A DNA stretch of 64,000 nt from Hermatobates lingyangjiaoensis. Its lineage: Eukaryota > Arthropoda > Insecta > Hemiptera > Hermatobatidae. Location: NCBI GenBank assembly GCA_026182355.1, contig JAPFBL010000361.1, positions 62,001 to 126,000 on the forward strand, read 5' to 3'. The notes under the pieces were generated by a model. That model saw nothing but the letters and a program-made list of their open reading frames with translations, ran no database searches and was not told where the DNA came from. Made by a program: the position numbers and the translations under genes. Within the stretch, counting starts at the first letter, position 1; each line of letters begins with the position of its first letter. This document shows positions 1 through 64,000 of this stretch, piece by piece.

Positions 1-545
1 GGGATCAACCGCTCATAACCAAAACGCCGGGGTGTAATCTACTACCCGGGGAACGCCTGGTAGAAAGAATGGTAATTACTGAATGAAACGCTATAGTGCA
101 AATTACAGCAAACAAAACTTGAGAATAAAAAGGTGCGATACTGTACAACCCCGCAGTACGAGTTTAATTCGTTCCCAGACTGGTATTGTGATTTACTCGT
201 ATTATGAAGTAATATTTTTGCATTGAAATTTATATGAAAAAAAATGCCCCAACCCCACCCCAAAATCCCGGTTTTTGAGTTTATTTTTTAAACAGACAAG
301 GTGCAATGTACATATAATATGAATAACAATGCATGCAAGAAACAATCATGTTTTATCAATCTACTGAAGTTAAAATGGAGACCGTATAAGTGTGAGGAAG
401 ATCACTCGTAATACGAATTTTTACTCGTTGTACGAGACATAAATTTTTACGAATGGCTGCTCGTAAAGTGAATAGCATATACTATACAATGATGTACTCG
501 TACTATGAGGTTCTACTGTGTGACATAATCAACTAACTGTAACTA
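1..545. other. AT-rich non-coding sequence
   Basis: No gene is supported. The stretch contains scattered CTCGTA/TACGAG words that resemble the following tandem array, so it may be decayed array flank. Short open frames here lack any recognisable domain. Confidence 0.5.
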
Positions 546-1062
546 CGAATATATTAACTTTATACTGTAACTCGTATATTAACTTTATACTGTAACTCGT
601 ATATTAACTTTATACTGTAACTCGTATATTAACTTTATACTGTAACTCGTATATTAACTTTATACTGTAACTCGTATATTAACTTTATACTGTGACTCGT
701 ATATTAACTTTATACTGTAACTCGTATATTAACTTTATACTGTAACTCGTATATTAACTTTATACTGTAACTCGTATATTAACTTTATACTGTAACTCGT
801 ATATTAACTTTATACTGTAACTCGTATATTAACTTTATACTGTGACTCGTATATTAACTTTATACTGTAACTCGTATATTAACTTTATACTGTAACTCGT
901 ATATTAACTTTATACTGTAACTCGTATATTAACTTTATACTGTAACTCGTATATTAACTTTATACTGTAACTCGTATATTAACTTTATACTGTAACTCGT
1001 ATATTAACTTTATACTGCAACTCGTATATTAACTTTATACTGTAACTCGTATATTAACTTTG
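546..1062. repeat. 25-bp tandem array, about 20 copies
   Basis: The 25-bp unit CTCGTATATT-AACTTTATAC-TGTAA is repeated head to tail about 20 times. Only single-base variants are seen, for example TGTGA for TGTAA near 690 and 842, and TGCAA near 1018. The homogeneity suggests recent expansion or ongoing slippage and unequal exchange. No coding potential. Confidence 0.97.
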
Positions 1063-1820
1063 TTATAGCAGCCCTGCTAAACTACACTTATTAATATATT
1101 AATATTAAGGTGAAACTGAAAGAATAGAGAGCTGCATGAGATGATCATAACGGCTTTGAAATGGTTAAATGTCAATTTAAAGATCTGTTTTTGATGATCT
1201 GGATTATTTAGACATTTTATTTGCATTGGCTGTAAGTGCAATAATATAACGATCATGAACTGTCATTTATTAATATTAGTGATATAAAGATCATCAGCAT
1301 GTTAAAAGCGGAAATTTTATATTCGTTATGTGGATTAAGACCTTGTTCATTGGCTTACCTCTACTATAACTAATTCAAAGGGAAATATCTACAGATTTTC
1401 TATATATCACCATTGAATACATCTATAGATATAGATAGATTATCAACCACATATGTTTAGACATAACCTTAAAATCTCTGCGGAAGTACATTTGAAATGA
1501 TGTCATCATTTTGAATTAGCAGGGTGACTTAGAAAACCTGTGAACAAAAAAGAAGTATATGTAATATAAATTATATGCTGACAAAGTTAACATTTTAAAA
1601 TAAATTACAAATAAAAGGGAACTGTTTATACGTACAGCAGTTTTACTGCAAATAATTGTAAATCTTTAAAATATCGTTAAACAAAATAACATTTCTTTCA
1701 AGATTTTAATCTTAATAATAGTAAAGTATAATGGATAATTATGGAAATAATGGAAAATAATAACAAGGAACCTTAATTAGGAAAATTTCAAGAAAAATAA
1801 TTGAAACCTTAAAACTCAAT
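1063..1820. other. AT-rich non-coding sequence
   Basis: No gene, RNA or named repeat is recognised. Confidence 0.5.
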
Positions 1821-1918
1821 AGAATAATATATATAGTTAATGGGTTAGTTCCACTGAGGTTAGTAATATTAGAATTACTAATAATACAATCCGTCATACC
1901 TCGTAAAGTCTCTGAAAA

Positions 1919-1962
1919 GCTCGACCGGTTTCGGGTCCAACCTGGATCCCATCTTCAAGAGC
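1919..1962 (-). ncRNA. Hammerhead-ribozyme-like motif, family A
   Basis: Read on the minus strand: helix I strand GCTC, core TTGAAGA (position C3 is T), one extra T, helix II GGG(A)TCC/GGACCC, GAA, palindrome ACCGGT, C at the cleavage position, and helix I strand GAGC. Helix I gives 4 bp. The C3 change would weaken or abolish cleavage if this is a hammerhead. Confidence 0.5.
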
Positions 1963-2037
1963 ACCTAACTGACTGTGAATGTTATTTTCCTATAACCTAC
2001 CAATATATATCATCTACATTCAGTTAGTCAGTTAGAT

Positions 2038-2080
2038 GCTCTTGAAGATGGGATCCAGACGGACCCGAAACCGGTCGAGC
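2038..2080 (+). ncRNA. Hammerhead-ribozyme-like motif, family A
   Basis: Plus-strand partner of the motif at 1919-1962, with the same layout: GCTC, TTGAAGA, T, a GGG(A)TCC/GGACCC stem, GAA, ACCGGT, C, GAGC. It differs from its partner in the helix II loop. Confidence 0.5.
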
Positions 2081-2141
2081 TTTTCAGAGACTTTACGAGG
2101 TATGACGAATTGTATTATTACTAATTCTAAGAATAATATAT

Positions 2142-3267
2142 TTCTGTTGATAATGTATGTAGCATTCTTTGATTTCATGTATTTGTACGTAAATTTATTG
2201 TTTCATAGATTATTATAAAAGGTGGAAAGTATTATAGAAATATGTATTTGCGACTATTTTATTAGCCACGGTATTAATGGTGCATTTTTTCTGTGGAATA
2301 GATAATAAATTTTCTGTTCATTGCTATTGAAGCTGGTCTAATTAATACTGATATGTTTGAAGCGTTTTTTTTCTGTGAAAGGATGTTATTACGTCTAGAA
2401 GGATACTGTATTATTTCAGGGAATAGTCACATGCTAACTATCAGATTTCCCCTCTCTTAAACCCTATTATACAAACATTCTCTCCCTTAATTATCTTTCA
2501 CATATTTATTTTTTCAAACCCTTCCTATTTCAAATCAAATTAAAAAAAATTTGACGACAACCAACTTTTGGAAGTTCATTACTTTGACAGGATGACCTGG
2601 TCGAGATAAAACTAATTAAAAAAAAAAACCTTCAAATAGAATTAATAAAAAAATAAATTAAATAAAATAAAATATTATTAAATAAAAAATAAAATTAAAA
2701 AAATAGAAATAAGAACAATTACAGAGTTAAAGATTGAATTCAACATATAACTCGTAAATTCCTTTTTTCACTGGACAGGGTTCATCCTCCAAAGTACATT
2801 TACACAGCAGAATTTAAATATTTTTAAAATTATTATATTTCAATTAAATTAAAGTAAAAACTGTATTCTAGCTAAAATTTAAATATAGAAATCATCCAAA
2901 AGTAAAACAAAAGTAAATAGCTAAAGGTGGCATCAAATTTTATAGTAGATGGATTTAGGTTGGGGTAACTGGAGCTATGGTTAGACTACGTAGTTTTCAT
3001 TTCTATTTGAAGACCATAAGTCAACTTTCTTTTAATCCATTTGTTACTTCAGCATTAAAGCTAACCCAATGAATGTAATTTTTTTTGTTAAGGGGGTGAA
3101 TGCATTTACGCTCATAGAGCTGGGCTCCCACGTAAGCCAGAATACCAACTAAAACACCCCCTTTTCTTCTAGGACATTAGGCTGTAACCGTTTTTGACAT
3201 CTCCTCGGACTAGGCCGTTCTTTTTCTTAGGTAAGGCAGCCTTACTCTAGAATTACCTATACCAACT
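2142..3267. other. AT-rich non-coding sequence with A-rich low complexity
   Basis: Contains an A/T simple-sequence stretch at about 2612-2710. No gene recognised. Confidence 0.5.
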
Positions 3268-3328
3268 CTTCTAAGGTATTAGAATTAGTAATAATACATT
3301 CCGTCATACCTCGTAAAGTCTCTGTAAA

Positions 3329-3371
3329 GCTCGACCGGTTTCGGGTCCGCCTGGAACCCATCTTCAAGAGC
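3329..3371 (-). ncRNA. Hammerhead-ribozyme-like motif, family A
   Basis: Minus-strand motif with helix I GCTC/GAGC, core TTGAAGA, a stem-loop, GAA, palindrome ACCGGT and C. Helix II reads GGGTTCC/GGACCC here, one base different from the other copies. Confidence 0.48.
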
Positions 3372-3690
3372 ACCTAACTGACTGTGAGTGTTGTTTTCCT
3401 ATAACCTACCTATATATAGTATTTACATTGTGTAATCAGTGTTGTGTGTGTAGGTAATTTTTTTTTTTTATTTCTTTAATTGCTATATTTTTTTCTTTTT
3501 TCTTTTCTTTTTTCTTTTCTTTTTTTTTTCTTTTTTCTTTAAAGAATATAAATTTAAAGAATATAAATATAAGCAATTAAAGAAATAAAAAAAAAAAAAA
3601 AAAATTACCTACACACACAACACTGATTACACAATGTAAATACTATATATAGGTAGGTTATAGGAAAACAACACTCACAGTCAGTTAGGT

Positions 3691-3733
3691 GCTCTTGAAG
3701 ATGGGATCCAGGCGGACCCGAAACCGGTCGAGC
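3691..3733 (+). ncRNA. Hammerhead-ribozyme-like motif, family A
   Basis: Plus-strand partner of 3329-3371 with intact helix I (GCTC/GAGC), core TTGAAGA, bulged helix II GGG(A)TCC/GGACCC with loop AGGC, GAA, palindrome ACCGGT and C. Confidence 0.5.
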
Positions 3734-4027
3734 TTTACAGAGACTTTACGAGGTATGACGGAATGTATTATTACTAATTCTAATATTACTAACCTCAGTG
3801 GAACTAACCCATTAACTATATTCTTCTAAGGTAGTATATTTGTGACCAGCCAATCATCATATGCCATACCTCAGCACTCCTGATGATCTTTCCGATAATA
3901 GTTTCTTATCGGCAGAATATGGCGATTCTCTTAACCAAGTCTCTCCTCTAGCAATTCCATTTCGGGCATGAGAAGAATGTGTGCTCCACGGGCATTCGGA
4001 TGTAAGCACAATAAATAATAACTATTG

Positions 4028-4170
4028 TATGGTGAAAAGCTAATGAAATGGTCTTCACATATAACAAATTAATCCTATAAACAACGTGTTTGAAATGCGT
4101 AGTGTTGTTTATACAATTAAATTTTTATATGTGGAGACCATTTCATTAGCTTTTCACCCTGCAATGAGTA
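4028..4170. mobile_element. Palindromic family F element, decayed
   Basis: The arms around GGTGAAAAGCTAATGAAATG and its complement match the ends of family F elements at 57.3-58.8 kb. The centre (4083-4120) holds a decayed ribozyme-like motif (GTTTGAAATGCG), without a convincing core. Confidence 0.6.
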
Positions 4171-4218
4171 AATACCACATAATAACTGATTGCGCTACGT
4201 TAGAAATAATAACTACCA

Positions 4219-4507
4219 GGGGCCAAGTTAGCACAGTGATTCGCCTCTGGGCTGGTTGTCCGGAATTCGATCTCCATCTGGCCCTCGATTTATTCACGCG
4301 GAAGGTGAATAAATCTGAGTAGGCCGTCCGTCCCGAGCCTGTACAATGTCACGTACTCGTTAAAAGATCTCTACTCAAAATGCACTTGAGTTAGGCAAAA
4401 TTTATAACTCCGAATGTAGAATCTGTAGAATCACCGATTAAACAAAAAGCCGGTAAACGGCTGACATTATCACCCGTAAGGGGATCGGTTTAAAGAATAA
4501 AAAAAAT
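4219..4507 (+). mobile_element. tRNA-derived SINE, tail type II
   Basis: The head has a degenerate A box (TTAGCACAGTG) and B box (AATTCGATCTCC). It is followed by the conserved hairpin TTTATTCAC...GTGAATAAA, the shared body (GAGCCTGTAC, TTGAGTTAGG) and the type II tail (GAATCACCGATTAAACA, GGGGATCGGTTTAAA), ending in A-rich sequence. The family is described in the findings. Confidence 0.85.
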
Positions 4508-5284
4508 GACTACTAAAATAATAATAATATTGTATGTGTGTGTCTGTGTGTTTATTATTTTTACAGCTGTGATATGCATTTGTAACATCAAAACTGAATA
4601 GTACAATTCAGATTGTGGAATAACTTATGTTATGATCCACTTTTCTGTTTTAGAACTCTCTTCAGCGTGAATCAAACAACTATTTTCACTAACTAAAGAT
4701 GTTAAGACAAAAGAAATGCACTCTCTAAGAAGGGACACTGTTAGGTAACGATTACGAAGAAGGGGCATTCTGGTTGTTACACCGGCTTTACTGGAAATCG
4801 TGTTATACCACCGTTATTAAAACTCTCTCAAAATGAAAAAAGCCTTCATGTAGTAAATATTTGTTCCGGAGAATTAAATTTTGAAAAATAACAACAATTA
4901 TGTTTGTTGACTGTTTGAACCGTTCCTTTTGCTCCTGTAATTAACTCGGCATTTTTATTGTTTTAAGTAAAATTATATTTCTTTCTGTTTGTTTTAAAGA
5001 TATGATTTTTTTTTTATTTTATTGCTTTGTTTAGTCAAAATAATAACATGGTTGGGCAGCTCTGACTAAACGACAGTTTTTTTTTTTTTTTATTTAATAT
5101 ATCCTATAATTTTCGTTTCAAAACAGCTGTAGTTTAACAATTAAAGATGAATGAAATATCTTGACTCGTAAATATCCTTCCCTACTTGAGCGGATTCAGG
5201 ACGTATCCTAAAACAAGAAAAAAAAACGAGGTCTTACTATGTTCTCAAGGAGGATAATAAACTTACTACAATAAGAGTAGTATA
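4508..5284. other. AT-rich non-coding sequence
   Basis: No gene or named repeat recognised. Contains short T-runs near 5008 and 5080. Confidence 0.5.
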
Positions 5285-5975
5285 CAGGGTGAGGGTAACC
5301 CAGTGGCAACGTCCTCTGAACTGGTAGATCCGGGGTTCAACACTCATTCTGGTCCTCGATTTATTCAAGCAGAAAATGAATAAATCTGAGTATGTCGTCT
5401 CCTGAAGAAGACGTTAAGCCCGTTTTGATCTTCGCGTTCCTCGGCATTTTGTGCCATAACCGCTCAGTCAAGCCAGGCCGCCTTGTTGACAAGTTACCCT
5501 TTAGCCACCTCCATTGAACATTGAAGTGCCCGAGGGCACCTCAAGCAACGCAATGCTAAGCACGAATTCTGACAGTTACTCCACAAAACGGTACCTAGGC
5601 CAAGAGTAGTAGACAAACTAAAGCCCAGGTAACATGCGGAGATAATTACTTATAAGGTACTCAAAATTCCCTTACCAGTTGCACTATAACTAGAGAACAC
5701 ATATAACGAAGACATATAAATACACAATCAAGACTAACTCAACTTATCGCTACGCCTCAAGGTACTAAAATATTCCATCGAGGTGGAAGAGAAGACGTTA
5801 AGTCGTCAGTCCCGACCCTTTACGTTGTCAGATACTTGTTAAAGATCCCCTACTCTATATGAGCTTGAGTTAGGCAAAATTAAAGACTCCCAATCTAAAA
5901 TGTTTATTGTGTGGTATCACAAAGGGCCAATGTACGGGCCTATTGTCTGTTCCTTGTAGAACTGCCACTCCAATC
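5285..5975 (+). mobile_element. SINE (tail type I) split by a later insertion
   Basis: SINE head and hairpin at 5285-5418 and SINE body and tail at 5791-5975 belong to one copy. They are separated by a 372-bp insert and a repeated 12-mer GAAGACGTTAAG. The tail includes TGTGGTATCACAAAGGGCC and ends in the region that corresponds to the CCTAA-bearing tail of other copies, here decayed. Confidence 0.8.
5419..5790. mobile_element. Unclassified insertion nested in a SINE
   Basis: The segment interrupts a SINE and is flanked by GAAGACGTTAAG at 5407-5418 and 5791-5802, a 12-bp target-site duplication. It has no ORF or clear terminal repeats. A partly related stretch (TGTTTTGGCATTATTT...) lies in another SINE near 61089. 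It could be the 3' fragment of an unknown retroelement. Confidence 0.65.
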
Positions 5976-7077
5976 AAAATTAATCTAGCCCTTCTACTGA
6001 CAATACAAGAACTCATAAAAATATTTAAACATAGAATATTTCGTAACATCATTATAAATTAGCCACTCAAACAAGCAAGAAATGACTTATCTAAATCATC
6101 AATGAATTCACATATGATAGGAAATGACAAAGAGAAACAAAAAAAAAATTAAGCTATAAAAAAAAGAAATATATTTCAGAAATAAAGAAATAGTAAACAA
6201 ATATCAAATATATAATTCATGGCTTTATAATTATACAACAATTAATAAGATAACTTGTGAAGAGGAAAAATATTTGAAAAGTTATAAATACACACTAATT
6301 CCTTGATATCTATTAGTTTTACTGAACAAAATCCTTACTATAAGGTAAGTGGTTTAACTATTCTTGAATTATTGTTAACTCCCTCTGTAGCAGGAATAAA
6401 AAAATATTATTTTCAATCATTTGATTAATTTAAAACTTTGGGAGTAATTTCAAAAGTAATCCATATTATTTCTTTTGTGTGTTATTAGTTATCTGATTAG
6501 TAGACTCTTATTTTTAAATAAATAAGATTCAAACAATATATTCTAGAAATCAATTTTTTTTTTTGTGAATGATGACTGTAGGAAATATAAAAGGAAAATG
6601 GAAGTAATGAAGTTTTTTTTGTTGTAATTGAGAATTATTTTTGTAAACCACCATACCAGAAGTATGAGAGTTGATAGTAATAATCTTTTGTTGGAATATT
6701 TCAAAAGAGTTATATTGATGTTATTGTATTGCTATTATGCAAAAAAGGACTTTTTACTTGGAATAACAAAAGAGTAATGGATGTTTAATGTATTCGAGTG
6801 AAGCCCACATGCAAGGAGCTGGCTTATTGTCTCAGAATGGGCTCAATAGAGAAAAGTGTTTACACAGAGGGCGGAGACTGAGAAACGACCTTTGGCTTCT
6901 TGTCATCTGCATTTTGAAAGAAAAACGGCAATTTAAATCATGAATTATTTATTTCTGGTGTCATTGAAGATAGGGTCAGGTCAACGGGGATTGTAACAAT
7001 GGACGGGTTCAAATGAATTGGAAAAAGAATATCTCGAGATGAAGGTTTAAGGAGTTCCAATATATTTAGGAACAGGC
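5976..7077. other. AT-rich non-coding sequence
   Basis: No gene or recognised repeat. Confidence 0.5.
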
Positions 7078-7470
7078 TAAAATTGAGAATTTAGTGGTTA
7101 AAATTTGAGAAATCACTGGCTAAAATTGAAAATTTAGTGGCTAAAATTGAGGATTCAGTGGCTAAAATTAAGAATTTAGTTAAAATTTGAGAAATCACTA
7201 GCTAAAATTTAGAATTTAGTGGCTAAAATTGGGAATTCAGTGGCTAAAATTGAGAAATCAGAGGCTGAAGTTGAAAATTCAGTGGCGTAAAAATTGAGAA
7301 TTCAGTGGCTAAAATTGAGAAATCAGTGACTTTAATTGAGAATTTAATGGCTAAAGTTGAAAATTCAGTGGTTAAAATTTGAAAAATCAGTGGCTAAAAT
7401 TGAGAATTTAGAGGCTAACATTGAGAATTCAGTGACTAAAATTGAGAATTGAGTGGCTAAAATTCTAAAA
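7078..7470. repeat. Degenerate 21-bp tandem array
   Basis: About 19 diverged copies of ATTGAGAATT-CAGTGGCTAAA. Unit length drifts and there are many substitutions, so the array is older than the 25-bp and 76-bp arrays in the window. Confidence 0.92.
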
Positions 7471-7487
7471 GAGGTGAATAAATCTGA

Positions 7488-9612
7488 GTATGCCATCGGC
7501 TATACGGGCGAGTATACAACTTGCTGACAATTTTACTGTTCAAGGCAGAGGTGCTGAGTACGTCGATCGCGATCTTCCAGTCGAATACCAAGGTATTATT
7601 GGCAGATCGCATGGCATTAACAAAAATAACATCAGTCTGCGACTCTTCCCGTCACTGGTGATACATCTGAGAGGTACTCAATACCTCGATCGCGCTCTCC
7701 AGTCGAATACCAAGGTATTATTGGTAGATCGCATGGTATTATCTGCCAGTCGAATACCAAGGTATTATTGGTAGATCGCATGGCATTAACAAAAATAACA
7801 TCAGTCTATGACACTTCCCGTCACTGATTGATACATATGAGAGGTACTCAATACCTCGATCGCGATCTTCCAGTCGAATACCAAGGTATTATTGGAAGAT
7901 CGCATGGTATTATCTGCCAGTCGAATACCAAGATATTATTGGTAGATCGCATGGCATTAACAAAATAACATCAGTCTATGACTCTTCCCGTCACTGATTG
8001 ATACATCTGAGAGGTACTCAATACCTCGATCGCGCTCTCCAGTCGAATACCAAGGTATTATTGGTAGATCGCATGGCATTAACAAAAATAATATTAGTCT
8101 ATGACTCTTCCCGTCACTGATTGATACATCTGAGAGGTACTCAATACCTCGATCGCGATCTTTCAGTCAAATACCAAGGTATTATTGGTAAATCTCATGG
8201 CATTAACAAAAATAACATCAATCTATGACTCTTACCGTCACTGATTGATACATCTGAGAGGTACTCAATACCTCGATCATGATCTTCCAGTCGAATACCA
8301 AGGTATTATTGGTAGATCGCATGGCATTAACAAAAATAATATTAGTCTATGACTCTTCCCGTCACTGATTGATACATCTGAGAGGTACTCAATACCTCGA
8401 TCGCGATCTTTCAGTCGAATACCAAGGTATTATTGGTAAATCGCATGGCATTAACAAAATAACATCAGTCTATGACACTTCCCGTCACTGATTGATACAT
8501 CTGAGAGGTACTCAATACCTCGATCGCGATCTTCCAGTCGAATACCAAGGTATTATTGGTAGATCGCATAGCATTAACAAAAATAATATTAGTCTATGAC
8601 TCTTACCGTCACTGATTGATAAATCTGAGAGGTACTCAATACCTCGATGGCGATCTTTCAGTCAAATACCAAGGTATTATTGGTAAATCACATGGCATTA
8701 ACAAAAATAACATCAATCTATGACTCTTACCGTCACTGATTGATACATCTGAGAGGTACTCAATACCTCGATCGCGATCTTTCAGTCATAATACCAAGGT
8801 ATTATTGGTAAATCTCATGGCATTAACAAAAATAACATCAATCTATGACTCTTACCGTCACTGATTGATACATCTGAGAGGTACTCAATACCTCGATCAT
8901 GATCTTCCAGTCGAATACCAAGGTATTATTGGTAGATCGCATGGCATTAACAAAAATAATATTAGTCTATGACTCTTCCCGTCACTGATTAATACATCTG
9001 AGAGGTACTCAATACCTCGATCGCGATCTTTCAGTCGAATACCAAGGTATTATTGGTAGATCGCATGGCATTAACAAAAATAACATCAGTCTATGACACT
9101 TCCCGTCACTGATTGATACATCTGAGAGGTACTCAATACCTCGATCGCGATCTTCCAGTCGAATACCAAGGTATTATTGGTAGATCGCATAGCATTAACA
9201 AAAATAATATTAGTCTATGACTCTTACCGTCACTGATTGATAAATCTGAGAGGTACTCAATACCTCGATCGCGATCTTTCAGTCAAATACCAAGGTATTA
9301 TTGGTAAATCACATGGCATTAACAAAAATAACATCAATCTATGACTCTTACCGTCACTGATTGATACATCTGAGAGGTACTCAATACCTCGATCGCGATC
9401 TTTCAGTCAAATACCAAGGTATTATTGGTAAATCTCATGGCATTAACAAAAATAACATCAATCTATGACTCTTACCGTCACTGATTGATACATCTGAGAG
9501 GTACTCAATACCTCGATCATGATCTTCCAGTCGAATACCAAGGTATTATTGGTAGATTGCATGGCATTAACAAAATAACATCAGTCTATGACTCTTCCCG
9601 TCACTGATTGAT
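7488..9612. repeat. ~124-bp satellite, about 17 copies
   Basis: The head-to-tail unit of 124-125 bp contains GAGGTACTCAATACCTC, GATCGCGATC, AATACCAAGGTATT and GTCACTGATTGATACAT. Unit spacing was read directly (starts near 8129, 8253 and 8377). The first units are rearranged, with a short inserted duplicate at about 7738-7765 and again near 7915. The unit is rich in internal palindromes. The 94-residue open frame at its left edge comes from the repeat and is not a gene. Confidence 0.95.
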
Positions 9613-10173
9613 ACATCTGAATCATAAAAGAAACATGACTTGCGCAACGACAAAATAGTTCTAAATTCATTAAAGCTAATAAACTAGTCGTTATGTGCCT
9701 CTAACTCTTTACTTTTATTTTTTTCAGGTAACAATTAAGAAATCTTATAAGAATAACTGGGCGGACTAGTTCAGGTAAGAAGAGAAAAACTTATCACTCT
9801 TATAAGAAATGGGAAGAGGGTTTTTTGACGATGACATGTTACATATATTCTTATAACTTTTAAGATTTTTTTATATATTTCTAAATAAATACAGTGGGTA
9901 GATCATGATGACTTGTTCATTTCATAAGTAGCTCAAATTCAAAAAAGGTGTGAGCACTCCTGGTTTAAGGTGATATCTCTTTCTTTCGAGAAAACTAATT
10001 TCTGAACAGTAACATAGAAAACACAACTATTGTAAAATATATTCAAAAAAAAAAAAGTATGCTCAAGATAATCAGTATTTTGATGACTTCATATATTGCC
10101 TTCCAATTTTCCTTTACTTAAACTTATTCGAGCAATTAAAATTTGAAGTGTAGAAAGTAGAATTGTTTATACA
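9613..10173. other. AT-rich non-coding sequence
   Basis: No gene or recognised repeat. Confidence 0.5.
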
Positions 10174-10608
10174 GGGACCAGGTTAGCTCAGTGGTTAACG
10201 TGCTGGACTCAGAACTGGTAGGTCCGGGGTTCGATACTCACTCTGGCACTTGATTTATTCACTTGGAAGATGAATAAATGTGAGCAAGTTGTCCCTCGGA
10301 GAGGATGTTAAGCCGTCGGTCCCGAGCCTGTACGATACCAGGAACTCGTTAAAAAATTTCCACCTGTCCCTCCTCGATTTATTCACGCAGAGTGGTGAAT
10401 AAATCTGAGTACGTCGTCGGACGTTAAGCCGTCGGTCCCGAGCCTGTATGATGTCAGGTACTCGCTAAAGATCCCTAGTCGAAATGCACTTGAGTTAGGC
10501 AAAATTTAGGACTCCCACTTTAGAATCTGTAGTACCACAGATCAAGCAAAAAGCTGGTAAACGGCTGACGTTATCACTCGCTAGGGCATCGGTTTAAACA
10601 ATAAAAAA
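10174..10608 (+). mobile_element. Composite SINE with internal duplication, tail type II
   Basis: A full head at 10174-10350 (A box TTAGCTCAGTGG, B box GGTTCGATAC) reads into the body. A second copy of the hairpin and body then starts near 10372 and runs to the type II tail. This is either two tandem insertions or an internal duplication. It ends at AATAAAAAAAT. Confidence 0.85.
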
Positions 10609-10722
10609 ATAGACAAAATTTAGGACTCCCAATGTAAAATCAATGGGAGATGCAAATTTCTCACGAGAAATCAGAGTCGGAGGCCTGACTTTATCAGTCC
10701 CTCAGCTCTCTTAAAAAAAATC

Positions 10723-11103
10723 TGGAGTGGCCTACACTCAACTTTACTATAAGTAACTTAATATCAAATTTGTTGAGTATATAACACATAACGTCTCATT
10801 TAAGCATAACGTAAACATCTAAATGGGATATGATTATTAGTCTTTCATTCCTGTGGTAGTACAGATAGTGATTGAAGGACATATCAATATGAACATGAAA
10901 ATATCAACTTGATCCATCAAAGATTCTGGACTGCAGCGTGGTAACAAGCAATGCTAACACACTCACCCACCCACACAGACACAGACATCATCGAAAACAC
11001 TTCATAAAACGACTTCTGGGACCTCAAAACATGTAATTCCGTCAAAATATCGAGAGATCAAATTTTTTCACGATCACTATACTTTACTTATAGTAAAGTA
11101 AAA
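10723..11103. mobile_element. Terminal-inverted-repeat element (MITE-like), copy 1
   Basis: The left end GGCCTACACTCAACTTTAC continues into TATAAGTAA. The right end TTACTTATAGTAAAGT is its reverse complement for 16 bp and is then lost. A related element lies at 34208-34993, with a shared interior (CAACTTGATCCAT, AACATGTAATTCCGTCAAA). No transposase is present, and the superfamily is not determined. Confidence 0.65.
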
Positions 11104-12344
11104 ATGTCGATTATATTAATGAAAAAATGTCGCCAGAATGTTTTCAGCATTTGATTTATTGACTGATGGTCAAGGTTGAGATAGGAATACTTTAGCTGAT
11201 AAACCTGTGAAAGCAGATGTCAGCCAGCGAGGTGTTCTGGATGTGACGAAAGCAGATTTTAAAGAGAGAATGTTTTCTGGGATGGAGATCATGATAAGTC
11301 AAGGATAAGAATGTTCAGATGAGAGGAAAGGATTTAGTTTTTTAAATGACTGCTAATGGAATATTGCCAGTTTGAAGGACTATGGAAATTTAAATCTTGA
11401 ATAGATGATGGTGTTTCTATTCACTTAAAAAATAATTAACAACATATTTATGATAGATCAAAATTGTAGAATTGAAAGATCTTCTCAATTAATAGTTAAT
11501 TGAAAATTTGATCAAAACTTCTTACTGCTTTAGAATACCCTTCACAAGAAGGCAATTTAATTAAACCTTCTTTTAATTTAGAAACTTTCCAAAAGCTATT
11601 TGGTAAGTCCTTGAACTATTTTCATTACAATGAAAGTAATTTCTTAGCAGATATATTGACACTATGAACACCATGTTACTATGTTTATAACTAATACAAT
11701 CAAGATTTCTGTTTCTGTTGAAAGCTTCTTTTAAATTAGTCATGTATTATTGAATTTCAAAATAAACCAGAAATATTTAAATTTTATAAACTCAACAGTA
11801 TAATAAGTAAAATGATTACATATGTTCATGTATATTTTTTTCATCGATATATAAATTACTTGTTGACAGTTAATGAGTTCAAAATGAACACTGTAAACAA
11901 AATAATTAACTACAAAAAATCAAAATTTAGAATAAATTTAAATAAATACAATACAAATTGATAGAATTCTACTATTAAATATGAATCAAAAACATTAATT
12001 ACGTCAAGATAAAATAAATATATATAATACTTGCTATATTACATTAAACTAACTTATTAAATTATTTGAAATAAAAACATTTAATTAGGTTAGGAATGAA
12101 TAATAGGATTGCAATGTATAAGTTCTCTAATTGCTGTATATTACATATAAACAAATTATTTAAATATATTCCTATAAAAAAGAACTTTAAATAAGTTTAA
12201 AATGTGTCAATGGTCAAGTTAAATATTTGCAAAGTCAATAAGTTCAGTGTCAGATAACCGTATACTTGGTGGTCTATTTACTCAGCTAGAAAGTTTTAAC
12301 TGATGATGAACACATATAGTTTAAACCAAATAAAAAGATTACCT
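11104..12344. other. AT-rich non-coding sequence
   Basis: No gene or clear repeat. A weak CTGATGA-stem-AAAC resemblance at 12301-12335 is not accepted as a ribozyme motif. Confidence 0.5.
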
Positions 12345-13170
12345 TTTTGTTGAAGCTTTCTAATATACATACTTACGTGTTCATCTGTCAGGATATAAAT
12401 ATACTTACATATAATGTGATTGTACAACAGATATGTTTTGAACGTATGACAAACTGTTACAGAGTAACTATTGAACTCTGTACAGTCACTAACTACCTTT
12501 CTGCTTTGAAGACTTACATATAATACTCTTGACTAATAGGACACATAAGTGTTACATATAATGTATTGATACAACATGATTGTTTTGTGACTAGTAGGAC
12601 AAATGACAGTAATATTCAAGGCTCCGATATCATACTAAGTGCTACCTTTTTCTTTTAGAGACTTACTATAATACTCTTATACATAGGCATAGCTACATAT
12701 AATGTATTGTACAACATGATATGTTTTTGACTACGTAGGACAAACTGGACGAGGTCAATATTCAAGGCTCCGATATCATCACTAAGTGCTACCTTTCTTC
12801 TTTTAGCAGACTTACATATAATGACTCTTGACCTACATAGGACACATAAGGCTTACATATAATGTATTGTACAACATGATATGTTTTTGACTACGTAGGA
12901 CAAACTGGACGAGGTCAATATTCAAGGCTCCGATATCATCACTAAGTGCTACCTTTCTTCTTTTAGCAGACTTACATATAATGACTCTTGACCTACATAG
13001 GACACATAAGGCTTACATATAATGTATTGTACAACATGATATGTTTTTGACTACGTAGGACAAACTGGACGAGGTCAATATTCAAGGCTCCGATATCATC
13101 ACTAAGTGCTACCTTTCTTCTTTTAGCAGACTTACATATAATGACTCTTGACCTACATAGGACACATAGA
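12345..13170. repeat. 160-bp tandem repeat, three near-identical units plus decayed ones
   Basis: The unit starts GGCTTACATATAATGTATTG and includes TCCGATATCATCACTAAGTG. It recurs with exact 160-bp spacing (12851, 13011), preceded by diverged copies back to about 12345. The last units are almost identical, which suggests recent local duplication. An 85-residue minus-strand frame over this region is repeat-derived. Confidence 0.9.
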
Positions 13171-13422
13171 GTAGGGCTAAAGGTCAAGATAGCACCGATA
13201 GAATCCTCTTGCGTCTTCTCCACCTTCCTCTTGTAGGTATCCTGTTTCACCCAACACCGGTGACCTATATCTTACATGTACATGTAAGATTCTTCGCTAT
13301 GAATGTTTTATAGTAAAAAGCCGGCTTTGAGTAATGGCTAATTATTAATATATTATTATTATTATTATACCTAAATGGAACATTATATATTATATAGCAA
13401 ATAAGTATAATATTATGTTTAC

Positions 13423-13454
13423 TTATAGTAAAGTTGAGTGTAGGCCACTGAAGT
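13423..13454. repeat. Solitary terminal inverted repeat end
   Basis: ACTTATAGTAAAGTTGAGTG followed by TAGGCCACTG is the full-length, reverse-oriented terminal repeat of the element type at 10723 and 34208. It shows that the terminus is about 30 bp long. Confidence 0.65.
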
Positions 13455-13520
13455 TTTTTTAATTTAATAATTGGCATCTTTTAGATTAGAATTAGAATAA
13501 CTAAATGAAAGGGAATTACT

Positions 13521-13960
13521 ATATTTGTGAAGGTGAGTGCGGTGTGGGGGGGGGGGGGGGGAGGTTGGCGGCTGTAGGGACGGTAGCCAGAGCAGAAGAC
13601 ACAACAAATCAACAACCGACACCTTCCCCCCCCCCCCCCCCACCACCTAGCCGCCAGATGTCAGCCTCCCTAGGCTCAAAACACACTTACGAGTCAATTA
13701 CAAAAACAATAGATCGTGCTGCAGCCGGCTTCCATGCCAACATGTGCCAATCATTACATGTGAAACCTACCAAAAACAAACCGCTAACGTCCAACATAAA
13801 CTCCTTTCCCCTGCACTCCGCCATAAACCTGCATGCATCTGCCCCTTTAAACATGCAAACATCAAATAACTATATATATATATATATATATACTTTTTCG
13901 ATGAAAATACGATCCGAAAAGTACAAATAAAGTCCAAGTACATTAATAACGCACACTTTA
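13521..13960. repeat. Low-complexity block with G and C homopolymers
   Basis: A G-run (13547-13561) and a C-run (13626-13641) flank a short GC-richer segment. A (TA)n tract follows at 13868-13891. The sequence GATGAAAATACGATCC at 13901-13916 matches, in reverse, the GGATCGTATTTT ends downstream of ribozyme families at 19076 and 56085, so it is probably a repeat terminus. The 141-residue open frame here is compositionally biased and not supported as a gene. Confidence 0.6.
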
Positions 13961-14101
13961 AAGTCAATTAAATCACATCTAAAATTCAAATCGCTCATGG
14001 ATAAATTAAAAACCCAACTTTTCAAAGTGTGTTTTTTTAATTTTTCTATTTTTCTTTGTCCACATTAAACTTTATATATATATATGAAAATGGGAAAACA
14101 A

Positions 14102-14143
14102 GACCAAGATCTTTCAACCGTAACAAGCGGTCTTTGTCAGTTG
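14102..14143 (-). ncRNA. Hammerhead-like motif, family B, decayed core
   Basis: On the minus strand, helix II GACCG/CGGTT, GAA and palindrome AGATCT are intact. The core reads CTGACAA (conserved G8 replaced by A) and helix I is lost, so this copy is predicted inactive. Confidence 0.45.
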
Positions 14144-14153
14144 GGTTTTAGAC

Positions 14154-14194
14154 TCTGATTTTAGATCTTAGTCTTGTTTTCCCATTTTCATATT
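14154..14194 (+). other. Family B motif with helix II deleted
   Basis: GACTCTGA is followed at once by TTTTAGATCTTAGTC. Helix I, the first core bases, the helix III palindrome and the other helix I strand remain, while the stem-loop and GAA are missing. Flanking sequence (TTGTTTTCCCATTTTCA) matches the intact copy at 14278. Confidence 0.55.
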
Positions 14195-14277
14195 GTGGTT
14201 TGATGATCATTGATTGTATTTCACGTGTTTATGTGAAATCTTTATATATATATATAAAACCCAACAGTTGAGTTTTT

Positions 14278-14320
14278 GACTCTGACGAAGACCGCTTGTT
14301 ACGGTTGAAAGATCTTAGTC
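14278..14320 (+). ncRNA. Hammerhead-ribozyme-like motif, family B, intact core
   Basis: Helix I is GACT (14278-14281) with AGTC (14317-14320), 4 bp. The core is CTGACGA (14282-14288), followed by an extra A (14289). Helix II is GACCG/CGGTT (14290-14294 with 14302-14306). GAAA spans 14307-14310, palindrome AGATCT 14310-14315, and T at 14316 is the predicted cleavage nucleotide. Every conserved hammerhead position is present apart from the one-base insertion before helix II. Confidence 0.62.
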
Positions 14321-14451
14321 TTGTTTTCCCATTTTCATATTGTGGTTTGATCACTGATTGTTATTTCACGTATTTATGTGAAATCTTTAGATATATATAT
14401 ATATACTTTAACAAATAGGAAAGAAACAGAGAATGTCACTACAGAAACTCA

Positions 14452-14485
14452 CTTCAATATTTCGACATCCGTCGTCATCAGGAAG
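14452..14485 (-). ncRNA. Hammerhead-ribozyme-like motif, family C, intact core
   Basis: Minus strand: helix I CTTC/GAAG (4 bp), CTGATGA, extra C, helix II GAC/GTC with loop GGAT, GAAA, palindrome ATAT, T as cleavage nucleotide. It lies just beyond a (TA)n tract. Confidence 0.58.
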
Positions 14486-14589
14486 AAGAGTACGAAGTAC
14501 TAACCTTGAGAAGCAAACCGCAACTGATATATATATATATACATAAATATTGATAAAAGTATCGACCGTGGAGAATGAAAACTAAAGTT

Positions 14590-14915
14590 TATCGGGACTC
14601 GGTCAGTTTTTCAGGTTCAAATTAAACTCTCATTGCCAACGTTTCGGTTTTTATTTAAAACCTATTTGATAGGCATAATATAAAATTTTGAAACAGAAAA
14701 ACTGAGTTCAGTGCCAGGTGTTCATTCAAACTAGACAGTTGTTATTAAAATCCACAGACTATATTTTTCTAGTAAAAAATCTTTAATGTAATATTTAGTT
14801 TTTCTGTTTCAAAATTTTATACTTCTGCCTATGAAAAAAGGTTTTCAATAGAAGCCGAAAGTTGGCAAAGAGAGTTTAATTTGAACCTAAAGAACTGACC
14901 TAGTCCTTTAATTAT
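14590..14915. mobile_element. Inverted-repeat element with decayed motifs (family K)
   Basis: Arms at about 14590-14710 and 14795-14915 are reverse complements. Each carries GCC...GAAACGTTGGC or a close variant (14646-14690 minus, 14826-14872 plus). Helix I GCC/GGC, helix II and palindrome ACGT are recognisable, but the CTGANGA core has become TATGAAA-like. Confidence 0.55.
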
Positions 14916-15027
14916 GTAGACATATATATTATATATACTAATTAAATGTAACGGTCCAGCGGACTTTTATATAAAAAATTTAAATAAATGAAACGAAGGT
15001 AGCACACAGATAGACAAGAATAACTCA

Positions 15028-15060
15028 CTTCTATATTTCGACGATCGTCGTCATCAGGAG
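15028..15060 (-). ncRNA. Hammerhead-ribozyme-like motif, family C
   Basis: Minus strand: CTGATGA, extra C, helix II GACGATCGTC, GAAA, palindrome ATAT, A. Helix I has only about 2 bp, weaker than the copy at 14452. Confidence 0.5.
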
Positions 15061-15119
15061 GCGAAGAGTCCCGCAGGAAGTCAGGGCTGGTTTCACCTCC
15101 TGATGATGCCTCTCTTATC

Positions 15120-15153
15120 TCTCCTGAAGACGGTTCAAACCAAAAATTAGAGA
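15120..15153 (+). ncRNA. Hammerhead-like motif, D-related
   Basis: Helix I TCTC/GAGA (4 bp), core CTGAAGA, extra C, helix II GGTT/AACC, then AAAAATTA where conserved G12 is replaced by A, with palindrome AATT and A. The core change predicts loss of activity. Confidence 0.42.
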
Positions 15154-15597
15154 CTGTATAAAATCAAATGATGGACTGATTGTTTAAATAATAACAGACA
15201 TATAGACGAGATCCGTATTTTTTCACCCATAATCTTTTAATGGAGATCTTCATCTCTAATGTTCCATTTCAGTTGTCATATTGGCTAGTAGCAATGAAGT
15301 AGATTCAATTACTATAATCCTATAATTACTATAATAGCATCTTTGATAGTGCAATCGGAAGGTTATTTACCTTAGGGTAATATCCCAGCTCCTTTCAGAA
15401 AACTGGGATTTCAAAACGTTAAGGTAGAATATATCGACTTCGGTTATTTTTTTAGTGTCGTATTTATTATTTATTTATTTATTTTATTGAGGCTGATTAT
15501 AGTGCTGCGTCCTAAGAACTATTGTACTTTCCCCCCTTCTTTACTATAGTACTCCAGTTAGCTTCAACCTCAATACCTTCAACTAGTATTTTTACTG

Positions 15598-15895
15598 AAT
15601 AAACTAGTAAAATTTATTCAGACATGAAGCTCAGCACTTTTGCTGGGTCCAAAGGTAAAAGCTCTTCTGTAGTCCCGATGCACCTGCCTCTGTGTAGCAT
15701 AGTGGCTTGACAATCAGCCAGCAGGTGCAACGATGTTTCTTCCTCTACCTTGTAGAATCTGCACAAACCATCATTGATAATGCCCATTCTTCGCAAATGC
15801 CATTAAGTTTGCAGTGACACGTTAAAATCCTTAGATTATTCCTGCCCCTTTCCATACAATACAAGATTTGCCTATTCTCAAACTTATTGAGAAGT
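15598..15895 (-). pseudogene. LINE 3' coding remnant (RNase H C-terminal region)
   Basis: The minus strand encodes the family-typical stretch CRF-x3-EEETSLHLLADC, followed by EELLPLDPAKVL and a stop. Upstream in another frame is LTCHCKLN, resembling the TGHC-LN segment of arthropod LINE RNase H domains. Frame breaks separate the parts and most of the element is absent. The downstream sequence AAACTAGTAAAATTTATTCA recurs at 17578-17597, presumably another 3' end of the same element. Confidence 0.7.
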
Positions 15896-16737
15896 ATCTT
15901 TGATTTTTTGTGTCCTTAAAGAGAATCCTAGTATTGCTTACTATTTTTCCTTTGGTATTGTAGCTCAGCCTTGCCGAATGCATGATGCATCTTCTCCTGT
16001 TGACTATGGTTGTCGAAATATTGGAGTTTTCGTTGGTGATTTTCTCTCATCTTTTGAACTGAAATCATTATCATTATATTCTTTAGATTTTACATCTTCT
16101 TTTTGACTATTGCCAGGTTCATTAGATTCACTTTTTCATATTGAAAAGAAAACTAAACTAAAAGCATGTTTAGCACCATCAAACGGGTCTTACTGATACG
16201 CCGCAGAATTCATTATTCCAAACTCGCTAGACAATGGGTCTAGTGCCAGAAACACCTGTATTTTCAAATCTTTTACTTCTTACTGCAACTCTAATTAATC
16301 CTTTCTCTCAATAACATTTTCTGAAGTTTTTTTTTTTAAAAAAAACTCTTGATCCTTCAGATTCTAAATCATCTTTCCAATTGTAGCTGTTACCAGTTCA
16401 AGTCTTGGCATTGAAACCTTCTTTACTGGTTTAAACTTATAAATAACATAAGTACTTATCACATCGTTCATCCTAAAATAATCTAAATGCTCCTAGTATT
16501 AGTATTTCTATTAATAACTCCTTTTTACTGCCTATGAATAAAGTTTAAATAAAAACAGAAATGTAGGTATTTTTAGAGTTTAATCGAACCCGGAATACTG
16601 CCTGAGTCCCCTATTTATTTTATTACCATAGTTTTTTGATCTAACTCTGAATTATTTTTTTCATTGTTCATATATTATATATATATATATATATTGTAAA
16701 AGTTGGAAGCCAATCCTTCATTAAAACACTATATCTG
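15896..16737. other. AT-rich non-coding sequence
   Basis: No gene supported. Contains a (TA)n tract at about 16671-16695 next to the following element. Confidence 0.5.
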
Positions 16738-16845
16738 TTAAATGAACCCCTATTTGGCTTGTATCTTTTCTTGACACATTTCTCCAGTTCGGAATTCCGT
16801 TCCTCGTCTCTTCATTAAAACATAAAGCTTCATCACCAATTGGTA

Positions 16846-16884
16846 GTCGACATGTTTCGAATGTACCACATTCATCATCAGGTC
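16846..16884 (-). ncRNA. Hammerhead-ribozyme-like motif, family H
   Basis: Minus strand: CTGATGA, extra T, helix II GAATGT/ACATTC with loop GGT, GAAA, palindrome ACATGT, C. Helix I is GAC/GAC with one mismatch, whereas the partner copy has paired GTC/GAC. Confidence 0.55.
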
Positions 16885-16979
16885 AATAATGAGAATAATA
16901 GTAGGATTGTTGGTTGCAACCAACCTACCAAATTGTTGGTTGGTAGGTAACCAATAATCCTACTATTATTCTCATTATT

Positions 16980-17018
16980 GTCCTGATGATGAATGTGGTA
17001 CATTCGAAACATATCGAC
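16980..17018 (+). ncRNA. Hammerhead-ribozyme-like motif, family H
   Basis: Helix I GTC/GAC, core CTGATGA at 16983-16989, extra T, helix II GAATGT/ACATTC, GAAA, ACATAT (one mismatch in the palindrome), C at 17015. Confidence 0.55.
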
Positions 17019-17137
17019 TAGCAATATTGGTGATAAGCTTTGTAGTTTTAATGAAGAGACGAGGAAGGAATTCCGGAAACTGGAGAAATTGTGTAAGAAA
17101 CAGATACAAGGCAAATATGGGGCGTTATTTAACAATT

Positions 17138-18590
17138 TATATATATATATAGTATCATATATATATATACAAAATAATTTCGTAGTGATTTTTTGTGTTT
17201 CCTTTTCACTAAAATTTTCGTTAAGATATCTTGTTTCCGTTGTATGTTTTATTAAACAATATATATTAGAAATTAGTCAATCTTCCAGGTGTAAATCAAA
17301 CTTTGAAAACTTACGGTATGGTTTCAGTTTAAATTTTAGTGCAAACCATTTACACACAAAAAAAATAAAATGAATCTATACTAGTTTTTTAATTATACAT
17401 ATATCAAAAGTTTTAAAGTCGCAACAACAAAAATATAACAAATATTTTAAAAGCCGTAACTTTGTGTATATGATTGTTGATGATTGATTGTTTTGTCTTG
17501 TATTGTAGACATAAGGAATACCTAAAAATAAGCTTACATAAAGAGAATTTCAAAGTTGAAAATCTAAAGAAATAAAAACTAGTAAAATTTATTCAGACAT
17601 GAATGTACGATTTTTTGTGATTGTAATTAATTTTGTGAGTAATACATACAAGCCTTATACCTGCTATGGGCCTGTACGTATATACACGGGTTGTTCCACG
17701 ATATTATGTTTCAATTTGTTCATTCGATTTTAAATAATCTCTTTTTTTCGTCTAATTGGATTCAGATCGAATTTTTTCATATACCCGTAAACATCTACTA
17801 AGTCAGAGGTTAAGAAGAACATCAGAAAAAGCACTAAAATTATATATTCAATTAAACTCTATAAAACACAAATATTAACAAAAGAATTTAATTCTTTTTT
17901 TTTTCAATAAAAATGTTAAAGTTTCATCCTCTTAAATATAGAGTTAAAACAGAACGGACTTTATAATATTACTTGAAATTCCAATCTTTATGACTTCCAA
18001 TAACGTTTTGAAATTTAATTTCACAGGTCAACCAATTTTTGTTTGTTTTTTTTTTTCGTTCGTGGTTGGTTCATTCACAATAATTTTCATTTGTTGTGTA
18101 AAGAATCATTAAAATGATTATTTCCTTTCCGTCAGTTCCTTCTTTACTCAACCATAACTGGGATATAACGACCTTTAAAAATTTTGTAATAAAACATAAG
18201 AGGAACCGTGACAGCAGAACACTAGATTTAATAACAAGTTTGTTAAAAGGAGGAGTAAGAAGATTTAAAAAATAATTTGCTACTAAAAATTATTGTGAAA
18301 TAATTTTTTTCATTAGGTGAAATTGTTTAAACAATTACAGCATATTTTTTAATTAGTAAACTAAAATAGCCTACACTAACTTTAATATAATGGAACAGAC
18401 AGCTGTTTCATAGGTTCTTGGACACAAAAGACTAAATTAAATTAGCCTTTCCTGATATCTTTATAACTAGTGTAATGGTTGTAGTGCATTATAGAAACTC
18501 ATACAATTTTATATTTTATGTAACTTTATATATATATAAAATAAAATAAATTCAAAACGAAGGAAACACACAGAAAGACACAGACATAAC
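17138..18590. other. AT-rich non-coding sequence
   Basis: No gene recognised. Contains TA tracts near 17140-17170 and 18526-18538, and a LINE 3'-end-like word at 17578-17601. The 126-residue open frame at 16993-17373 is partly the family H element and is not a gene. Confidence 0.5.
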
Positions 18591-18594
18591 TCAC

Positions 18595-18621
18595 ATTGAT
18601 ATTTCGACCATCGTCGTCATC
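18595..18621 (-). other. Truncated family C motif
   Basis: Minus strand ATGATGACGACGATGGTC then GAAATATC. Conserved C3 is lost where the motif meets a (TA)n tract. Confidence 0.45.
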
Positions 18622-18687
18622 ATATATATATATATCAGCTCAAAAACGAAGAAAAGCAACACACAGAGAAAGAGACACGCTTACAAA

Positions 18688-18718
18688 CTCAAATTTTCGG
18701 ATGATCCGTCTTCAGGAG
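18688..18718 (-). ncRNA. Hammerhead-ribozyme-like motif, family D, intact core
   Basis: Minus strand: helix I CTC/GAG, CTGAAGA, extra C, helix II GGA/TCC with loop TCA, GAAA, palindrome AATT, T. Confidence 0.6.
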
Positions 18719-18790
18719 AAAATAGAAAGGGTTGCCGGGACGGTTTCCTGCCGTTGTGTTTCCGGCGTGCTTGGTCGCCCTTTCTATTTT

Positions 18791-18821
18791 CTCCTGAAGA
18801 CGGATCATCCGAAAATTTGAG
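18791..18821 (+). ncRNA. Hammerhead-ribozyme-like motif, family D, intact core
   Basis: Helix I CTC (18791-18793) with GAG (18819-18821), core CTGAAGA 18794-18800, extra C, helix II GGA/TCC, GAAA, palindrome AATT, T at 18818. Only 31 nt long, the most compact family here. Confidence 0.6.
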
Positions 18822-18939
18822 TTTGTAAGTGTGTCTCTTTCTCTGTGTGTTACTTTTCTTCGTTTTTGAGCTGATTTGCGTCCAGTTTGGATCGTTTTTT
18901 TCGAATTTTGAATGATATATATATACTCGTATATATATA

Positions 18940-19060
18940 CGAGTTCGAGACTAACAAAGAGCAACACACAAAGTAGGGAAACACACTTACAGACTCAAAT
19001 TTTGAGTCTGTAAGTGTGTTTCCCTACTTTATGTGTTGCTCTTTGTTAGTCTCGAACTCG
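18940..19060. repeat. 121-bp near-perfect palindrome
   Basis: Two ~60-bp arms with a one-base centre and one visible mismatch. The arms are the sequence found downstream of D motifs (GAGTCTGTAAGTGTG), joined head to head inside what would be helix III. It is preceded by a TA tract at 18915-18940. Confidence 0.9.
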
Positions 19061-19095
19061 TATTGTGTCCAGTTTGGATCGTATTTTGTTTTATC

Positions 19096-19126
19096 AGTGA
19101 ATATATATATATATATATATATATAT
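19096..19126. repeat. (TA)n microsatellite
   Basis: Uninterrupted alternating AT next to a family B motif. Confidence 0.95.
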
Positions 19127-19129
19127 CAA

Positions 19130-19172
19130 GACTAAGATCTTTCAACCGTAACAAGCGGTCTTCGTCAGAGTA
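19130..19172 (-). ncRNA. Hammerhead-ribozyme-like motif, family B, intact core
   Basis: Minus strand: helix I ACT/AGT, CTGACGA, extra A, helix II GACCG/CGGTT, GAAA, palindrome AGATCT, T. Confidence 0.58.
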
Positions 19173-19256
19173 AAAAACCCAAGTGTCAGCTGTTTGGGAA
19201 TTGGGTTTTTGAACGACTCATAGTCGTTGTCTGCCTGCGGAGCGACTCGTTTCTAT

Positions 19257-19290
19257 CTTCCTGATGACGAGTACATCGAAATATAGTAGT
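19257..19290 (+). ncRNA. Hammerhead-like motif, family C, weak helix II
   Basis: Core CTGATGA 19261-19267, extra C, GA-GTACA-TC in place of helix II, GAAA, palindrome ATAT, A. Helix II is reduced to about 2 bp. Confidence 0.4.
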
Positions 19291-19371
19291 GAGCTTCTGT
19301 TTCATTTCTGAGTGTTCTTTGTGTCAATATAGTTTATTTAGTTCGTGGAATCGTTTCATTTTAATTGGTTG

Positions 19372-19373
<2 letters not shown>

Positions 19374-19431
<58 letters not shown>
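19374..19431. repeat. (TA)n microsatellite
   Basis: Long alternating TA tract with one interruption. Another lies at about 19698-19719. Confidence 0.95.
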
Positions 19432-20397
19432 CCGATGATGACGAAAAAACGGTCGTTAGACAAATAACAATTAAAAACAGAAGTGACACATAAACAGAAA
19501 CACACTTGAAATTGACTCCTTGTCATAAAAGTGCGTAGTACCTCGCGTTCGAATCAACTCTCTCGTGAGTTAGACGCCTACGTCGAAATAAATTGAAGTG
19601 CAGTTCTTCTGTGGTTTCTGATTTTCCCAATGCTGTACGGTTATGTGAAATATGAAGTATTTTAGTGTCTTCTTGTTCTTATTCTATGAGTTAAAGTTAT
19701 ATATATATATATATATATAGAAGATATTCAAATATTTCTTATGTCGAATGAATACAAGATAATAATTATCATTTTAGCAATTTAAGTACTATAAAAACAT
19801 ATGAGAATGAGTAGTAAAAAAGATAATAACTTTTTAATACTTATAAATTTGTTCATGTTTCAGACTGTTGTCATATTTTATTAAGGTTCAGGATTAATTG
19901 ATTAATTAAATCATGTTTCATACTAATTCCTTTGTTAAAAACCTCAATTGTGCAATTCAACATTCACATATTGTATTCAATTTCAAATAAATCACTCCGA
20001 TATTCTTCAAGCTCACAGATTTGTATATTTTTTTAGATGTAAACCTGAAGAAGAACACTAAGTTTCAGTTAAACTTTTTTTTCCTCTGTGGAAAAGGAAT
20101 TTTTGAATTTCCCTAAAATGTGTAAATATCATAATTTAACAGATTGCAGAAGTAAAGAAAGAAATAAAGTTATTTAAAATTTAAGTGATCTACAAGAAAA
20201 GAGGAGATGGAATTATTTGTGAAAATGTATTAATTTGACAATTCGTTAATTTCGTTTCAATGATAATTCAGTTGTTTTCAGTACAAGGAATATACGATAA
20301 TCAGTAAGAGGAGACATGATACAATCATTTTCAATACTGTGGGAATAAATTGTTTTTCGTTATATAAATGGAAATTAGGATAAACGAAAGTACAATC
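19432..20397. other. AT-rich non-coding sequence
   Basis: No gene recognised. A decayed CTGAAGAAGAACACTAAG word at 20047-20064 resembles families F and G but lacks the remaining motif. Confidence 0.45.
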
Positions 20398-20409
20398 AGA
20401 TTTGGAGTA

Positions 20410-20737
20410 CCAGCTTAACTCAGTGGTTAACTTGCTCGCCTCTGAGCTGGTAGGTCCGGGATTCTATCCCCACCTGGCTCTCGTTTTATTCACGCAGGAG
20501 GTGAATAAATCCGAGTACATCGTCCCTCGGAGAAGACGTTAAGCCGTCGGTCCCGAACCTGTACGATGTCAGATACTCGTTAAAGATCCCTACTCGAAAT
20601 CGACTTGAGTTAAGAAAAATTTAGGACTCTCAATGTAGAATCAGTAGAATCACCGATCAAACAAAAAGCCGCATAAATAGCTGACGTTATCACCCACTTG
20701 GGGGTCGGTTTAAACAATAATAATACAATAAAATATA
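20410..20737 (+). mobile_element. Full-length SINE, tail type II, perfect target-site duplication
   Basis: The 328-bp copy is flanked by the 12-bp direct repeat AGATTTGGAGTA (20398-20409 and 20738-20749). A box TTAACTCAGTGG, B box GGATTCTATCC, conserved hairpin, body and type II tail (AATCACCGATCAAACA) are all present, ending in an A-rich, T-interrupted tail. It is a good reference copy for the family. Confidence 0.93.
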
Positions 20738-20749
20738 AGATTTGGAGTA

Positions 20750-21204
20750 ATTTTACGTGTGCAGATATAAATAAAAAGCAGTTATAAATCAGAGTAAGAA
20801 CTGAGTTTAAAATGTAATATAAACTAAGTCCCCCAGTTTGGCTATATAATTTATAGAAATTTATTCTAGGTTTTTAGAGATGGGTTCCATAAACTCATTC
20901 GATTATTATTTCTTTTTGTTTTCCTGTTTTGGGGCAACCCCCAAATCAGGTAGTATATTTATCACCTGTTCCTTTATATAGATTACAGGTATTCATTAAC
21001 AAATTATTATAATAATAAAAAAATCTAATACAATATAGATATGAATATATATATAGATAGTGAAATAATTAAATTTCGAAAAATACAGTACAAAAGGTAT
21101 AACATTTGATAATTAATATTATAAATTGTGATAATTATATTATTGATATTCTTATAATTACTATTTTAGTTTTTATAATAACACATATATACATTTAAGT
21201 GTTA
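20750..21204. other. AT-rich non-coding sequence
   Basis: Nothing recognised. Confidence 0.5.
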
Positions 21205-21535
21205 TATTTCAATTTGTCTATGTCTATGGAATTTATAAATTTTATAAATTTACGAGTTCCATAAGCAGTCATTTCGCACTCAGTTATTGGCCACTTTCCA
21301 CCTTGAATAATCACTTTTCTTTTAAACGTGGACCTTTCTTTTTCGTGTGTTGGGCATTTATATAAGATGTGATGCCAGTTTTGGAAATTTGCTTCACATG
21401 GTCAAGTTGGTTGGTCAATGATTTTAAAACATGCAAGATAAGCTTTACTTTTTCCGTGTTCAGTTACAGCTATAGTGGTATGTTGTATCTTTTTCTTCAT
21501 TCTTCCTCCCACTGTCGAAAAATAAAGTTTATCAG
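21205..21535 (-). pseudogene. LINE RNase H C-terminal remnant
   Basis: The minus strand reads KKIQHTTIAVTEHGKSKAYL, then ACFKIIDQP, an internal stop, NWHHILYKCP, and WPITECEMTAYGTRKF before the final stop. The HG-x4-YL...FK spacing and the HILYKCP block are typical of the C-terminal end of LINE RNase H domains. It is a different element from the remnant at 15598. One stop codon in frame and absence of the upstream part show it is dead. Confidence 0.65.
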
Positions 21536-22540
21536 TGTATTCTGAAAATAGATTAACCAAACTACTTGGAAATTTCTTTCATTACAAAGTACGAATCTAT
21601 ATTGTAATTAAGTCGTCGTTTTGATTATTTTATAGTAATTTACCATCATTTTTGGTGACTTTAAACAAGTTGAAATATCTCTGTAAGAGCTAATAATAAA
21701 TGAAATAATGATGGTTTAATGAACTCCATAATCTCTACTTTTTATACCCTGACCAAGCATAAATCTGTAAAAGTTACAAACTATAAAATATATAAAAAAT
21801 AATGTATAGCAAAATATTTTCTTCAGAAAGACTTTTGAGAAAACTTAAAAACATAACGTAATAGATTATAAATTATATTCCCTAAAACTTTTATCTGCCA
21901 TACTTTTATGTCAGATGCAATTAAGTTTAAAATACTAAAAAAACGTATCAGTGTAAAATTTTCGGTTGGCATTTATGTGAAAGTGCTGAAACTATTCCTG
22001 CTGAGTTGTTTTGTATTCAGTTTTTTTTTCATAATGTTCATTACATTGTTTTTACTGAATTGTTTAAAAGAATGAATGATTTTTTTTGCAATTAAGAACA
22101 GAAATTCAAATAAAAATAATTTAAAAACTATTTTTACATATATTCTTTGACAACCTTAAATGTAATAAAATAAAAATAAATTGTATTGATCATTCTGCTT
22201 TAGTTGAAATTTAGTACAGGTACACGTCTGCGATGCAGAAATGATACGACACATATAGTAGTATTTTAGACAAAAAAAAATCAAAAATATTGTTAATATA
22301 AAATTTTTTGTTTACCCCTGTGAAATTTTGAAATGATGCTGTGTGAATTACGAAAAATTGATAGTGCAGGAATGAAATGTTTAAAAGAATTTAATTTATA
22401 CTGGTTATAGTTGAAGGAAATAAAAGTATAATTGTGGTGAAGGTATTTAAAGCGTATTTGCGTGTTTGAAGAAGGCACAGAGGAGAGGTAGTACACAACC
22501 TCCGAGAGGTTAGGGGTGACTGAAAACTGAAAGGGAGAGG
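21536..22540. other. AT-rich sequence upstream of snail
   Basis: No gene or clear repeat. Overlapping minus-strand frames at 22293-22744 lie on the snail promoter and show no domain. Confidence 0.5.
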
Positions 22541-22547
22541 ATGTATC

Positions 22548-22727
22548 CACCTGCTGGCCAGCGGTGGGGAGGGAGCCGCTATTGGAGGAGTGTCGGCTCT
22601 CGCCATTGGCCGAGACGGCACGTGCGCCACCTGACGCCAGCTGCACAACACCGGTACTGCACTCTGGCGGCTCCTTGGAGGGGCGACCCCTATATATATA
22701 CCTCGCTCAACCTGCCTCGAGCTCATT
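22548..22727 (+). promoter_or_regulatory. snail core promoter with TATA box and E-boxes
   Basis: A locally GC-rich block. The TATA box TATATATATA lies at 22691-22700, and an initiator-like TCATT at 22723-22727 sits about 30 bp downstream. Upstream are two CACCTG E-boxes (22548-22553, 22628-22633), CACGTG (22619-22624), CAGCTG (22638-22643) and two inverted CCAAT boxes (ATTGG at 22581-22585 and 22605-22609). CACCTG is the preferred Snail-family site, so self-repression is plausible. The start site is inferred, not shown. Confidence 0.65.
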
Positions 22728-22835
22728 CTCTCTTTGAGAGCCATTCAGTTAACTTGGTTTGTACGTACTGTTCTTTTTCAACGACGTGAGATTCGATACG
22801 CGAGTGTCTTGTGGATCTTTCGACTTATTGCTGAC

Positions 22836-22977
22836 ATGCACATTGTGCAAGAAGAGAGGAATATGGCTGCTAGGATCAGCTCGTTTTTAAGGACCAACTA
22901 CAGTCACTGCCCCTTGAAGAAGAGGCCGGTTCATGTGATAATCAAGGATGAGCCAGCAGCTACTCAGTCCAGAGATG
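22836..22977 (+). CDS. sna: Snail-family transcription factor, coding exon 1
   Basis: Encodes residues 1-47 plus the first base of codon 48. The ATG at 22836 is the first in frame after the promoter; a second ATG at 22863 is possible. The translation begins MHIVQEERN and contains NYSHCPLKKRPV at residues 23-34. This is the N-terminal box conserved in arthropod Snail and Escargot proteins, which takes the place of the vertebrate SNAG domain. The donor site ATG|GTAAGA at 22978 is strong and gives a phase-1 junction. The predicted 5'UTR runs from about 22725. With exon 2 the protein is 355 residues. Confidence 0.9.
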
Positions 22978-24484
22978 GTAAGAGTCCACACTTCTTATAA
23001 TTCATTAGCGTAGACATTTCTTCAGTCCTTTTGAAAAATACTGTACTATGTTCTAGGCGAGTTAACTTTTATACTACCTTATAATATCACAAAAAAGCAC
23101 TTTATAGAAATGAGTATTTGTTCTTTTAATAAGGTATCTTCTAATCGCTTCTACCTACCGTGTGTATATCTCCCATACATTTGTTATTGAAAAGTATTAA
23201 AAAATTTCGAAAAAATATTTTCTCATCAAAAAGTCATTTTAAATCTCTAAAGTTGAACAGGAATAATCAAAAATATAATATTTAATCTTTTTTTCAAAAT
23301 TTAATTTTGTTCGGAAGATAAAGCCTTATGATAATTTTTCTGAATTAGATTTTATTTATAATATTATGTTAATATTCGAAAATATTTACATTGCTTAAAA
23401 AAAAATTCAATATTTTCACCACCTTCGTTATTAAACATTAAGTTATATTAAAATGTTGAAAATCTAAGGACCCTTCTACTTTCCTGTGTCGTTGCAAGAT
23501 TTCTAAATTTTCCAGATAGCTCAATGAGATAAATTTTTATTTTTTTTTTCATTTTCCCAATTTAGAAGTTTTAAAGTAAAAAGTTCGTAACTGTTTTCTT
23601 TATTACATGTAAGTATTAATGTCCAAGCTTTATTAAATTGTTAGATTTAACAGCCCCGATTACAAATTTCTCTTGCGACAGATTAATTTTTGGAGTATTC
23701 ATAAATCGAATGCAAGTGGATTATAAAGAATTTTAAGAGGAGTTCTAACAAGTATAGGGACCTTTTATCTGTAACTCGTAAAATAAGGATCAGGTTCCGA
23801 AAATCCAGGGCTTAATTTTATGGGGCCGTAAATTTGAGTGAATGCATTGTAAGCTATTAAGAACATGTTTACCAGGGGTTTCATCCTTTTTTTATTTCCT
23901 TATAAAATGGAAGTAAAGGTTTCTGATTAATCAAAGCCCAGAAATATTAAAGTCTTAAGGGAGAAGAGTGAATACGGTAGTTAAAATCGATTGGTTCTGG
24001 AAAAACCCTAAACCTCCTTTAAATTATTAAACATTTCTCTTTTTTTTTTTGTTTTGTTTTATTATAAAACATTAAATGTGGTATTTTTGGGTTTATAATC
24101 AGTTGTTGATATTAATATTTATATTGTTTTTTTTAAGCTTGATGTTAAGCTTACCGTGTCTTGTGAAGAGTCAGTTAAATTGAACAGTTCAGTTCCATAA
24201 GTCTGTATTAATGACTATTATGGCATTAAATACAGCTGTATAGATATTTATTTTTCTATAAAATTATTTATTTTATTAAAAGAATAGTCAGTTGAATCAA
24301 TATCAATATGACATAAATATATTGATATCACTTATTAGTGTATGGGATTTAGTGTCGATAATAAAGCAATGTGTGACACTACATTGTTATCTTAGCACTA
24401 AAGGTGCATATATCATCCAATGTGTTTACTGGTAAGGAGGATGATAATTCTTGACTTTGATTAATGAATCTGTTTGTCTTTCAG
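22978..24484 (+). other. snail intron
   Basis: A 1,507-bp GT-AG intron (GTAAGA donor, TTTGTCTTTCAG acceptor). AT-rich, with no transposon recognised inside, in contrast to the surrounding repeats. Confidence 0.85.
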
Positions 24485-25410
24485 AAGGGAGTGATGACAA
24501 TTCAGAACCCGAGAACCTGAGCACGAAGCCGGAAGACCTCAGTAAGAGTCCGACCTTCGGAGTGGCAATGATTACGTGTAAGAAGGAGGAAGAAGAGGGC
24601 TTTGTGCCGATGACGAGCGGTGGTCACTTGGTGGCCAAGCCACGACCTCTGGAGCCGTTGAGCTTGAACGCTCCTGCCTACCACCCTGCCTACCCTCAGC
24701 CCGTTCACCCCTACCTGCAGCCCTGTCACTACCCGGAGCTCTACCGGCCGCTGCCCACCTACCCCAAGGCGCTTTATATGCCGCCCTACTCCGTGTCGGA
24801 GCCCCAGGGGCTCTCACCTCTGTACCCTCCCTTCAGCCCTGCCCAACCCGAGGACCTCTCCTCTCCTGGCTCTGGATCTTCATCCCCTACCAGTAAATCA
24901 CCAAGACCTTCCAGAGAATCTCCGCGCTATCAGTGTTCTTTCTGTGGCAAGTCCTACAGTACCTATTCAGGACTTAGCAAGCATCAGCAGTTTCACTGCT
25001 CAGCCAACGAAGACTCCTCCGCTAAGAAGACATTCTCATGCAAGCACTGCGACAAGGTATACGTCTCCTTGGGAGCGCTCAAAATGCACATCCGCACACA
25101 CACCCTTCCTTGCAAGTGTAAACTGTGCGGTAAAGCATTCTCCAGACCTTGGCTTCTTCAGGGCCACATTCGCACGCACACAGGAGAGAAACCGTTCACC
25201 TGCCCTCACTGTAACCGGGCCTTTGCCGACCGTTCTAACCTCCGAGCCCATCTGCAAACGCACTCCGACGTCAAGAAGTATTCCTGCCCCACCTGCTCCA
25301 AGACCTTCTCAAGAATGTCCCTCCTGACGAAGCACTGTGACGGCGGCTGCCCTGGCATCCCGTCCATGTCCGATACTCCACTTTACCATCAAGAGATCCT
25401 CTCCTCGTAA
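24485..25410 (+). CDS. sna: Snail-family transcription factor, coding exon 2 (zinc fingers)
   Basis: Zinc-finger transcriptional repressor of the Snail family, acting in the nucleus on CAGGTG-type E-boxes. In arthropods the family controls mesoderm, neuroblast and epithelial-mesenchymal programmes. The middle region has PENLS (56-60) and two PEDLS motifs (63-67, 169-173), matching the PxDLS consensus for the CtBP corepressor. A Tyr/Pro-rich linker follows, then a Ser-rich stretch. Five fingers follow: four C2H2 at about residues 198-218, 233-253, 259-279 and 287-307, and a C2HC finger at 315-336 ending HCDGGC. The words [19 protein letters not shown] and [17 protein letters not shown] are Snail hallmarks. 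Finger 1 has STYSGLSKH. Stop TAA is at 25408. It is intact, with a higher-GC coding style than its surroundings. Which Snail-family paralogue it is cannot be settled here. Confidence 0.96.
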
Positions 25411-26030
25411 CTTTACTTACAACGCACCAAACTAAGTCACTGTACATAAAGTCAAGAATGGCTCAAGTGCCTTTAAAAGACTGATTCAAATTATTTATTT
25501 TAGTACAAAACTTACTGCCAACTTCTCAAAAATTGTGCCATTAAGTTCAACAATCGTGTGCACAAGAAAATATGATTTATGCCATTCTTTTATCTAGTCA
25601 TGAAATGGTGACAATCACCATTGTAAATAATAGACATTAATATATTCCAGATTGTACAATATATGATATTGTAAATAATATTAAGTGCCTTAGCTCGTAC
25701 TCATTATATCCGTTCCTTTTTTTCTTAAAGATTTATATTACATTTTATATTTTTTCTAGTTCATTAAATGTTTGAAGTTTTAAAAATAATTTAATTTCCC
25801 TTCAACCTCCCATTTATACAACTGTGTAAATTCAAAACTGCAGAATAGCGTGTGACACCAAACAGTCCATTGAGGAAGGCATTCGATTCCATTTTGTTAA
25901 CTACTTAGAATGTTAAATCAAGAATCTCTTTCATTCTTGATATTAAATGATTTAGTGACAAACACTCCAAGCAGTAATTTACCTTAACAAATAATCAAGT
26001 GTTTTCAATAAATGTTTATTTCTCTTTACT
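25411..26030 (+). promoter_or_regulatory. snail 3'UTR with poly(A) signal and candidate regulatory sites
   Basis: The sequence after the stop is AT-rich and repeat-free. AATAAA at 26007-26012 is the likely poly(A) signal. GTGCCTT at 25467-25473 and GTGCCTTA at 25685-25692 match the conserved miR-124 seed. TGTAAATA at 25622-25629 and 25670-25677 fits the Pumilio consensus TGTANATA. The exact 3' end is inferred. Confidence 0.6.
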
Positions 26031-26348
26031 AAACTTTAGGTTTACTTATTTCTTTACTGTGTATGGTTCATTATATTTGATAGATATATATTTACTATCC
26101 AAGACATGATATTGAATTTCTAACCGATTAATTTAAGTGAGGGAAAGGCCTTTCCATTGGTGATAGGTTTGGTTTCTAGAAAATTAGATTGGTACGGAAT
26201 TTACGTCGCAAGTTTACCTCTTTGACATAAGTAATTGACATCACAAGGCTGATGTTAGTGGTTCTGTGGACAGCTGTGGGTAGTAATGCTATCTGGTGTC
26301 AGTGTCGAAAATCTAGACTGCAGAAACCAGTAAGGCCATTGTTTATTA
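26031..26348. other. Non-coding sequence downstream of snail
   Basis: Nothing recognised. Confidence 0.5.
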
Positions 26349-26650
26349 GGGGGGCCAGGTTAGCTCAGTGGCAATGTGGTCACCTCTCGACTGGTAGATC
26401 AGGGGTTCAATACCCACTCTGGCCTTGGATTACGCCGGAGGTGAATAAATCTGAGCATTCTACCCCTCGGAGAGGACTTCATGTCGTCTGTCCCAAGCCT
26501 GTACGATGTAAAGTACTCATTAAAGATCCCTATTCTAAATGCACTTGAGTTAGGCAAAAAGGACTCCCAATGTTGAATGTTCATTGCGTGGTATCACAAA
26601 GGCCCTACGTGTGTTCTCTTGTAGGACTGTTACTGCAGCCTAACCTAAGC
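26349..26650 (+). mobile_element. SINE, tail type I
   Basis: A box TTAGCTCAGTGG, B box GGTTCAATACCC, body GAGTTAGGCAAAA, tail GTGGTATCACAAAGG, and a final GCCTAACCTAAG. The hairpin 5' strand is shortened. Confidence 0.88.
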
Positions 26651-27522
26651 GAATTATTACCGACCAAGGACGTCCAGTCAGCCACCCCCTCTCCTGATAT
26701 GACTCAGCGTTACAGATGTTTTAATTAGATTATCCCTTCTGGTGATTCATTTCACAAATATCTTTTTATGAATGACAAACATTCTTTAAGTTTTCAAATT
26801 AAATTCCCAAGTCACTTGTTTCTTTTGTAGGTAACTTGTGTCAAAGTGTAGGTATGAACATGTATTCGTGTTGTTGTTTCCTAGAAGAAAGTTCTTAATT
26901 TACAGGTAGAATTACAATTTAAAGTGAAATTGTAATTTTCTTTAACTTACTCTTTCCTTATTAAATGTCATTAATTGGTGGAAAACACATATTTAGAACT
27001 AATTTGTTCGGTTTGAGACCAGTTTCTCCCTTAGTTTGTCATATCGTCCCATGCCAAGCATTCACCTAGTACCTTCCGACTGCAGAGAGCCTTAGTGGCT
27101 TTTTGTATTTTACCTAGTGACTTTAATAAAACTGGTTAACACCGATTGGAATTTTTAAAAAAATCCAAGTTCTTCTGAAGTCATTCTGTAAAGTATTTAG
27201 TCCTACAATAACTTAATACAATTGTCTTTAAAAATATTATTATAAAATGAAAAGTTTGGTATAGGAAAAAAAAATGATTGTTTAAAAGAACCATTGATTT
27301 TATTTACGTCTTTGGAAATTTGTAGATTCTACTCTATTCAACTTGGAATTTATTTAAATTCTTTAATGAATGCTCCTTTTTAAATAAATCTGAGGTTCTA
27401 TCAAGCGTTAAAATGTATGCTTGGATGGACAAAAAATATTCTGCAAGACAATGTTAAACCTACTTGTACTTAGCCGATATGCTCTTAAAACCATGTAATC
27501 TGGGTATTCATTACACCAGAAC
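26651..27522. other. AT-rich non-coding sequence
   Basis: Nothing recognised. Confidence 0.5.
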
Positions 27523-27530
27523 TACTAGAG

Positions 27531-27977
27531 CAGTGATGATAAACCTATGACACGCAACCTCGTTTATGATGACACGCGTCATCAAGATAAACAAATTTCA
27601 TAATTTAAATATTTCTTTCATAACAGCCAAAATTGGTTATTAATAATATTATTATTAATTCTGTAAGTAATAATTAATACTTTATTTCTGAAACCTGACG
27701 TATATGTACAAGTACAATAATATTGCGTAACGAATATATTAAAAACAATTAAACACGTTTTTAATAGTGATATTAATATAAAAATGCTAAATTATGGTTT
27801 CATAATTTTGATTGTTGTATTTTAAATGACACTAAACAAATAATTAACTTACAAAAATAATAAATATTTATATTTTCTTTTTAGTTTTTACTTTTGCGAT
27901 GTGTGACACACCAAGATAATTATGTGTCGATTTTTCAAAATTTTGACACGCCGAACTCAGAAGGTTTGCCATCACTG
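27531..27977. mobile_element. hAT-type MITE
   Basis: The 447-bp element has ends CAGTGATGATAAACCT and AGGTTTGCCATCACTG (about 16-bp imperfect inverted repeats). It is flanked by TACTAGAG and CTCTAGAG, an 8-bp target-site duplication with two differences. The TCTAGA core is the known preference of one hAT group. No transposase inside. Confidence 0.8.
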
Positions 27978-28101
27978 CTCTAGAGTAAGACAAGAAGTCA
28001 TTTTTAAATCATTAGTTGTGCAATCCGTAATTGTGTGGTATTTACTCATTCTGAGGTAAAATGGATAAACCAACAAAAGTCTCCACACAAATGAAGTTTT
28101 A

Positions 28102-28140
28102 TTCAACGCGTTTCGAACACTTTGTGTTCATCATCAGGAA
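28102..28140 (-). ncRNA. Hammerhead-ribozyme-like motif, family E, intact core
   Basis: Minus strand: helix I TTC/GAA, CTGATGA, extra T, helix II GAACAC/GTGTTC with loop AAA, GAAA, palindrome ACGCGT, T. Confidence 0.62.
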
Positions 28141-28242
28141 GACACCAAGGATGTGGTACTGACGGGTTGGTCAAGTGAAAACAAGTTGGTCAAGTGAGTT
28201 GTTTTCACTTGACCAACCCGTCAGTACCACATCCTTGGTGTC

Positions 28243-28281
28243 TTCCTGATGATGAACACAAAGTGTTCGAAACGCGTTGAA
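28243..28281 (+). ncRNA. Hammerhead-ribozyme-like motif, family E, intact core
   Basis: Identical to its partner on the opposite strand. Core CTGATGA 28246-28252, palindrome ACGCGT 28272-28277, predicted cleavage after T at 28278, helix I GAA 28279-28281. Confidence 0.62.
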
Positions 28282-28347
28282 TAAAACTTCATTTGTGTGG
28301 AGACTTTTGTTGGTTTATCCATTTTACCTCAGAATGACAAGAAGTCA

Positions 28348-29808
28348 ATTTGAAGACCACTTGTAGACAAGTCTTTGCTAATTATGTAGCACAAGTGTTT
28401 ATTGTTACTGTCACTTTTTTTAAGACAGTCGTTTTCATCGTCTACCAACTGCATTACTATCGCAGTACGGGAAAGTGGCAACGCAGTAGTTTTGAACAAA
28501 TAAAGTGTTAATTGTCCTGCTGGCAGTTGATGTGAATTTTAAAGTTTGTTAGTTGATTGATTATTCAGTCAACGCATTTGATTGACACGGTTTGTTTGAT
28601 TGTACCACAATCACTCCGTGCCAACAAATATCAGAATAACCTTCTGAATTAAAGTTACATGACTTGAATTCATATACGGATACACTGCTTTTATTTAGAT
28701 GATCTGTGGAATTTTCCAAATGAAATACATAACATGTTACGTTATTATTACACAAAACCACATTTTACGAGAACAGTTAAACGGTTCAAACACCTATTGG
28801 CAATAAAGCTTATGTAAGCTCAAATTTAAGTATAAGTTCGACTACCCAATTAGGTAACCAATATCAGTTGTGAAAGTTTTAATTTTTGGTTTAGGTTTCC
28901 CATTGATTACAATACAATCCTATAATTCTATTTAGGTACAGTTAAGTAACAGGACAAAATAACTACTTCTTTGTTTTAAACTTAGTACTTTTTTAAAAGA
29001 CCATAACAATTAAATAATAAGCAAATACAAAGTGCAGTTTGTTTTGAAAAACTGAACAAAAAAGAATCAGAATGTAAATTAAAAGAGCACAATGGTCGAA
29101 ATGACTCTCTCTCTCTCAGTGACAAGCTCTTTCCCCATATGTAGCCGTCCTGTTCCCATTCGCTTCACTGAGTAATTTATACTAATGCTTCCTTCAGTCT
29201 AAAGGTGTTTCTCTAAGAATCTCAAACACGTATGCTTAATAACATTTGCAAATTTATTGATTCAGGTTACCCAGTGGACACCAAACATGAAGAACAGAGC
29301 TCTTACTCTCTACTTCTCATTCTTCTTCTTTAATTAACAACATATTCTTTTCTTCTTACTCGAATAATTCTATTTATTTGTGATAGTTTTATTTTTCTAG
29401 GTTTCTCTTGTTCACATTTTCTAGTGGTATTAAAAATGATATTTTTTAATATAACATATTCTTATTTAGTGCCTTAGAATGGAAAAAAATGCATCTTTTA
29501 TAAGGTTATTTATTATTCCTTTTCTTTTTTCTCACGTTTTACATTTCTTATGATTGATATATCATCTCTTTTTTTTTTAAGTTTTATAGAAACGTAAATT
29601 TACTTTTTTTTTTTTTACTTTGAATATCTGTTTGTTGAGCATTTGATTTGTATACAACTATCGCATTAAACAAAAAAGTAGGAAAGGTGTGTTCATCACA
29701 GAATGGATATTCATAGAAGGTATTATAAACAATGGGTGATGGAGGCACCCGGAAACTGACGGTTGTTTGTTTTCTAACACTTTTAAGGCTTTTCACCTTT
29801 TAGAGTTG
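28348..29808. other. AT-rich non-coding sequence
   Basis: No gene supported. Contains a short (CT)n at 29105-29117. Confidence 0.5.
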
Positions 29809-29816
29809 TTCTAGAG

Positions 29817-30522
29817 CAGTGGTTCCCAACTTTTTTAACTCCTGCCCACCTATAAAATATTTAGCTGACCATCGCACCCCTACATTTTACTTTGTTCTAG
29901 ATAAAGCGATGTGCAATCATACAAAATTTATCAAAAGAAGATATTTATTTCACTTTCTAATATAATATGCAAAAAAAAAATCAGACTTTTAGACAAAAAC
30001 ATATCCATCAGATTGATATTTGAATAAACTTTACGAAAATAATAACTCTTTGAAATATATGTAAAATAGTAAATCAAGAACTAGCTTCCAAACGCTTAGA
30101 AAGGAATTTAATTTGTTATATGTAAAAAATCAAACAATAGTACAGAAAGGATCATCCCAGATTACATTTGAATATACCTGACAAAAATAATTACTTGGTT
30201 GAAATATGTAAAGATTTCAGATCTATAGCAGAGCAGGCAAATTTTAGGCCACATCTTCATTTTTTCTGAATCATGAAAACTTAGGTTTAACTCAAGAATG
30301 AAAATACTATTAACATAGGATTTCCATATGTTAATCGAGCCTAAACTTTTGAAGATTCTCTTAGAGTTTCCTTAAAAAATATCATATCCTTAAACATTTC
30401 CTTAAAAGTGCTGAAATTCCTTAGTAAAAGAGGAAATTTTCTAAAATTACGCTCTGCTTCTCGCACCCTGGAATTTGATGTACTCGCACCCCGGGGGTGC
30501 ACCCCTGGTTGGGAACCCACTG
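29817..30522. mobile_element. hAT-type MITE with perfect 8-bp target-site duplication
   Basis: The 706-bp element has ends CAGTGGTTCCCAACTT and GGTTGGGAACCCACTG, flanked on both sides by TTCTAGAG (29809-29816, 30523-30530). A GC-rich palindromic end CCCCGGGGGTGC lies near 30489. No transposase. Confidence 0.88.
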
Positions 30523-30581
30523 TTCTAGAGGAAATAGAACTAGTTGACAGCTCATAGTAGTAATAGGTGAGCCACATAACC

Positions 30582-30858
30582 TGTTGATTCTACATTGAGA
30601 GTCGTAAATTATGTCTAACTCAAGTGTATTTGGAGTAGGGATCTTAATTAGTACTTAACATCGTACAGACTGGAGACCGGGGCCCATTGGAATCGAATAT
30701 ATACGTCAGTCTACTTCCTGAGGAATGACTTGGGACTATTGTATTCGAACATTTATTCGGCACTTCAATTTCACCTCCGCGTGAATAAATCGAGGACCAG
30801 GTGGGGATCGAACCCCGGACGTAACGAGTACGTTAACCACTGAGGTATCCTGACCCGC
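30582..30858 (-). mobile_element. SINE, reverse orientation, internally altered
   Basis: On the minus strand: head with B box GGGTTCGATCCCCACC, hairpin region and GAGTTAGACATAA body. The middle (about 30683-30765) differs from other copies and may be a replaced or inserted segment. Confidence 0.75.
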
Positions 30859-31079
30859 AGTATCCGGTAACTAAAAGGTACTGCATGGCGTAAATGAGCT
30901 TTGATTTTCAGAACTGTATCCCAAAGTTAGTTTTATTGAATCCTACATATTTTACTTACACTGGTAAACTTAGTAGCTCTCGGGTGAGACCTATATAGAT
31001 TTTGTAATTACGGACTTTCTCAATCATATAACGAGATTATATCCACCTTTCATGCTATGCTCAATGATTCCGTTTATAA

Positions 31080-31531
31080 CAGTGTTTCCCAAAGTGGGCG
31101 CTACCGCCCCCCCCGGGGGCGTTGCTTTGATATCGGGGGGCGCTAATGCAAAAAGGAGCGGGGATTCTATTTCCATAAATTGAAAATGTTCATGCAATAT
31201 AATTTCTAAATTTAAGTGAAAACACCACATGTAAACTTCTAGGAACCAGTTTCTTAAAATTACTTGTTTTGATTATTAATTTTTATGTTAAAAGTATATT
31301 CTTACCTAAGTTTCTTTTATTGTGTATTAATTCTTATGCATAAATATGCTATCAAACAATACATCTATTGGATTCTAAATAAATATTCGATTAGTAATTA
31401 TTTTAATTTAATTATGAAAATGTTACTCATTTGGTTATTTAGTCTAGGAATCTGATTATTATTCAAGGGTGTTGAGTTATAGGTTTATGGAACTAAGGGG
31501 GCGGTCACTTGAAAAAGTTTGGGAAACACTG
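31080..31531. mobile_element. hAT-type MITE
   Basis: The 452-bp element has ends CAGTGTTTCCCAAAGTGG and AGTTTGGGAAACACTG, flanked by GTTTATAA and GTTTATAC (7 of 8 bp identical). A C-run/G-run palindrome lies near 31106-31125. Confidence 0.85.
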
Positions 31532-31832
31532 GTTTATACCAACGACTTGAAGCAATATCAGACGTGCTTAGTACTTCACTGGCTGGGGCTTCTAAGTAAT
31601 ATAATTCATCCATAGTTAATATGAGAGATGGGTCCCAAATAATAATTGAGCCATATTTACTTTCTTTGAAAAACACAAAATATTGGTTGTTCGATTGTTC
31701 TAGAAGAAAATAAAAATATAATGATATAAGAATGTTTATTTAATAATAAAATATTTTCTTTTCTCAACTGTATATATTTAACACTATTATTATTTTTATC
31801 GACTATATCGAATTAAATTCTGTATTGATGTA

Positions 31833-31870
31833 GCACTGAAGATGTTTACCAATATAGATGAAACGTCGGC
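31833..31870 (+). ncRNA. Hammerhead-ribozyme-like motif, family I
   Basis: Core CTGAAGA 31836-31842, extra T, helix II GTTTA/TAGAT (wobble pairs), GAAA, palindrome ACGT, C at 31867. Helix I has two outer G-C pairs and one mismatch next to the core. Confidence 0.45.
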
Positions 31871-31945
31871 TTAAAGGTGTTGTATTGCTTGAAGCTAACT
31901 AGACCAAACTTCGATAAAAAAGAAATATAGTAGTTTAATAATATG

Positions 31946-32010
31946 CATCTGGGGTGGAGGGTAACCCAGTGGCTTTCGTGCTCTCCCCTGGACTGGTAGA
32001 ACGGGGTTCT
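31946..32010 (+). mobile_element. SINE head fragment
   Basis: GGGTAACCCAGTGGCTTTCG and GACTGGTAGAACGGGGTTCTA match the SINE head through the B box. The body is missing. Confidence 0.6.
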
Positions 32011-32774
32011 ATAAACTGAAAGAATCTGTTTATATATCTTGAAGGATACAAATTTAATATCTGTATATTTTGAATAATATTTATCAGTGGTTATCAGCCC
32101 AGAAATCGAAATGTTTGTTAACTCTAAGTAGTAATATCTTTAGGAAAAGGAAAACTACTATCAGTGGTTCAATGTAGTTTATGATAACTAATAGACTTAT
32201 CATGTTTTATTCTACAAGTGGGAGTGTTATTATTACTAGAAGACTAAAATGGCTATATTCAAGATAATAGCAATTTTCTAACAAGGAATTGGTTTTATCT
32301 TGAAAACTATCTATATAAATCGTTAATAAACTTTGTTTTACAGCTAAAAACAAATGACATTATTATTATTTTTTTTTTATAAAGTTCAGTGATTCAGTAA
32401 GACATTAAAAGATTAGTAATTAATTTTAAAAGTTTTAAGTGGGTGATCTTGTGCTAAGCATCAACAAATCTTCTTTTAGTGCTGGAAAACTGTAACAGGG
32501 AATAATAGAGGAATAAATCTGGTATCAGATAATGGAGTGAGTAAGAGGAATGAGTTGAAGTGGCCGACTTCATTTTATTTGCTTTAACGTGCCTCTTAAT
32601 TTATGAGGCTTTTATACCGCTCCAGTGTAAGTCATTAAACCGATCCGGTCCTTGTCCTTGGTATTGTCATTTCTGGTCAGTTTTTTCTAAAAGTTATTTT
32701 TTTTTTTTAGTTTTTTGGGCGATCAGTTAAATATTAGTTTATTTAAATCACTATTGTTAAGTTATATTGAGTTT
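32011..32774. other. AT-rich non-coding sequence
   Basis: Nothing recognised. Confidence 0.5.
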
Positions 32775-32787
32775 GACACAAGTAGTA

Positions 32788-33264
32788 TGTTAGGTTAGGT
32801 TAGGTTGCAGTGGCAGCCTTACAAGGAAACACACGTAGGCCGATCAATGGCCCTTTGTGATACCACACAATGAAGATTGACTCTACAGTGGGAGTCCTTA
32901 ATTTTGCCTAACTCAAGTGTGTTTAACGAGTACCTGACAACGTACAGGCTCAGAACTGACGGTTCAACGTCCTTTTCCGAGGGACAACGTGCTCAGATTT
33001 ATTTACCTCCCGCGTGAAGAAATCGAGTTGTTAGTATAATTAATACTATTATTATTATTGTATCTTTTATGTACAAAGGGTAAAAAGCCTGGTGGAGAGC
33101 ACCCAGTGCTCTCCGTACGGCTACCGCAGTCTTGTATACCTTGGACATAAGGTCCTTAATAAAGAAATATTCATTCATTCAAGAAATCGAGGGCCAGGTG
33201 GGGATCGAACCGAGGTCCTATTGGTTCAGAGGCGAGTACGTTAACCACAGCTAACCTGGCACCC
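32788..33264 (-). mobile_element. SINE, tail type I, interrupted by a LINE end
   Basis: Flanked by a perfect 13-bp duplication GACACAAGTAGTA (32775-32787, 33265-33277). The tail shows TTAGGTTAGGTTAGG. The SINE is split at 33028-33191 by a second insertion with its own 11-bp duplication. Confidence 0.9.
33028..33180 (+). mobile_element. 5'-truncated LINE-like 3' end nested in SINE
   Basis: Flanked by AAGAAATCGAG (33017-33027, 33181-33191). Ends TAATAAAGAAATATTCATTC with an ATTC-repeat tail, typical of non-LTR retroelement 3' ends. The segment GTGGAGAGCACCCAGTGCTC forms a hairpin. Its family is not identified. Confidence 0.7.
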
Positions 33265-33453
33265 GACACAAGTAGTAACCCAGAGAAGAGGTCTTTCTAA
33301 GTCTCCTTTAGAGCAGTATTTTCCTAACTGCATACCTCATCGCACTATAGGAATATCAATTCTAATGTTTAAGACATCTGTTTTGATTTCTTCTAATTTT
33401 GCACCCATTTTGCTCTCTTTTGTGTAGTTGGTTAGGCGAAATTGACAAGAGAC

Positions 33454-33482
33454 CGGTTTTTTTTTTTTTTTTTTTTTTTTTT
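33454..33482. repeat. Poly(T) tract
   Basis: Uninterrupted T-run of nearly 30 bases, possibly the reverse of a retroelement A-tail. Confidence 0.8.
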
Positions 33483-33528
33483 GGCTGCTGGACATATCCC
33501 ACACGATATGCTTCCAAATTTATTACTA

Positions 33529-33857
33529 GGTTAGGTTAGGTTGTAGTGGCAGTTCCACAAGGGAACACACTTAGGCCGAGCATTGGCCCTTTTTGATACC
33601 ACACAATGAAGATTGATTCTACACAGTGGGAGTCCTAAATTTTGCTTAACTCAAATGTATTTAGAGTAGGGATCTTTAAAGAGTACCTGACATCGTACAG
33701 GCTCGGGACCGACAGTTTAACGTCCTTCTCCGAGGGACGACGTGCTCAGATTTATTCACCTCCCGCATGAATAAATCGAGGACCAGGTGGGGATCGAACC
33801 CCGGTCCTATCAGATCAGAGGCGAGCACGTAACCACTGAGCTAGCCTGACCCCCAAA
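33529..33857 (-). mobile_element. Full-length SINE, tail type I
   Basis: Minus-strand copy with intact A box, B box GGTTCGATCCCC, hairpin and TTAGG-repeat tail. TATTACTA flanks both sides (about 33518-33525 and 33861-33868), an 8-10 bp duplication. Confidence 0.9.
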
Positions 33858-33868
33858 AAAATGTATTA

Positions 33869-34207
33869 CTAAAAGAAAACTTATATTCTAAATTACTCCA
33901 TCTATAATATCAGGATGGAAAAAATATACAAAATCCACTAATAATAATAATATTATTTTATTTTTCAGATCCATCAATACATCATGAATCGTTGAGCAGA
34001 CGTTAGTCCAGCTTAACAAGAAGAGCATTGCAAATACAAGGTAACTAAACTGCTTATAGATGTAAGACAGTTAACTTTATTTTACTTTTATGTTTTCTTT
34101 TTATAGTTTATAGAATAAAATACAATAGTATATACAATATTCTATAAATCAACCCTGATAATGAGCTTGGTGAGAAGAATGTAAAATAAAGGACTGATTT
34201 GTTAAAA
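33869..34207. other. AT-rich non-coding sequence
   Basis: Nothing recognised. Confidence 0.45.
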
Positions 34208-34993
34208 AATCTGGAGTGGCCTACACTCAACTTTACTATATGTAATTTAATATCAAACTTCTTGATTCAATTTCTCTTTGCCAAAATTGAAATCGTGTGA
34301 ATTTTTTTATAATGTGTTAATTTTTTTATTCAATTTTTTGAAAAATTTTCATGGTTTTTAACTACAAAAACCATTTTCTTAAAATAGATTATGTACTCTA
34401 TCAGTCCTTTGGTGAATGTAATTTTGAAAAGGATTATCTCAATTCATCCTCCTCGTAACGTTGTATTTTTAGGTATAGGTTCATTTTGATCTGTTTTAAC
34501 AGTATGGCTTATATCGCTCTCACAAGCTTTCCGGTTAAATTATTAGTACGAATTTTTACATTTTATTGAAAAAAAATAATTTTCTGGTGCTTTAAAAATC
34601 TGAGGATATTGTTCGTTTATTACTTTTGTAGCATCAAAGATAATGCTAAAATTTGAAGACTCTAGAGTTAGTAGTTTAAGAGAAAAAAGTAGTCTAAAAA
34701 CAGGTTTTTGGTAAAAAAAAGTGACTTTCACATCATCCATAATTACTCCCGAACAATAGGGCTCATCTACACTATGAGAGATATTTTAGTGTAAAATATC
34801 AACTTGATCCATGAAAAATCCTGGACCGTAGCGTGGCCAAAAACTTTGGATACATACTCGCCCACCCACACATACAGATATCATCGAAAAAACTTAATAA
34901 AACGACTTGTGGGACCTCAAAACATGTAATTCCGTCAAATTTCGAGATTTATTTTTTCCACGATCACCATACTTTACTTATAGTAAAATAAAA
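34208..34993. mobile_element. Terminal-inverted-repeat element, copy 2
   Basis: Left end GGAGTGGCCTACACTCAACT then TTACTATA; right end ACTTTACTTATAGTAAAAT. The interior shares CAACTTGATCCATGAAAAAT, CACCCACACAT and AACATGTAATTCCGTCAAA with the copy at 10723, but is about 400 bp longer. Possibly nested. Confidence 0.65.
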
Positions 34994-37204
34994 AGTGTCA
35001 TTATTTGATCATTTAAAGGAAAATAAAATTTGATATTGTTATTTGTCATGAAGACTTGTTTATTTTTATTAGAACATAATCTAGGAAGTAATATAGCATA
35101 CTTTTGTACACTACTAAATTAAATAAGATAGTTCCAGAAGAATATTGAAATGGGACGACTGTAATGTGATAAAGGAAATCGGAGATGAAGATATGAATGT
35201 CCGGAGTGTTTGAGTAAAGCAATACGATACAAACGAAATGCGGAGAGCCTTGTTCACTATTCCATGGAGAGCTTAATTATCTTATCCTTCTGTAACCAGT
35301 CTCATTGCTCTTGCTGAAACATAAAAAATTATTCCTTTGAGCAAACGGCAAATAAATCTAAAATGATTGATAGAATATTAGTGGAAAATTAGTTTTAAGA
35401 GTATGAAACATCACATCAGTTCCTAATTTCCCCATTAAGTAAAGTCTAACATGAGAGTGAAGTATCCAAATTCTTAAAATGCTTTCAATCATAGTTGGCA
35501 GAAAATATGCAATCTATATAAAAGATCCAGGAGGCAGCGCCTTGGAATTACATCCGAGAATTAGAGCCATAGAAATCAGTTATTGGATAGGAATGATTTG
35601 TCGCTGCCTCAAGCTCTGCTTGTATGTCTACGTCCATTTAAAAATTGAATTTAAAGATTAATATTTTATTTTAATATTAGAGGATGTTCAGCGCAATATA
35701 TTAGATACCTTTAATGTCGTTTTAAATCAGTTAAATAATTCTGTGAACGTAAACCTGTTGGAATATCAATTTGACGGTAACTTGACCCCTTAATAAAACC
35801 ATTCCATTGGGCAGTTTTCGTTTTAAATCATTGTTCATGCATCTGGTGATTCGTTCTGTTATTTATGTTAAGTTCATGCTAAAGTGTTTTTTTTTTGTTG
35901 GGAATTGAATTTTTTTGTGTTCTAGTTAGCAGAAATACGAATGCAAGAGATTCTGTTTATCATCATTATTATAAATATACATATTTTAAAAAGTCATATT
36001 GCTTTATTGTTGTTGATCATTGAATAGAAGTATTCATCTTTTAACATCATAGTTACCCACAGACAAAGGACTCTCTTGAGGTCAAGTTCAATTGTTCTGC
36101 AAAACCAAAACCAAGTGAATATATTGCGAATGGAACGTAATCAGTTAATTCGAAAAGGAAAAAGTATGAAACTAATGGTTATGAAAAAGTATAACGAGTA
36201 AAGAAGAATAATCTATCAAGTTTCATCGCCAAATATCATTAGTGGGAGGTATGTACATAACAGAAGACAGAAAAATGACTAACTTTTCCTTAAATTTCTC
36301 TATTAATAGAGTTGTAACATATGTAATATGTAAATATATATGTAACAAGTAGTTGTACATATAATTTTAATTAGATTTATATTTACAATAAGCATGTTTA
36401 CACAGATACAGCCATACTATAGTTTTTATTTCATAATAGATATTTATAATTTTTGAGATGTAATAGCACCTTTTAAGACCGTTCAATTACTTTTAAGAGA
36501 TTACCAATAAATTTCTAATAAATGAATCCCTTTTATGACTATTTTTAAGTTCGTGTTCAAGCTAATGTTTCAAAGTGTCCTACTTAGAGCATAAAGCATT
36601 TCAGGAGAAGATCTTTCACACTTTGCAAACATTACTTTTGTATCTAAGATTTACTTTTTTTTTCTTATTATATGGTAAGAATTCCTTCTGTAACCTCCCT
36701 GCGCAGAATCTTCTCGACCTATCTGGAATATACCATGCTACTCTTGTGCAACAAACTATTTCGTGGTTTGTTACACAATTAGTGAACTTTTTTTTCACTA
36801 ATATGTTTTTGTTGTTGTCATGTGATGTCAATGTGTTTTATTTCCTTATTCTAGTAATGACATTTATTTAATAAATACTTCTTTCTTTTCTTTACGCAGT
36901 TGATTTCTGTACTTGAAAGATTTGTTACTCCTATTTCATGCTTATGCTGTTCATTAACTGCTCCATGTAAGTTTCAAAATTTTCGTGTTTTTTGGGTTTT
37001 AAAAAGCTTGACAAATCACTATTCTAGAATAAAAGGTCAATGATTTCCAAGAGAGTTCAAACCATTCCATGACAGCATTAGCCTCTTTGAAGAGAGGTTT
37101 TTAAAGTTGGAATTAATTCCTTCAGGAATGCGAGAAATTCTATTCTGCCTTACTCAGTAAAATGGTAACCGGGTATAAACTATTGTCACTCTACTTAAAA
37201 GACT
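34994..37204. other. AT-rich non-coding sequence
   Basis: No gene supported. The 98-residue and shorter frames here show no domain. Confidence 0.5.
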
Positions 37205-37430
37205 AGGGTTTTGAAGGAGAGAGGTCAGCTCAAACAATTACAGCTTAGGACGGCTTAGGCCTCCTTTTACCTGTCACCCTCAGAGCAGGTGCAGTACTAG
37301 CGGCATGCCGTCACAGGAAACATGACCCGGATTAACTTAGCGACTGCCGCCAAGGGAGACCTTTAAATTCCCCAGGCCTTGTTGCGAAGCAGAGGTCTCA
37401 ACATGCTGCGGATTCCTCCAACACATAAAT
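37205..37430. other. GC-richer unclassified segment
   Basis: Composition is distinct from its flanks (CTTAGGACGGCTTAGGCCTC, GACCCGGATTAACTTAGCG, CCAAGGGAGACC). No second copy was seen in the window. Could be a repeat fragment or a conserved non-coding segment. Confidence 0.35.
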
Positions 37431-38086
37431 ATCTAAATCAATAAAATACCAAAGTATATCTGCATTTATATGTACTTATCAGAACGTACCTGAATTTATG
37501 CAATAGATATTTTTGCTGTAAACTAGTAGGTCAAAAAGACCTACGACCAGGAATAATTATATTTATTTAAGAATTGATTTTCGCTTCAGAATAATGTTTA
37601 TTCGATTAAACCACACTATTGTTTAGTTAGCTGTTTTTGTGAAGTCTACCGTATGGATGAGTAATCAGTGCATAGTACACCAGTTAGTATGTAGTACATA
37701 TACCATAATATTCCAGTAAACCAGATTACGTACTCCAGCCAATAAGCCACTTGCGATACGGATTTCTATTTACTGAAAACAAACCATTCACACATATTTA
37801 ATATACGTTTAAGTATCAAAAACTGTATGTACAAAAATTTAGCTGTCAGTGACTCACTAGCCAGGCCAAAAGCTTACCATTTCGGTAACTCTGTTAGAAT
37901 TTTTTTTTCTACAAACTTAGAGAAAAATAATTTCCGACAAAGATCGAATTATACTGAAAGAAAATCCTTTGCTAGCCTGTGATAAATATGATAAATAATC
38001 ATGGGGTGATTACATTATTTAATCTATTCCATACTGGCAAACTGTTTAATTGTGGGCGTAAACGAGAGAACACAGATAGACCAAAT
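37431..38086. other. AT-rich non-coding sequence
   Basis: Nothing recognised. Confidence 0.5.
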
Positions 38087-38285
38087 TTGGGACTTGAGAG
38101 TCCTAAATTTTGCATAACACAAGTGAATTTGGAGTAGGGATCTTTAACGAGTACCTGGCATCGTACAGGATCTGGAATGCCAGTTCTCTTCGAGGGATAT
38201 GTGCTCAGATCCGTCTCGCGTGAAAAAATCAAGTGTCCGAATGAGTATTGAACCACTGATCTTTCAGTCCAAAGCCGAATACTCT
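38087..38285 (-). mobile_element. Degenerate SINE
   Basis: Minus-strand body (AAGATCCCTACTCCAAATTC, GAGTACTTGAC-like region) and a B-box-like GGTTCAATACTCATTCGGAC. Confidence 0.65.
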
Positions 38286-38289
38286 GGTA

Positions 38290-38608
38290 TGGAAGGTACG
38301 GGGTTCAATACTCCACGTGACCTCGATTTATTCACGTGAATGGCCAGCCATATCGCAGATAATAACAACAAAACAGACTGATGCCTTTTTAAGGTATGAG
38401 GATGTTAAACTGTCGGTCTGGAGTGTATATGATGTCAAGTACTCGTTAAAGATCCCTACTCTAAATACACTTGAGTTAGGCAAAATTTATGGCTCCCAAT
38501 GTAGAATCAATCTTCTTTGTGTGGTACCACAAAGGGCCCAATGTTTGGCTTGTGCGTGTTCCCTTGTGGTACAACCACTGCAACCTAAAGGGTTGCTTAC
38601 TACTACTA
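38290..38608 (+). mobile_element. SINE, tail type I, divergent body
   Basis: GGGGTTCAATACTC, the hairpin region, an altered stretch sharing CATATCGCAGATAAT with the copy at 60961, then TTGAGTTAGGCAAAATTTA and the type I tail. A (TAC)n tract follows at 38597-38621. Confidence 0.78.
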
Positions 38609-38680
38609 CTACTACTACTAGGTAAGCCACAAGGCTATTCTGGACTCCACGATGAGATGTAGTGAAGTTCCTCAAAAATA

Positions 38681-39007
38681 GGTTAGGTTAGGTTAGGTTG
38701 CAGTGGCAGTCCCACTAGGGAACACACGTAGGCCGAGCATTGGCCCTTTGTGATACCACGCAATGAAGATTGATTCTGCAGTGGGAGTCCTAAATTTTGC
38801 CTAACTCAAGTGTATTTAGAGTAGGGATCTTTAACGAGTACCTGACATCGTACAGGCTCGGGACCGACGGTTTAACGTCCTTCTCCAGAGACGACGCGCT
38901 CAGATTTATTCACCTCCCGCGTGAATAAATCGATGGCCAGGTGAGGATCGAACCCCTGTCCTACCAGTTCAGAGGCGAGCACGTAACCACTGAGCTAGCC
39001 TGGCCCC
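38681..39007 (-). mobile_element. Full-length SINE, tail type I, perfect target-site duplication
   Basis: The 327-bp copy is flanked by TCCTCAAAAATA (38669-38680, 39008-39019). The tail reads GGTTAGGTTAGGTTAGG. Hairpin and A and B boxes are intact. Confidence 0.95.
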
Positions 39008-39019
39008 TCCTCAAAAATA

Positions 39020-40290
39020 ACTTTATTGGAAAAAAATCGTAACTACTTATTTATTGTTGAATAAAAATTAAAACTTCGTAAAAACTATGCACAGTCAATG
39101 TTAGGGGAATGTCAAAAGGTAAACAAATGACAAGTTCAGATGATTTTCAGCAAAGTTCACTTTAATTTTATTAATATAATTTTTTTTAACAGATACAGAT
39201 AGTTTTTTGGTTGACCTTTGGTTTTTTTTTATAGAAATTTCTTCTTGACAAATTTAGTGTAATTTGTTATTGAATGGAAGCCGCATAAAAATATCACTTC
39301 AGAAGTGGACTGCTCATCTTTTCTAATCATTGATATCCATCTTATTCTAAAAAAAAAGAGCAATATTAGTTATAAATATTCATTAATAGTTTATAAGAAA
39401 TAATATTAACTGAAAATCTAAAATACATGTTTCATTCTTCAATCAGTGATTGCTGAAAATATTATTACTAAATGTGAGTGTTGTCATCAACGAAAATTCA
39501 ATTAGTTTATTAAAATTTCACTATATCGAGTTAAATTAAATTTAGAAATGTTGATATATGATTTTAAGGATTCTGGTTAATTATGTATGTTTATTCAGGA
39601 TCAATAAACAATTTTTTTTCTTCTCTGCATTAAATTTAATTGAAAAGATATCGTCATTTGTTTCACAGATTCTAAACTTAACTACAAAATATAAATTATC
39701 CAAATTAAAACATTGGTTACAAAGATTGATGGTGTATTGTAACATAATTACAAGGAAAGATGGATTAGACCAATTTAAATGAAGCTATAAGATTTCAAAT
39801 ATTCATGGACTGTTATGTGAAAAAGATAATTATTTACTACAGATGTCTTAGTCATTATGTAAATTCAAAATTAAAGGAGGATGTTGAGTTTTTGGATGTC
39901 GATGATTTGGAATTTGTTAATTGGAATGGACTACCAGCCGCTCTTGGGAGCATCTTCCATGTAAATACGTGATTTCAGTTGAAAATTTAACCAGTAATTC
40001 TAGGTTAATAACTATGGCTAAATCTTAAGTAAAACAGAAAAGTATTAAAGAATAAACATTACAAACTCAAGAAACACATTTCGAAATTTTAATTTGTTCT
40101 TTTACCGTGGATAGAAGTGAGGTACCTTTAGAAGAGTGATATTTTCACTCTGAAGTTACAATATCTTTCGAAAATAAATTGTTAGTCTATCTGAGAGAGG
40201 GAAGAACGAATAAACTTTTGAAATATATTTATTTCAAATTGTACCACCGAGATCTGTCCTCTTCTTTGAGTAGCCAGTATTAAACCTCGA
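39020..40290. other. AT-rich non-coding sequence
   Basis: Nothing recognised. Confidence 0.5.
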
Positions 40291-40577
40291 GTGTCAGGGT
40301 AGCCCAGTGACTTACGTCCACGCCTCTAGACTGATATATCCCAGACTCGATACGCACTCTGGCCCTCGATTTATTCATGTGAGAGGTGAAACAAAATCTG
40401 AGGACGTCGGCCTCGAGCCTTGTACGAGTCAGGTACTCATTGAACATCCCCATACAGTTCAGTTAAGCAAAATTTAGTATTACTGAAGTTAATGTTCATT
40501 GTGTGGTAGATCAAAGGGCCAATCATAGCCCTATGGTTCCATCGTGGGATGAGCACTACAACCTAACCTAACCTAGC
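40291..40577 (+). mobile_element. SINE, tail type I, diverged
   Basis: Head GGGTAGCCCAGTGAC, B-box-like GACTCGATACGC, CTCGATTTATTCATGTGAG, body AAGCAAAATTTAG, and final CAACCTAACCTAACCTAG. Confidence 0.8.
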
Positions 40578-41269
40578 ATTAAACCTCTAAATATTGACTA
40601 GGTACTATTGATTTTGTGTTCTAAGAGTGAATCAGTAATACAACAAGGAACTTAATAACAAAATAAATAGTAATATTTGAAATTTTGAATGATAGTTGAA
40701 ATTTGAAGATTGTTTTAAATTAACCTTATCCATTTTTCTCCATAATTGTGTTAAAATACTCCATCAGTATTTTGTTAATACTCCTAAAGTTTTAATTTCG
40801 ATAGTTTATATTCTTTAGGCAAGTGAAGAATGTGTGAAGCAAACTACGTATTCTTCTCAAGGCACTAGTAGAAACAGACAGTTATTAGACTTTGGACATT
40901 GTAGTTAATAGCAGAAAGTGATATACAAACAACAGGTATGAATATTTTTTTTTTCGCATTAGAATTTTTGTCATTCTGTCTCAGAGATTACATGAAATCA
41001 TTATATTCTTTGTAATGTGTCAATGAAGAGGGTCCATTTCGATTTATTTTTTAATAAATTTTATGCATTTTAACGTACAAATTTTTAATTAAAAATATGC
41101 CCATTTATGTACAGTAGACGATGTAAATTACGAAGGTGAAATTAATGTTTAAGATGACCTGACCCAAGTTTATTTTTGAGAATATGTCTTTCAGAAGTAA
41201 AATGTCGAGTTATGTTATAAATAACATATTATAATACAAATCGGTCGTACTTGGTCAATTGTTATTGTA
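40578..41269. other. AT-rich non-coding sequence
   Basis: Nothing recognised. Confidence 0.45.
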
Positions 41270-41297
41270 CACGTCGGACCGATTTCGTAGGTAATGT

Positions 41298-42865
41298 ATC
41301 TTCATGTAGTACTTCGTAGTAAATGATGATTGATTAGTAAGAGGGTCTAGGGTAACCCAGAGGAGAAGGTGCTATCTTCATGTAGTACTTCGTAGTAAAT
41401 GATGATTGATTAGTAAGAGGGACTAGGGTAACCCAGAGGCGAAGGTGCTATCTTCATGTAGTACTTCGTAGTAAATGATGATTGATTAGTAAGAGGGACT
41501 AGGGTAACCCAGAGGCGAAGGTGCTATCTTCATGTAGTACTTCGTAGTAAATGATGATTGATTAGTGAGAGGGACTAGGGTAACCCAGAGGCGAAGGTGC
41601 TATCTTCATGTAGTACTTCGTAGTAAATGATGATTGATTAGTAAGAGGGACTAGGGTAACCCAGAGGCGAAGGTGCTATCTTCATGTAGTACTTCGTAGT
41701 AAATGATGATTGATTAGTAAGAGGGACTAGGGTAACCCAGAGGCGAAGGTGCTATCTTCATGTAGTACTTCGTAGTAAATGATGATTGATTAGTAAGAGG
41801 GACTAGGGTAACCCAGAGGCGAAGGTGCTATCTTCATGTAGTACTTCGTAGTAAATGATGATTGATTAGTAAGAGGGACTAGGGTAACCCAGAGGCGAAG
41901 GTGCTATCTTCATGTAGTACTTCGTAGTAAATGATGATTGATTAGTAAGAGGGACTAGGGTAACCCAGAGGCGAAGGTGCTATCTTCATGTAGTACTTCG
42001 TAGTAAATGATGATTGATTAGTAAGAGGGACTAGGGTAACCCAGAGGCGAAGGTGCTATCTTCATGTAGTACTTCGTAGTAAATGATGATTGATTAGTAA
42101 GAGGGACTAGGGTAACCCAGAGGCGAAGGTGCTATCTTCATGTAGTACTTCGTAGTAAATGATGATTGATTAGTAAGAGGGACTAGGGTAACCCAGAGGC
42201 GAAGGTGCTATCTTCATGTAGTACTTCGTAGTAAATGATGATTGATTAGTAAGAGGGACTAGGGTAACCCAGAGGCGAAGGTGCTATCTTCATGTAGTAC
42301 TTCGTAGTAAATGATGATTGGTTAGTGAGAGGGACTAGGGTAACCCAGAGGCGAAGGTGCTATCTTCATGTAGTACTTCGTAGTAAATGATGATTGATTA
42401 GTAAGAGGGACTAGGGTAACCCAGAGGCGAAGGTGCTATCTTCATGTAGTACTTCGTAGTAAATGATGATTGATTAGTAAGAGGGACTAGGGTAACCCAG
42501 AGGCGAAGGTGCTATCTTCATGTAGTACTTCGTAGTAAATGATGATTGATTAGTAAGAGGGACTAGGGTAACCCAGAGGCGAAGGTGCTATCTTCATGTA
42601 GTACTTCGTAGTAAATGATGATTGGTTAGTGAGAGGGACTAGGGTAACCCAGAGGCGAAGGTGCTATCTTCATGTAGTACTTCGTAGTAAATGATGATTG
42701 ATTAGTAAGAGGGACTAGGGTAACCCAGAGGCGAAGGTGCTATCTTCATGTAGTACTTCGTAGTAAATGATGATTGATTAGTAAGAGGGACTAGGGTAAC
42801 CCAGAGGCGAAGGTGCTATCTTCATGTAGTACTTCGTAGTAAATGATGATTGGTTAGTAAGAGAG
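41298..42865. repeat. 76-bp satellite, about 20.6 copies
   Basis: The unit starts ATCTTCATGTAGTACTTCG and contains AGGGACTAGGGTAACCCAGA and GGCGAAGGTGCT. Spacing is exactly 76 bp (41298, 41374 and onward). Copies are almost identical; variants such as GGTTAGTGAGAG recur at 42319 and 42623, indicating higher-order copying. The unit includes the SINE A-box region. A B-box-like sequence follows the last unit. Confidence 0.97.
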
Positions 42866-42930
42866 TTATTAGGGACAAGTAAACCTGTGTTCGATTCCCA
42901 CTCGGGGCCTCGAGCAGATTGAAAGGTGGT
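42866..42930 (+). mobile_element. SINE B-box remnant bordering the satellite
   Basis: AACCTGTGTTCGATTCCCAC then TCGGGGCCTCGA matches the SINE B-box region. The preceding array unit supplies the matching A-box region. Confidence 0.6.
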
Positions 42931-45077
42931 ACTAAAGTACAGTTTTTTGGCCTACTCAAAGTATAACTTAAACTTAAATACTCTTTGACAATACGAACCT
43001 ATCAAAAATACATCAATTACCCGTACTTCGTTGTCCCCTCTAAAAATATTATTAAACTATTGATTTATTTAAACGCAAACACCATTCATTTCTTCTGACT
43101 ATGGTGTTTTTATTTTGTTTCAAGCAATCAAATACCTAATCAAAAGAAAATTACATTACACTTACAGGAGTGAAAAACAGTTTTTGTAATGAAACGTTTA
43201 ATAAACCATTCTGTTCATTGTTATTAATAATAATATAAAACTAATGTTAGTTTTGTTTTCGCAGTGAAAATGTGTAATTTATGTTTTGAAACCGAAGTGT
43301 GCCCCAAGAACTGATTCATTAATATTGCGACAATAATGCTAACCACATAACAGATCAATTGTTTTCATTTCTTGCGTAAACTTATAAGAAGACGTTCTCT
43401 TATAGTAGAGGTAGCTTTGGACTGCTAGAGATTTGGCATTTTCCTTGAATTAATAAATACATAAAAACTCTGTTTACACTCATTTTGTACGGGTTCGCAA
43501 TGGTGCATCCTATCCATCATAAACTATTTCACTACATTCAGTTCCATTATAAACCGTAAAAAGTAAGTTCATATTTCTTCATTTTTTTTTCTTTTACCTT
43601 CTTGTTTTCTTTAAATAGATACAATTTTTGTTTGTTTAAATTAAATTTAATATAACTACTTTAAACTAAGCCGATTGTGGATATTTCTTCGGATTGAAAT
43701 TTTTAATTGTACCGTTACTCATAATTAAAACTAATTATATTGCAGTTAATTACAGAATATACAAGTTTTTTGTCATTTTTTTGCAGCAATGTTTTTAAAA
43801 GTAAGGGATTATTGTTTGCTCTCATGTGACAGGCTTAAGCCTATAACTGATCACAGTTTCCACTGTTATGATATAAGAAGTTCGTTCTGATTCCACTCCT
43901 TTATTTCTCCTTAGGATCTACATCAATATCAGATGATTTGAATCAATAGCATCAATATGATTTGAATATGGGATTAAGAGTGCTAAACTTCAGGCTCTGA
44001 GAGTTAACACTCACCATATATGGTCATTTTTCAAATTCTTGTACCACCAAAATTGACGGAATATTACGAATATGATCATATTTTTTCAAAAAAAAAAAAA
44101 TCATGAGCCAAATCGACATTTGATGTAAAACACTTATTTGATATGTTAATAAATATTTTAGTAAATTATTAAACTCTGTTATACTAATAATAAGCATGAA
44201 TTATATGATCATTCAAAACTTGCAATAAATTACTGTATAATAGATAAGTTTTAATATAACTAGATTTAATATTCAGTTTTCAAAATTTTAAAAATATTTT
44301 ATGGCATTTTAAAAGCAAACTTAAAGTAATGAGATATTGCCAAATCTTGTGTATAATAAAAAGTACCACATTAAGAGGTTAAATGGTTCAGAAGAAGATT
44401 TATCCAATTCCACCAAGTTTTGCTTATGGAAGGTTGTACAGGAGATGTTTCAAACAATCATCGTCTGAGGTTTTTCCATTGTTATTTTCAGATGTTCACC
44501 TTTTACCTATAATTATTGATAAATACTAATCCTTAAGTCTTTTAATCTACGATTCATTTAATGGAAAAAAAAGTAACAATATTAAAAGCAATAAAGTGTT
44601 TAAAATAAAAGAAACTTTTCAGCAATTAATATATTTTTTTTCCTCCAAAGTAGTACCCCTACTTGGAGGGAGTTTACTGTAGTATTTTCACATGATCCAT
44701 TTGTTATATTACATGTGTATAATATCGTTACACTATGTTATATGAAATGTATGTTATTATATTACATTATAAAACCAGTAAAGCTATTGCCAAATGATGA
44801 CACTATTAAAACAGAAGATGTATTAGTAAAGATTAAACAAATATTTAAATATAGAAACCCCCGTTAGAATTTTTTTTTTGTATTTTAACTTTTCATACTC
44901 CAAGTGGATTACCATCTTGCATAAGTGGCGGGGAAGTCGGACTATCAGGTTAATTCAAAATTTTAAAAATTATTATTTTTAATATTTGCTTTAATCCGTT
45001 CACCCTAAATTCCTTAAGAAGGTTTCCCAGATGTCGAGTTGTACCACAGTTTCATCTTACTATCCTCTCTTTAGTGC
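42931..45077. other. AT-rich non-coding sequence
   Basis: No gene or repeat recognised over about 2.1 kb. Confidence 0.5.
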
Positions 45078-45442
45078 CCTGATCTCCTGATAATATTCAT
45101 GATCTACTGATAATATTCCTGATCTCCTGATAATATTCATGATCTACTGATAGTATTCCTGATCTATTGATAATATTCATGATCTATTGATAATATTCAT
45201 GATCTCCTGATAATATTCGGATCTACTGATAATATTCCTGATCTATTGATAATATTCGGATCTATTGATAATATTCATGATCTCCTGATAATATTCATGA
45301 TCTACTGATAGTATTCCTGATCTATTGATAATATTCATGATCTACTGATAATATTCCTGATCTCCTGATAATATTCATGATCTACTGATAATATTCCTGA
45401 TCTCCTGATAATATTCGGATCTACTGATAATATTCCTGATCT
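45078..45442. repeat. 20-bp tandem array, about 18 copies
   Basis: Unit GATCTCCTGATAATATTCAT, with variants ACTGA or ATTGA and ends CAT, CCT or CG. The variants recur in ordered pairs, suggesting a two-unit higher-order repeat. Confidence 0.93.
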
Positions 45443-46035
45443 CCTTTACCGTAGAACCTATTAAGACATCCTATTCATACATAAATAATAAGGTAAAGAC
45501 CATTAAATAAGGTAATGCAATAACTAATTAAATAATTAAAAACTTACTAATTGAATAATTAAATTAGTGAATGATTGTCTTTACCTCATTTCCCAATTAA
45601 TTTGCATATCCCATCATAAATTTTAAAAACGTCAAAATATTCTAGTTCCTTTTTATAAAAACTATAATTTTCGTCATTCTTTACTCCCTCCTATGATGAT
45701 TAAGTTTAATGATCTGTATGCTAATTCTTTTAAAAGCAATACGGATCTAAAAGCATCTACTTAAGAGCAATACGACATAAAAGCATCTATTATGGTTATC
45801 CAATATTATGTTACAGTTTGTTTAATTGCCACTTACTCAGTCTTATTTGATTTAATTAGCATTATTATTATTATTATAATTATTTATAATTGGTGTTTAT
45901 TAGTTTAGTATGTACTAATTAATTAGTTAACTAGTTAATTACTAATTAGTATTAATTAATTAACTAATATATGTTAAAATAATAATAGACCTGATATTGG
46001 AAAAGAATTTCGATCAGTATGTAAATAAATAAAAT
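45443..46035. other. AT-rich non-coding sequence
   Basis: Contains TAATTAATTAACTAAT-type palindromic AT sequence near 45925-45970. No gene. Confidence 0.5.
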
Positions 46036-46190
46036 CTCCTGCCTTTTCCGGCTTGCTTGGTCTACCACTCTCCTTTCTCCTGAAGATGGATTATCCGAAA
46101 ATTTAAGTTAGTAACTATCTTTTTCTGTGTGTTACTATTCTTCGTTTTTGAACTTGTTTTTGTCCAGTTTGGTTTAAAGTGAATAAATAA
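46036..46190 (+). mobile_element. Solitary family D element fragment
   Basis: CTCCTGCCTTTTCCGGCTTG through GTCCAGTTTGG matches the right half of the D element at 18750-18890, with one motif at 46077-46110 and no inverted partner. Confidence 0.7.
46077..46110 (+). ncRNA. Hammerhead-like motif, family D, diverged
   Basis: Core CTGAAGA 46080-46086, extra T, helix II GGAT/ATCC, GAAA, palindrome AATT, T. Helix I is weakened (CTC against AAG). Confidence 0.48.
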
Positions 46191-46692
46191 TTAAATAAAT
46201 TGAACAAAGTTTAATTAACTGGTATATTTATTTTTTAATAATTTGGAATTATTTTCGATGAATAGGTGGAAGGAAAGGATTGTGTTGTCTTCAAAGCGGA
46301 GTGTACCAATGAAAGAGAACATGAGATTAGGTGTCAGTTTTCGGTTTTTGCTGATAAAGCTCTCGCTGGCGCTGTATAGAAATATAATTGGATACTTGAG
46401 ATGCCACAATGATAAGCATTACTAGCTATTTCAATCATTTTTGAGATGAATAAACAAGTAGGGAAGGCGTACAGAATCATAGAAGGATTAACACAATTAT
46501 TCATGAACTTGGCAAACAGGAACAAAGAAAAGAGCGAAGTAAAAGAAATGAAGAACAGTAAAAGTAACCTTCTAATGTGTACTGACATCAACCAGTCGTT
46601 TTAAAATGTATGTCTGCACTCTTTAATAATTAAATTATTATTATTTTTAACTTAGACTTTTACTGATGATGATTTTGTTGTTTAAACCGATT
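46191..46692. other. Non-coding sequence
   Basis: Several overlapping short frames occur on both strands at 46215-46591, without a recognisable domain. No gene is called. Confidence 0.4.
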
Positions 46693-46700
46693 CCCTAGAG

Positions 46701-47194
46701 CAGGGGTGTCAAACTCATTTCGGTCTAGAGGCCGAATACAGCTTAGTTTGATCTCAAGAGGGCCGAGCCAGTAAGTTCATTGTAAAATTACATAAAACAA
46801 ACAATAAGTCTACCTTTTTCTTTCCATCAGTCACTAATACTAATAATTAGTGCAAAGGAAAATAAGTCAATTATAAAAATCTTTATTAAAATTCGACACT
46901 CTGTATCCTGTTTGATTCATATGCATGCACTCTGACCTTTCGGCCAATAACATGACCGACACTCTGTATCCACTGTTATCCATTTTGACACAGATATTTC
47001 GCTGGTCAAGGTGCGAGGATAAAGGAAAAGTGGATAATACAGCGCGTACTAAAACACACTGGTGGATAATATAAGAACTGTAGGTTTTTAAGGAAATTAG
47101 AGTAAACTGATTACTTTTTTGTAATAATGCAGATTTATCCCCCGGGCTGGATCGAACCCCCAGGTGAGCCGGATCAGTATGTTTGACACCTGTG
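46701..47194. mobile_element. hAT-type MITE with perfect 8-bp target-site duplication
   Basis: The 494-bp element has ends CAGGGGTGTCAAACTCA and TATGTTTGACACCTGTG, flanked by CCCTAGAG (46693-46700, 47195-47202). Internal direct repeat CGACACTCTGTATCC at 46897 and 46959. No transposase. Confidence 0.9.
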
Positions 47195-47212
47195 CCCTAG
47201 AGGGTGATAACT

Positions 47213-47492
47213 TCAGCCATTTACTTGTTTTTTGTTTGATCGGTGATTTTAAAGATTCTACATTGGGAGTCCTACATTGTGCCTTACTAAAGAACACTTC
47301 GAGTAGGGATCTATAACGAGTACCTGACATGATACAAGCTCGGGACCGACGGCCTAACATCCTCTCTAAGGGACGACATACTCAGATTTATTCACCTCCC
47401 ACGTAAATAAATCGGGGACCAGGTGGTGGTCGAACCCCGGTCCTATCAGTTCAGAGGCCAGCACGTAACCACTGAGCTAGCCTAGCCCCCCT
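47213..47492 (-). mobile_element. SINE, tail type II
   Basis: Minus strand: A-box region TAGCTCAGTGG, B-box region GGGGTTCGACCACC, hairpin, body, and tail TTCTACATTGGGAGTCC read in reverse with GATCGGTGATT, the type II mark. Confidence 0.85.
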
Positions 47493-48109
47493 GCAAGTTT
47501 AAATAACAAATTAATTTCCTTATTTTTCTTCAACAAAACAGCAGAAATTATTCTGAGTAATAATTAACAACAACAAAGAAAAAAAAAGAAAGAATAATAT
47601 TATAGTTAATATTTTAGAATCATTAATAATTATTAATATTTACGAATGATTAATAAAGTTACATCAAACATGTTTTTAATATTACGTATTAAGAAAATCT
47701 CTCTGTTGCATCACTCGTTAAAAATACGAGCAAGACGGTGTATTTTTATAACCATGTTACGAATTAGTTCTGGGTATTAATGATTATTTTACTACTTACA
47801 GTGTTACGGGAGTCATTCGTAGAATACATGTACTCTTACGTCAAGAAAACGACGTTTACTATCAATTAATGATGAATTCCATATTGTCTTGTTCAAACAA
47901 GCCTACGAATGGAATGTTTGTCTTTCCTTCCTTTGAACCAGGAGTGATAACGGTAACTGGGGAGCAACTTTGTTGCTCTTGACCTATAACTTTTTTTTTT
48001 TTCATTTTAAGTAAACAAAGACCAAGTTTGAATTTGAAATAAGCCACGGAGTCCTGGAGAGGAAAGTGGTATTTTTTTTTTTTAACTAAAGACTAAGAAG
48101 ATGTGAGAG
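47493..48109. other. AT-rich non-coding sequence
   Basis: Nothing recognised. Confidence 0.5.
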
Positions 48110-48322
48110 GTGACTTTCTCTGGTGGTTTATTTTTAGTGAGGACCGCCTCGCTTTGATGAGGCCACTCTGGTCCACCTGCTGCATCCCACTCGGTTGACA
48201 CCCAAGTCCTAACACTCCCACACTTCGCCCACGCCACTATTATCTCTAAGCCAAAGTCTCTCCTTCACTCATCATACATGGCATAATTCTTACCTTTTTT
48301 TCTCTCTCTCTCTCTCTCTCTT
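48110..48322. other. GC-richer block followed by (CT)n
   Basis: GAGGACCGCCTCGCTTTGAT, CACTCTGGTCCACCTGCTGC (with a CACCTG E-box) and CCACACTTCGCCCACGCC, then (TC)n at 48301-48321. Composition differs from its flanks. Possibly a distal regulatory element; no ORF. Confidence 0.35.
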
Positions 48323-48950
48323 CACAACAATAAGGAAGTGCTATTACTGAAATTGCTTATCGTTCCTCTGGGTCGTTAACGATTTCTTTCCAGCTTTTTT
48401 TTTATTACCTTTACTTTATTCAAACATTATTGAAGTGTGTTTGGTTTTAGATTAAGTATAGAGGGATGTGGGTGGATCATTGTGCAGAATAAACATGCAA
48501 TCTATTATTTACCCAGCATTTATGAAGTTCTGTCCCGATTGTTATGACTGCTAAACCAGTATTAAATGGATGAATAACCTAAAACATGATTTCCCTAATT
48601 GTCTTAAGGAGTTTCTTTTTTTTAAACAAACTGCTCAACAGTTGATTTCAATATTACGCTAAGAACAGTAAGAGCATGTCTCTCAATTAATTCACGATGT
48701 TGAAATTAGTAGAGCCAACGATTATAACCGCGCAATACGCAATTATCTGTCCAAACTCGAGCCTGGCTTATAGCATCATAATTACTATGGTGCTTTCATT
48801 TTTAAGTGAAAAGGTCAATGATTCTAGATGAAGAGTGGACCAGTTATTCGAGGTCGTAGAACCTTATAGGTCAACAAAAAAAAGCGTCGTAGAAGATGGT
48901 TAAAGGGTGACGAAATCATCAATTAGGAGGAACATACCGACTATTCAGAG
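48323..48950. other. AT-rich non-coding sequence
   Basis: Nothing recognised. Confidence 0.5.
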
Positions 48951-48952
48951 TA

Positions 48953-49496
48953 CAGTGGAACCTCTACATACGAGCTACTCTACTTACGAGAAACTCGAGA
49001 TACGAGAGGTCTTTCGAGCAAAAATCTTGCTCTACATACGAGAGAAAATCCAAGTTACGAGAATTTCCAGATGGTTCCGCTAGGTGGCCAAGTTACGAGA
49101 ATCAGTTACGAAACTGATACAGTAATGTTAAAAAGCAAAAAAAAGCAGAACAAAGTTCATAAATAAATTAGTGCCGTAAAAAAATTTAGTTTTTCATAAA
49201 GTTAACTTTAATTTTAAGTGGAAGTGCTCATAATAAATGCTCATAATAAACTCGCATTTTATTTCGTTAATATCATCTTATTTATCTTATTACTGTATTT
49301 TTATGTTCAGTCACTATTTGAATGTGTTTTTAGTAATCAGGAAGATGTGTTCATAGTTATTTAGGGTTAACTTGAATGATTTTGGGAGGCCGGGAACAAA
49401 TTAATTGGTTTTCAGTTATTTCTTATGGGAAAAATTCGCTCTAGATACGAGCACGATCCGGGAACGAATTAATCTCGTATGTAGAGGTTCCAGAAA
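48953..49496. mobile_element. Tigger/pogo-like MITE
   Basis: Left end CAGTGGAACCTCTACATACG, preceded by TA. Right end CTCGTATGTAGAGGTTCCA is its reverse complement, with the last bases decayed (AGAAA) before TA. The interior repeats TACGAGA-type words. CAGTGGAACCTC with TA targets is typical of Tigger-type Tc1/mariner termini. No transposase. Confidence 0.8.
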
Positions 49497-51433
49497 TACG
49501 GAAACAATCCGAATAGCGATTCATTAAAAAAAAGACAAGGCGTGTTCTACTTGATCTTTATGTTCTGACTTTACCTGTATCTTTGACACTGTATACTTAA
49601 CGAGGTGCCGTCATAGACTACCTTGTGAATCAGTATACTGTTAAATGTGGCATATTTGTTGTAAACAATGTAATACCCTTTGAATTGTATTAATTTTCCT
49701 TAATAAAGAAGTAAATAATGGAGACAGAAACTCCAGAAACTGGAGACATTATATGCCAGAAACTCATCACACTTGGTGACGTTTCATGATTAAAAAAAAA
49801 CACTAAGTATATGAGAATAGCTTTTCTATTATTAAGCCTTCTTGAGAAAAAACATCAAAAAAAGTTCTCTTTGTCCACAAAGAACATTAACAATTACAGA
49901 AGATAAATTAGAAACTCACTTTCTGCATATTAAAATTCCCTACTGAATACAAGTAAATACTATTAGTTATTTGTGGGTTATTTATTAGGTCACGTTGGCA
50001 CTACTGCGCAACTTGTTCAAAGGTTGCATTAAGGTTCATCTTTTACACTCTAAGTTACAATTAATTCATAGACAATCGAAATACATTGAATTCTATAAAT
50101 TTAAGTGAGTAAATTTATTTTATTATTTAGTTGACTTATTATGTGTTTGATATTACTTACTTTAATTTAATTATAATAGTGTTTTGTTTACTTTTGAACT
50201 GAAAATTGTAATCATAGAAAGGAATATTAAATATCTAACATAATTGGTAAAAATGTACACAATTGAGAAGTCTTTCTCAAAACTAAACCTTGTAGAAAAC
50301 TCAAGTCAAAGAACTGTTTCATGAAAGATTTGAGAAACAAGGTGTAATCTGATATATGTCATATCGACGCACTAATCTAGATAGAATTACATAGTGTAAC
50401 ATTAGTACAAAATTAGTAGTCTACATTCAACTTTACTCCAACTACATTTAATGTTAAAACTAATTGCAAATGAATTTGATTAATTGAAGTTTTTTATTGT
50501 TCCATATTAACAAAACTGATGAAAATTTAATTCAAACATTTATGAAGGAAGGTTTCTTTCAATGAATATGTTATATATGATTCAAGAGTGAAATGACACT
50601 TGTATTATTATCGTTAATTGATACCATGTCAAGAAATTAAATTTCTAATCAATAAGTAAGAAAAAAAACTACCTAATAGTAACACTAACTGAAAGATATT
50701 ACTAATGAAATCACTAAATATAACGGAAGAAATTAGTGTTCTCATTTGATTGATTAGCTGAAGTGGTTAATTCTATTGTTAATTAATTTTCCTTATCATA
50801 TTTGAGAGATATAATGAAAATATAATAAATTAGCATAATAATTGTGCAACTTGATTTTAATTTTTTTTGTACAATTTATTTTAAATTGTAATAATTTTAA
50901 ATTAGGGTAGTTATTAACATCAGTAATATTTTGAAATGATAATTATTTATAACCGGTTGTTTTTTATTTTAATTTTATAAGAAGTTTAGATTTGACTAAT
51001 TACTTTTGCTGAACTATGTGATTTTAATAAGATCAAAGTATGCTAATTCAACAAGTGAATAAAACTTAACTGTTTCATTTTTAGCGTTATATTGCCTTTT
51101 GCTATAATCTAAGATTTATAGCATCATTGCCTTATATTAAAAACATGAAAACAATACTAAATGCCGGTTTTCAAGAATCTTAGATTAACCAGAAGAAATT
51201 ACCATTTTTTTTTTCTGGCTGGTGGACTTTATGGTAGATGCAGGTCTCAGCAAGTTGTTCTGTTCGATATTCAAGGAAATCACTACTGTAAAGGAAGAAC
51301 TAACTCCGAGTGGATTAGAACTGTCACATTCCATAATACTCGACAGGAAAGCCTTTATTCTTTATTCTATGACATCCTTTTATTTTTAATATGCTTCCAA
51401 GATTTGTATTGCGAGAACTGCCGCTTTCACTTC
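49497..51433. other. AT-rich non-coding sequence
   Basis: No gene or named repeat. The 140-residue frame at 51161-51583 overlaps the next repeat and is not a gene. Confidence 0.5.
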
Positions 51434-51782
51434 CTTATAATTTTATCCGTATGTGGACAGACAAACCGATTCGCTCGAACTGTTTGTTGGATAAACGAAT
51501 GTACAGTTCACTGGAACCGTGCCATAAAAGCACAGTCTGCCTGTAGACTACCCGTCATCCTTTGTGTCACTCAAAAATTATAACAATAAGTATTGAAACT
51601 AATTCACTAAACATGATTGACAGGGATAATGTCAATTCGTGTTTCTTGTTATTAAGGCATGGAAAAAGTTTTTCATATGGCCCAAGCTTTTGATATAGTA
51701 TCCTTAACATGATTCAAGATATATTCGCAGTAAGTATATTTAGCAAAATAAAAATCATTTAAAAGTAAAAAAAAGTCATTTA
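51434..51782. repeat. Dispersed repeat, copy 1
   Basis: About 350 bp nearly identical, in the same orientation, to 56171-56525. It starts TTATAATTTTATCCGTATGT and ends AAAAAGTCATTTAC. No terminal repeats or ORF; type unknown. Confidence 0.85.
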
Positions 51783-53058
51783 CTTTATGACATGAGTAAA
51801 TAAAACACCAATTCAAGTTTGAATTGTTTACTTTTAATAACTTTTATGTTTATTTACCTAACATAAAAGAACATTAATGAAAAGTATGTGTCTTTATAAT
51901 ATTACCTTATTACCTTAGAACATTTGTATTTTATCTGACAGTTGTGTTCAGGTTTGTTACTACGAGTAAAATTATTCATTTTTAACCTCTAATGTCGTAG
52001 TTTATGGTATATTTGTTACAATTTATTTATAATACATGTGTTCTACTGTAATACTTAGAAAGCTGAAACTTTGACAGTAGATTTATGTATGTCTAACTTA
52101 AAATATAAGCTCTAAATGAATTGCAAATTCGGTGTAGAAGCGAAGTTATGGACATTTAAGCCGTGCTTGGCTAACTTAACAGATATGCTTATTTTGAAAA
52201 CGTTCAAGTATAGCAAGTAGGTATTGTTAGATGATTTTAATTTCATTTTCGTATATGAATAAGTTGAGTATTTGAGATTATTGACAAGGTCTTTGCCAGA
52301 GTTCAAGATGTACTATCTATTCAGAATTTATGGCTTTGTCAACGAGCAATTCTCAACCATTACTATGAACAGGCAGGAAAAATCAACTAAGTTCTTACTC
52401 TATATCAATCCGAGGAAGGAACTTACAAGTCAGTAAACAGAGAGATTAGTTATAAGGAAGCAGTTCATTATCCAACTGAATTTCTTGACTCCTTAACTGC
52501 TCCTAGACTGTCTGCTTATGAGTAAAAAACTTAAAGTAGGAGCATCAATCATGCTGTGATTTTGTAGCAGTAATAAATTTCATGTTACGAAACTTGAGTG
52601 CCCCAAAAATGTGCAACGGGACACGACTCTTGAGTTCGTGCTCTTTACAGATACGCGATAGATGTGGACATGATAACTGGGTGTGGTATATACCACGAGG
52701 AGTCTGTGTATATACCACGCATACCATTGATTCCGAGCCACAATCCGTTTCCATTCAAACGATTGCAATGTCCCATCAGTGTATGTCTTGCAATGGTGGT
52801 AACTAAGTCGTAAGGAGAGACTATCTAACGCAGGAATTGAAGTGAGTGAGACTAAGTGTTCTCACATGGTCAACTGTAGTTTACTTGCTCAAGAGTCACA
52901 GGTTCCAACTCTTTGTTCTTCTATGAACCTGACGGACAGACAGCTATTGTGGTATATGAATTTGCTTAACACTGTACTAATAATGACATTTTCTACTATT
53001 CTATAATTTCTAATAAATTTTGAAATATCATGTATCATCTCCGAATTTTTGAACAAAG
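51783..53058. other. AT-rich non-coding sequence
   Basis: No gene. A short palindrome GTGGTATATACCAC lies at 52683-52696, with a partial repeat 30 bp downstream. Confidence 0.5.
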
Positions 53059-53060
53059 TA

Positions 53061-53973
53061 CGAGGTGTGTAAATAAAGTAGTGAGACTGATTTTTTTTAA
53101 ATTTTCTATTCAAATATAATTACAATGTGATATTGTCACCTTCAAAATAGTTCCCTTCGGAAGCCACACAGCGCTGGAGACGGTCCTTCCAATCATTGTA
53201 GCATTGCTGGAACTCGGATTCTGGAATGGCCTTCAGCTGGTCGGTTACAGCAGTTTGTATGTTTTGTAATGTCCCGAAATGAGTTCCCTTGAGGTGATTT
53301 TTCAATCTCGGGAAGAGGAAAAAGTGATAAAGACTCAAGTCTGGTGAATAAGGAGGCTGAGGAGCAACAGGAATGTTTTTACTGGCCAAAAACTCGTTTT
53401 CTTTTCGGAATTTTCGGAACCATTTTCGCACAAATTTTTCTCATCTCCAATTCATTGGTCAAAATGTGATGAACGGAGGTGTGATTCAAATTCAACTGTT
53501 CCCCGATCATTCTGACTGTCAAGCGTCGATCTGAACGCACAAGGTTCCGTACTCTGTTGACATTTTCATCGGTGTTTGCACTTGAAGGCCTTCCGCTTCG
53601 TGGTTCATCTTCAATCGACTCTCTTCCTTCTGAAAATTCCTTAAACCACCGAAAAACCTGTGCCCTTGATAAAACACGTTCTCCATAGGCCTCCTGAAGT
53701 TTTTCAAAAGTTTCGGTTGCATTATGTCCAAGTCTGAAGCAAAATTTGATTGCACACCGCTGCTCAACTTTGAGGTCACTCATTTTTAAAACGCTCAAGA
53801 AAAAACCATTTCACGAAAACCAACGCTACGGACAAACAAATGACTGTGGCGAGTTCAGATTCATACTGGAGGCGCATCACACGTGCACCTGACGCTACTC
53901 AAGGCCACGCGTCTCCAGCGTTGCCAGATCGAAAGCGACGTTGCCAGTCTCACTACTTTATTTATACACCTCG
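53061..53973 (-). mobile_element. mariner element, internally deleted
   Basis: The 913-bp element has 29-bp terminal inverted repeats (CGAGGTGTGTAAATAAAG... at 53061-53089, complement at 53945-53973, one mismatch). It is flanked by TA on both sides (53059-53060, 53974-53975), as expected for Tc1/mariner. Full-length relatives are about 1.3 kb, so roughly a third is missing. Confidence 0.93.
53120..53783 (-). pseudogene. mariner transposase, deleted and frameshifted
   Basis: The mariner transposase cuts and pastes its own element. The ATG at 53783 opens the N-terminal part with KVEQRCAIKFCFRLG, RWFKEF, DEPRSGRPS and RRLTVRMI, the paired helix-turn-helix DNA-binding region. It continues through ILTNELEMRKICAKMVPK and then loses its frame near 53431. 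The C-terminal part resumes in another frame with EFLASKNIP and PPYSPDLS, ending ASEGNYFEGDNITL. The deletion removes the region with the first two catalytic aspartates. The third (D in family-typical PDLxxxDFFLFP) is H here (PDLSLYHFFLFP). The copy cannot make active enzyme. Closest subfamily not determined. Confidence 0.93.
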
Positions 53974-53975
53974 TA

Positions 53976-54256
53976 CCTGTCAGAGACGGGCATTTTTGCT
54001 AGTTGTACTATATAATATATATATTTGATTGTAATTTTAGAAATATACTATGAAACAAAATAGGGTATGGTCATTAATATTTTTTCTTTAATTTTCATGA
54101 TCATAATAAATATTCTTAATTGTTTAATTCATACAATGTAAAATAATATATAATATAATATTATATAATTATGTATCAAATAATATTATATGATTATGTA
54201 TTACGTAATATTATATAATTATGTATTATATAAAATACATAATAATCAATATGTAT
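53976..54256. other. AT-rich low-complexity sequence
   Basis: TATTATATAATTATGTAT-type repeats. No gene. Confidence 0.5.
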
Positions 54257-54400
54257 TTTCCTGCCGTTGCGTTTCCGGTGTGCTTGGTTCCTCCTTAAGA
54301 CGGATTACCGAAAATTTGAGTTAGTAAGTGTGTCTCTTTCTCTAAGTGTTACTATTCGTCGTTTAACTTGTTTGTATCCAGTTTGGATCTACTTTACGAT
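54257..54400 (+). mobile_element. Solitary family D element fragment with decayed motif
   Basis: TTTCCTGCCGTTGCGTTTCC through TGTATCCAGTTTGGATC matches the D element. The motif at 54291-54320 reads CTTAAGA (core mutated), GGATTACC, GAAA, AATT, T, GAG. Confidence 0.65.
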
Positions 54401-54862
54401 TTTAAATTAATAATAAATATTATTATATTATATAATAATTTTATATACATATAATAATATAAACTTTAATTTGTTTCTATTTCACGGTGGATACTTTTAT
54501 CAATATTTATAATAATATAATTATGTATTATTTACACTATGGTATACATAGTATACCATACCATGGCTTACTAAGTTACAGATAGGAAAATACTAATAGC
54601 TTAATTTTAAGAAGTTTTTATCGAGTTTAATTGCAATGCTACACTGGCTAAAGGTTGTTTATAGTTAATAATATATAATAGTTAATGTTTTGAGACCTGC
54701 AGGGCCTATTTTCCTATTTCCCTAGCAATGTTTGTGAGACTATTGTGTTATAGTATGAGTAACTGTACCTTCATCCATAACAAGTCATAATAATTTTACA
54801 AATAGCCTTTCTTTGTTCGCAAATCTACTATTATATTTGAGCACTAACCAGCAACAGATTGA
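54401..54862. other. AT-rich non-coding sequence
   Basis: Contains the near-palindrome TGGTATACATAGTATACCAT near 54540. No gene. Confidence 0.45.
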
Positions 54863-54918
54863 GTTAGGCAAAATTTAGGACTCCTAAAGTAGAATCAATC
54901 TCTTTTGTGTGGTGTCAT
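54863..54918 (+). mobile_element. SINE body/tail fragment, type I
   Basis: GAGTTAGGCAAAATTTAGGA then GAATCAATCTC and GTGTGGTGTCATGA. A short isolated piece. Confidence 0.65.
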
Positions 54919-55016
54919 GAAGCAAGTATGGGCAGGGCAACCTTTCGAGAATTTCGGGTCGCAATATATATTTCACAAGTGACCGCGGGCTGCATGAAAT
55001 TTCTTTTGTATTTGTA

Positions 55017-55017
55017 T

Positions 55018-55062
<45 letters not shown>
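55017..55062. repeat. (TA)n microsatellite
   Basis: Alternating TA with one interruption, directly before a SINE. The minus-strand frame over it is spurious. Confidence 0.95.
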
Positions 55063-55065
<3 letters not shown>

Positions 55066-55066
<1 letters not shown>

Positions 55067-55358
55067 TAGAAGGTTCAATACCCACTCTGGCCTTCGATTT
55101 GTTTACGTCGGAGGTGAATACATCTGAGCACTTCGTCCCTTGCAGAAAACATTAAGAGGTCGGTCCCAAGCCTGTAAGATGTTAGAGACTCGTTAAAGAT
55201 ATCTTATCTTAATTTACTTGAGTTATGCAAACTTTAGGGCTCTAAATGTAGTTGAATATTCATTGTGGTTTCACAAAGGTTCTATTAGATCTTTCGAGGT
55301 TTGGCCTATGTGTGCTCTCTCTTGGGACTGCCACTGCAACCTCACCTAACCTAACCAG
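55066..55358 (+). mobile_element. 5'-truncated SINE, tail type I
   Basis: Starts near the B box (GGTTCAATACCCACTCTGGC), hairpin diverged, body and tail present, ends CAACCTCACCTAACCTAACC. Confidence 0.8.
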
Positions 55359-55845
55359 AGATTACTACATTACTTGTTATAACGTGTAATATTACTGATA
55401 TAAATGAGTAAACATTTAATACAGTACAAAAGAAAAAAGTTATTGGAAGAGAATCAATGAAACATTTAAGGATAAAAGAGTGAGCAAATATTGCAGAGCC
55501 CTGTAATCTCTTTGATTTTGAACTACTATTATCAAACATTGTTGTAATGTCATGAACCTTTTTGTGCTTTATATTTGGTAGGCCAACTGTTTTGTTAGCC
55601 TCGCTTTGAGGGTCGAAAACAGCACGCATTTGACTCTGCGTCATAGCGAAGTCTATCAATAAATTGATATACTGCAGCTTTCATGCTATCAAAACAGATA
55701 ATCTGACAATAGTGATACATAACGGAAATAATTAATTTTACACAGCTTTCTTATCATTATATCACAACTAAACAAAGGAACTTTGAAGTAACTGCAGTCT
55801 ATTAATTAAAAATTAACCCCAGGTGATTAGCTCAATGCAGATGTT
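55359..55845. other. Non-coding sequence
   Basis: The 102-residue minus-strand frame at 55351-55659 has no recognised domain and is left uncalled. Confidence 0.4.
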
Positions 55846-55882
55846 AACCTGAAGAAGAATGCTAAGTGTTCGAAACGTTGTT
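55846..55882 (+). ncRNA. Hammerhead-ribozyme-like motif, family G, intact core
   Basis: Helix I AAC (55846-55848) with GTT (55880-55882), core CTGAAGA 55849-55855, extra A, helix II GAATGC/GTGTTC (with wobbles, loop TAA), GAAA, palindrome ACGT, T at 55879. Confidence 0.58.
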
Positions 55883-55887
55883 CGTTT

Positions 55888-56110
55888 CACATTTTGAACC
55901 GTCTTAAGGAGAGAAAAGAGAGGGAAACCAAGCACACTGGTACAGAGACCAGTACCAGTTCGCTTGGTTTCCTTTTCGTGTCTCTCCTAAAGACGGTTCA
56001 AAATGAAAATCAGAGACTGTAAATGTGTGTTTTAAATTTCTCTGTGTTTCTTCATCTACGTTGAACTTTATTTGTCCGTTTCGGATCGTATTTTCATCGA
56101 AAAAGTGTTA
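55888..56110. mobile_element. Inverted-repeat element related to family D
   Basis: Arms CATTTTGAACCGTCTTAAGG and its complement CCTAAAGACGGTTCAAAATG bracket AACCAAGC...GCTTGGTT and a central GGTACAGAGACCAGTACC. The ribozyme cores are decayed (CTAAAGA). The right flank ends in a GGATCGTATTTTCATCGAAA terminus. Confidence 0.65.
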
Positions 56111-56170
56111 TTTTTTTTTTATACGTACGTGTTTTACCAATAATTCAAATTAAAGTAGATATAAATGTAC

Positions 56171-56525
56171 TTATAATTTTATCCGTATGTGGATAGACAA
56201 ACCGATTCGCTCGAACTGTTTGTTGGATAAACGAATGCACAGTTCACTGGAACCGTGTCATAAAAGCACAGTCTGCCAGTAGACTACCCGTCATCCTTTG
56301 TATCACTCAAAAATTATAACAATAAGTATGGAAACTAATTCATTGATCATGATTCACAGGGATAATGTTAATTCGTGTTTCTTGTTATTAAGGCATGGAC
56401 AAAGTTTTTCATATGGCCCAAGCTTTTGATATAGTATCCTTAACATGATTCAAGATATATTCGCAGTAAGTATATTTAGCAAAATAAAAATCATTTAAAA
56501 GTAAAAAAAAAGTCATTTACTTTTT
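56171..56525. repeat. Dispersed repeat, copy 2
   Basis: Nearly identical to 51434-51782, differing by scattered substitutions and one A in an A-run. Confidence 0.85.
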
Positions 56526-57267
56526 TTGATCAAAAGTTAGTTTCACTTATCCGGTGGAATACATTTCTATTTCACAAGTGTATTAGAAAGCAAGCTTCAA
56601 AGGTATTATTTTGCGCTTTTGAATTTTCAAGCCTATGTCAATATCGTCGATTATTTTCAGTGCTTAAAAAGGCTAGAACAATTTGTTAGGGAATTGCAAA
56701 CATTTTACCTTTCACTGCTATCTAAATATAGATTGAAGTCAATCTAGTGTTCTTGTTGAAACTGGATGTGTCATTTATTATCATATATTAGAGGTCAAAA
56801 ATCAATTTGTATAGAAGACGGTGAGAGTGTTATGGGTGTATAGAAGCAGGCTGACGAGATTCTTGTAATTACAAGTCTTGGCTTTTGTAGCCTGCGATCA
56901 CACAGTACTCTCTCGGCTCTAGGTTAATCGGTCCTTTTAAATTTAATAACTTCTTCCATGTTAATGGGAAGACCTGAGTCCGTGTTATTAAACTCTCCTT
57001 CTCCAACACAAGACTTCTAATTTCTTCTGCCTAAATGCCACGGAGTCTCTGTAATAACAATACAACAGTTCAGGTCGTTACACTTGGGTTTCCTTCTTCT
57101 TCTGTCGATTTCATCGAATCATTCCAATCACAACATCAAATTGATTCATTTATCGCAAATTTATGTTTCATTTTCGTTATTAAATATTAATAAAAATTTT
57201 GAAACAGTTTATTGTAACATAATTTTAAGACTATCGTTCAAAATCAACAATTGTCAATAATTATAGG
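56526..57267. other. Non-coding sequence
   Basis: No gene recognised. A mixed-composition stretch at 56815-57080 has a short palindrome CTTGTAATTACAAG near 56861. Confidence 0.45.
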
Positions 57268-57470
57268 GTAAAACGTTAATGAAAAGGTCTCCACATATAA
57301 AAATTTAATAATATAAACAACGCGTTTCAAACAAGTAGTGTTCTTCCTCAGGCATTAACTAAGGGTGTCTGTGATACAACCCACATTGTCGAGACTTTTT
57401 CATTAGCTTTTTACCCTACAATGAGTAAATACCACAAAATAACTTATTGCACGTTAGAACAGTCAATAAA
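57268..57470. mobile_element. Family F palindromic element with decayed motif
   Basis: Left arm GGTAAAACGTTAATGAAAAG, right arm CTTTTTCATTAGCTTTTTACC, end AGTAAATACCACAAAATAAC. The minus-strand motif at 57317-57353 reads CTGAGGA, A, GAACACTACTTGTTT, GAAA, ACGCGT, T. Helix II is weakened. Confidence 0.7.
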
Positions 57471-57726
57471 CTATTACTATACAAATCTATGATTATACCC
57501 TATTTGGACTTACAGTATTGAGATATTGGGAGCAACAAAATGTAGCGATGCCCAGAGGATACAATTGTTAAATTAAAAATTTTCAGAAAAATTCTTCATT
57601 ATCGTTTCTACACACCAAATCAAACAAACAAATTATTCAGACCTCAGGATTTCAATAGTTCATCAAGTAACAATGCTACAAAGCCTTCCACAAAAATCAT
57701 GCTAGCAATAATAATCCTAAAGTAGT

Positions 57727-58170
57727 GCAATCAGTTATTATGTGGTATTTACTCATTGCAGGGTAAAAATCTAATGAAATGGTCTCCACATATAAAAATT
57801 TAATGGTATAAACAACGCGTTTCGAACACGTAGTGTTTTTAAAAGTAAAGGCTCAGCCTAACATTTAAGAGAAAAAAGAAAAATGTACCTGCCTTCTAAT
57901 AAGAAACAGATGTACCCTATACCCCCACCCATGTCCATTCCATTACCAGTCAGTCTTATTCAAAGGCACTCATCCTTAGGTTCGTACTTTCTGCCTTATT
58001 TTATTTTATATTAATTTTTGTACTTATTTACTTTGTACTATAGATAACTCTCTGGTGTCATTGTATTTTTTAGTTAATGCCTGAGGAAGAACACTACGTG
58101 TTCGAAACGCGTTGTTTATATCATTAAAATTTTTATATGTGGAGACCATTTCATTAGATTTTTGACCTAC
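57727..58170. mobile_element. Family F palindromic element
   Basis: The end GTGCAATCAGTTATTATGTG is shared with family E. Arms carry a truncated minus-strand motif (57813-57842, core lost) and an intact plus-strand motif at 58079-58116. The central part 57843-58060 is single copy. Confidence 0.75.
58079..58116 (+). ncRNA. Hammerhead-ribozyme-like motif, family F, intact core
   Basis: Core CTGAGGA 58081-58087, extra A, helix II GAACAC/GTGTTC with loop TAC, GAAA, palindrome ACGCGT, T. Helix I is short (GC with GT). Confidence 0.52.
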
Positions 58171-58313
58171 AACAATAATAGTCCATTAGTCCTAACCATC
58201 TCAACAAATATTCTAGAAAATCTCCAAAGACGTCTGAAGAGAAAGTGACCAAGAGACTTATTAGTGTGGATTATTCTAGTGACATGTATATTTAATCTAA
58301 TTTTTATACATTA

Positions 58314-58790
58314 TAGGGTAAAAAGCTAATAAAATAGTCTCCATACGTAGAAATTTAATAGTATAAACAACACGTTTCGAACACGTAATGTTCTTCTTGA
58401 GGCATTAAATAAAAAAATACAATGTCATCAGAGAGTTATCTATAGTATAAAGTAAATAGTACTACAAACATGATAAATGTTTATCATATACATATATCAT
58501 GTGAATAAATATATATCATGTGAGTATTATAAATAGTACTCACACTTGGGTATGTTCTCTTCCATATTTTATTTTATTTTGTACTATTTACTTTATGCCA
58601 TAGATAACTCTCTGATGGCATTGCATTTTTTTATTTAATGCCTGAAGAATAACAATACGTGTTCGAAACGCGTTCGTTATACTATTAAATTTCTATATGT
58701 GGAGACTATTTCATTAGCTTTTTGGCCTACAATGAGTAAATACCACATAATAACTGATTGCACTACCTTAGAACTAATTTAAATCTTATT
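58314..58790. mobile_element. Family F palindromic element
   Basis: Long arms (about 58318-58480 and 58585-58755) with decayed motifs at 58367-58403 (minus, CTCAAGA) and 58640-58676 (plus, CTGAAGA but helix II mutated to AACAA). End AGTAAATACCACATAATAAC. Confidence 0.72.
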
Positions 58791-59237
58791 TTCCACGCTA
58801 GGAAGTACAGTTACATTATTTCTTCCCTCTCCTCCGTGTTGACGAGTGTATAGTCTTTCATCATTGTCACTCGTCTATGTTCTTGCGACTATGTAAAATA
58901 AAGTTAAAAAAAAACTTATGAATGGGAAATATTTTTAATGTTTTGATTTCCCTTTGATTCAATTGTAAAGACAAAAGAAACAGTAAACTTCAAAAGCACT
59001 TTCTTTTATTTAGAATGTATTTGAAGTTTCTACGTATGATAATGCTACTACTTAATTTTTGGTTGCATTTCAGGTCTACTTGAAGATGGACAACGTTCGA
59101 AACGAGTGAAACAACTCCAACTACAGTCTACGAGGTAAGACCATATCATTTACTAATGCTAGTTCAACTGAATTCTGTTGTACCAATTTTCGTTAATAGT
59201 CATATATAAATGATTAATTTACCAATTTACCAATATA
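58791..59237. other. AT-rich sequence with a decayed ribozyme-like motif
   Basis: At 59076-59108, CTTGAAGA, T, GGAC/GTTC stem, GAAACGA resembles family A layout with a broken palindrome. No gene. Confidence 0.4.
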
Positions 59238-60186
59238 ATCAGGTATTAACCAGCATTTTCTTGGTTAATACCTGAAGAAGAACACTACGTGTTCAAAACG
59301 CATTGTTTACACCAGTAGCTTCCAAACTTCATGTTTACTAAGACTCCCTTAAAAATATTTAATCATTTGGCGCCACCCCCCCCCCTCCCCCTCCTAAAGA
59401 TTTCATAAAATAAAAACACAAATATTTTTACTCTTATGAAATTTATTCATACAAACTAATAGAAAACGATATTTTATTATTGTTTTTAATGAGATGGATG
59501 TACTTGTCTATTAGTACAAAGTTTATCAAATCTTGGTGTTTGTGACTATATAGCTACTCGTAGCTTTTTTTTTACAACTAAACGAGCTTGATATTTGGAT
59601 TTCATTGCAACCAAGGCAGAAAATCATTTTTTACATAGAAAACTTTAGCAATAATTTGGAAAATTGTTCACTGTGACTAATTTTTGCGGCTCCCTTTAGA
59701 TTAGTAAGCGCCTACCAGTTTAGAAAACGCTGGTTTATACTGTTAAATTATATTTTTAAATAAGAAATAAAAATTACAAAATTTTGATTTTCTGAACAAG
59801 GCGCCACATAAAGATGGTTAAGAAACACTGTTCTATATTATATAAATATATAATATAATATTTATAATATATGTATGAGTAAAATAAAATATAATATTAA
59901 TTATAATTAATTAATTAATTATAAATTAATTATATTATTATTTAAGTAATAATATACAAGAGTAAAAATGTTTGTGTTTTTATTTTATGAAATCTTCAGG
60001 GGGGCGCCAAAGTATATCATATATATACCAAATTATATCATAAAATATAATGATTAAATATTTTTAATGGAGGCGTAGTAAACATCAAGTTTGGAAACCA
60101 CTAGTGTAAATAAGGCGTTTCGAACACGTAGTGTTCTTCTTCAGGCATTAACCAAGAAAATGCTGGTTAATACCTGATTATATTAA
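59238..60186. mobile_element. Large inverted duplication combining family F and a hAT-like end
   Basis: Arms at about 59238-59450 and 59955-60186 are reverse complements. Each runs from a family F motif (59270-59306 plus, GAAA mutated; 60111-60146 minus, palindrome broken) into a hAT-like terminus TTCCAAACTTCATGTTTAC and GGCGCCACC. The centre is AT-rich. Confidence 0.7.
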
Positions 60187-60457
60187 CAGCCTCCTGTGAT
60201 CTATAGAGTAAAAGAATCACGCTTTTCAAGTCATGACCTGATAGCAAAGTCGCCCATGTGTGACTTCCTGAAAGTGGAATAATTTAAAAACATGTACCTT
60301 GTTAGAATTACAGGGATTAGTAGAGAGAAATGAAGAAAGGTTATTGTCATTTTTCCTCGTATTGTGCTATTGATAACGTTGGACCAGTTCCTCACGACTT
60401 GGTCTTGAAGACGAAGGTATCCCAAACTTGTCTGATGACACCAGCAACAGTATACAT

Positions 60458-60772
60458 TGGTTAGGTTAGGTTGCAGTGGCAGTTCGACAAGGGAACACAC
60501 GTAGGCCGAGCATTGGCCCTTTATGATACCACACAATGAAGATTGATTCTACAGTGGGAGTACTAAATTTTGCCTAACTCAAATGTATTTAGAGTAGGGA
60601 TCTTTAACGAGTACCTGACATCGTACAGGCTCGGGACCGACGGTTTAACGTCCTTCTCTGAGGGACGACGCGCTCAGATTTATTCACATGCCGCGTGAAT
60701 AAATCGAGGACCAGGTCCCGGTCCTATCAGTTCAGAGGCGAGCACGTAACCACTGAGCTAGCGTGGCCCCCT
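60458..60772 (-). mobile_element. SINE, tail type I, perfect target-site duplication
   Basis: Flanked by AACAGTATACAT (60446-60457, 60773-60784). Intact except for a short deletion in the B-box region (CAGGTCCCGGTCC). TTAGGTTAGG tail. Confidence 0.94.
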
Positions 60773-60960
60773 AACAGTATACATAATAACTCGCCATCTA
60801 TATTTCTTATTAAAACAGAATAATTTAATTGGGTAATCGAAATACGTCTTCTTTTTTGGTATAGGTTTTAAAAACAGTTTATTTATTCCATACATGAATA
60901 CAGAGAAAAGAACTAATGTATGTAAATCTAGCACTTCTACCTTCAGTAACATAGATCTTA

Positions 60961-61312
60961 AGGAGGCCAACCTAGCCCAATCGCAACAATCTTGCCTCTG
61001 GAATGATAGGTCCGGTGTTCAATACCCACTTTGGTCCTTGATTTATTCACATTGGAGATGAATAAATCTAAGAGAGGATGTTAAACCTGTTTTGGCATTA
61101 TTTCTCGCTCCCAGCTTATCCAGGCATATCGCAGATAATGAGCCTATATGATGTCAAGTACTTGTTAAAGATCCTTACTCTAAATACACTTGAGTTAGGC
61201 AAAAATTTATGACCCCAAATATAGAATCAATCTTCTTTGTGTGGTATCACAAAGGGCCAATGCTCGGCCTATGTGTGTTCCCTTGTGGGACAGCCACTGC
61301 AGCCTAATCCAA
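60961..61312 (+). mobile_element. SINE, tail type I, with variant body segment
   Basis: Head with GGTGTTCAATACCC, hairpin region, a segment TGTTTTGGCATTATTTCTCG and CATATCGCAGATAATGAGCC not found in most copies, then the normal tail to GCAGCCTAATCC. Confidence 0.8.
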
Positions 61313-61574
61313 CAAAGATCTTTCAGAATTGCAAGACTTTGTCTCAACTTTATAAGAAGTACCATCCATGGTCATATCAAGTATGCGGGAATCAATAAGT
61401 CAAAGTTTAAGTCAACAGCTTTTTTTTTTCAAATAGCTTATACTGAAATAATTGACAAATTTCCTAACGAAATCATAACGATAATATGAATAATTATCGT
61501 GCAATTTATAATCTAATATTATGGAATAAATATGGATGAAATAAATCCATACCCAAAAAAAAAATACATAAATA

Positions 61575-61645
61575 TTTTTCACGGAACTGCAGACAGTCCG
61601 TTAAGGAACCCCTGGGTTCCGTGGAACCCACTTTAGGAACCTCTG
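61575..61645 (-). mobile_element. Solitary hAT-like terminus
   Basis: Minus strand CTAGTCCAGAGGTTCCTAAA then GTGGGTTCCACGGAACCC. Matches the style of hAT ends, but no opposite end was found. Confidence 0.55.
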
Positions 61646-62265
61646 GACTAGACAATCTAATAAAGTCGGTGGTTACATATATTTTTTTCAAAATATTCAT
61701 TAAATCATAATAGAAAGTGATGTGGGAATGTACTGAGCTTTTCGCTGTTCCCAGTGACTTTTTGGTAGTAAATTCATAATATAATCAAGAAGAATAATAT
61801 TATCTAAACATAGACAAAATATAATTTAAGTATCAAAAAATGCTATTATTATCTATTATCAATTCTATTATTAAAAAGAGAATTTAAAAGAATTATTTTG
61901 ATACTGTGATTTATAAAATGCAAACTTAACTACAATATGATAATTGAAACACAAACTGAATGAATGAAGAATTGGTTTGGTAATACACCTAGCATGTAAC
62001 AAAAAAAAAATTTTGTTGAGGCAAACATTTTTGATATTTCCCAATATAAGTAAATACCACACTATAACAGATTGCACAAGTAATGACATATAACTTTGTT
62101 TACATTACAGGAAAGTAGAAGAGTTTTGTATATTTGTAATTGCCTTATATATTTTATATTATTTCATGTAATTTAATTATGTTGAATATTACTGATAGCA
62201 AATAACAGAAAGCGCTTGAAATATTTAAGTTAAGTGGTCAGGCTTTTCAAAGGAAAATGTATAGC
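61646..62265. other. AT-rich non-coding sequence
   Basis: AGTAAATACCACACTATAAC near 62048 is an isolated family E/F-type end. Nothing else recognised. Confidence 0.45.
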
Positions 62266-62276
62266 ATACTCTGATA

Positions 62277-62516
62277 TTATTCACGCGGGAGGAGAATAAA
62301 TCTGACTACGTCGTCCCTCAGAGAGGACGTTTAAGCAGTCGGTCCCGAGCCTGTATGATGTCAGGTATTCGTTAAAGATCCCTACTCTAAATACACTTGA
62401 GTTAGGCAAAATTTAGGACTCCCAATGTAAAATGTGTAGAATCACCGATCAAACAAAAAACCGGTAAATGACTGACTTTTCACCCGCCAGGGGATCAGTT
62501 TAAACAATAAAAAAAA
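62277..62516 (+). mobile_element. 5'-truncated SINE, tail type II, perfect target-site duplication
   Basis: The 240-bp copy begins at TTATTCACGCGGG, the foot of the conserved hairpin, and lacks the whole tRNA-like head. Flanked by ATACTCTGATA (62266-62276, 62517-62527). Ends in an A-run. Confidence 0.94.
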
Positions 62517-62527
62517 ATACTCTGATA

Positions 62528-62875
62528 AAGAAAGATTTATTAAAAAAAAAAAGAAAAGTGAAATTCAAACTGGTTCTATTCTTCATATTTTTACTCTTGT
62601 TAAAAATATTTCTGTTCTTGAGATAGTATTGATACACTTCATATTGAACAGTGATTGGCATAGAAGTTGGGTTATGGAAATGAAAGAAATGTGAAAATAT
62701 TGTTAGAAATTAGATTATTTTGAATTCCTAGTATATTCAGATGTATATAATGGTATATGAAACCGGAAGTTTTTCGGCTGAAAATTATGATAACTATAGG
62801 TTATATTTAGCAATTCGCGCAGTTTTAAGAAAAGTTTTGAGTCAGTTATGGTGTGGATAATGGTTCCCACAATCT
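62528..62875. other. AT-rich non-coding sequence
   Basis: Nothing recognised. Confidence 0.5.
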
Positions 62876-63430
62876 TTATTTGGTGAAGTCCTTTTGATGA
62901 AGGGAGGGATACGGTAAGATCTCACGACTTTGGGGCGGAAGGAATTTTTTGGGGCGTCGGTTGACGGAGCGAGTGGAAGACACGTCCGGTAGATGACCTC
63001 CGGAGATAAGGGGCGGTGGGGGGGGGGGGGAGGGAGGCCGTGAGTTATGCCTGGCTGAGATGGGCAGGCAGGTGGGTGGGTGGGTGGGTGGGTGGTGCGG
63101 AGTCATCCAGTGCCCCGTTAACCAGATCTCACGAAGCAGCAGCCAGCCAGCAGCCACTTGCTACAGAGAGACTGACTACCTCCCTTACACGTCTGCCGCA
63201 CTAACGAGCTAAAACTCCCTCATTAACGACATCTCTCTCTCTCTCTCTCTCAGTCTCTATCTCTCTTGACGTCGTCCTCCGCAGCCAACGGTGCATGCTA
63301 ATCTCCGCCCACAACGCCTTCTCCCACGTCATCCATCAAAACTCCACCAGTAAAATACAGATCTGACTGCCCTTTTAACAGTTAAGTCCCCTCCCCCCCA
63401 CCCCTACCACCCAATGATTTATCAATATTC
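62876..63430. other. GC-rich, CpG-bearing block, possible regulatory region
   Basis: Abrupt change from AT-rich flanks. Contains GGGGCGGTGG next to a G-run (63009-63030), (GGTG)n at 63069-63096, CACACGTCCGG-type CpGs, TGACGTCGTC (63266-63275), CCCACGTCATCC (63327-63338), (CT)n at 63232-63250 and ATGCTAAT at 63296. The overlapping open frames are low-complexity. It could be a promoter or 5' exon of a neighbouring gene, or an enhancer. Confidence 0.4.
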
Positions 63431-63784
63431 AATGTTGATTGCTTAAGCATTTGATTGAGAAAGCACAACACCTGTGCTTTAAGTGCAACCACTTTATAAA
63501 ACCTCACCCGATTCCACCTCATCAAAGCGAATGCTCCTTCTAACACCTAATATCTTTCAAATATTCCATTAAAACGACTTGTTTTAACAACTCTTTTAGA
63601 AGCATATCTTTTTCTTACTTTATAACAACGATTTTGTTATATAAACTTTAACAATCAATCAAAGTCACCTAACTATTTTATTATATAACAATTATAACAA
63701 TAAGGTATTGTTTTCTTGACCACAATTACTAATAAACACTTTTTTCTTCTTCTCAGAATTTTGGTCAGGGTTAATATATGGTAT
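63431..63784. other. AT-rich non-coding sequence
   Basis: Nothing recognised. Confidence 0.5.
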
Positions 63785-64000
63785 GGGGGTCAGGCTAGTG
63801 GTTACGTGCTCGCCTCTGAACTGATAGGACCGGGGTTCGATCCCCACCTGGCCCTCGATTTATTCACGCGGAAGGTGAATAAATCTGAGCACGTCGTCCC
63901 TCGGAGAGGGACGTTAAACTGTCAGTCCCGAGCCTGTACGATGTCAGGTACTTGTTAAAGATCCCTACTCTAAATACATTTGAGTTAGGCAAAAATTTAG
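63785..64000 (+). mobile_element. SINE, cut by the window edge
   Basis: GGGGTCAGGCTAGTGGTTAC, B box GGGGTTCGATCCCCACC, hairpin TTTATTCACGCGG...GTGAATAAA, and body to GAGTTAGGCAAAAATTTAG. The tail type is outside the window. Confidence 0.9.

What the first reader, a model, noticed from the sequence alone, without database searches (positions are those of the whole stretch)
14278..19290. About nine unrelated-looking repeat families share one hammerhead-ribozyme architecture
Families A, B, C, D, E, F, G, H and I (for example 2038, 14278, 14452, 18791, 28243, 58079, 55846, 16980 and 31833) all follow one order. It runs helix I strand, CUGANGA (N = U, A, C or G), one extra base, a stem-loop, GAA plus a palindrome beginning with A and ending in U, a non-G base, and the complementary helix I strand. 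The stem sequences differ completely between families yet stay paired: GACCG/CGGUU, GAC/GUC, GGA/UCC, GAACAC/GUGUUC, GAAUGU/ACAUUC. Helix I covaries too: GACU/AGUC, CUUC/GAAG, CUC/GAG, UUC/GAA, AAC/GUU, GUC/GAC, GCUC/GAGC. Hammerhead motifs in Penelope-like retroelements are established; so many families in one 64-kb window with no visible reverse transcriptase is striking.
Basis: partly seen in the sequence, partly recalled or inferred. Interest (0 to 1): 0.93.

Follow-up and report, generated by a model that had tools for sequence, protein, structure and literature searches.

The report
Ribozyme-bearing mirror-image retroelement insertions
This stretch of a true-bug-like insect genome holds many short jumping elements that share little except a hammerhead self-cutting RNA motif, and many of them sit as back-to-back mirror-image pairs whose ends look like the work of a Penelope-type retroelement enzyme.

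Summary
The observation mostly holds. A strict hammerhead descriptor finds 8 sites (families B, C, D, E, G) against 0.06 per shuffled window. A looser one adds A and H (16 sites against 0.77). A's core is broken (UUGAAGA, 4 of 4 copies). F and I pass neither scan: F is supported by many copies, I is weak. E, F and G are relatives.

The surroundings explain the missing reverse transcriptase. The units are short noncoding insertions, often head-to-head inverted pairs. Of 11 same-family pairs measured, 11 carry a 37-53 nt "tail" on one arm only. Four have exact 12-bp target duplications; others sit in (TA)n tracts. This matches the published anatomy of Penelope-like element (PLE) terminal repeats, without a visible PLE gene. 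One insertion joins arms of families B and C, another probably C and D2, which favours two-ended priming on two RNAs over hairpin self-priming.

Best reading: terminal-repeat-only elements moved in trans by an unseen PLE. They are not filed as PLEs, because no intact RT-endonuclease ORF is present. Ribozyme activity is untested, no Rfam hammerhead model matched, and the host genome could not be searched.

The parts
1833..2129 (.). Insertion A1: head-to-head pair, HHR-like 1919-1962 (-) and 2038-2080 (+), core TTGAAGA; left arm carries the 37-nt tail
1821..1832 (.). Left 12-bp target duplication of A1 (AGAATAATATAT; right copy 2130-2141, identical)
3279..3821 (.). Insertion A2: head-to-head pair, HHR-like 3329-3371 (-) and 3691-3733 (+); right arm carries the 38-nt tail; exact 12-bp duplication TCTTCTAAGGTA at 3267-3278 and 3822-3833
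4025..4203 (.). Insertion P4 (F family): head-to-head pair truncated inside the HHR; right 39-nt tail; exact 12-bp duplication AAATAATAACTA at 4013-4024 and 4204-4215
14086..14242 (.). Insertion B1: head-to-head pair between (TA)n tracts, both HHR copies damaged; tail on the right arm (arm alignment only 27 columns)
14257..14390 (+). Single copy of B between (TA)n tracts; intact-core HHR 14278-14320
14407..14525 (-). Single copy of C flanked by the 17-bp direct repeat GATATATATATATATAC; HHR 14452-14485
14976..15160 (.). Probable two-family pair: left arm C (-), right arm D2 (+, GAA mutated to AAA); right border unclear
16695..17137 (.). Insertion H: head-to-head pair between (TA)n tracts, HHRs 16846-16884 (-) and 16980-17018 (+); 41-nt tail on the left arm (3 unmatched nt on the right)
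18539..18621 (-). Single copy of C between (TA)n tracts, 5'-truncated in the HHR core
18636..18914 (.). Insertion D: head-to-head pair between (TA)n tracts, HHRs 18688-18718 (-) and 18791-18821 (+); 41-nt tail on the right arm
18940..19100 (.). Insertion Dp: near-perfect palindrome of a D relative; one arm starts, by eye, within 0-3 nt of the predicted cleavage site; 40-nt tail on the right arm
19127..19374 (.). Two-family pair: left arm B (-, HHR 19131-19171), right arm C (+, HHR-like 19258-19290), with (TA)n outside and none between the arms
20036..20148 (+). Decayed F/G-type single copy with tail
28001..28335 (.). Insertion E: head-to-head pair, arms 100% identical over 137 columns, HHRs 28102-28140 (-) and 28243-28281 (+); 47-nt tail on the left arm; exact 12-bp duplication GACAAGAAGTCA at 27989-28000 and 28336-28347
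31833..31873 (+). Family I candidate: weak, innermost helix I pair mismatched, single copy, in neither scan
   Evidence: by inspection
46045..46172 (+). Single D copy, HHR 46077-46107
54257..54407 (+). Single D copy, HHR decayed, with tail
55846..55882 (+). HHR of family G
55890..56110 (.). D2 head-to-head pair abutting G
57261..57461 (.). Insertion F1: head-to-head pair, HHR 57316-57354 (-); 40-nt tail on the right arm; 8-bp duplication GTCAATAA
57718..58172 (.). Insertion F2: head-to-head pair, HHR 58078-58116 (+); 38-nt tail on the left arm; 12-bp duplication with one mismatch (CAATAATARTCC) at 57706-57717 and 58173-58184
58309..58773 (.). Insertion F3: head-to-head pair, HHRs 58366-58404 (-) and 58639-58677 (+); 39-nt tail on the right arm; decayed duplication (9 of 12)
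59228..60190 (.). Two F-type HHRs (59269-59307 +, 60109-60147 -) in the opposite, tail-to-tail arrangement around other repeat DNA

Best explanation
These are short, gene-less retroelements made of a Penelope-type terminal repeat (pLTR) with a minimal type I hammerhead and a 3' tail, inserted by the enzyme of a PLE encoded elsewhere in the genome. Proposed mechanism: the enzyme cuts both target strands about 12 bp apart, in AT-rich DNA or (TA)n. Each freed 3' end primes reverse transcription inside an element RNA. One end starts at the outer site, giving the tail, and the other at the inner site. The two cDNAs run toward each other and are joined head to head, sometimes from RNAs of two families. 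Shown by sequence: hammerhead architecture, paired arms, one-sided tails, target duplications, mixed pairs. Inferred: the PLE helper, the two-ended priming, and the ribozyme's role (RNA cleavage, perhaps as dimers, because helix III is a self-complementary 4-6-mer).
For: Strict descriptor 8 hits against 0.06; loose 16 against 0.77. The model built from E, F, G and H gives weak hits to held-out A, B, C and D copies. In that alignment 85% of cells pair, against 20-48% when partners are slid by 1-3 columns. Arms point head to head in 11 same-family pairs, and 11 of 11 have a 37-53 nt tail on one arm only; independent choice at each end would give this at most 1 time in 2048 (hand calculation). 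Exact 12-bp duplications at 4 insertions, 11 of 12 at a fifth; 6 of 2557 random placements outside the tandem arrays share a word of 12 or more (104 of 3000 with the arrays). 16 of 48 unit ends abut (TA)5+ tracts, random mean 0.11, maximum 3. The B-C pair: 60 bp at 95% identity to B, 155 columns matching C at E 2e-9, no (TA)n between the arms. Published PLEs show the same anatomy: inverted head-to-head pLTRs, a 31-bp tail on one of them, 8-10 bp duplications, AT-rich targets, and pLTRs that carried unrelated DNA in trans (PMC3846280). A purified PLE cuts and extends both strands and starts internally at two sites that bound the tail (PMC11167929).
Against: No PLE RT or GIY-YIG endonuclease is visible, but only 17 of 153 ORFs of 60 aa or more (7 of the 11 of 110 aa or more) were scanned with Pfam; they gave one weak zf-RVT fragment. 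The ORF that starts in stem II of H found no relative, though only proteins of similar length were eligible. The purified PLE showed no start-site difference between strands, which does not predict the 11-of-11 asymmetry. Rotifer authors saw no cross-mobilisation between PLE families (PMC3846280). Family A moved with a core change expected to harm cleavage. RNA dimer folding gives the textbook double hammerhead as best structure in 1 of 8 families (A) and a helix III duplex in one more (E). Unit borders in (TA)n were partly drawn by eye at the tracts.
Confidence: 0.72

Rival explanations
1. Hairpin self-priming: a single cDNA or antisense RNA folds back and primes its own copy, giving palindromic pLTR pairs, as proposed for rotifer Penelope elements.
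For: Some pairs are near-perfect palindromes (E 100%, D and Dp 98%). The authors of PMC3846280 favour self-priming for such palindromes.
Against: Arms of two different families in one insertion (B-C, and probably C-D2) cannot come from one folded-back template. In 6 of 11 pairs the arms differ by 7-14%, though age could explain that.
Confidence: 0.17
2. Foldback DNA transposons or MITEs: terminal inverted repeats cut and pasted by a transposase, with the hammerhead-like core a coincidence of their palindromes.
For: Inverted repeats plus fixed-length duplications are MITE-like.
Against: The outer ends are unequal by about 37-53 nt in 11 of 11 pairs. Single, unpaired copies exist (B, C, D). The two ends can belong to different families. 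The hammerhead core is shared across families whose ends differ.
Confidence: 0.06
3. Animal non-LTR retrozymes: noncoding elements that spread through small circular RNAs cut by type I hammerheads.
For: Noncoding, low GC, type I hammerhead, many families per genome (PMC7229834).
Against: Retrozymes are described as tandem repeats of about 150-450 bp, in invertebrates mostly with a stable helix III (PMC7761336). The HHR units here are single or inverted, and no hit lies in the tandem arrays that were shown.
Confidence: 0.1
4. The hammerhead shape is a relic or a protein-binding and reverse-transcription start structure, not a working ribozyme, kept because it guides insertion.
For: Family A, with the broken core in 4 of 4 copies, made at least two independent insertions (different 12-bp duplications). 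In the PLE studied in vitro, hammerhead mutants still insert, the RNA cleaves only with protein added, and no RNA-seq ends were found at the cut site (PMC11167929).
Against: In C, D, E-F and H the hammerhead is better conserved than the 50 nt downstream (81-89 v 59-60%, 91 v 74%, 80 v 53%, 95 v 85%), while in A it is not (90-97 v 90-100%); F shows little excess.
Confidence: 0.25

Closest known systems
EN-containing Penelope-like elements (Penelope/Poseidon; Adineta vaga Pen2a_Av, Anolis PAc)
   Same: Minimal type I hammerhead in the pLTR; head-to-head inverted pLTRs; a roughly 31-40 nt tail on one of them; short target duplication; AT-rich targets. Solo pLTRs, and pLTRs carrying unrelated DNA, are reported in rotifers (PMC3846280: passages and Discussion; PMC11167929: parts 1-2 of 4).
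   Different: No intact RT-endonuclease ORF here; short pLTR-like arms only; target duplications of 12 bp against the 8-10 bp quoted for A. vaga; arms of two families can share one insertion.
Small hammerhead variants associated with PLEs that cleave as dimers (Lunse et al. 2017; Cervera and de la Pena 2014)
   Same: Minimal hammerhead without a stable helix III. Only the titles were seen, in a reference list; both papers are not held.
   Different: Cannot be compared in detail; here helix III is an exact 4-6-nt palindrome in the representatives of 7 of 8 families.
Metazoan non-LTR retrozymes
   Same: Noncoding type I hammerhead elements. The coral Acropora millepora has 16 hammerhead families, counting minimal and canonical motifs together (PMC7229834: parts 1-3 of 6).
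   Different: Retrozymes are tandem repeats; these are single or inverted units.

Membership tests
Penelope-like element (EN-containing) | ORF with PLE reverse transcriptase and GIY-YIG endonuclease | tested here: not met
   No intact ORF of that size: apart from the Snail exon and its overlapping frame, the largest of the 11 stop-to-stop ORFs of 110 aa or more has 143 aa. 17 of 153 ORFs of 60 aa or more scanned with Pfam, so decayed RT pieces are not excluded.
Penelope-like element (EN-containing) | Minimal hammerhead in the terminal repeat | tested here: met
   (architecture only)
Penelope-like element (EN-containing) | Inverted head-to-head terminal repeats with an extra tail on one of them | tested here: met
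   11 of 11 same-family pairs measured
Penelope-like element (EN-containing) | Short target site duplication, AT-rich target | tested here: met
   Exact 12 bp at 4 insertions, 11 of 12 at one, weak at two (null); (TA)n for others
Type I hammerhead ribozyme | CUGANGA and GAA core, helices I and II, non-G at the cleavage site | tested here: met
   8 strict hits against 0.06 expected, in families B, C, D, E, G; H passes the loose scan; core not met in A, helix I short in F, mismatched in I
Type I hammerhead ribozyme | Match to Rfam hammerhead models | tested here: not met
Type I hammerhead ribozyme | Self-cleavage | not testable with these tools
   needs in vitro transcription
Metazoan non-LTR retrozyme | Head-to-tail tandem repeats carrying the hammerhead | tested here: not met
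   HHR units located are single or inverted; one search showed only the 20 largest of at least 60 direct-repeat families
Metazoan non-LTR retrozyme | Circular RNA of unit length | not testable with these tools
   no RNA data

The most novel reading that the evidence does not exclude
The window records a two-template, two-ended insertion reaction: each target strand primes its own element RNA, the two RNAs may belong to different families, and the enzyme always uses the outer start site on one strand and the inner site on the other. The elements are then a class of gene-less satellites of PLEs, and the self-complementary helix III is what brings the two RNAs together as a hammerhead dimer before insertion.
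Probability: 0.3. Interest if true: 0.78.

Novelty: new variant of a known kind. Interest (0 to 1): 0.56.

Why it matters
How PLEs insert, why their repeats come in mirror-image pairs and what their hammerheads do are not settled in the papers seen. This window gives short, countable insertions, several with exact borders. They show a one-tail rule (11 of 11) and at least one mixed-family pair, which help separate two-ended priming from self-priming. They include a mobile family with a broken core, which tests whether cleavage is needed. They also tie dispersed noncoding hammerheads to PLE-type insertion.

Tried and rejected
Rfam in four forms: no hammerhead. The matches listed are all below their families' gathering scores.

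Viral and prokaryote collections: 0 matches for an E/F pattern in both and a C pattern in viral contigs, as expected for insect DNA.

Protein search with residues 1-50 of the family H ORF: nothing.

First covariance alignment A1: misaligned by MAFFT and not used; replaced by A2, restricted to copies with a 6-bp stem II. One search did not recover family I or the C copies at 15051 and 18554, and 4 of its 16 weak hits (59077, 5399, 32105, 37589) and all 9 hits with E above 2 are not known units in the hammerhead sense.

Fold energies: no support. Of the measures, 'further pair types' did not exceed shuffles (180 of 500) and 'pairs changed on both sides' only weakly (44 of 500).

Cleavage site as the 5' end of arms: Dp and P4 each have one arm that, by eye, starts within 0-3 nt of the predicted cut. 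The other arms of the 11 pairs (22 arms in all) were not measured systematically, so this stays a lead.

Assembly artefact: judged unlikely, because several insertions have their own target duplication and the tails are unequal.

TSD null: 3.7% of 300 random placements scored 12 or more; one search shows that this comes mainly from tandem arrays (6 of 2557 outside them).

Rows dropped: five F rows with a wrong anchor (58408), and six rows comparing F59/F60 with other F copies, whose downstream DNA I judged unrelated (they read 83-93% in the HHR, 47-50% downstream). The four F rows kept show 83-95% (HHR) against 83-86% (downstream). In the tail count, the D2 pair (cut by G), the tail-to-tail F59 structure, the two mixed pairs and inverted repeats without an HHR unit were left out.
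Full report
WHERE WE ARE. The window is insect DNA. An exon at 24448-25410 encodes a Snail-type zinc-finger protein whose best named relatives are true bugs (Cimex, Apolygus, Ranatra, Rhynocoris, Nezara; 59-62% identity; two unnamed records reach 67-69%). No genome was available: the genome search was unanswered eight times.

THE MOTIF IS REAL. The strict hammerhead descriptor gives 8 hits; 100 shuffles average 0.06 with a maximum of 1. The looser scan gives 16 hits, 13 of them in named families, against a mean of 0.77 and a maximum of 4 in 60 shuffles. A covariance model built from nine E, F, G and H copies has 85% of cells paired against 20-48% for slid partners; helix II pairs in 94% of cells, helix I in 67%. 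Searched with filters off it lists 37 hits with E up to 5: its nine training copies, the identical twin of E at 28102, two further F copies, then 16 hits between E 0.06 and 1.8. Of those, 12 are known copies (C 14453 and 19258, F-type 20042, B 14279 and 19131, D 18688, 18791 and 46077, and the four A copies) and 4 are not (59077, 5399, 32105, 37589). The E-values, which are rough for this tool, would predict about two by chance. The last 9 hits are not family copies.

WHAT NEEDS CORRECTING. Family A reads UUGAAGA in 4 of 4 copies, a change at the conserved C3. A C3G change abolishes cleavage in the Anolis PLE hammerhead (PMC11167929); the effect of C3U here is inferred. Family I has a mismatch next to the cleavage site and F only two contiguous helix I pairs; neither passed the scans. 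E, F and G are relatives. Helix III is an exact 4-6-nt palindrome in the representatives of 7 of 8 families, too short to fold on itself, which suggests dimers. But the predicted best dimer is a textbook double hammerhead only for A, and a helix III duplex only for E.

THE SURROUNDINGS. Many units lie in inverted pairs with hammerhead 5' ends inward; single copies (B, C, D) and one opposite arrangement (59228-60190) also occur. For 11 same-family pairs (A1, A2, P4, B1, H, D, Dp, E, F1, F2, F3) the outer ends were compared. In 11 of 11, one arm carries an extra 37-53 nt (median 40) while the other has none (3 unmatched nt in H). A1 and A2 share inner and outer ends within 2 nt at different targets, and P4, F1, F2 and F3 share theirs within a few bases. 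Four insertions have exact 12-bp duplications (A1, A2, P4, E), F2 has 11 of 12, F3 9 of 12 and F1 8 bp. A shared word of 12 or more turns up in 6 of 2557 random placements outside tandem arrays. B, C, D, Dp and H units end in (TA)n: 16 of 48 unit ends abut a tract against 0.11 expected, with the caution that some borders were drawn at the tracts.

MIXED PAIRS. Between two (TA)n tracts at 19127-19374 the left arm is B (60 bp, 95%) and the right arm is C (66% over 155 columns, E 2e-9), joined 5' to 5' with no (TA)n between. A second, 14976-15160, joins C to D2; its right border is unclear. A template jump would give same-strand tandems, and a hairpin would give two arms of one family. Two cDNAs primed from the two target strands explain both the polarity and the mixture. 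Nested insertion is not excluded without an empty site.

COMPARISON WITH PRINT. [quoted passage not shown] Solo pLTRs, and pLTRs that carried unrelated DNA in trans, are reported; cross-mobilisation between families was not seen; the authors prefer self-priming (PMC3846280: passages and Discussion). Purified Anolis PLE cuts and extends both strands, starts internally at two sites that bound the tail without difference between strands, and inserts with or without an active hammerhead, which itself cleaved only with protein added (PMC11167929: parts 1-2 of 4). A review states that most minimal hammerheads in animal genomes are dispersed and that some map to pLTRs (PMC7761336 passages). Searches for inverted, microsatellite, nonautonomous, palindromic or head-to-head PLEs with hammerheads listed no title or abstract start that describes RT-less mirror pairs or mixed-family pairs. 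Those listings show no more than that, most subscription papers are not held, and the two key PLE-hammerhead papers are among the missing.

SELECTION ON THE RIBOZYME. Hammerhead against the 50 nt downstream: C 81-89 v 59-60%, D (with 46080) 91 v 74% and within the D pair 100 v 96%, E-F 80 v 53%, H 95 v 85%, F 83-95 v 83-86%, A 90-97 v 90-100%. So the excess is clear in four comparisons (C, D, E-F, H), slight in F, and absent in the broken-core family A. These are few and partly dependent comparisons.

VERDICT. The units work like PLE terminal repeats and were probably inserted by a PLE enzyme. They are not filed as PLEs because no intact RT-endonuclease ORF is present. The hammerhead is architecturally sound in most families, but its catalysis is unproven.

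Noticed in passing
24448-25410 (+): Exon of a Snail-family zinc-finger gene, closest to true bugs among named relatives.
   Followed up: partly
53379-53810 (-): Fragment of a Mos1-type mariner transposase (HTH_48).
   Followed up: no
41221-42964; 425-1174; 7547-9701; 12694-13173: Tandem arrays with units of 76, 25, about 124 and 160 bp; no hit of the hammerhead model lies in them.
   Followed up: no
10419, 20430, 33637, 38399, 38771, 47178, 60545, 62277, 63797: Dispersed roughly 150-240-nt repeat family with no hammerhead-model hit; one inverted pair at 38399-38881.
   Followed up: no
59228-60190: Two F-type hammerheads in reverse, tail-to-tail arrangement around DNA whose ends resemble hAT-type repeats (label recalled, not tested).
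   Followed up: partly
59077-59111 (+): Weak hammerhead-model hit (E 0.086) inside a possible small exon bounded by AG and GT (by eye).
   Followed up: no
15617-15802 (-): Weak zf-RVT match, likely a LINE remnant, near a decayed C-type copy at 15990-16047.
   Followed up: no
16846-17370: The two H arms differ by many single-base indels, and on the right arm a reading frame (16993-17370) starts inside stem II and runs through the arm; published PLE ORFs also begin at stem II.
   Followed up: partly
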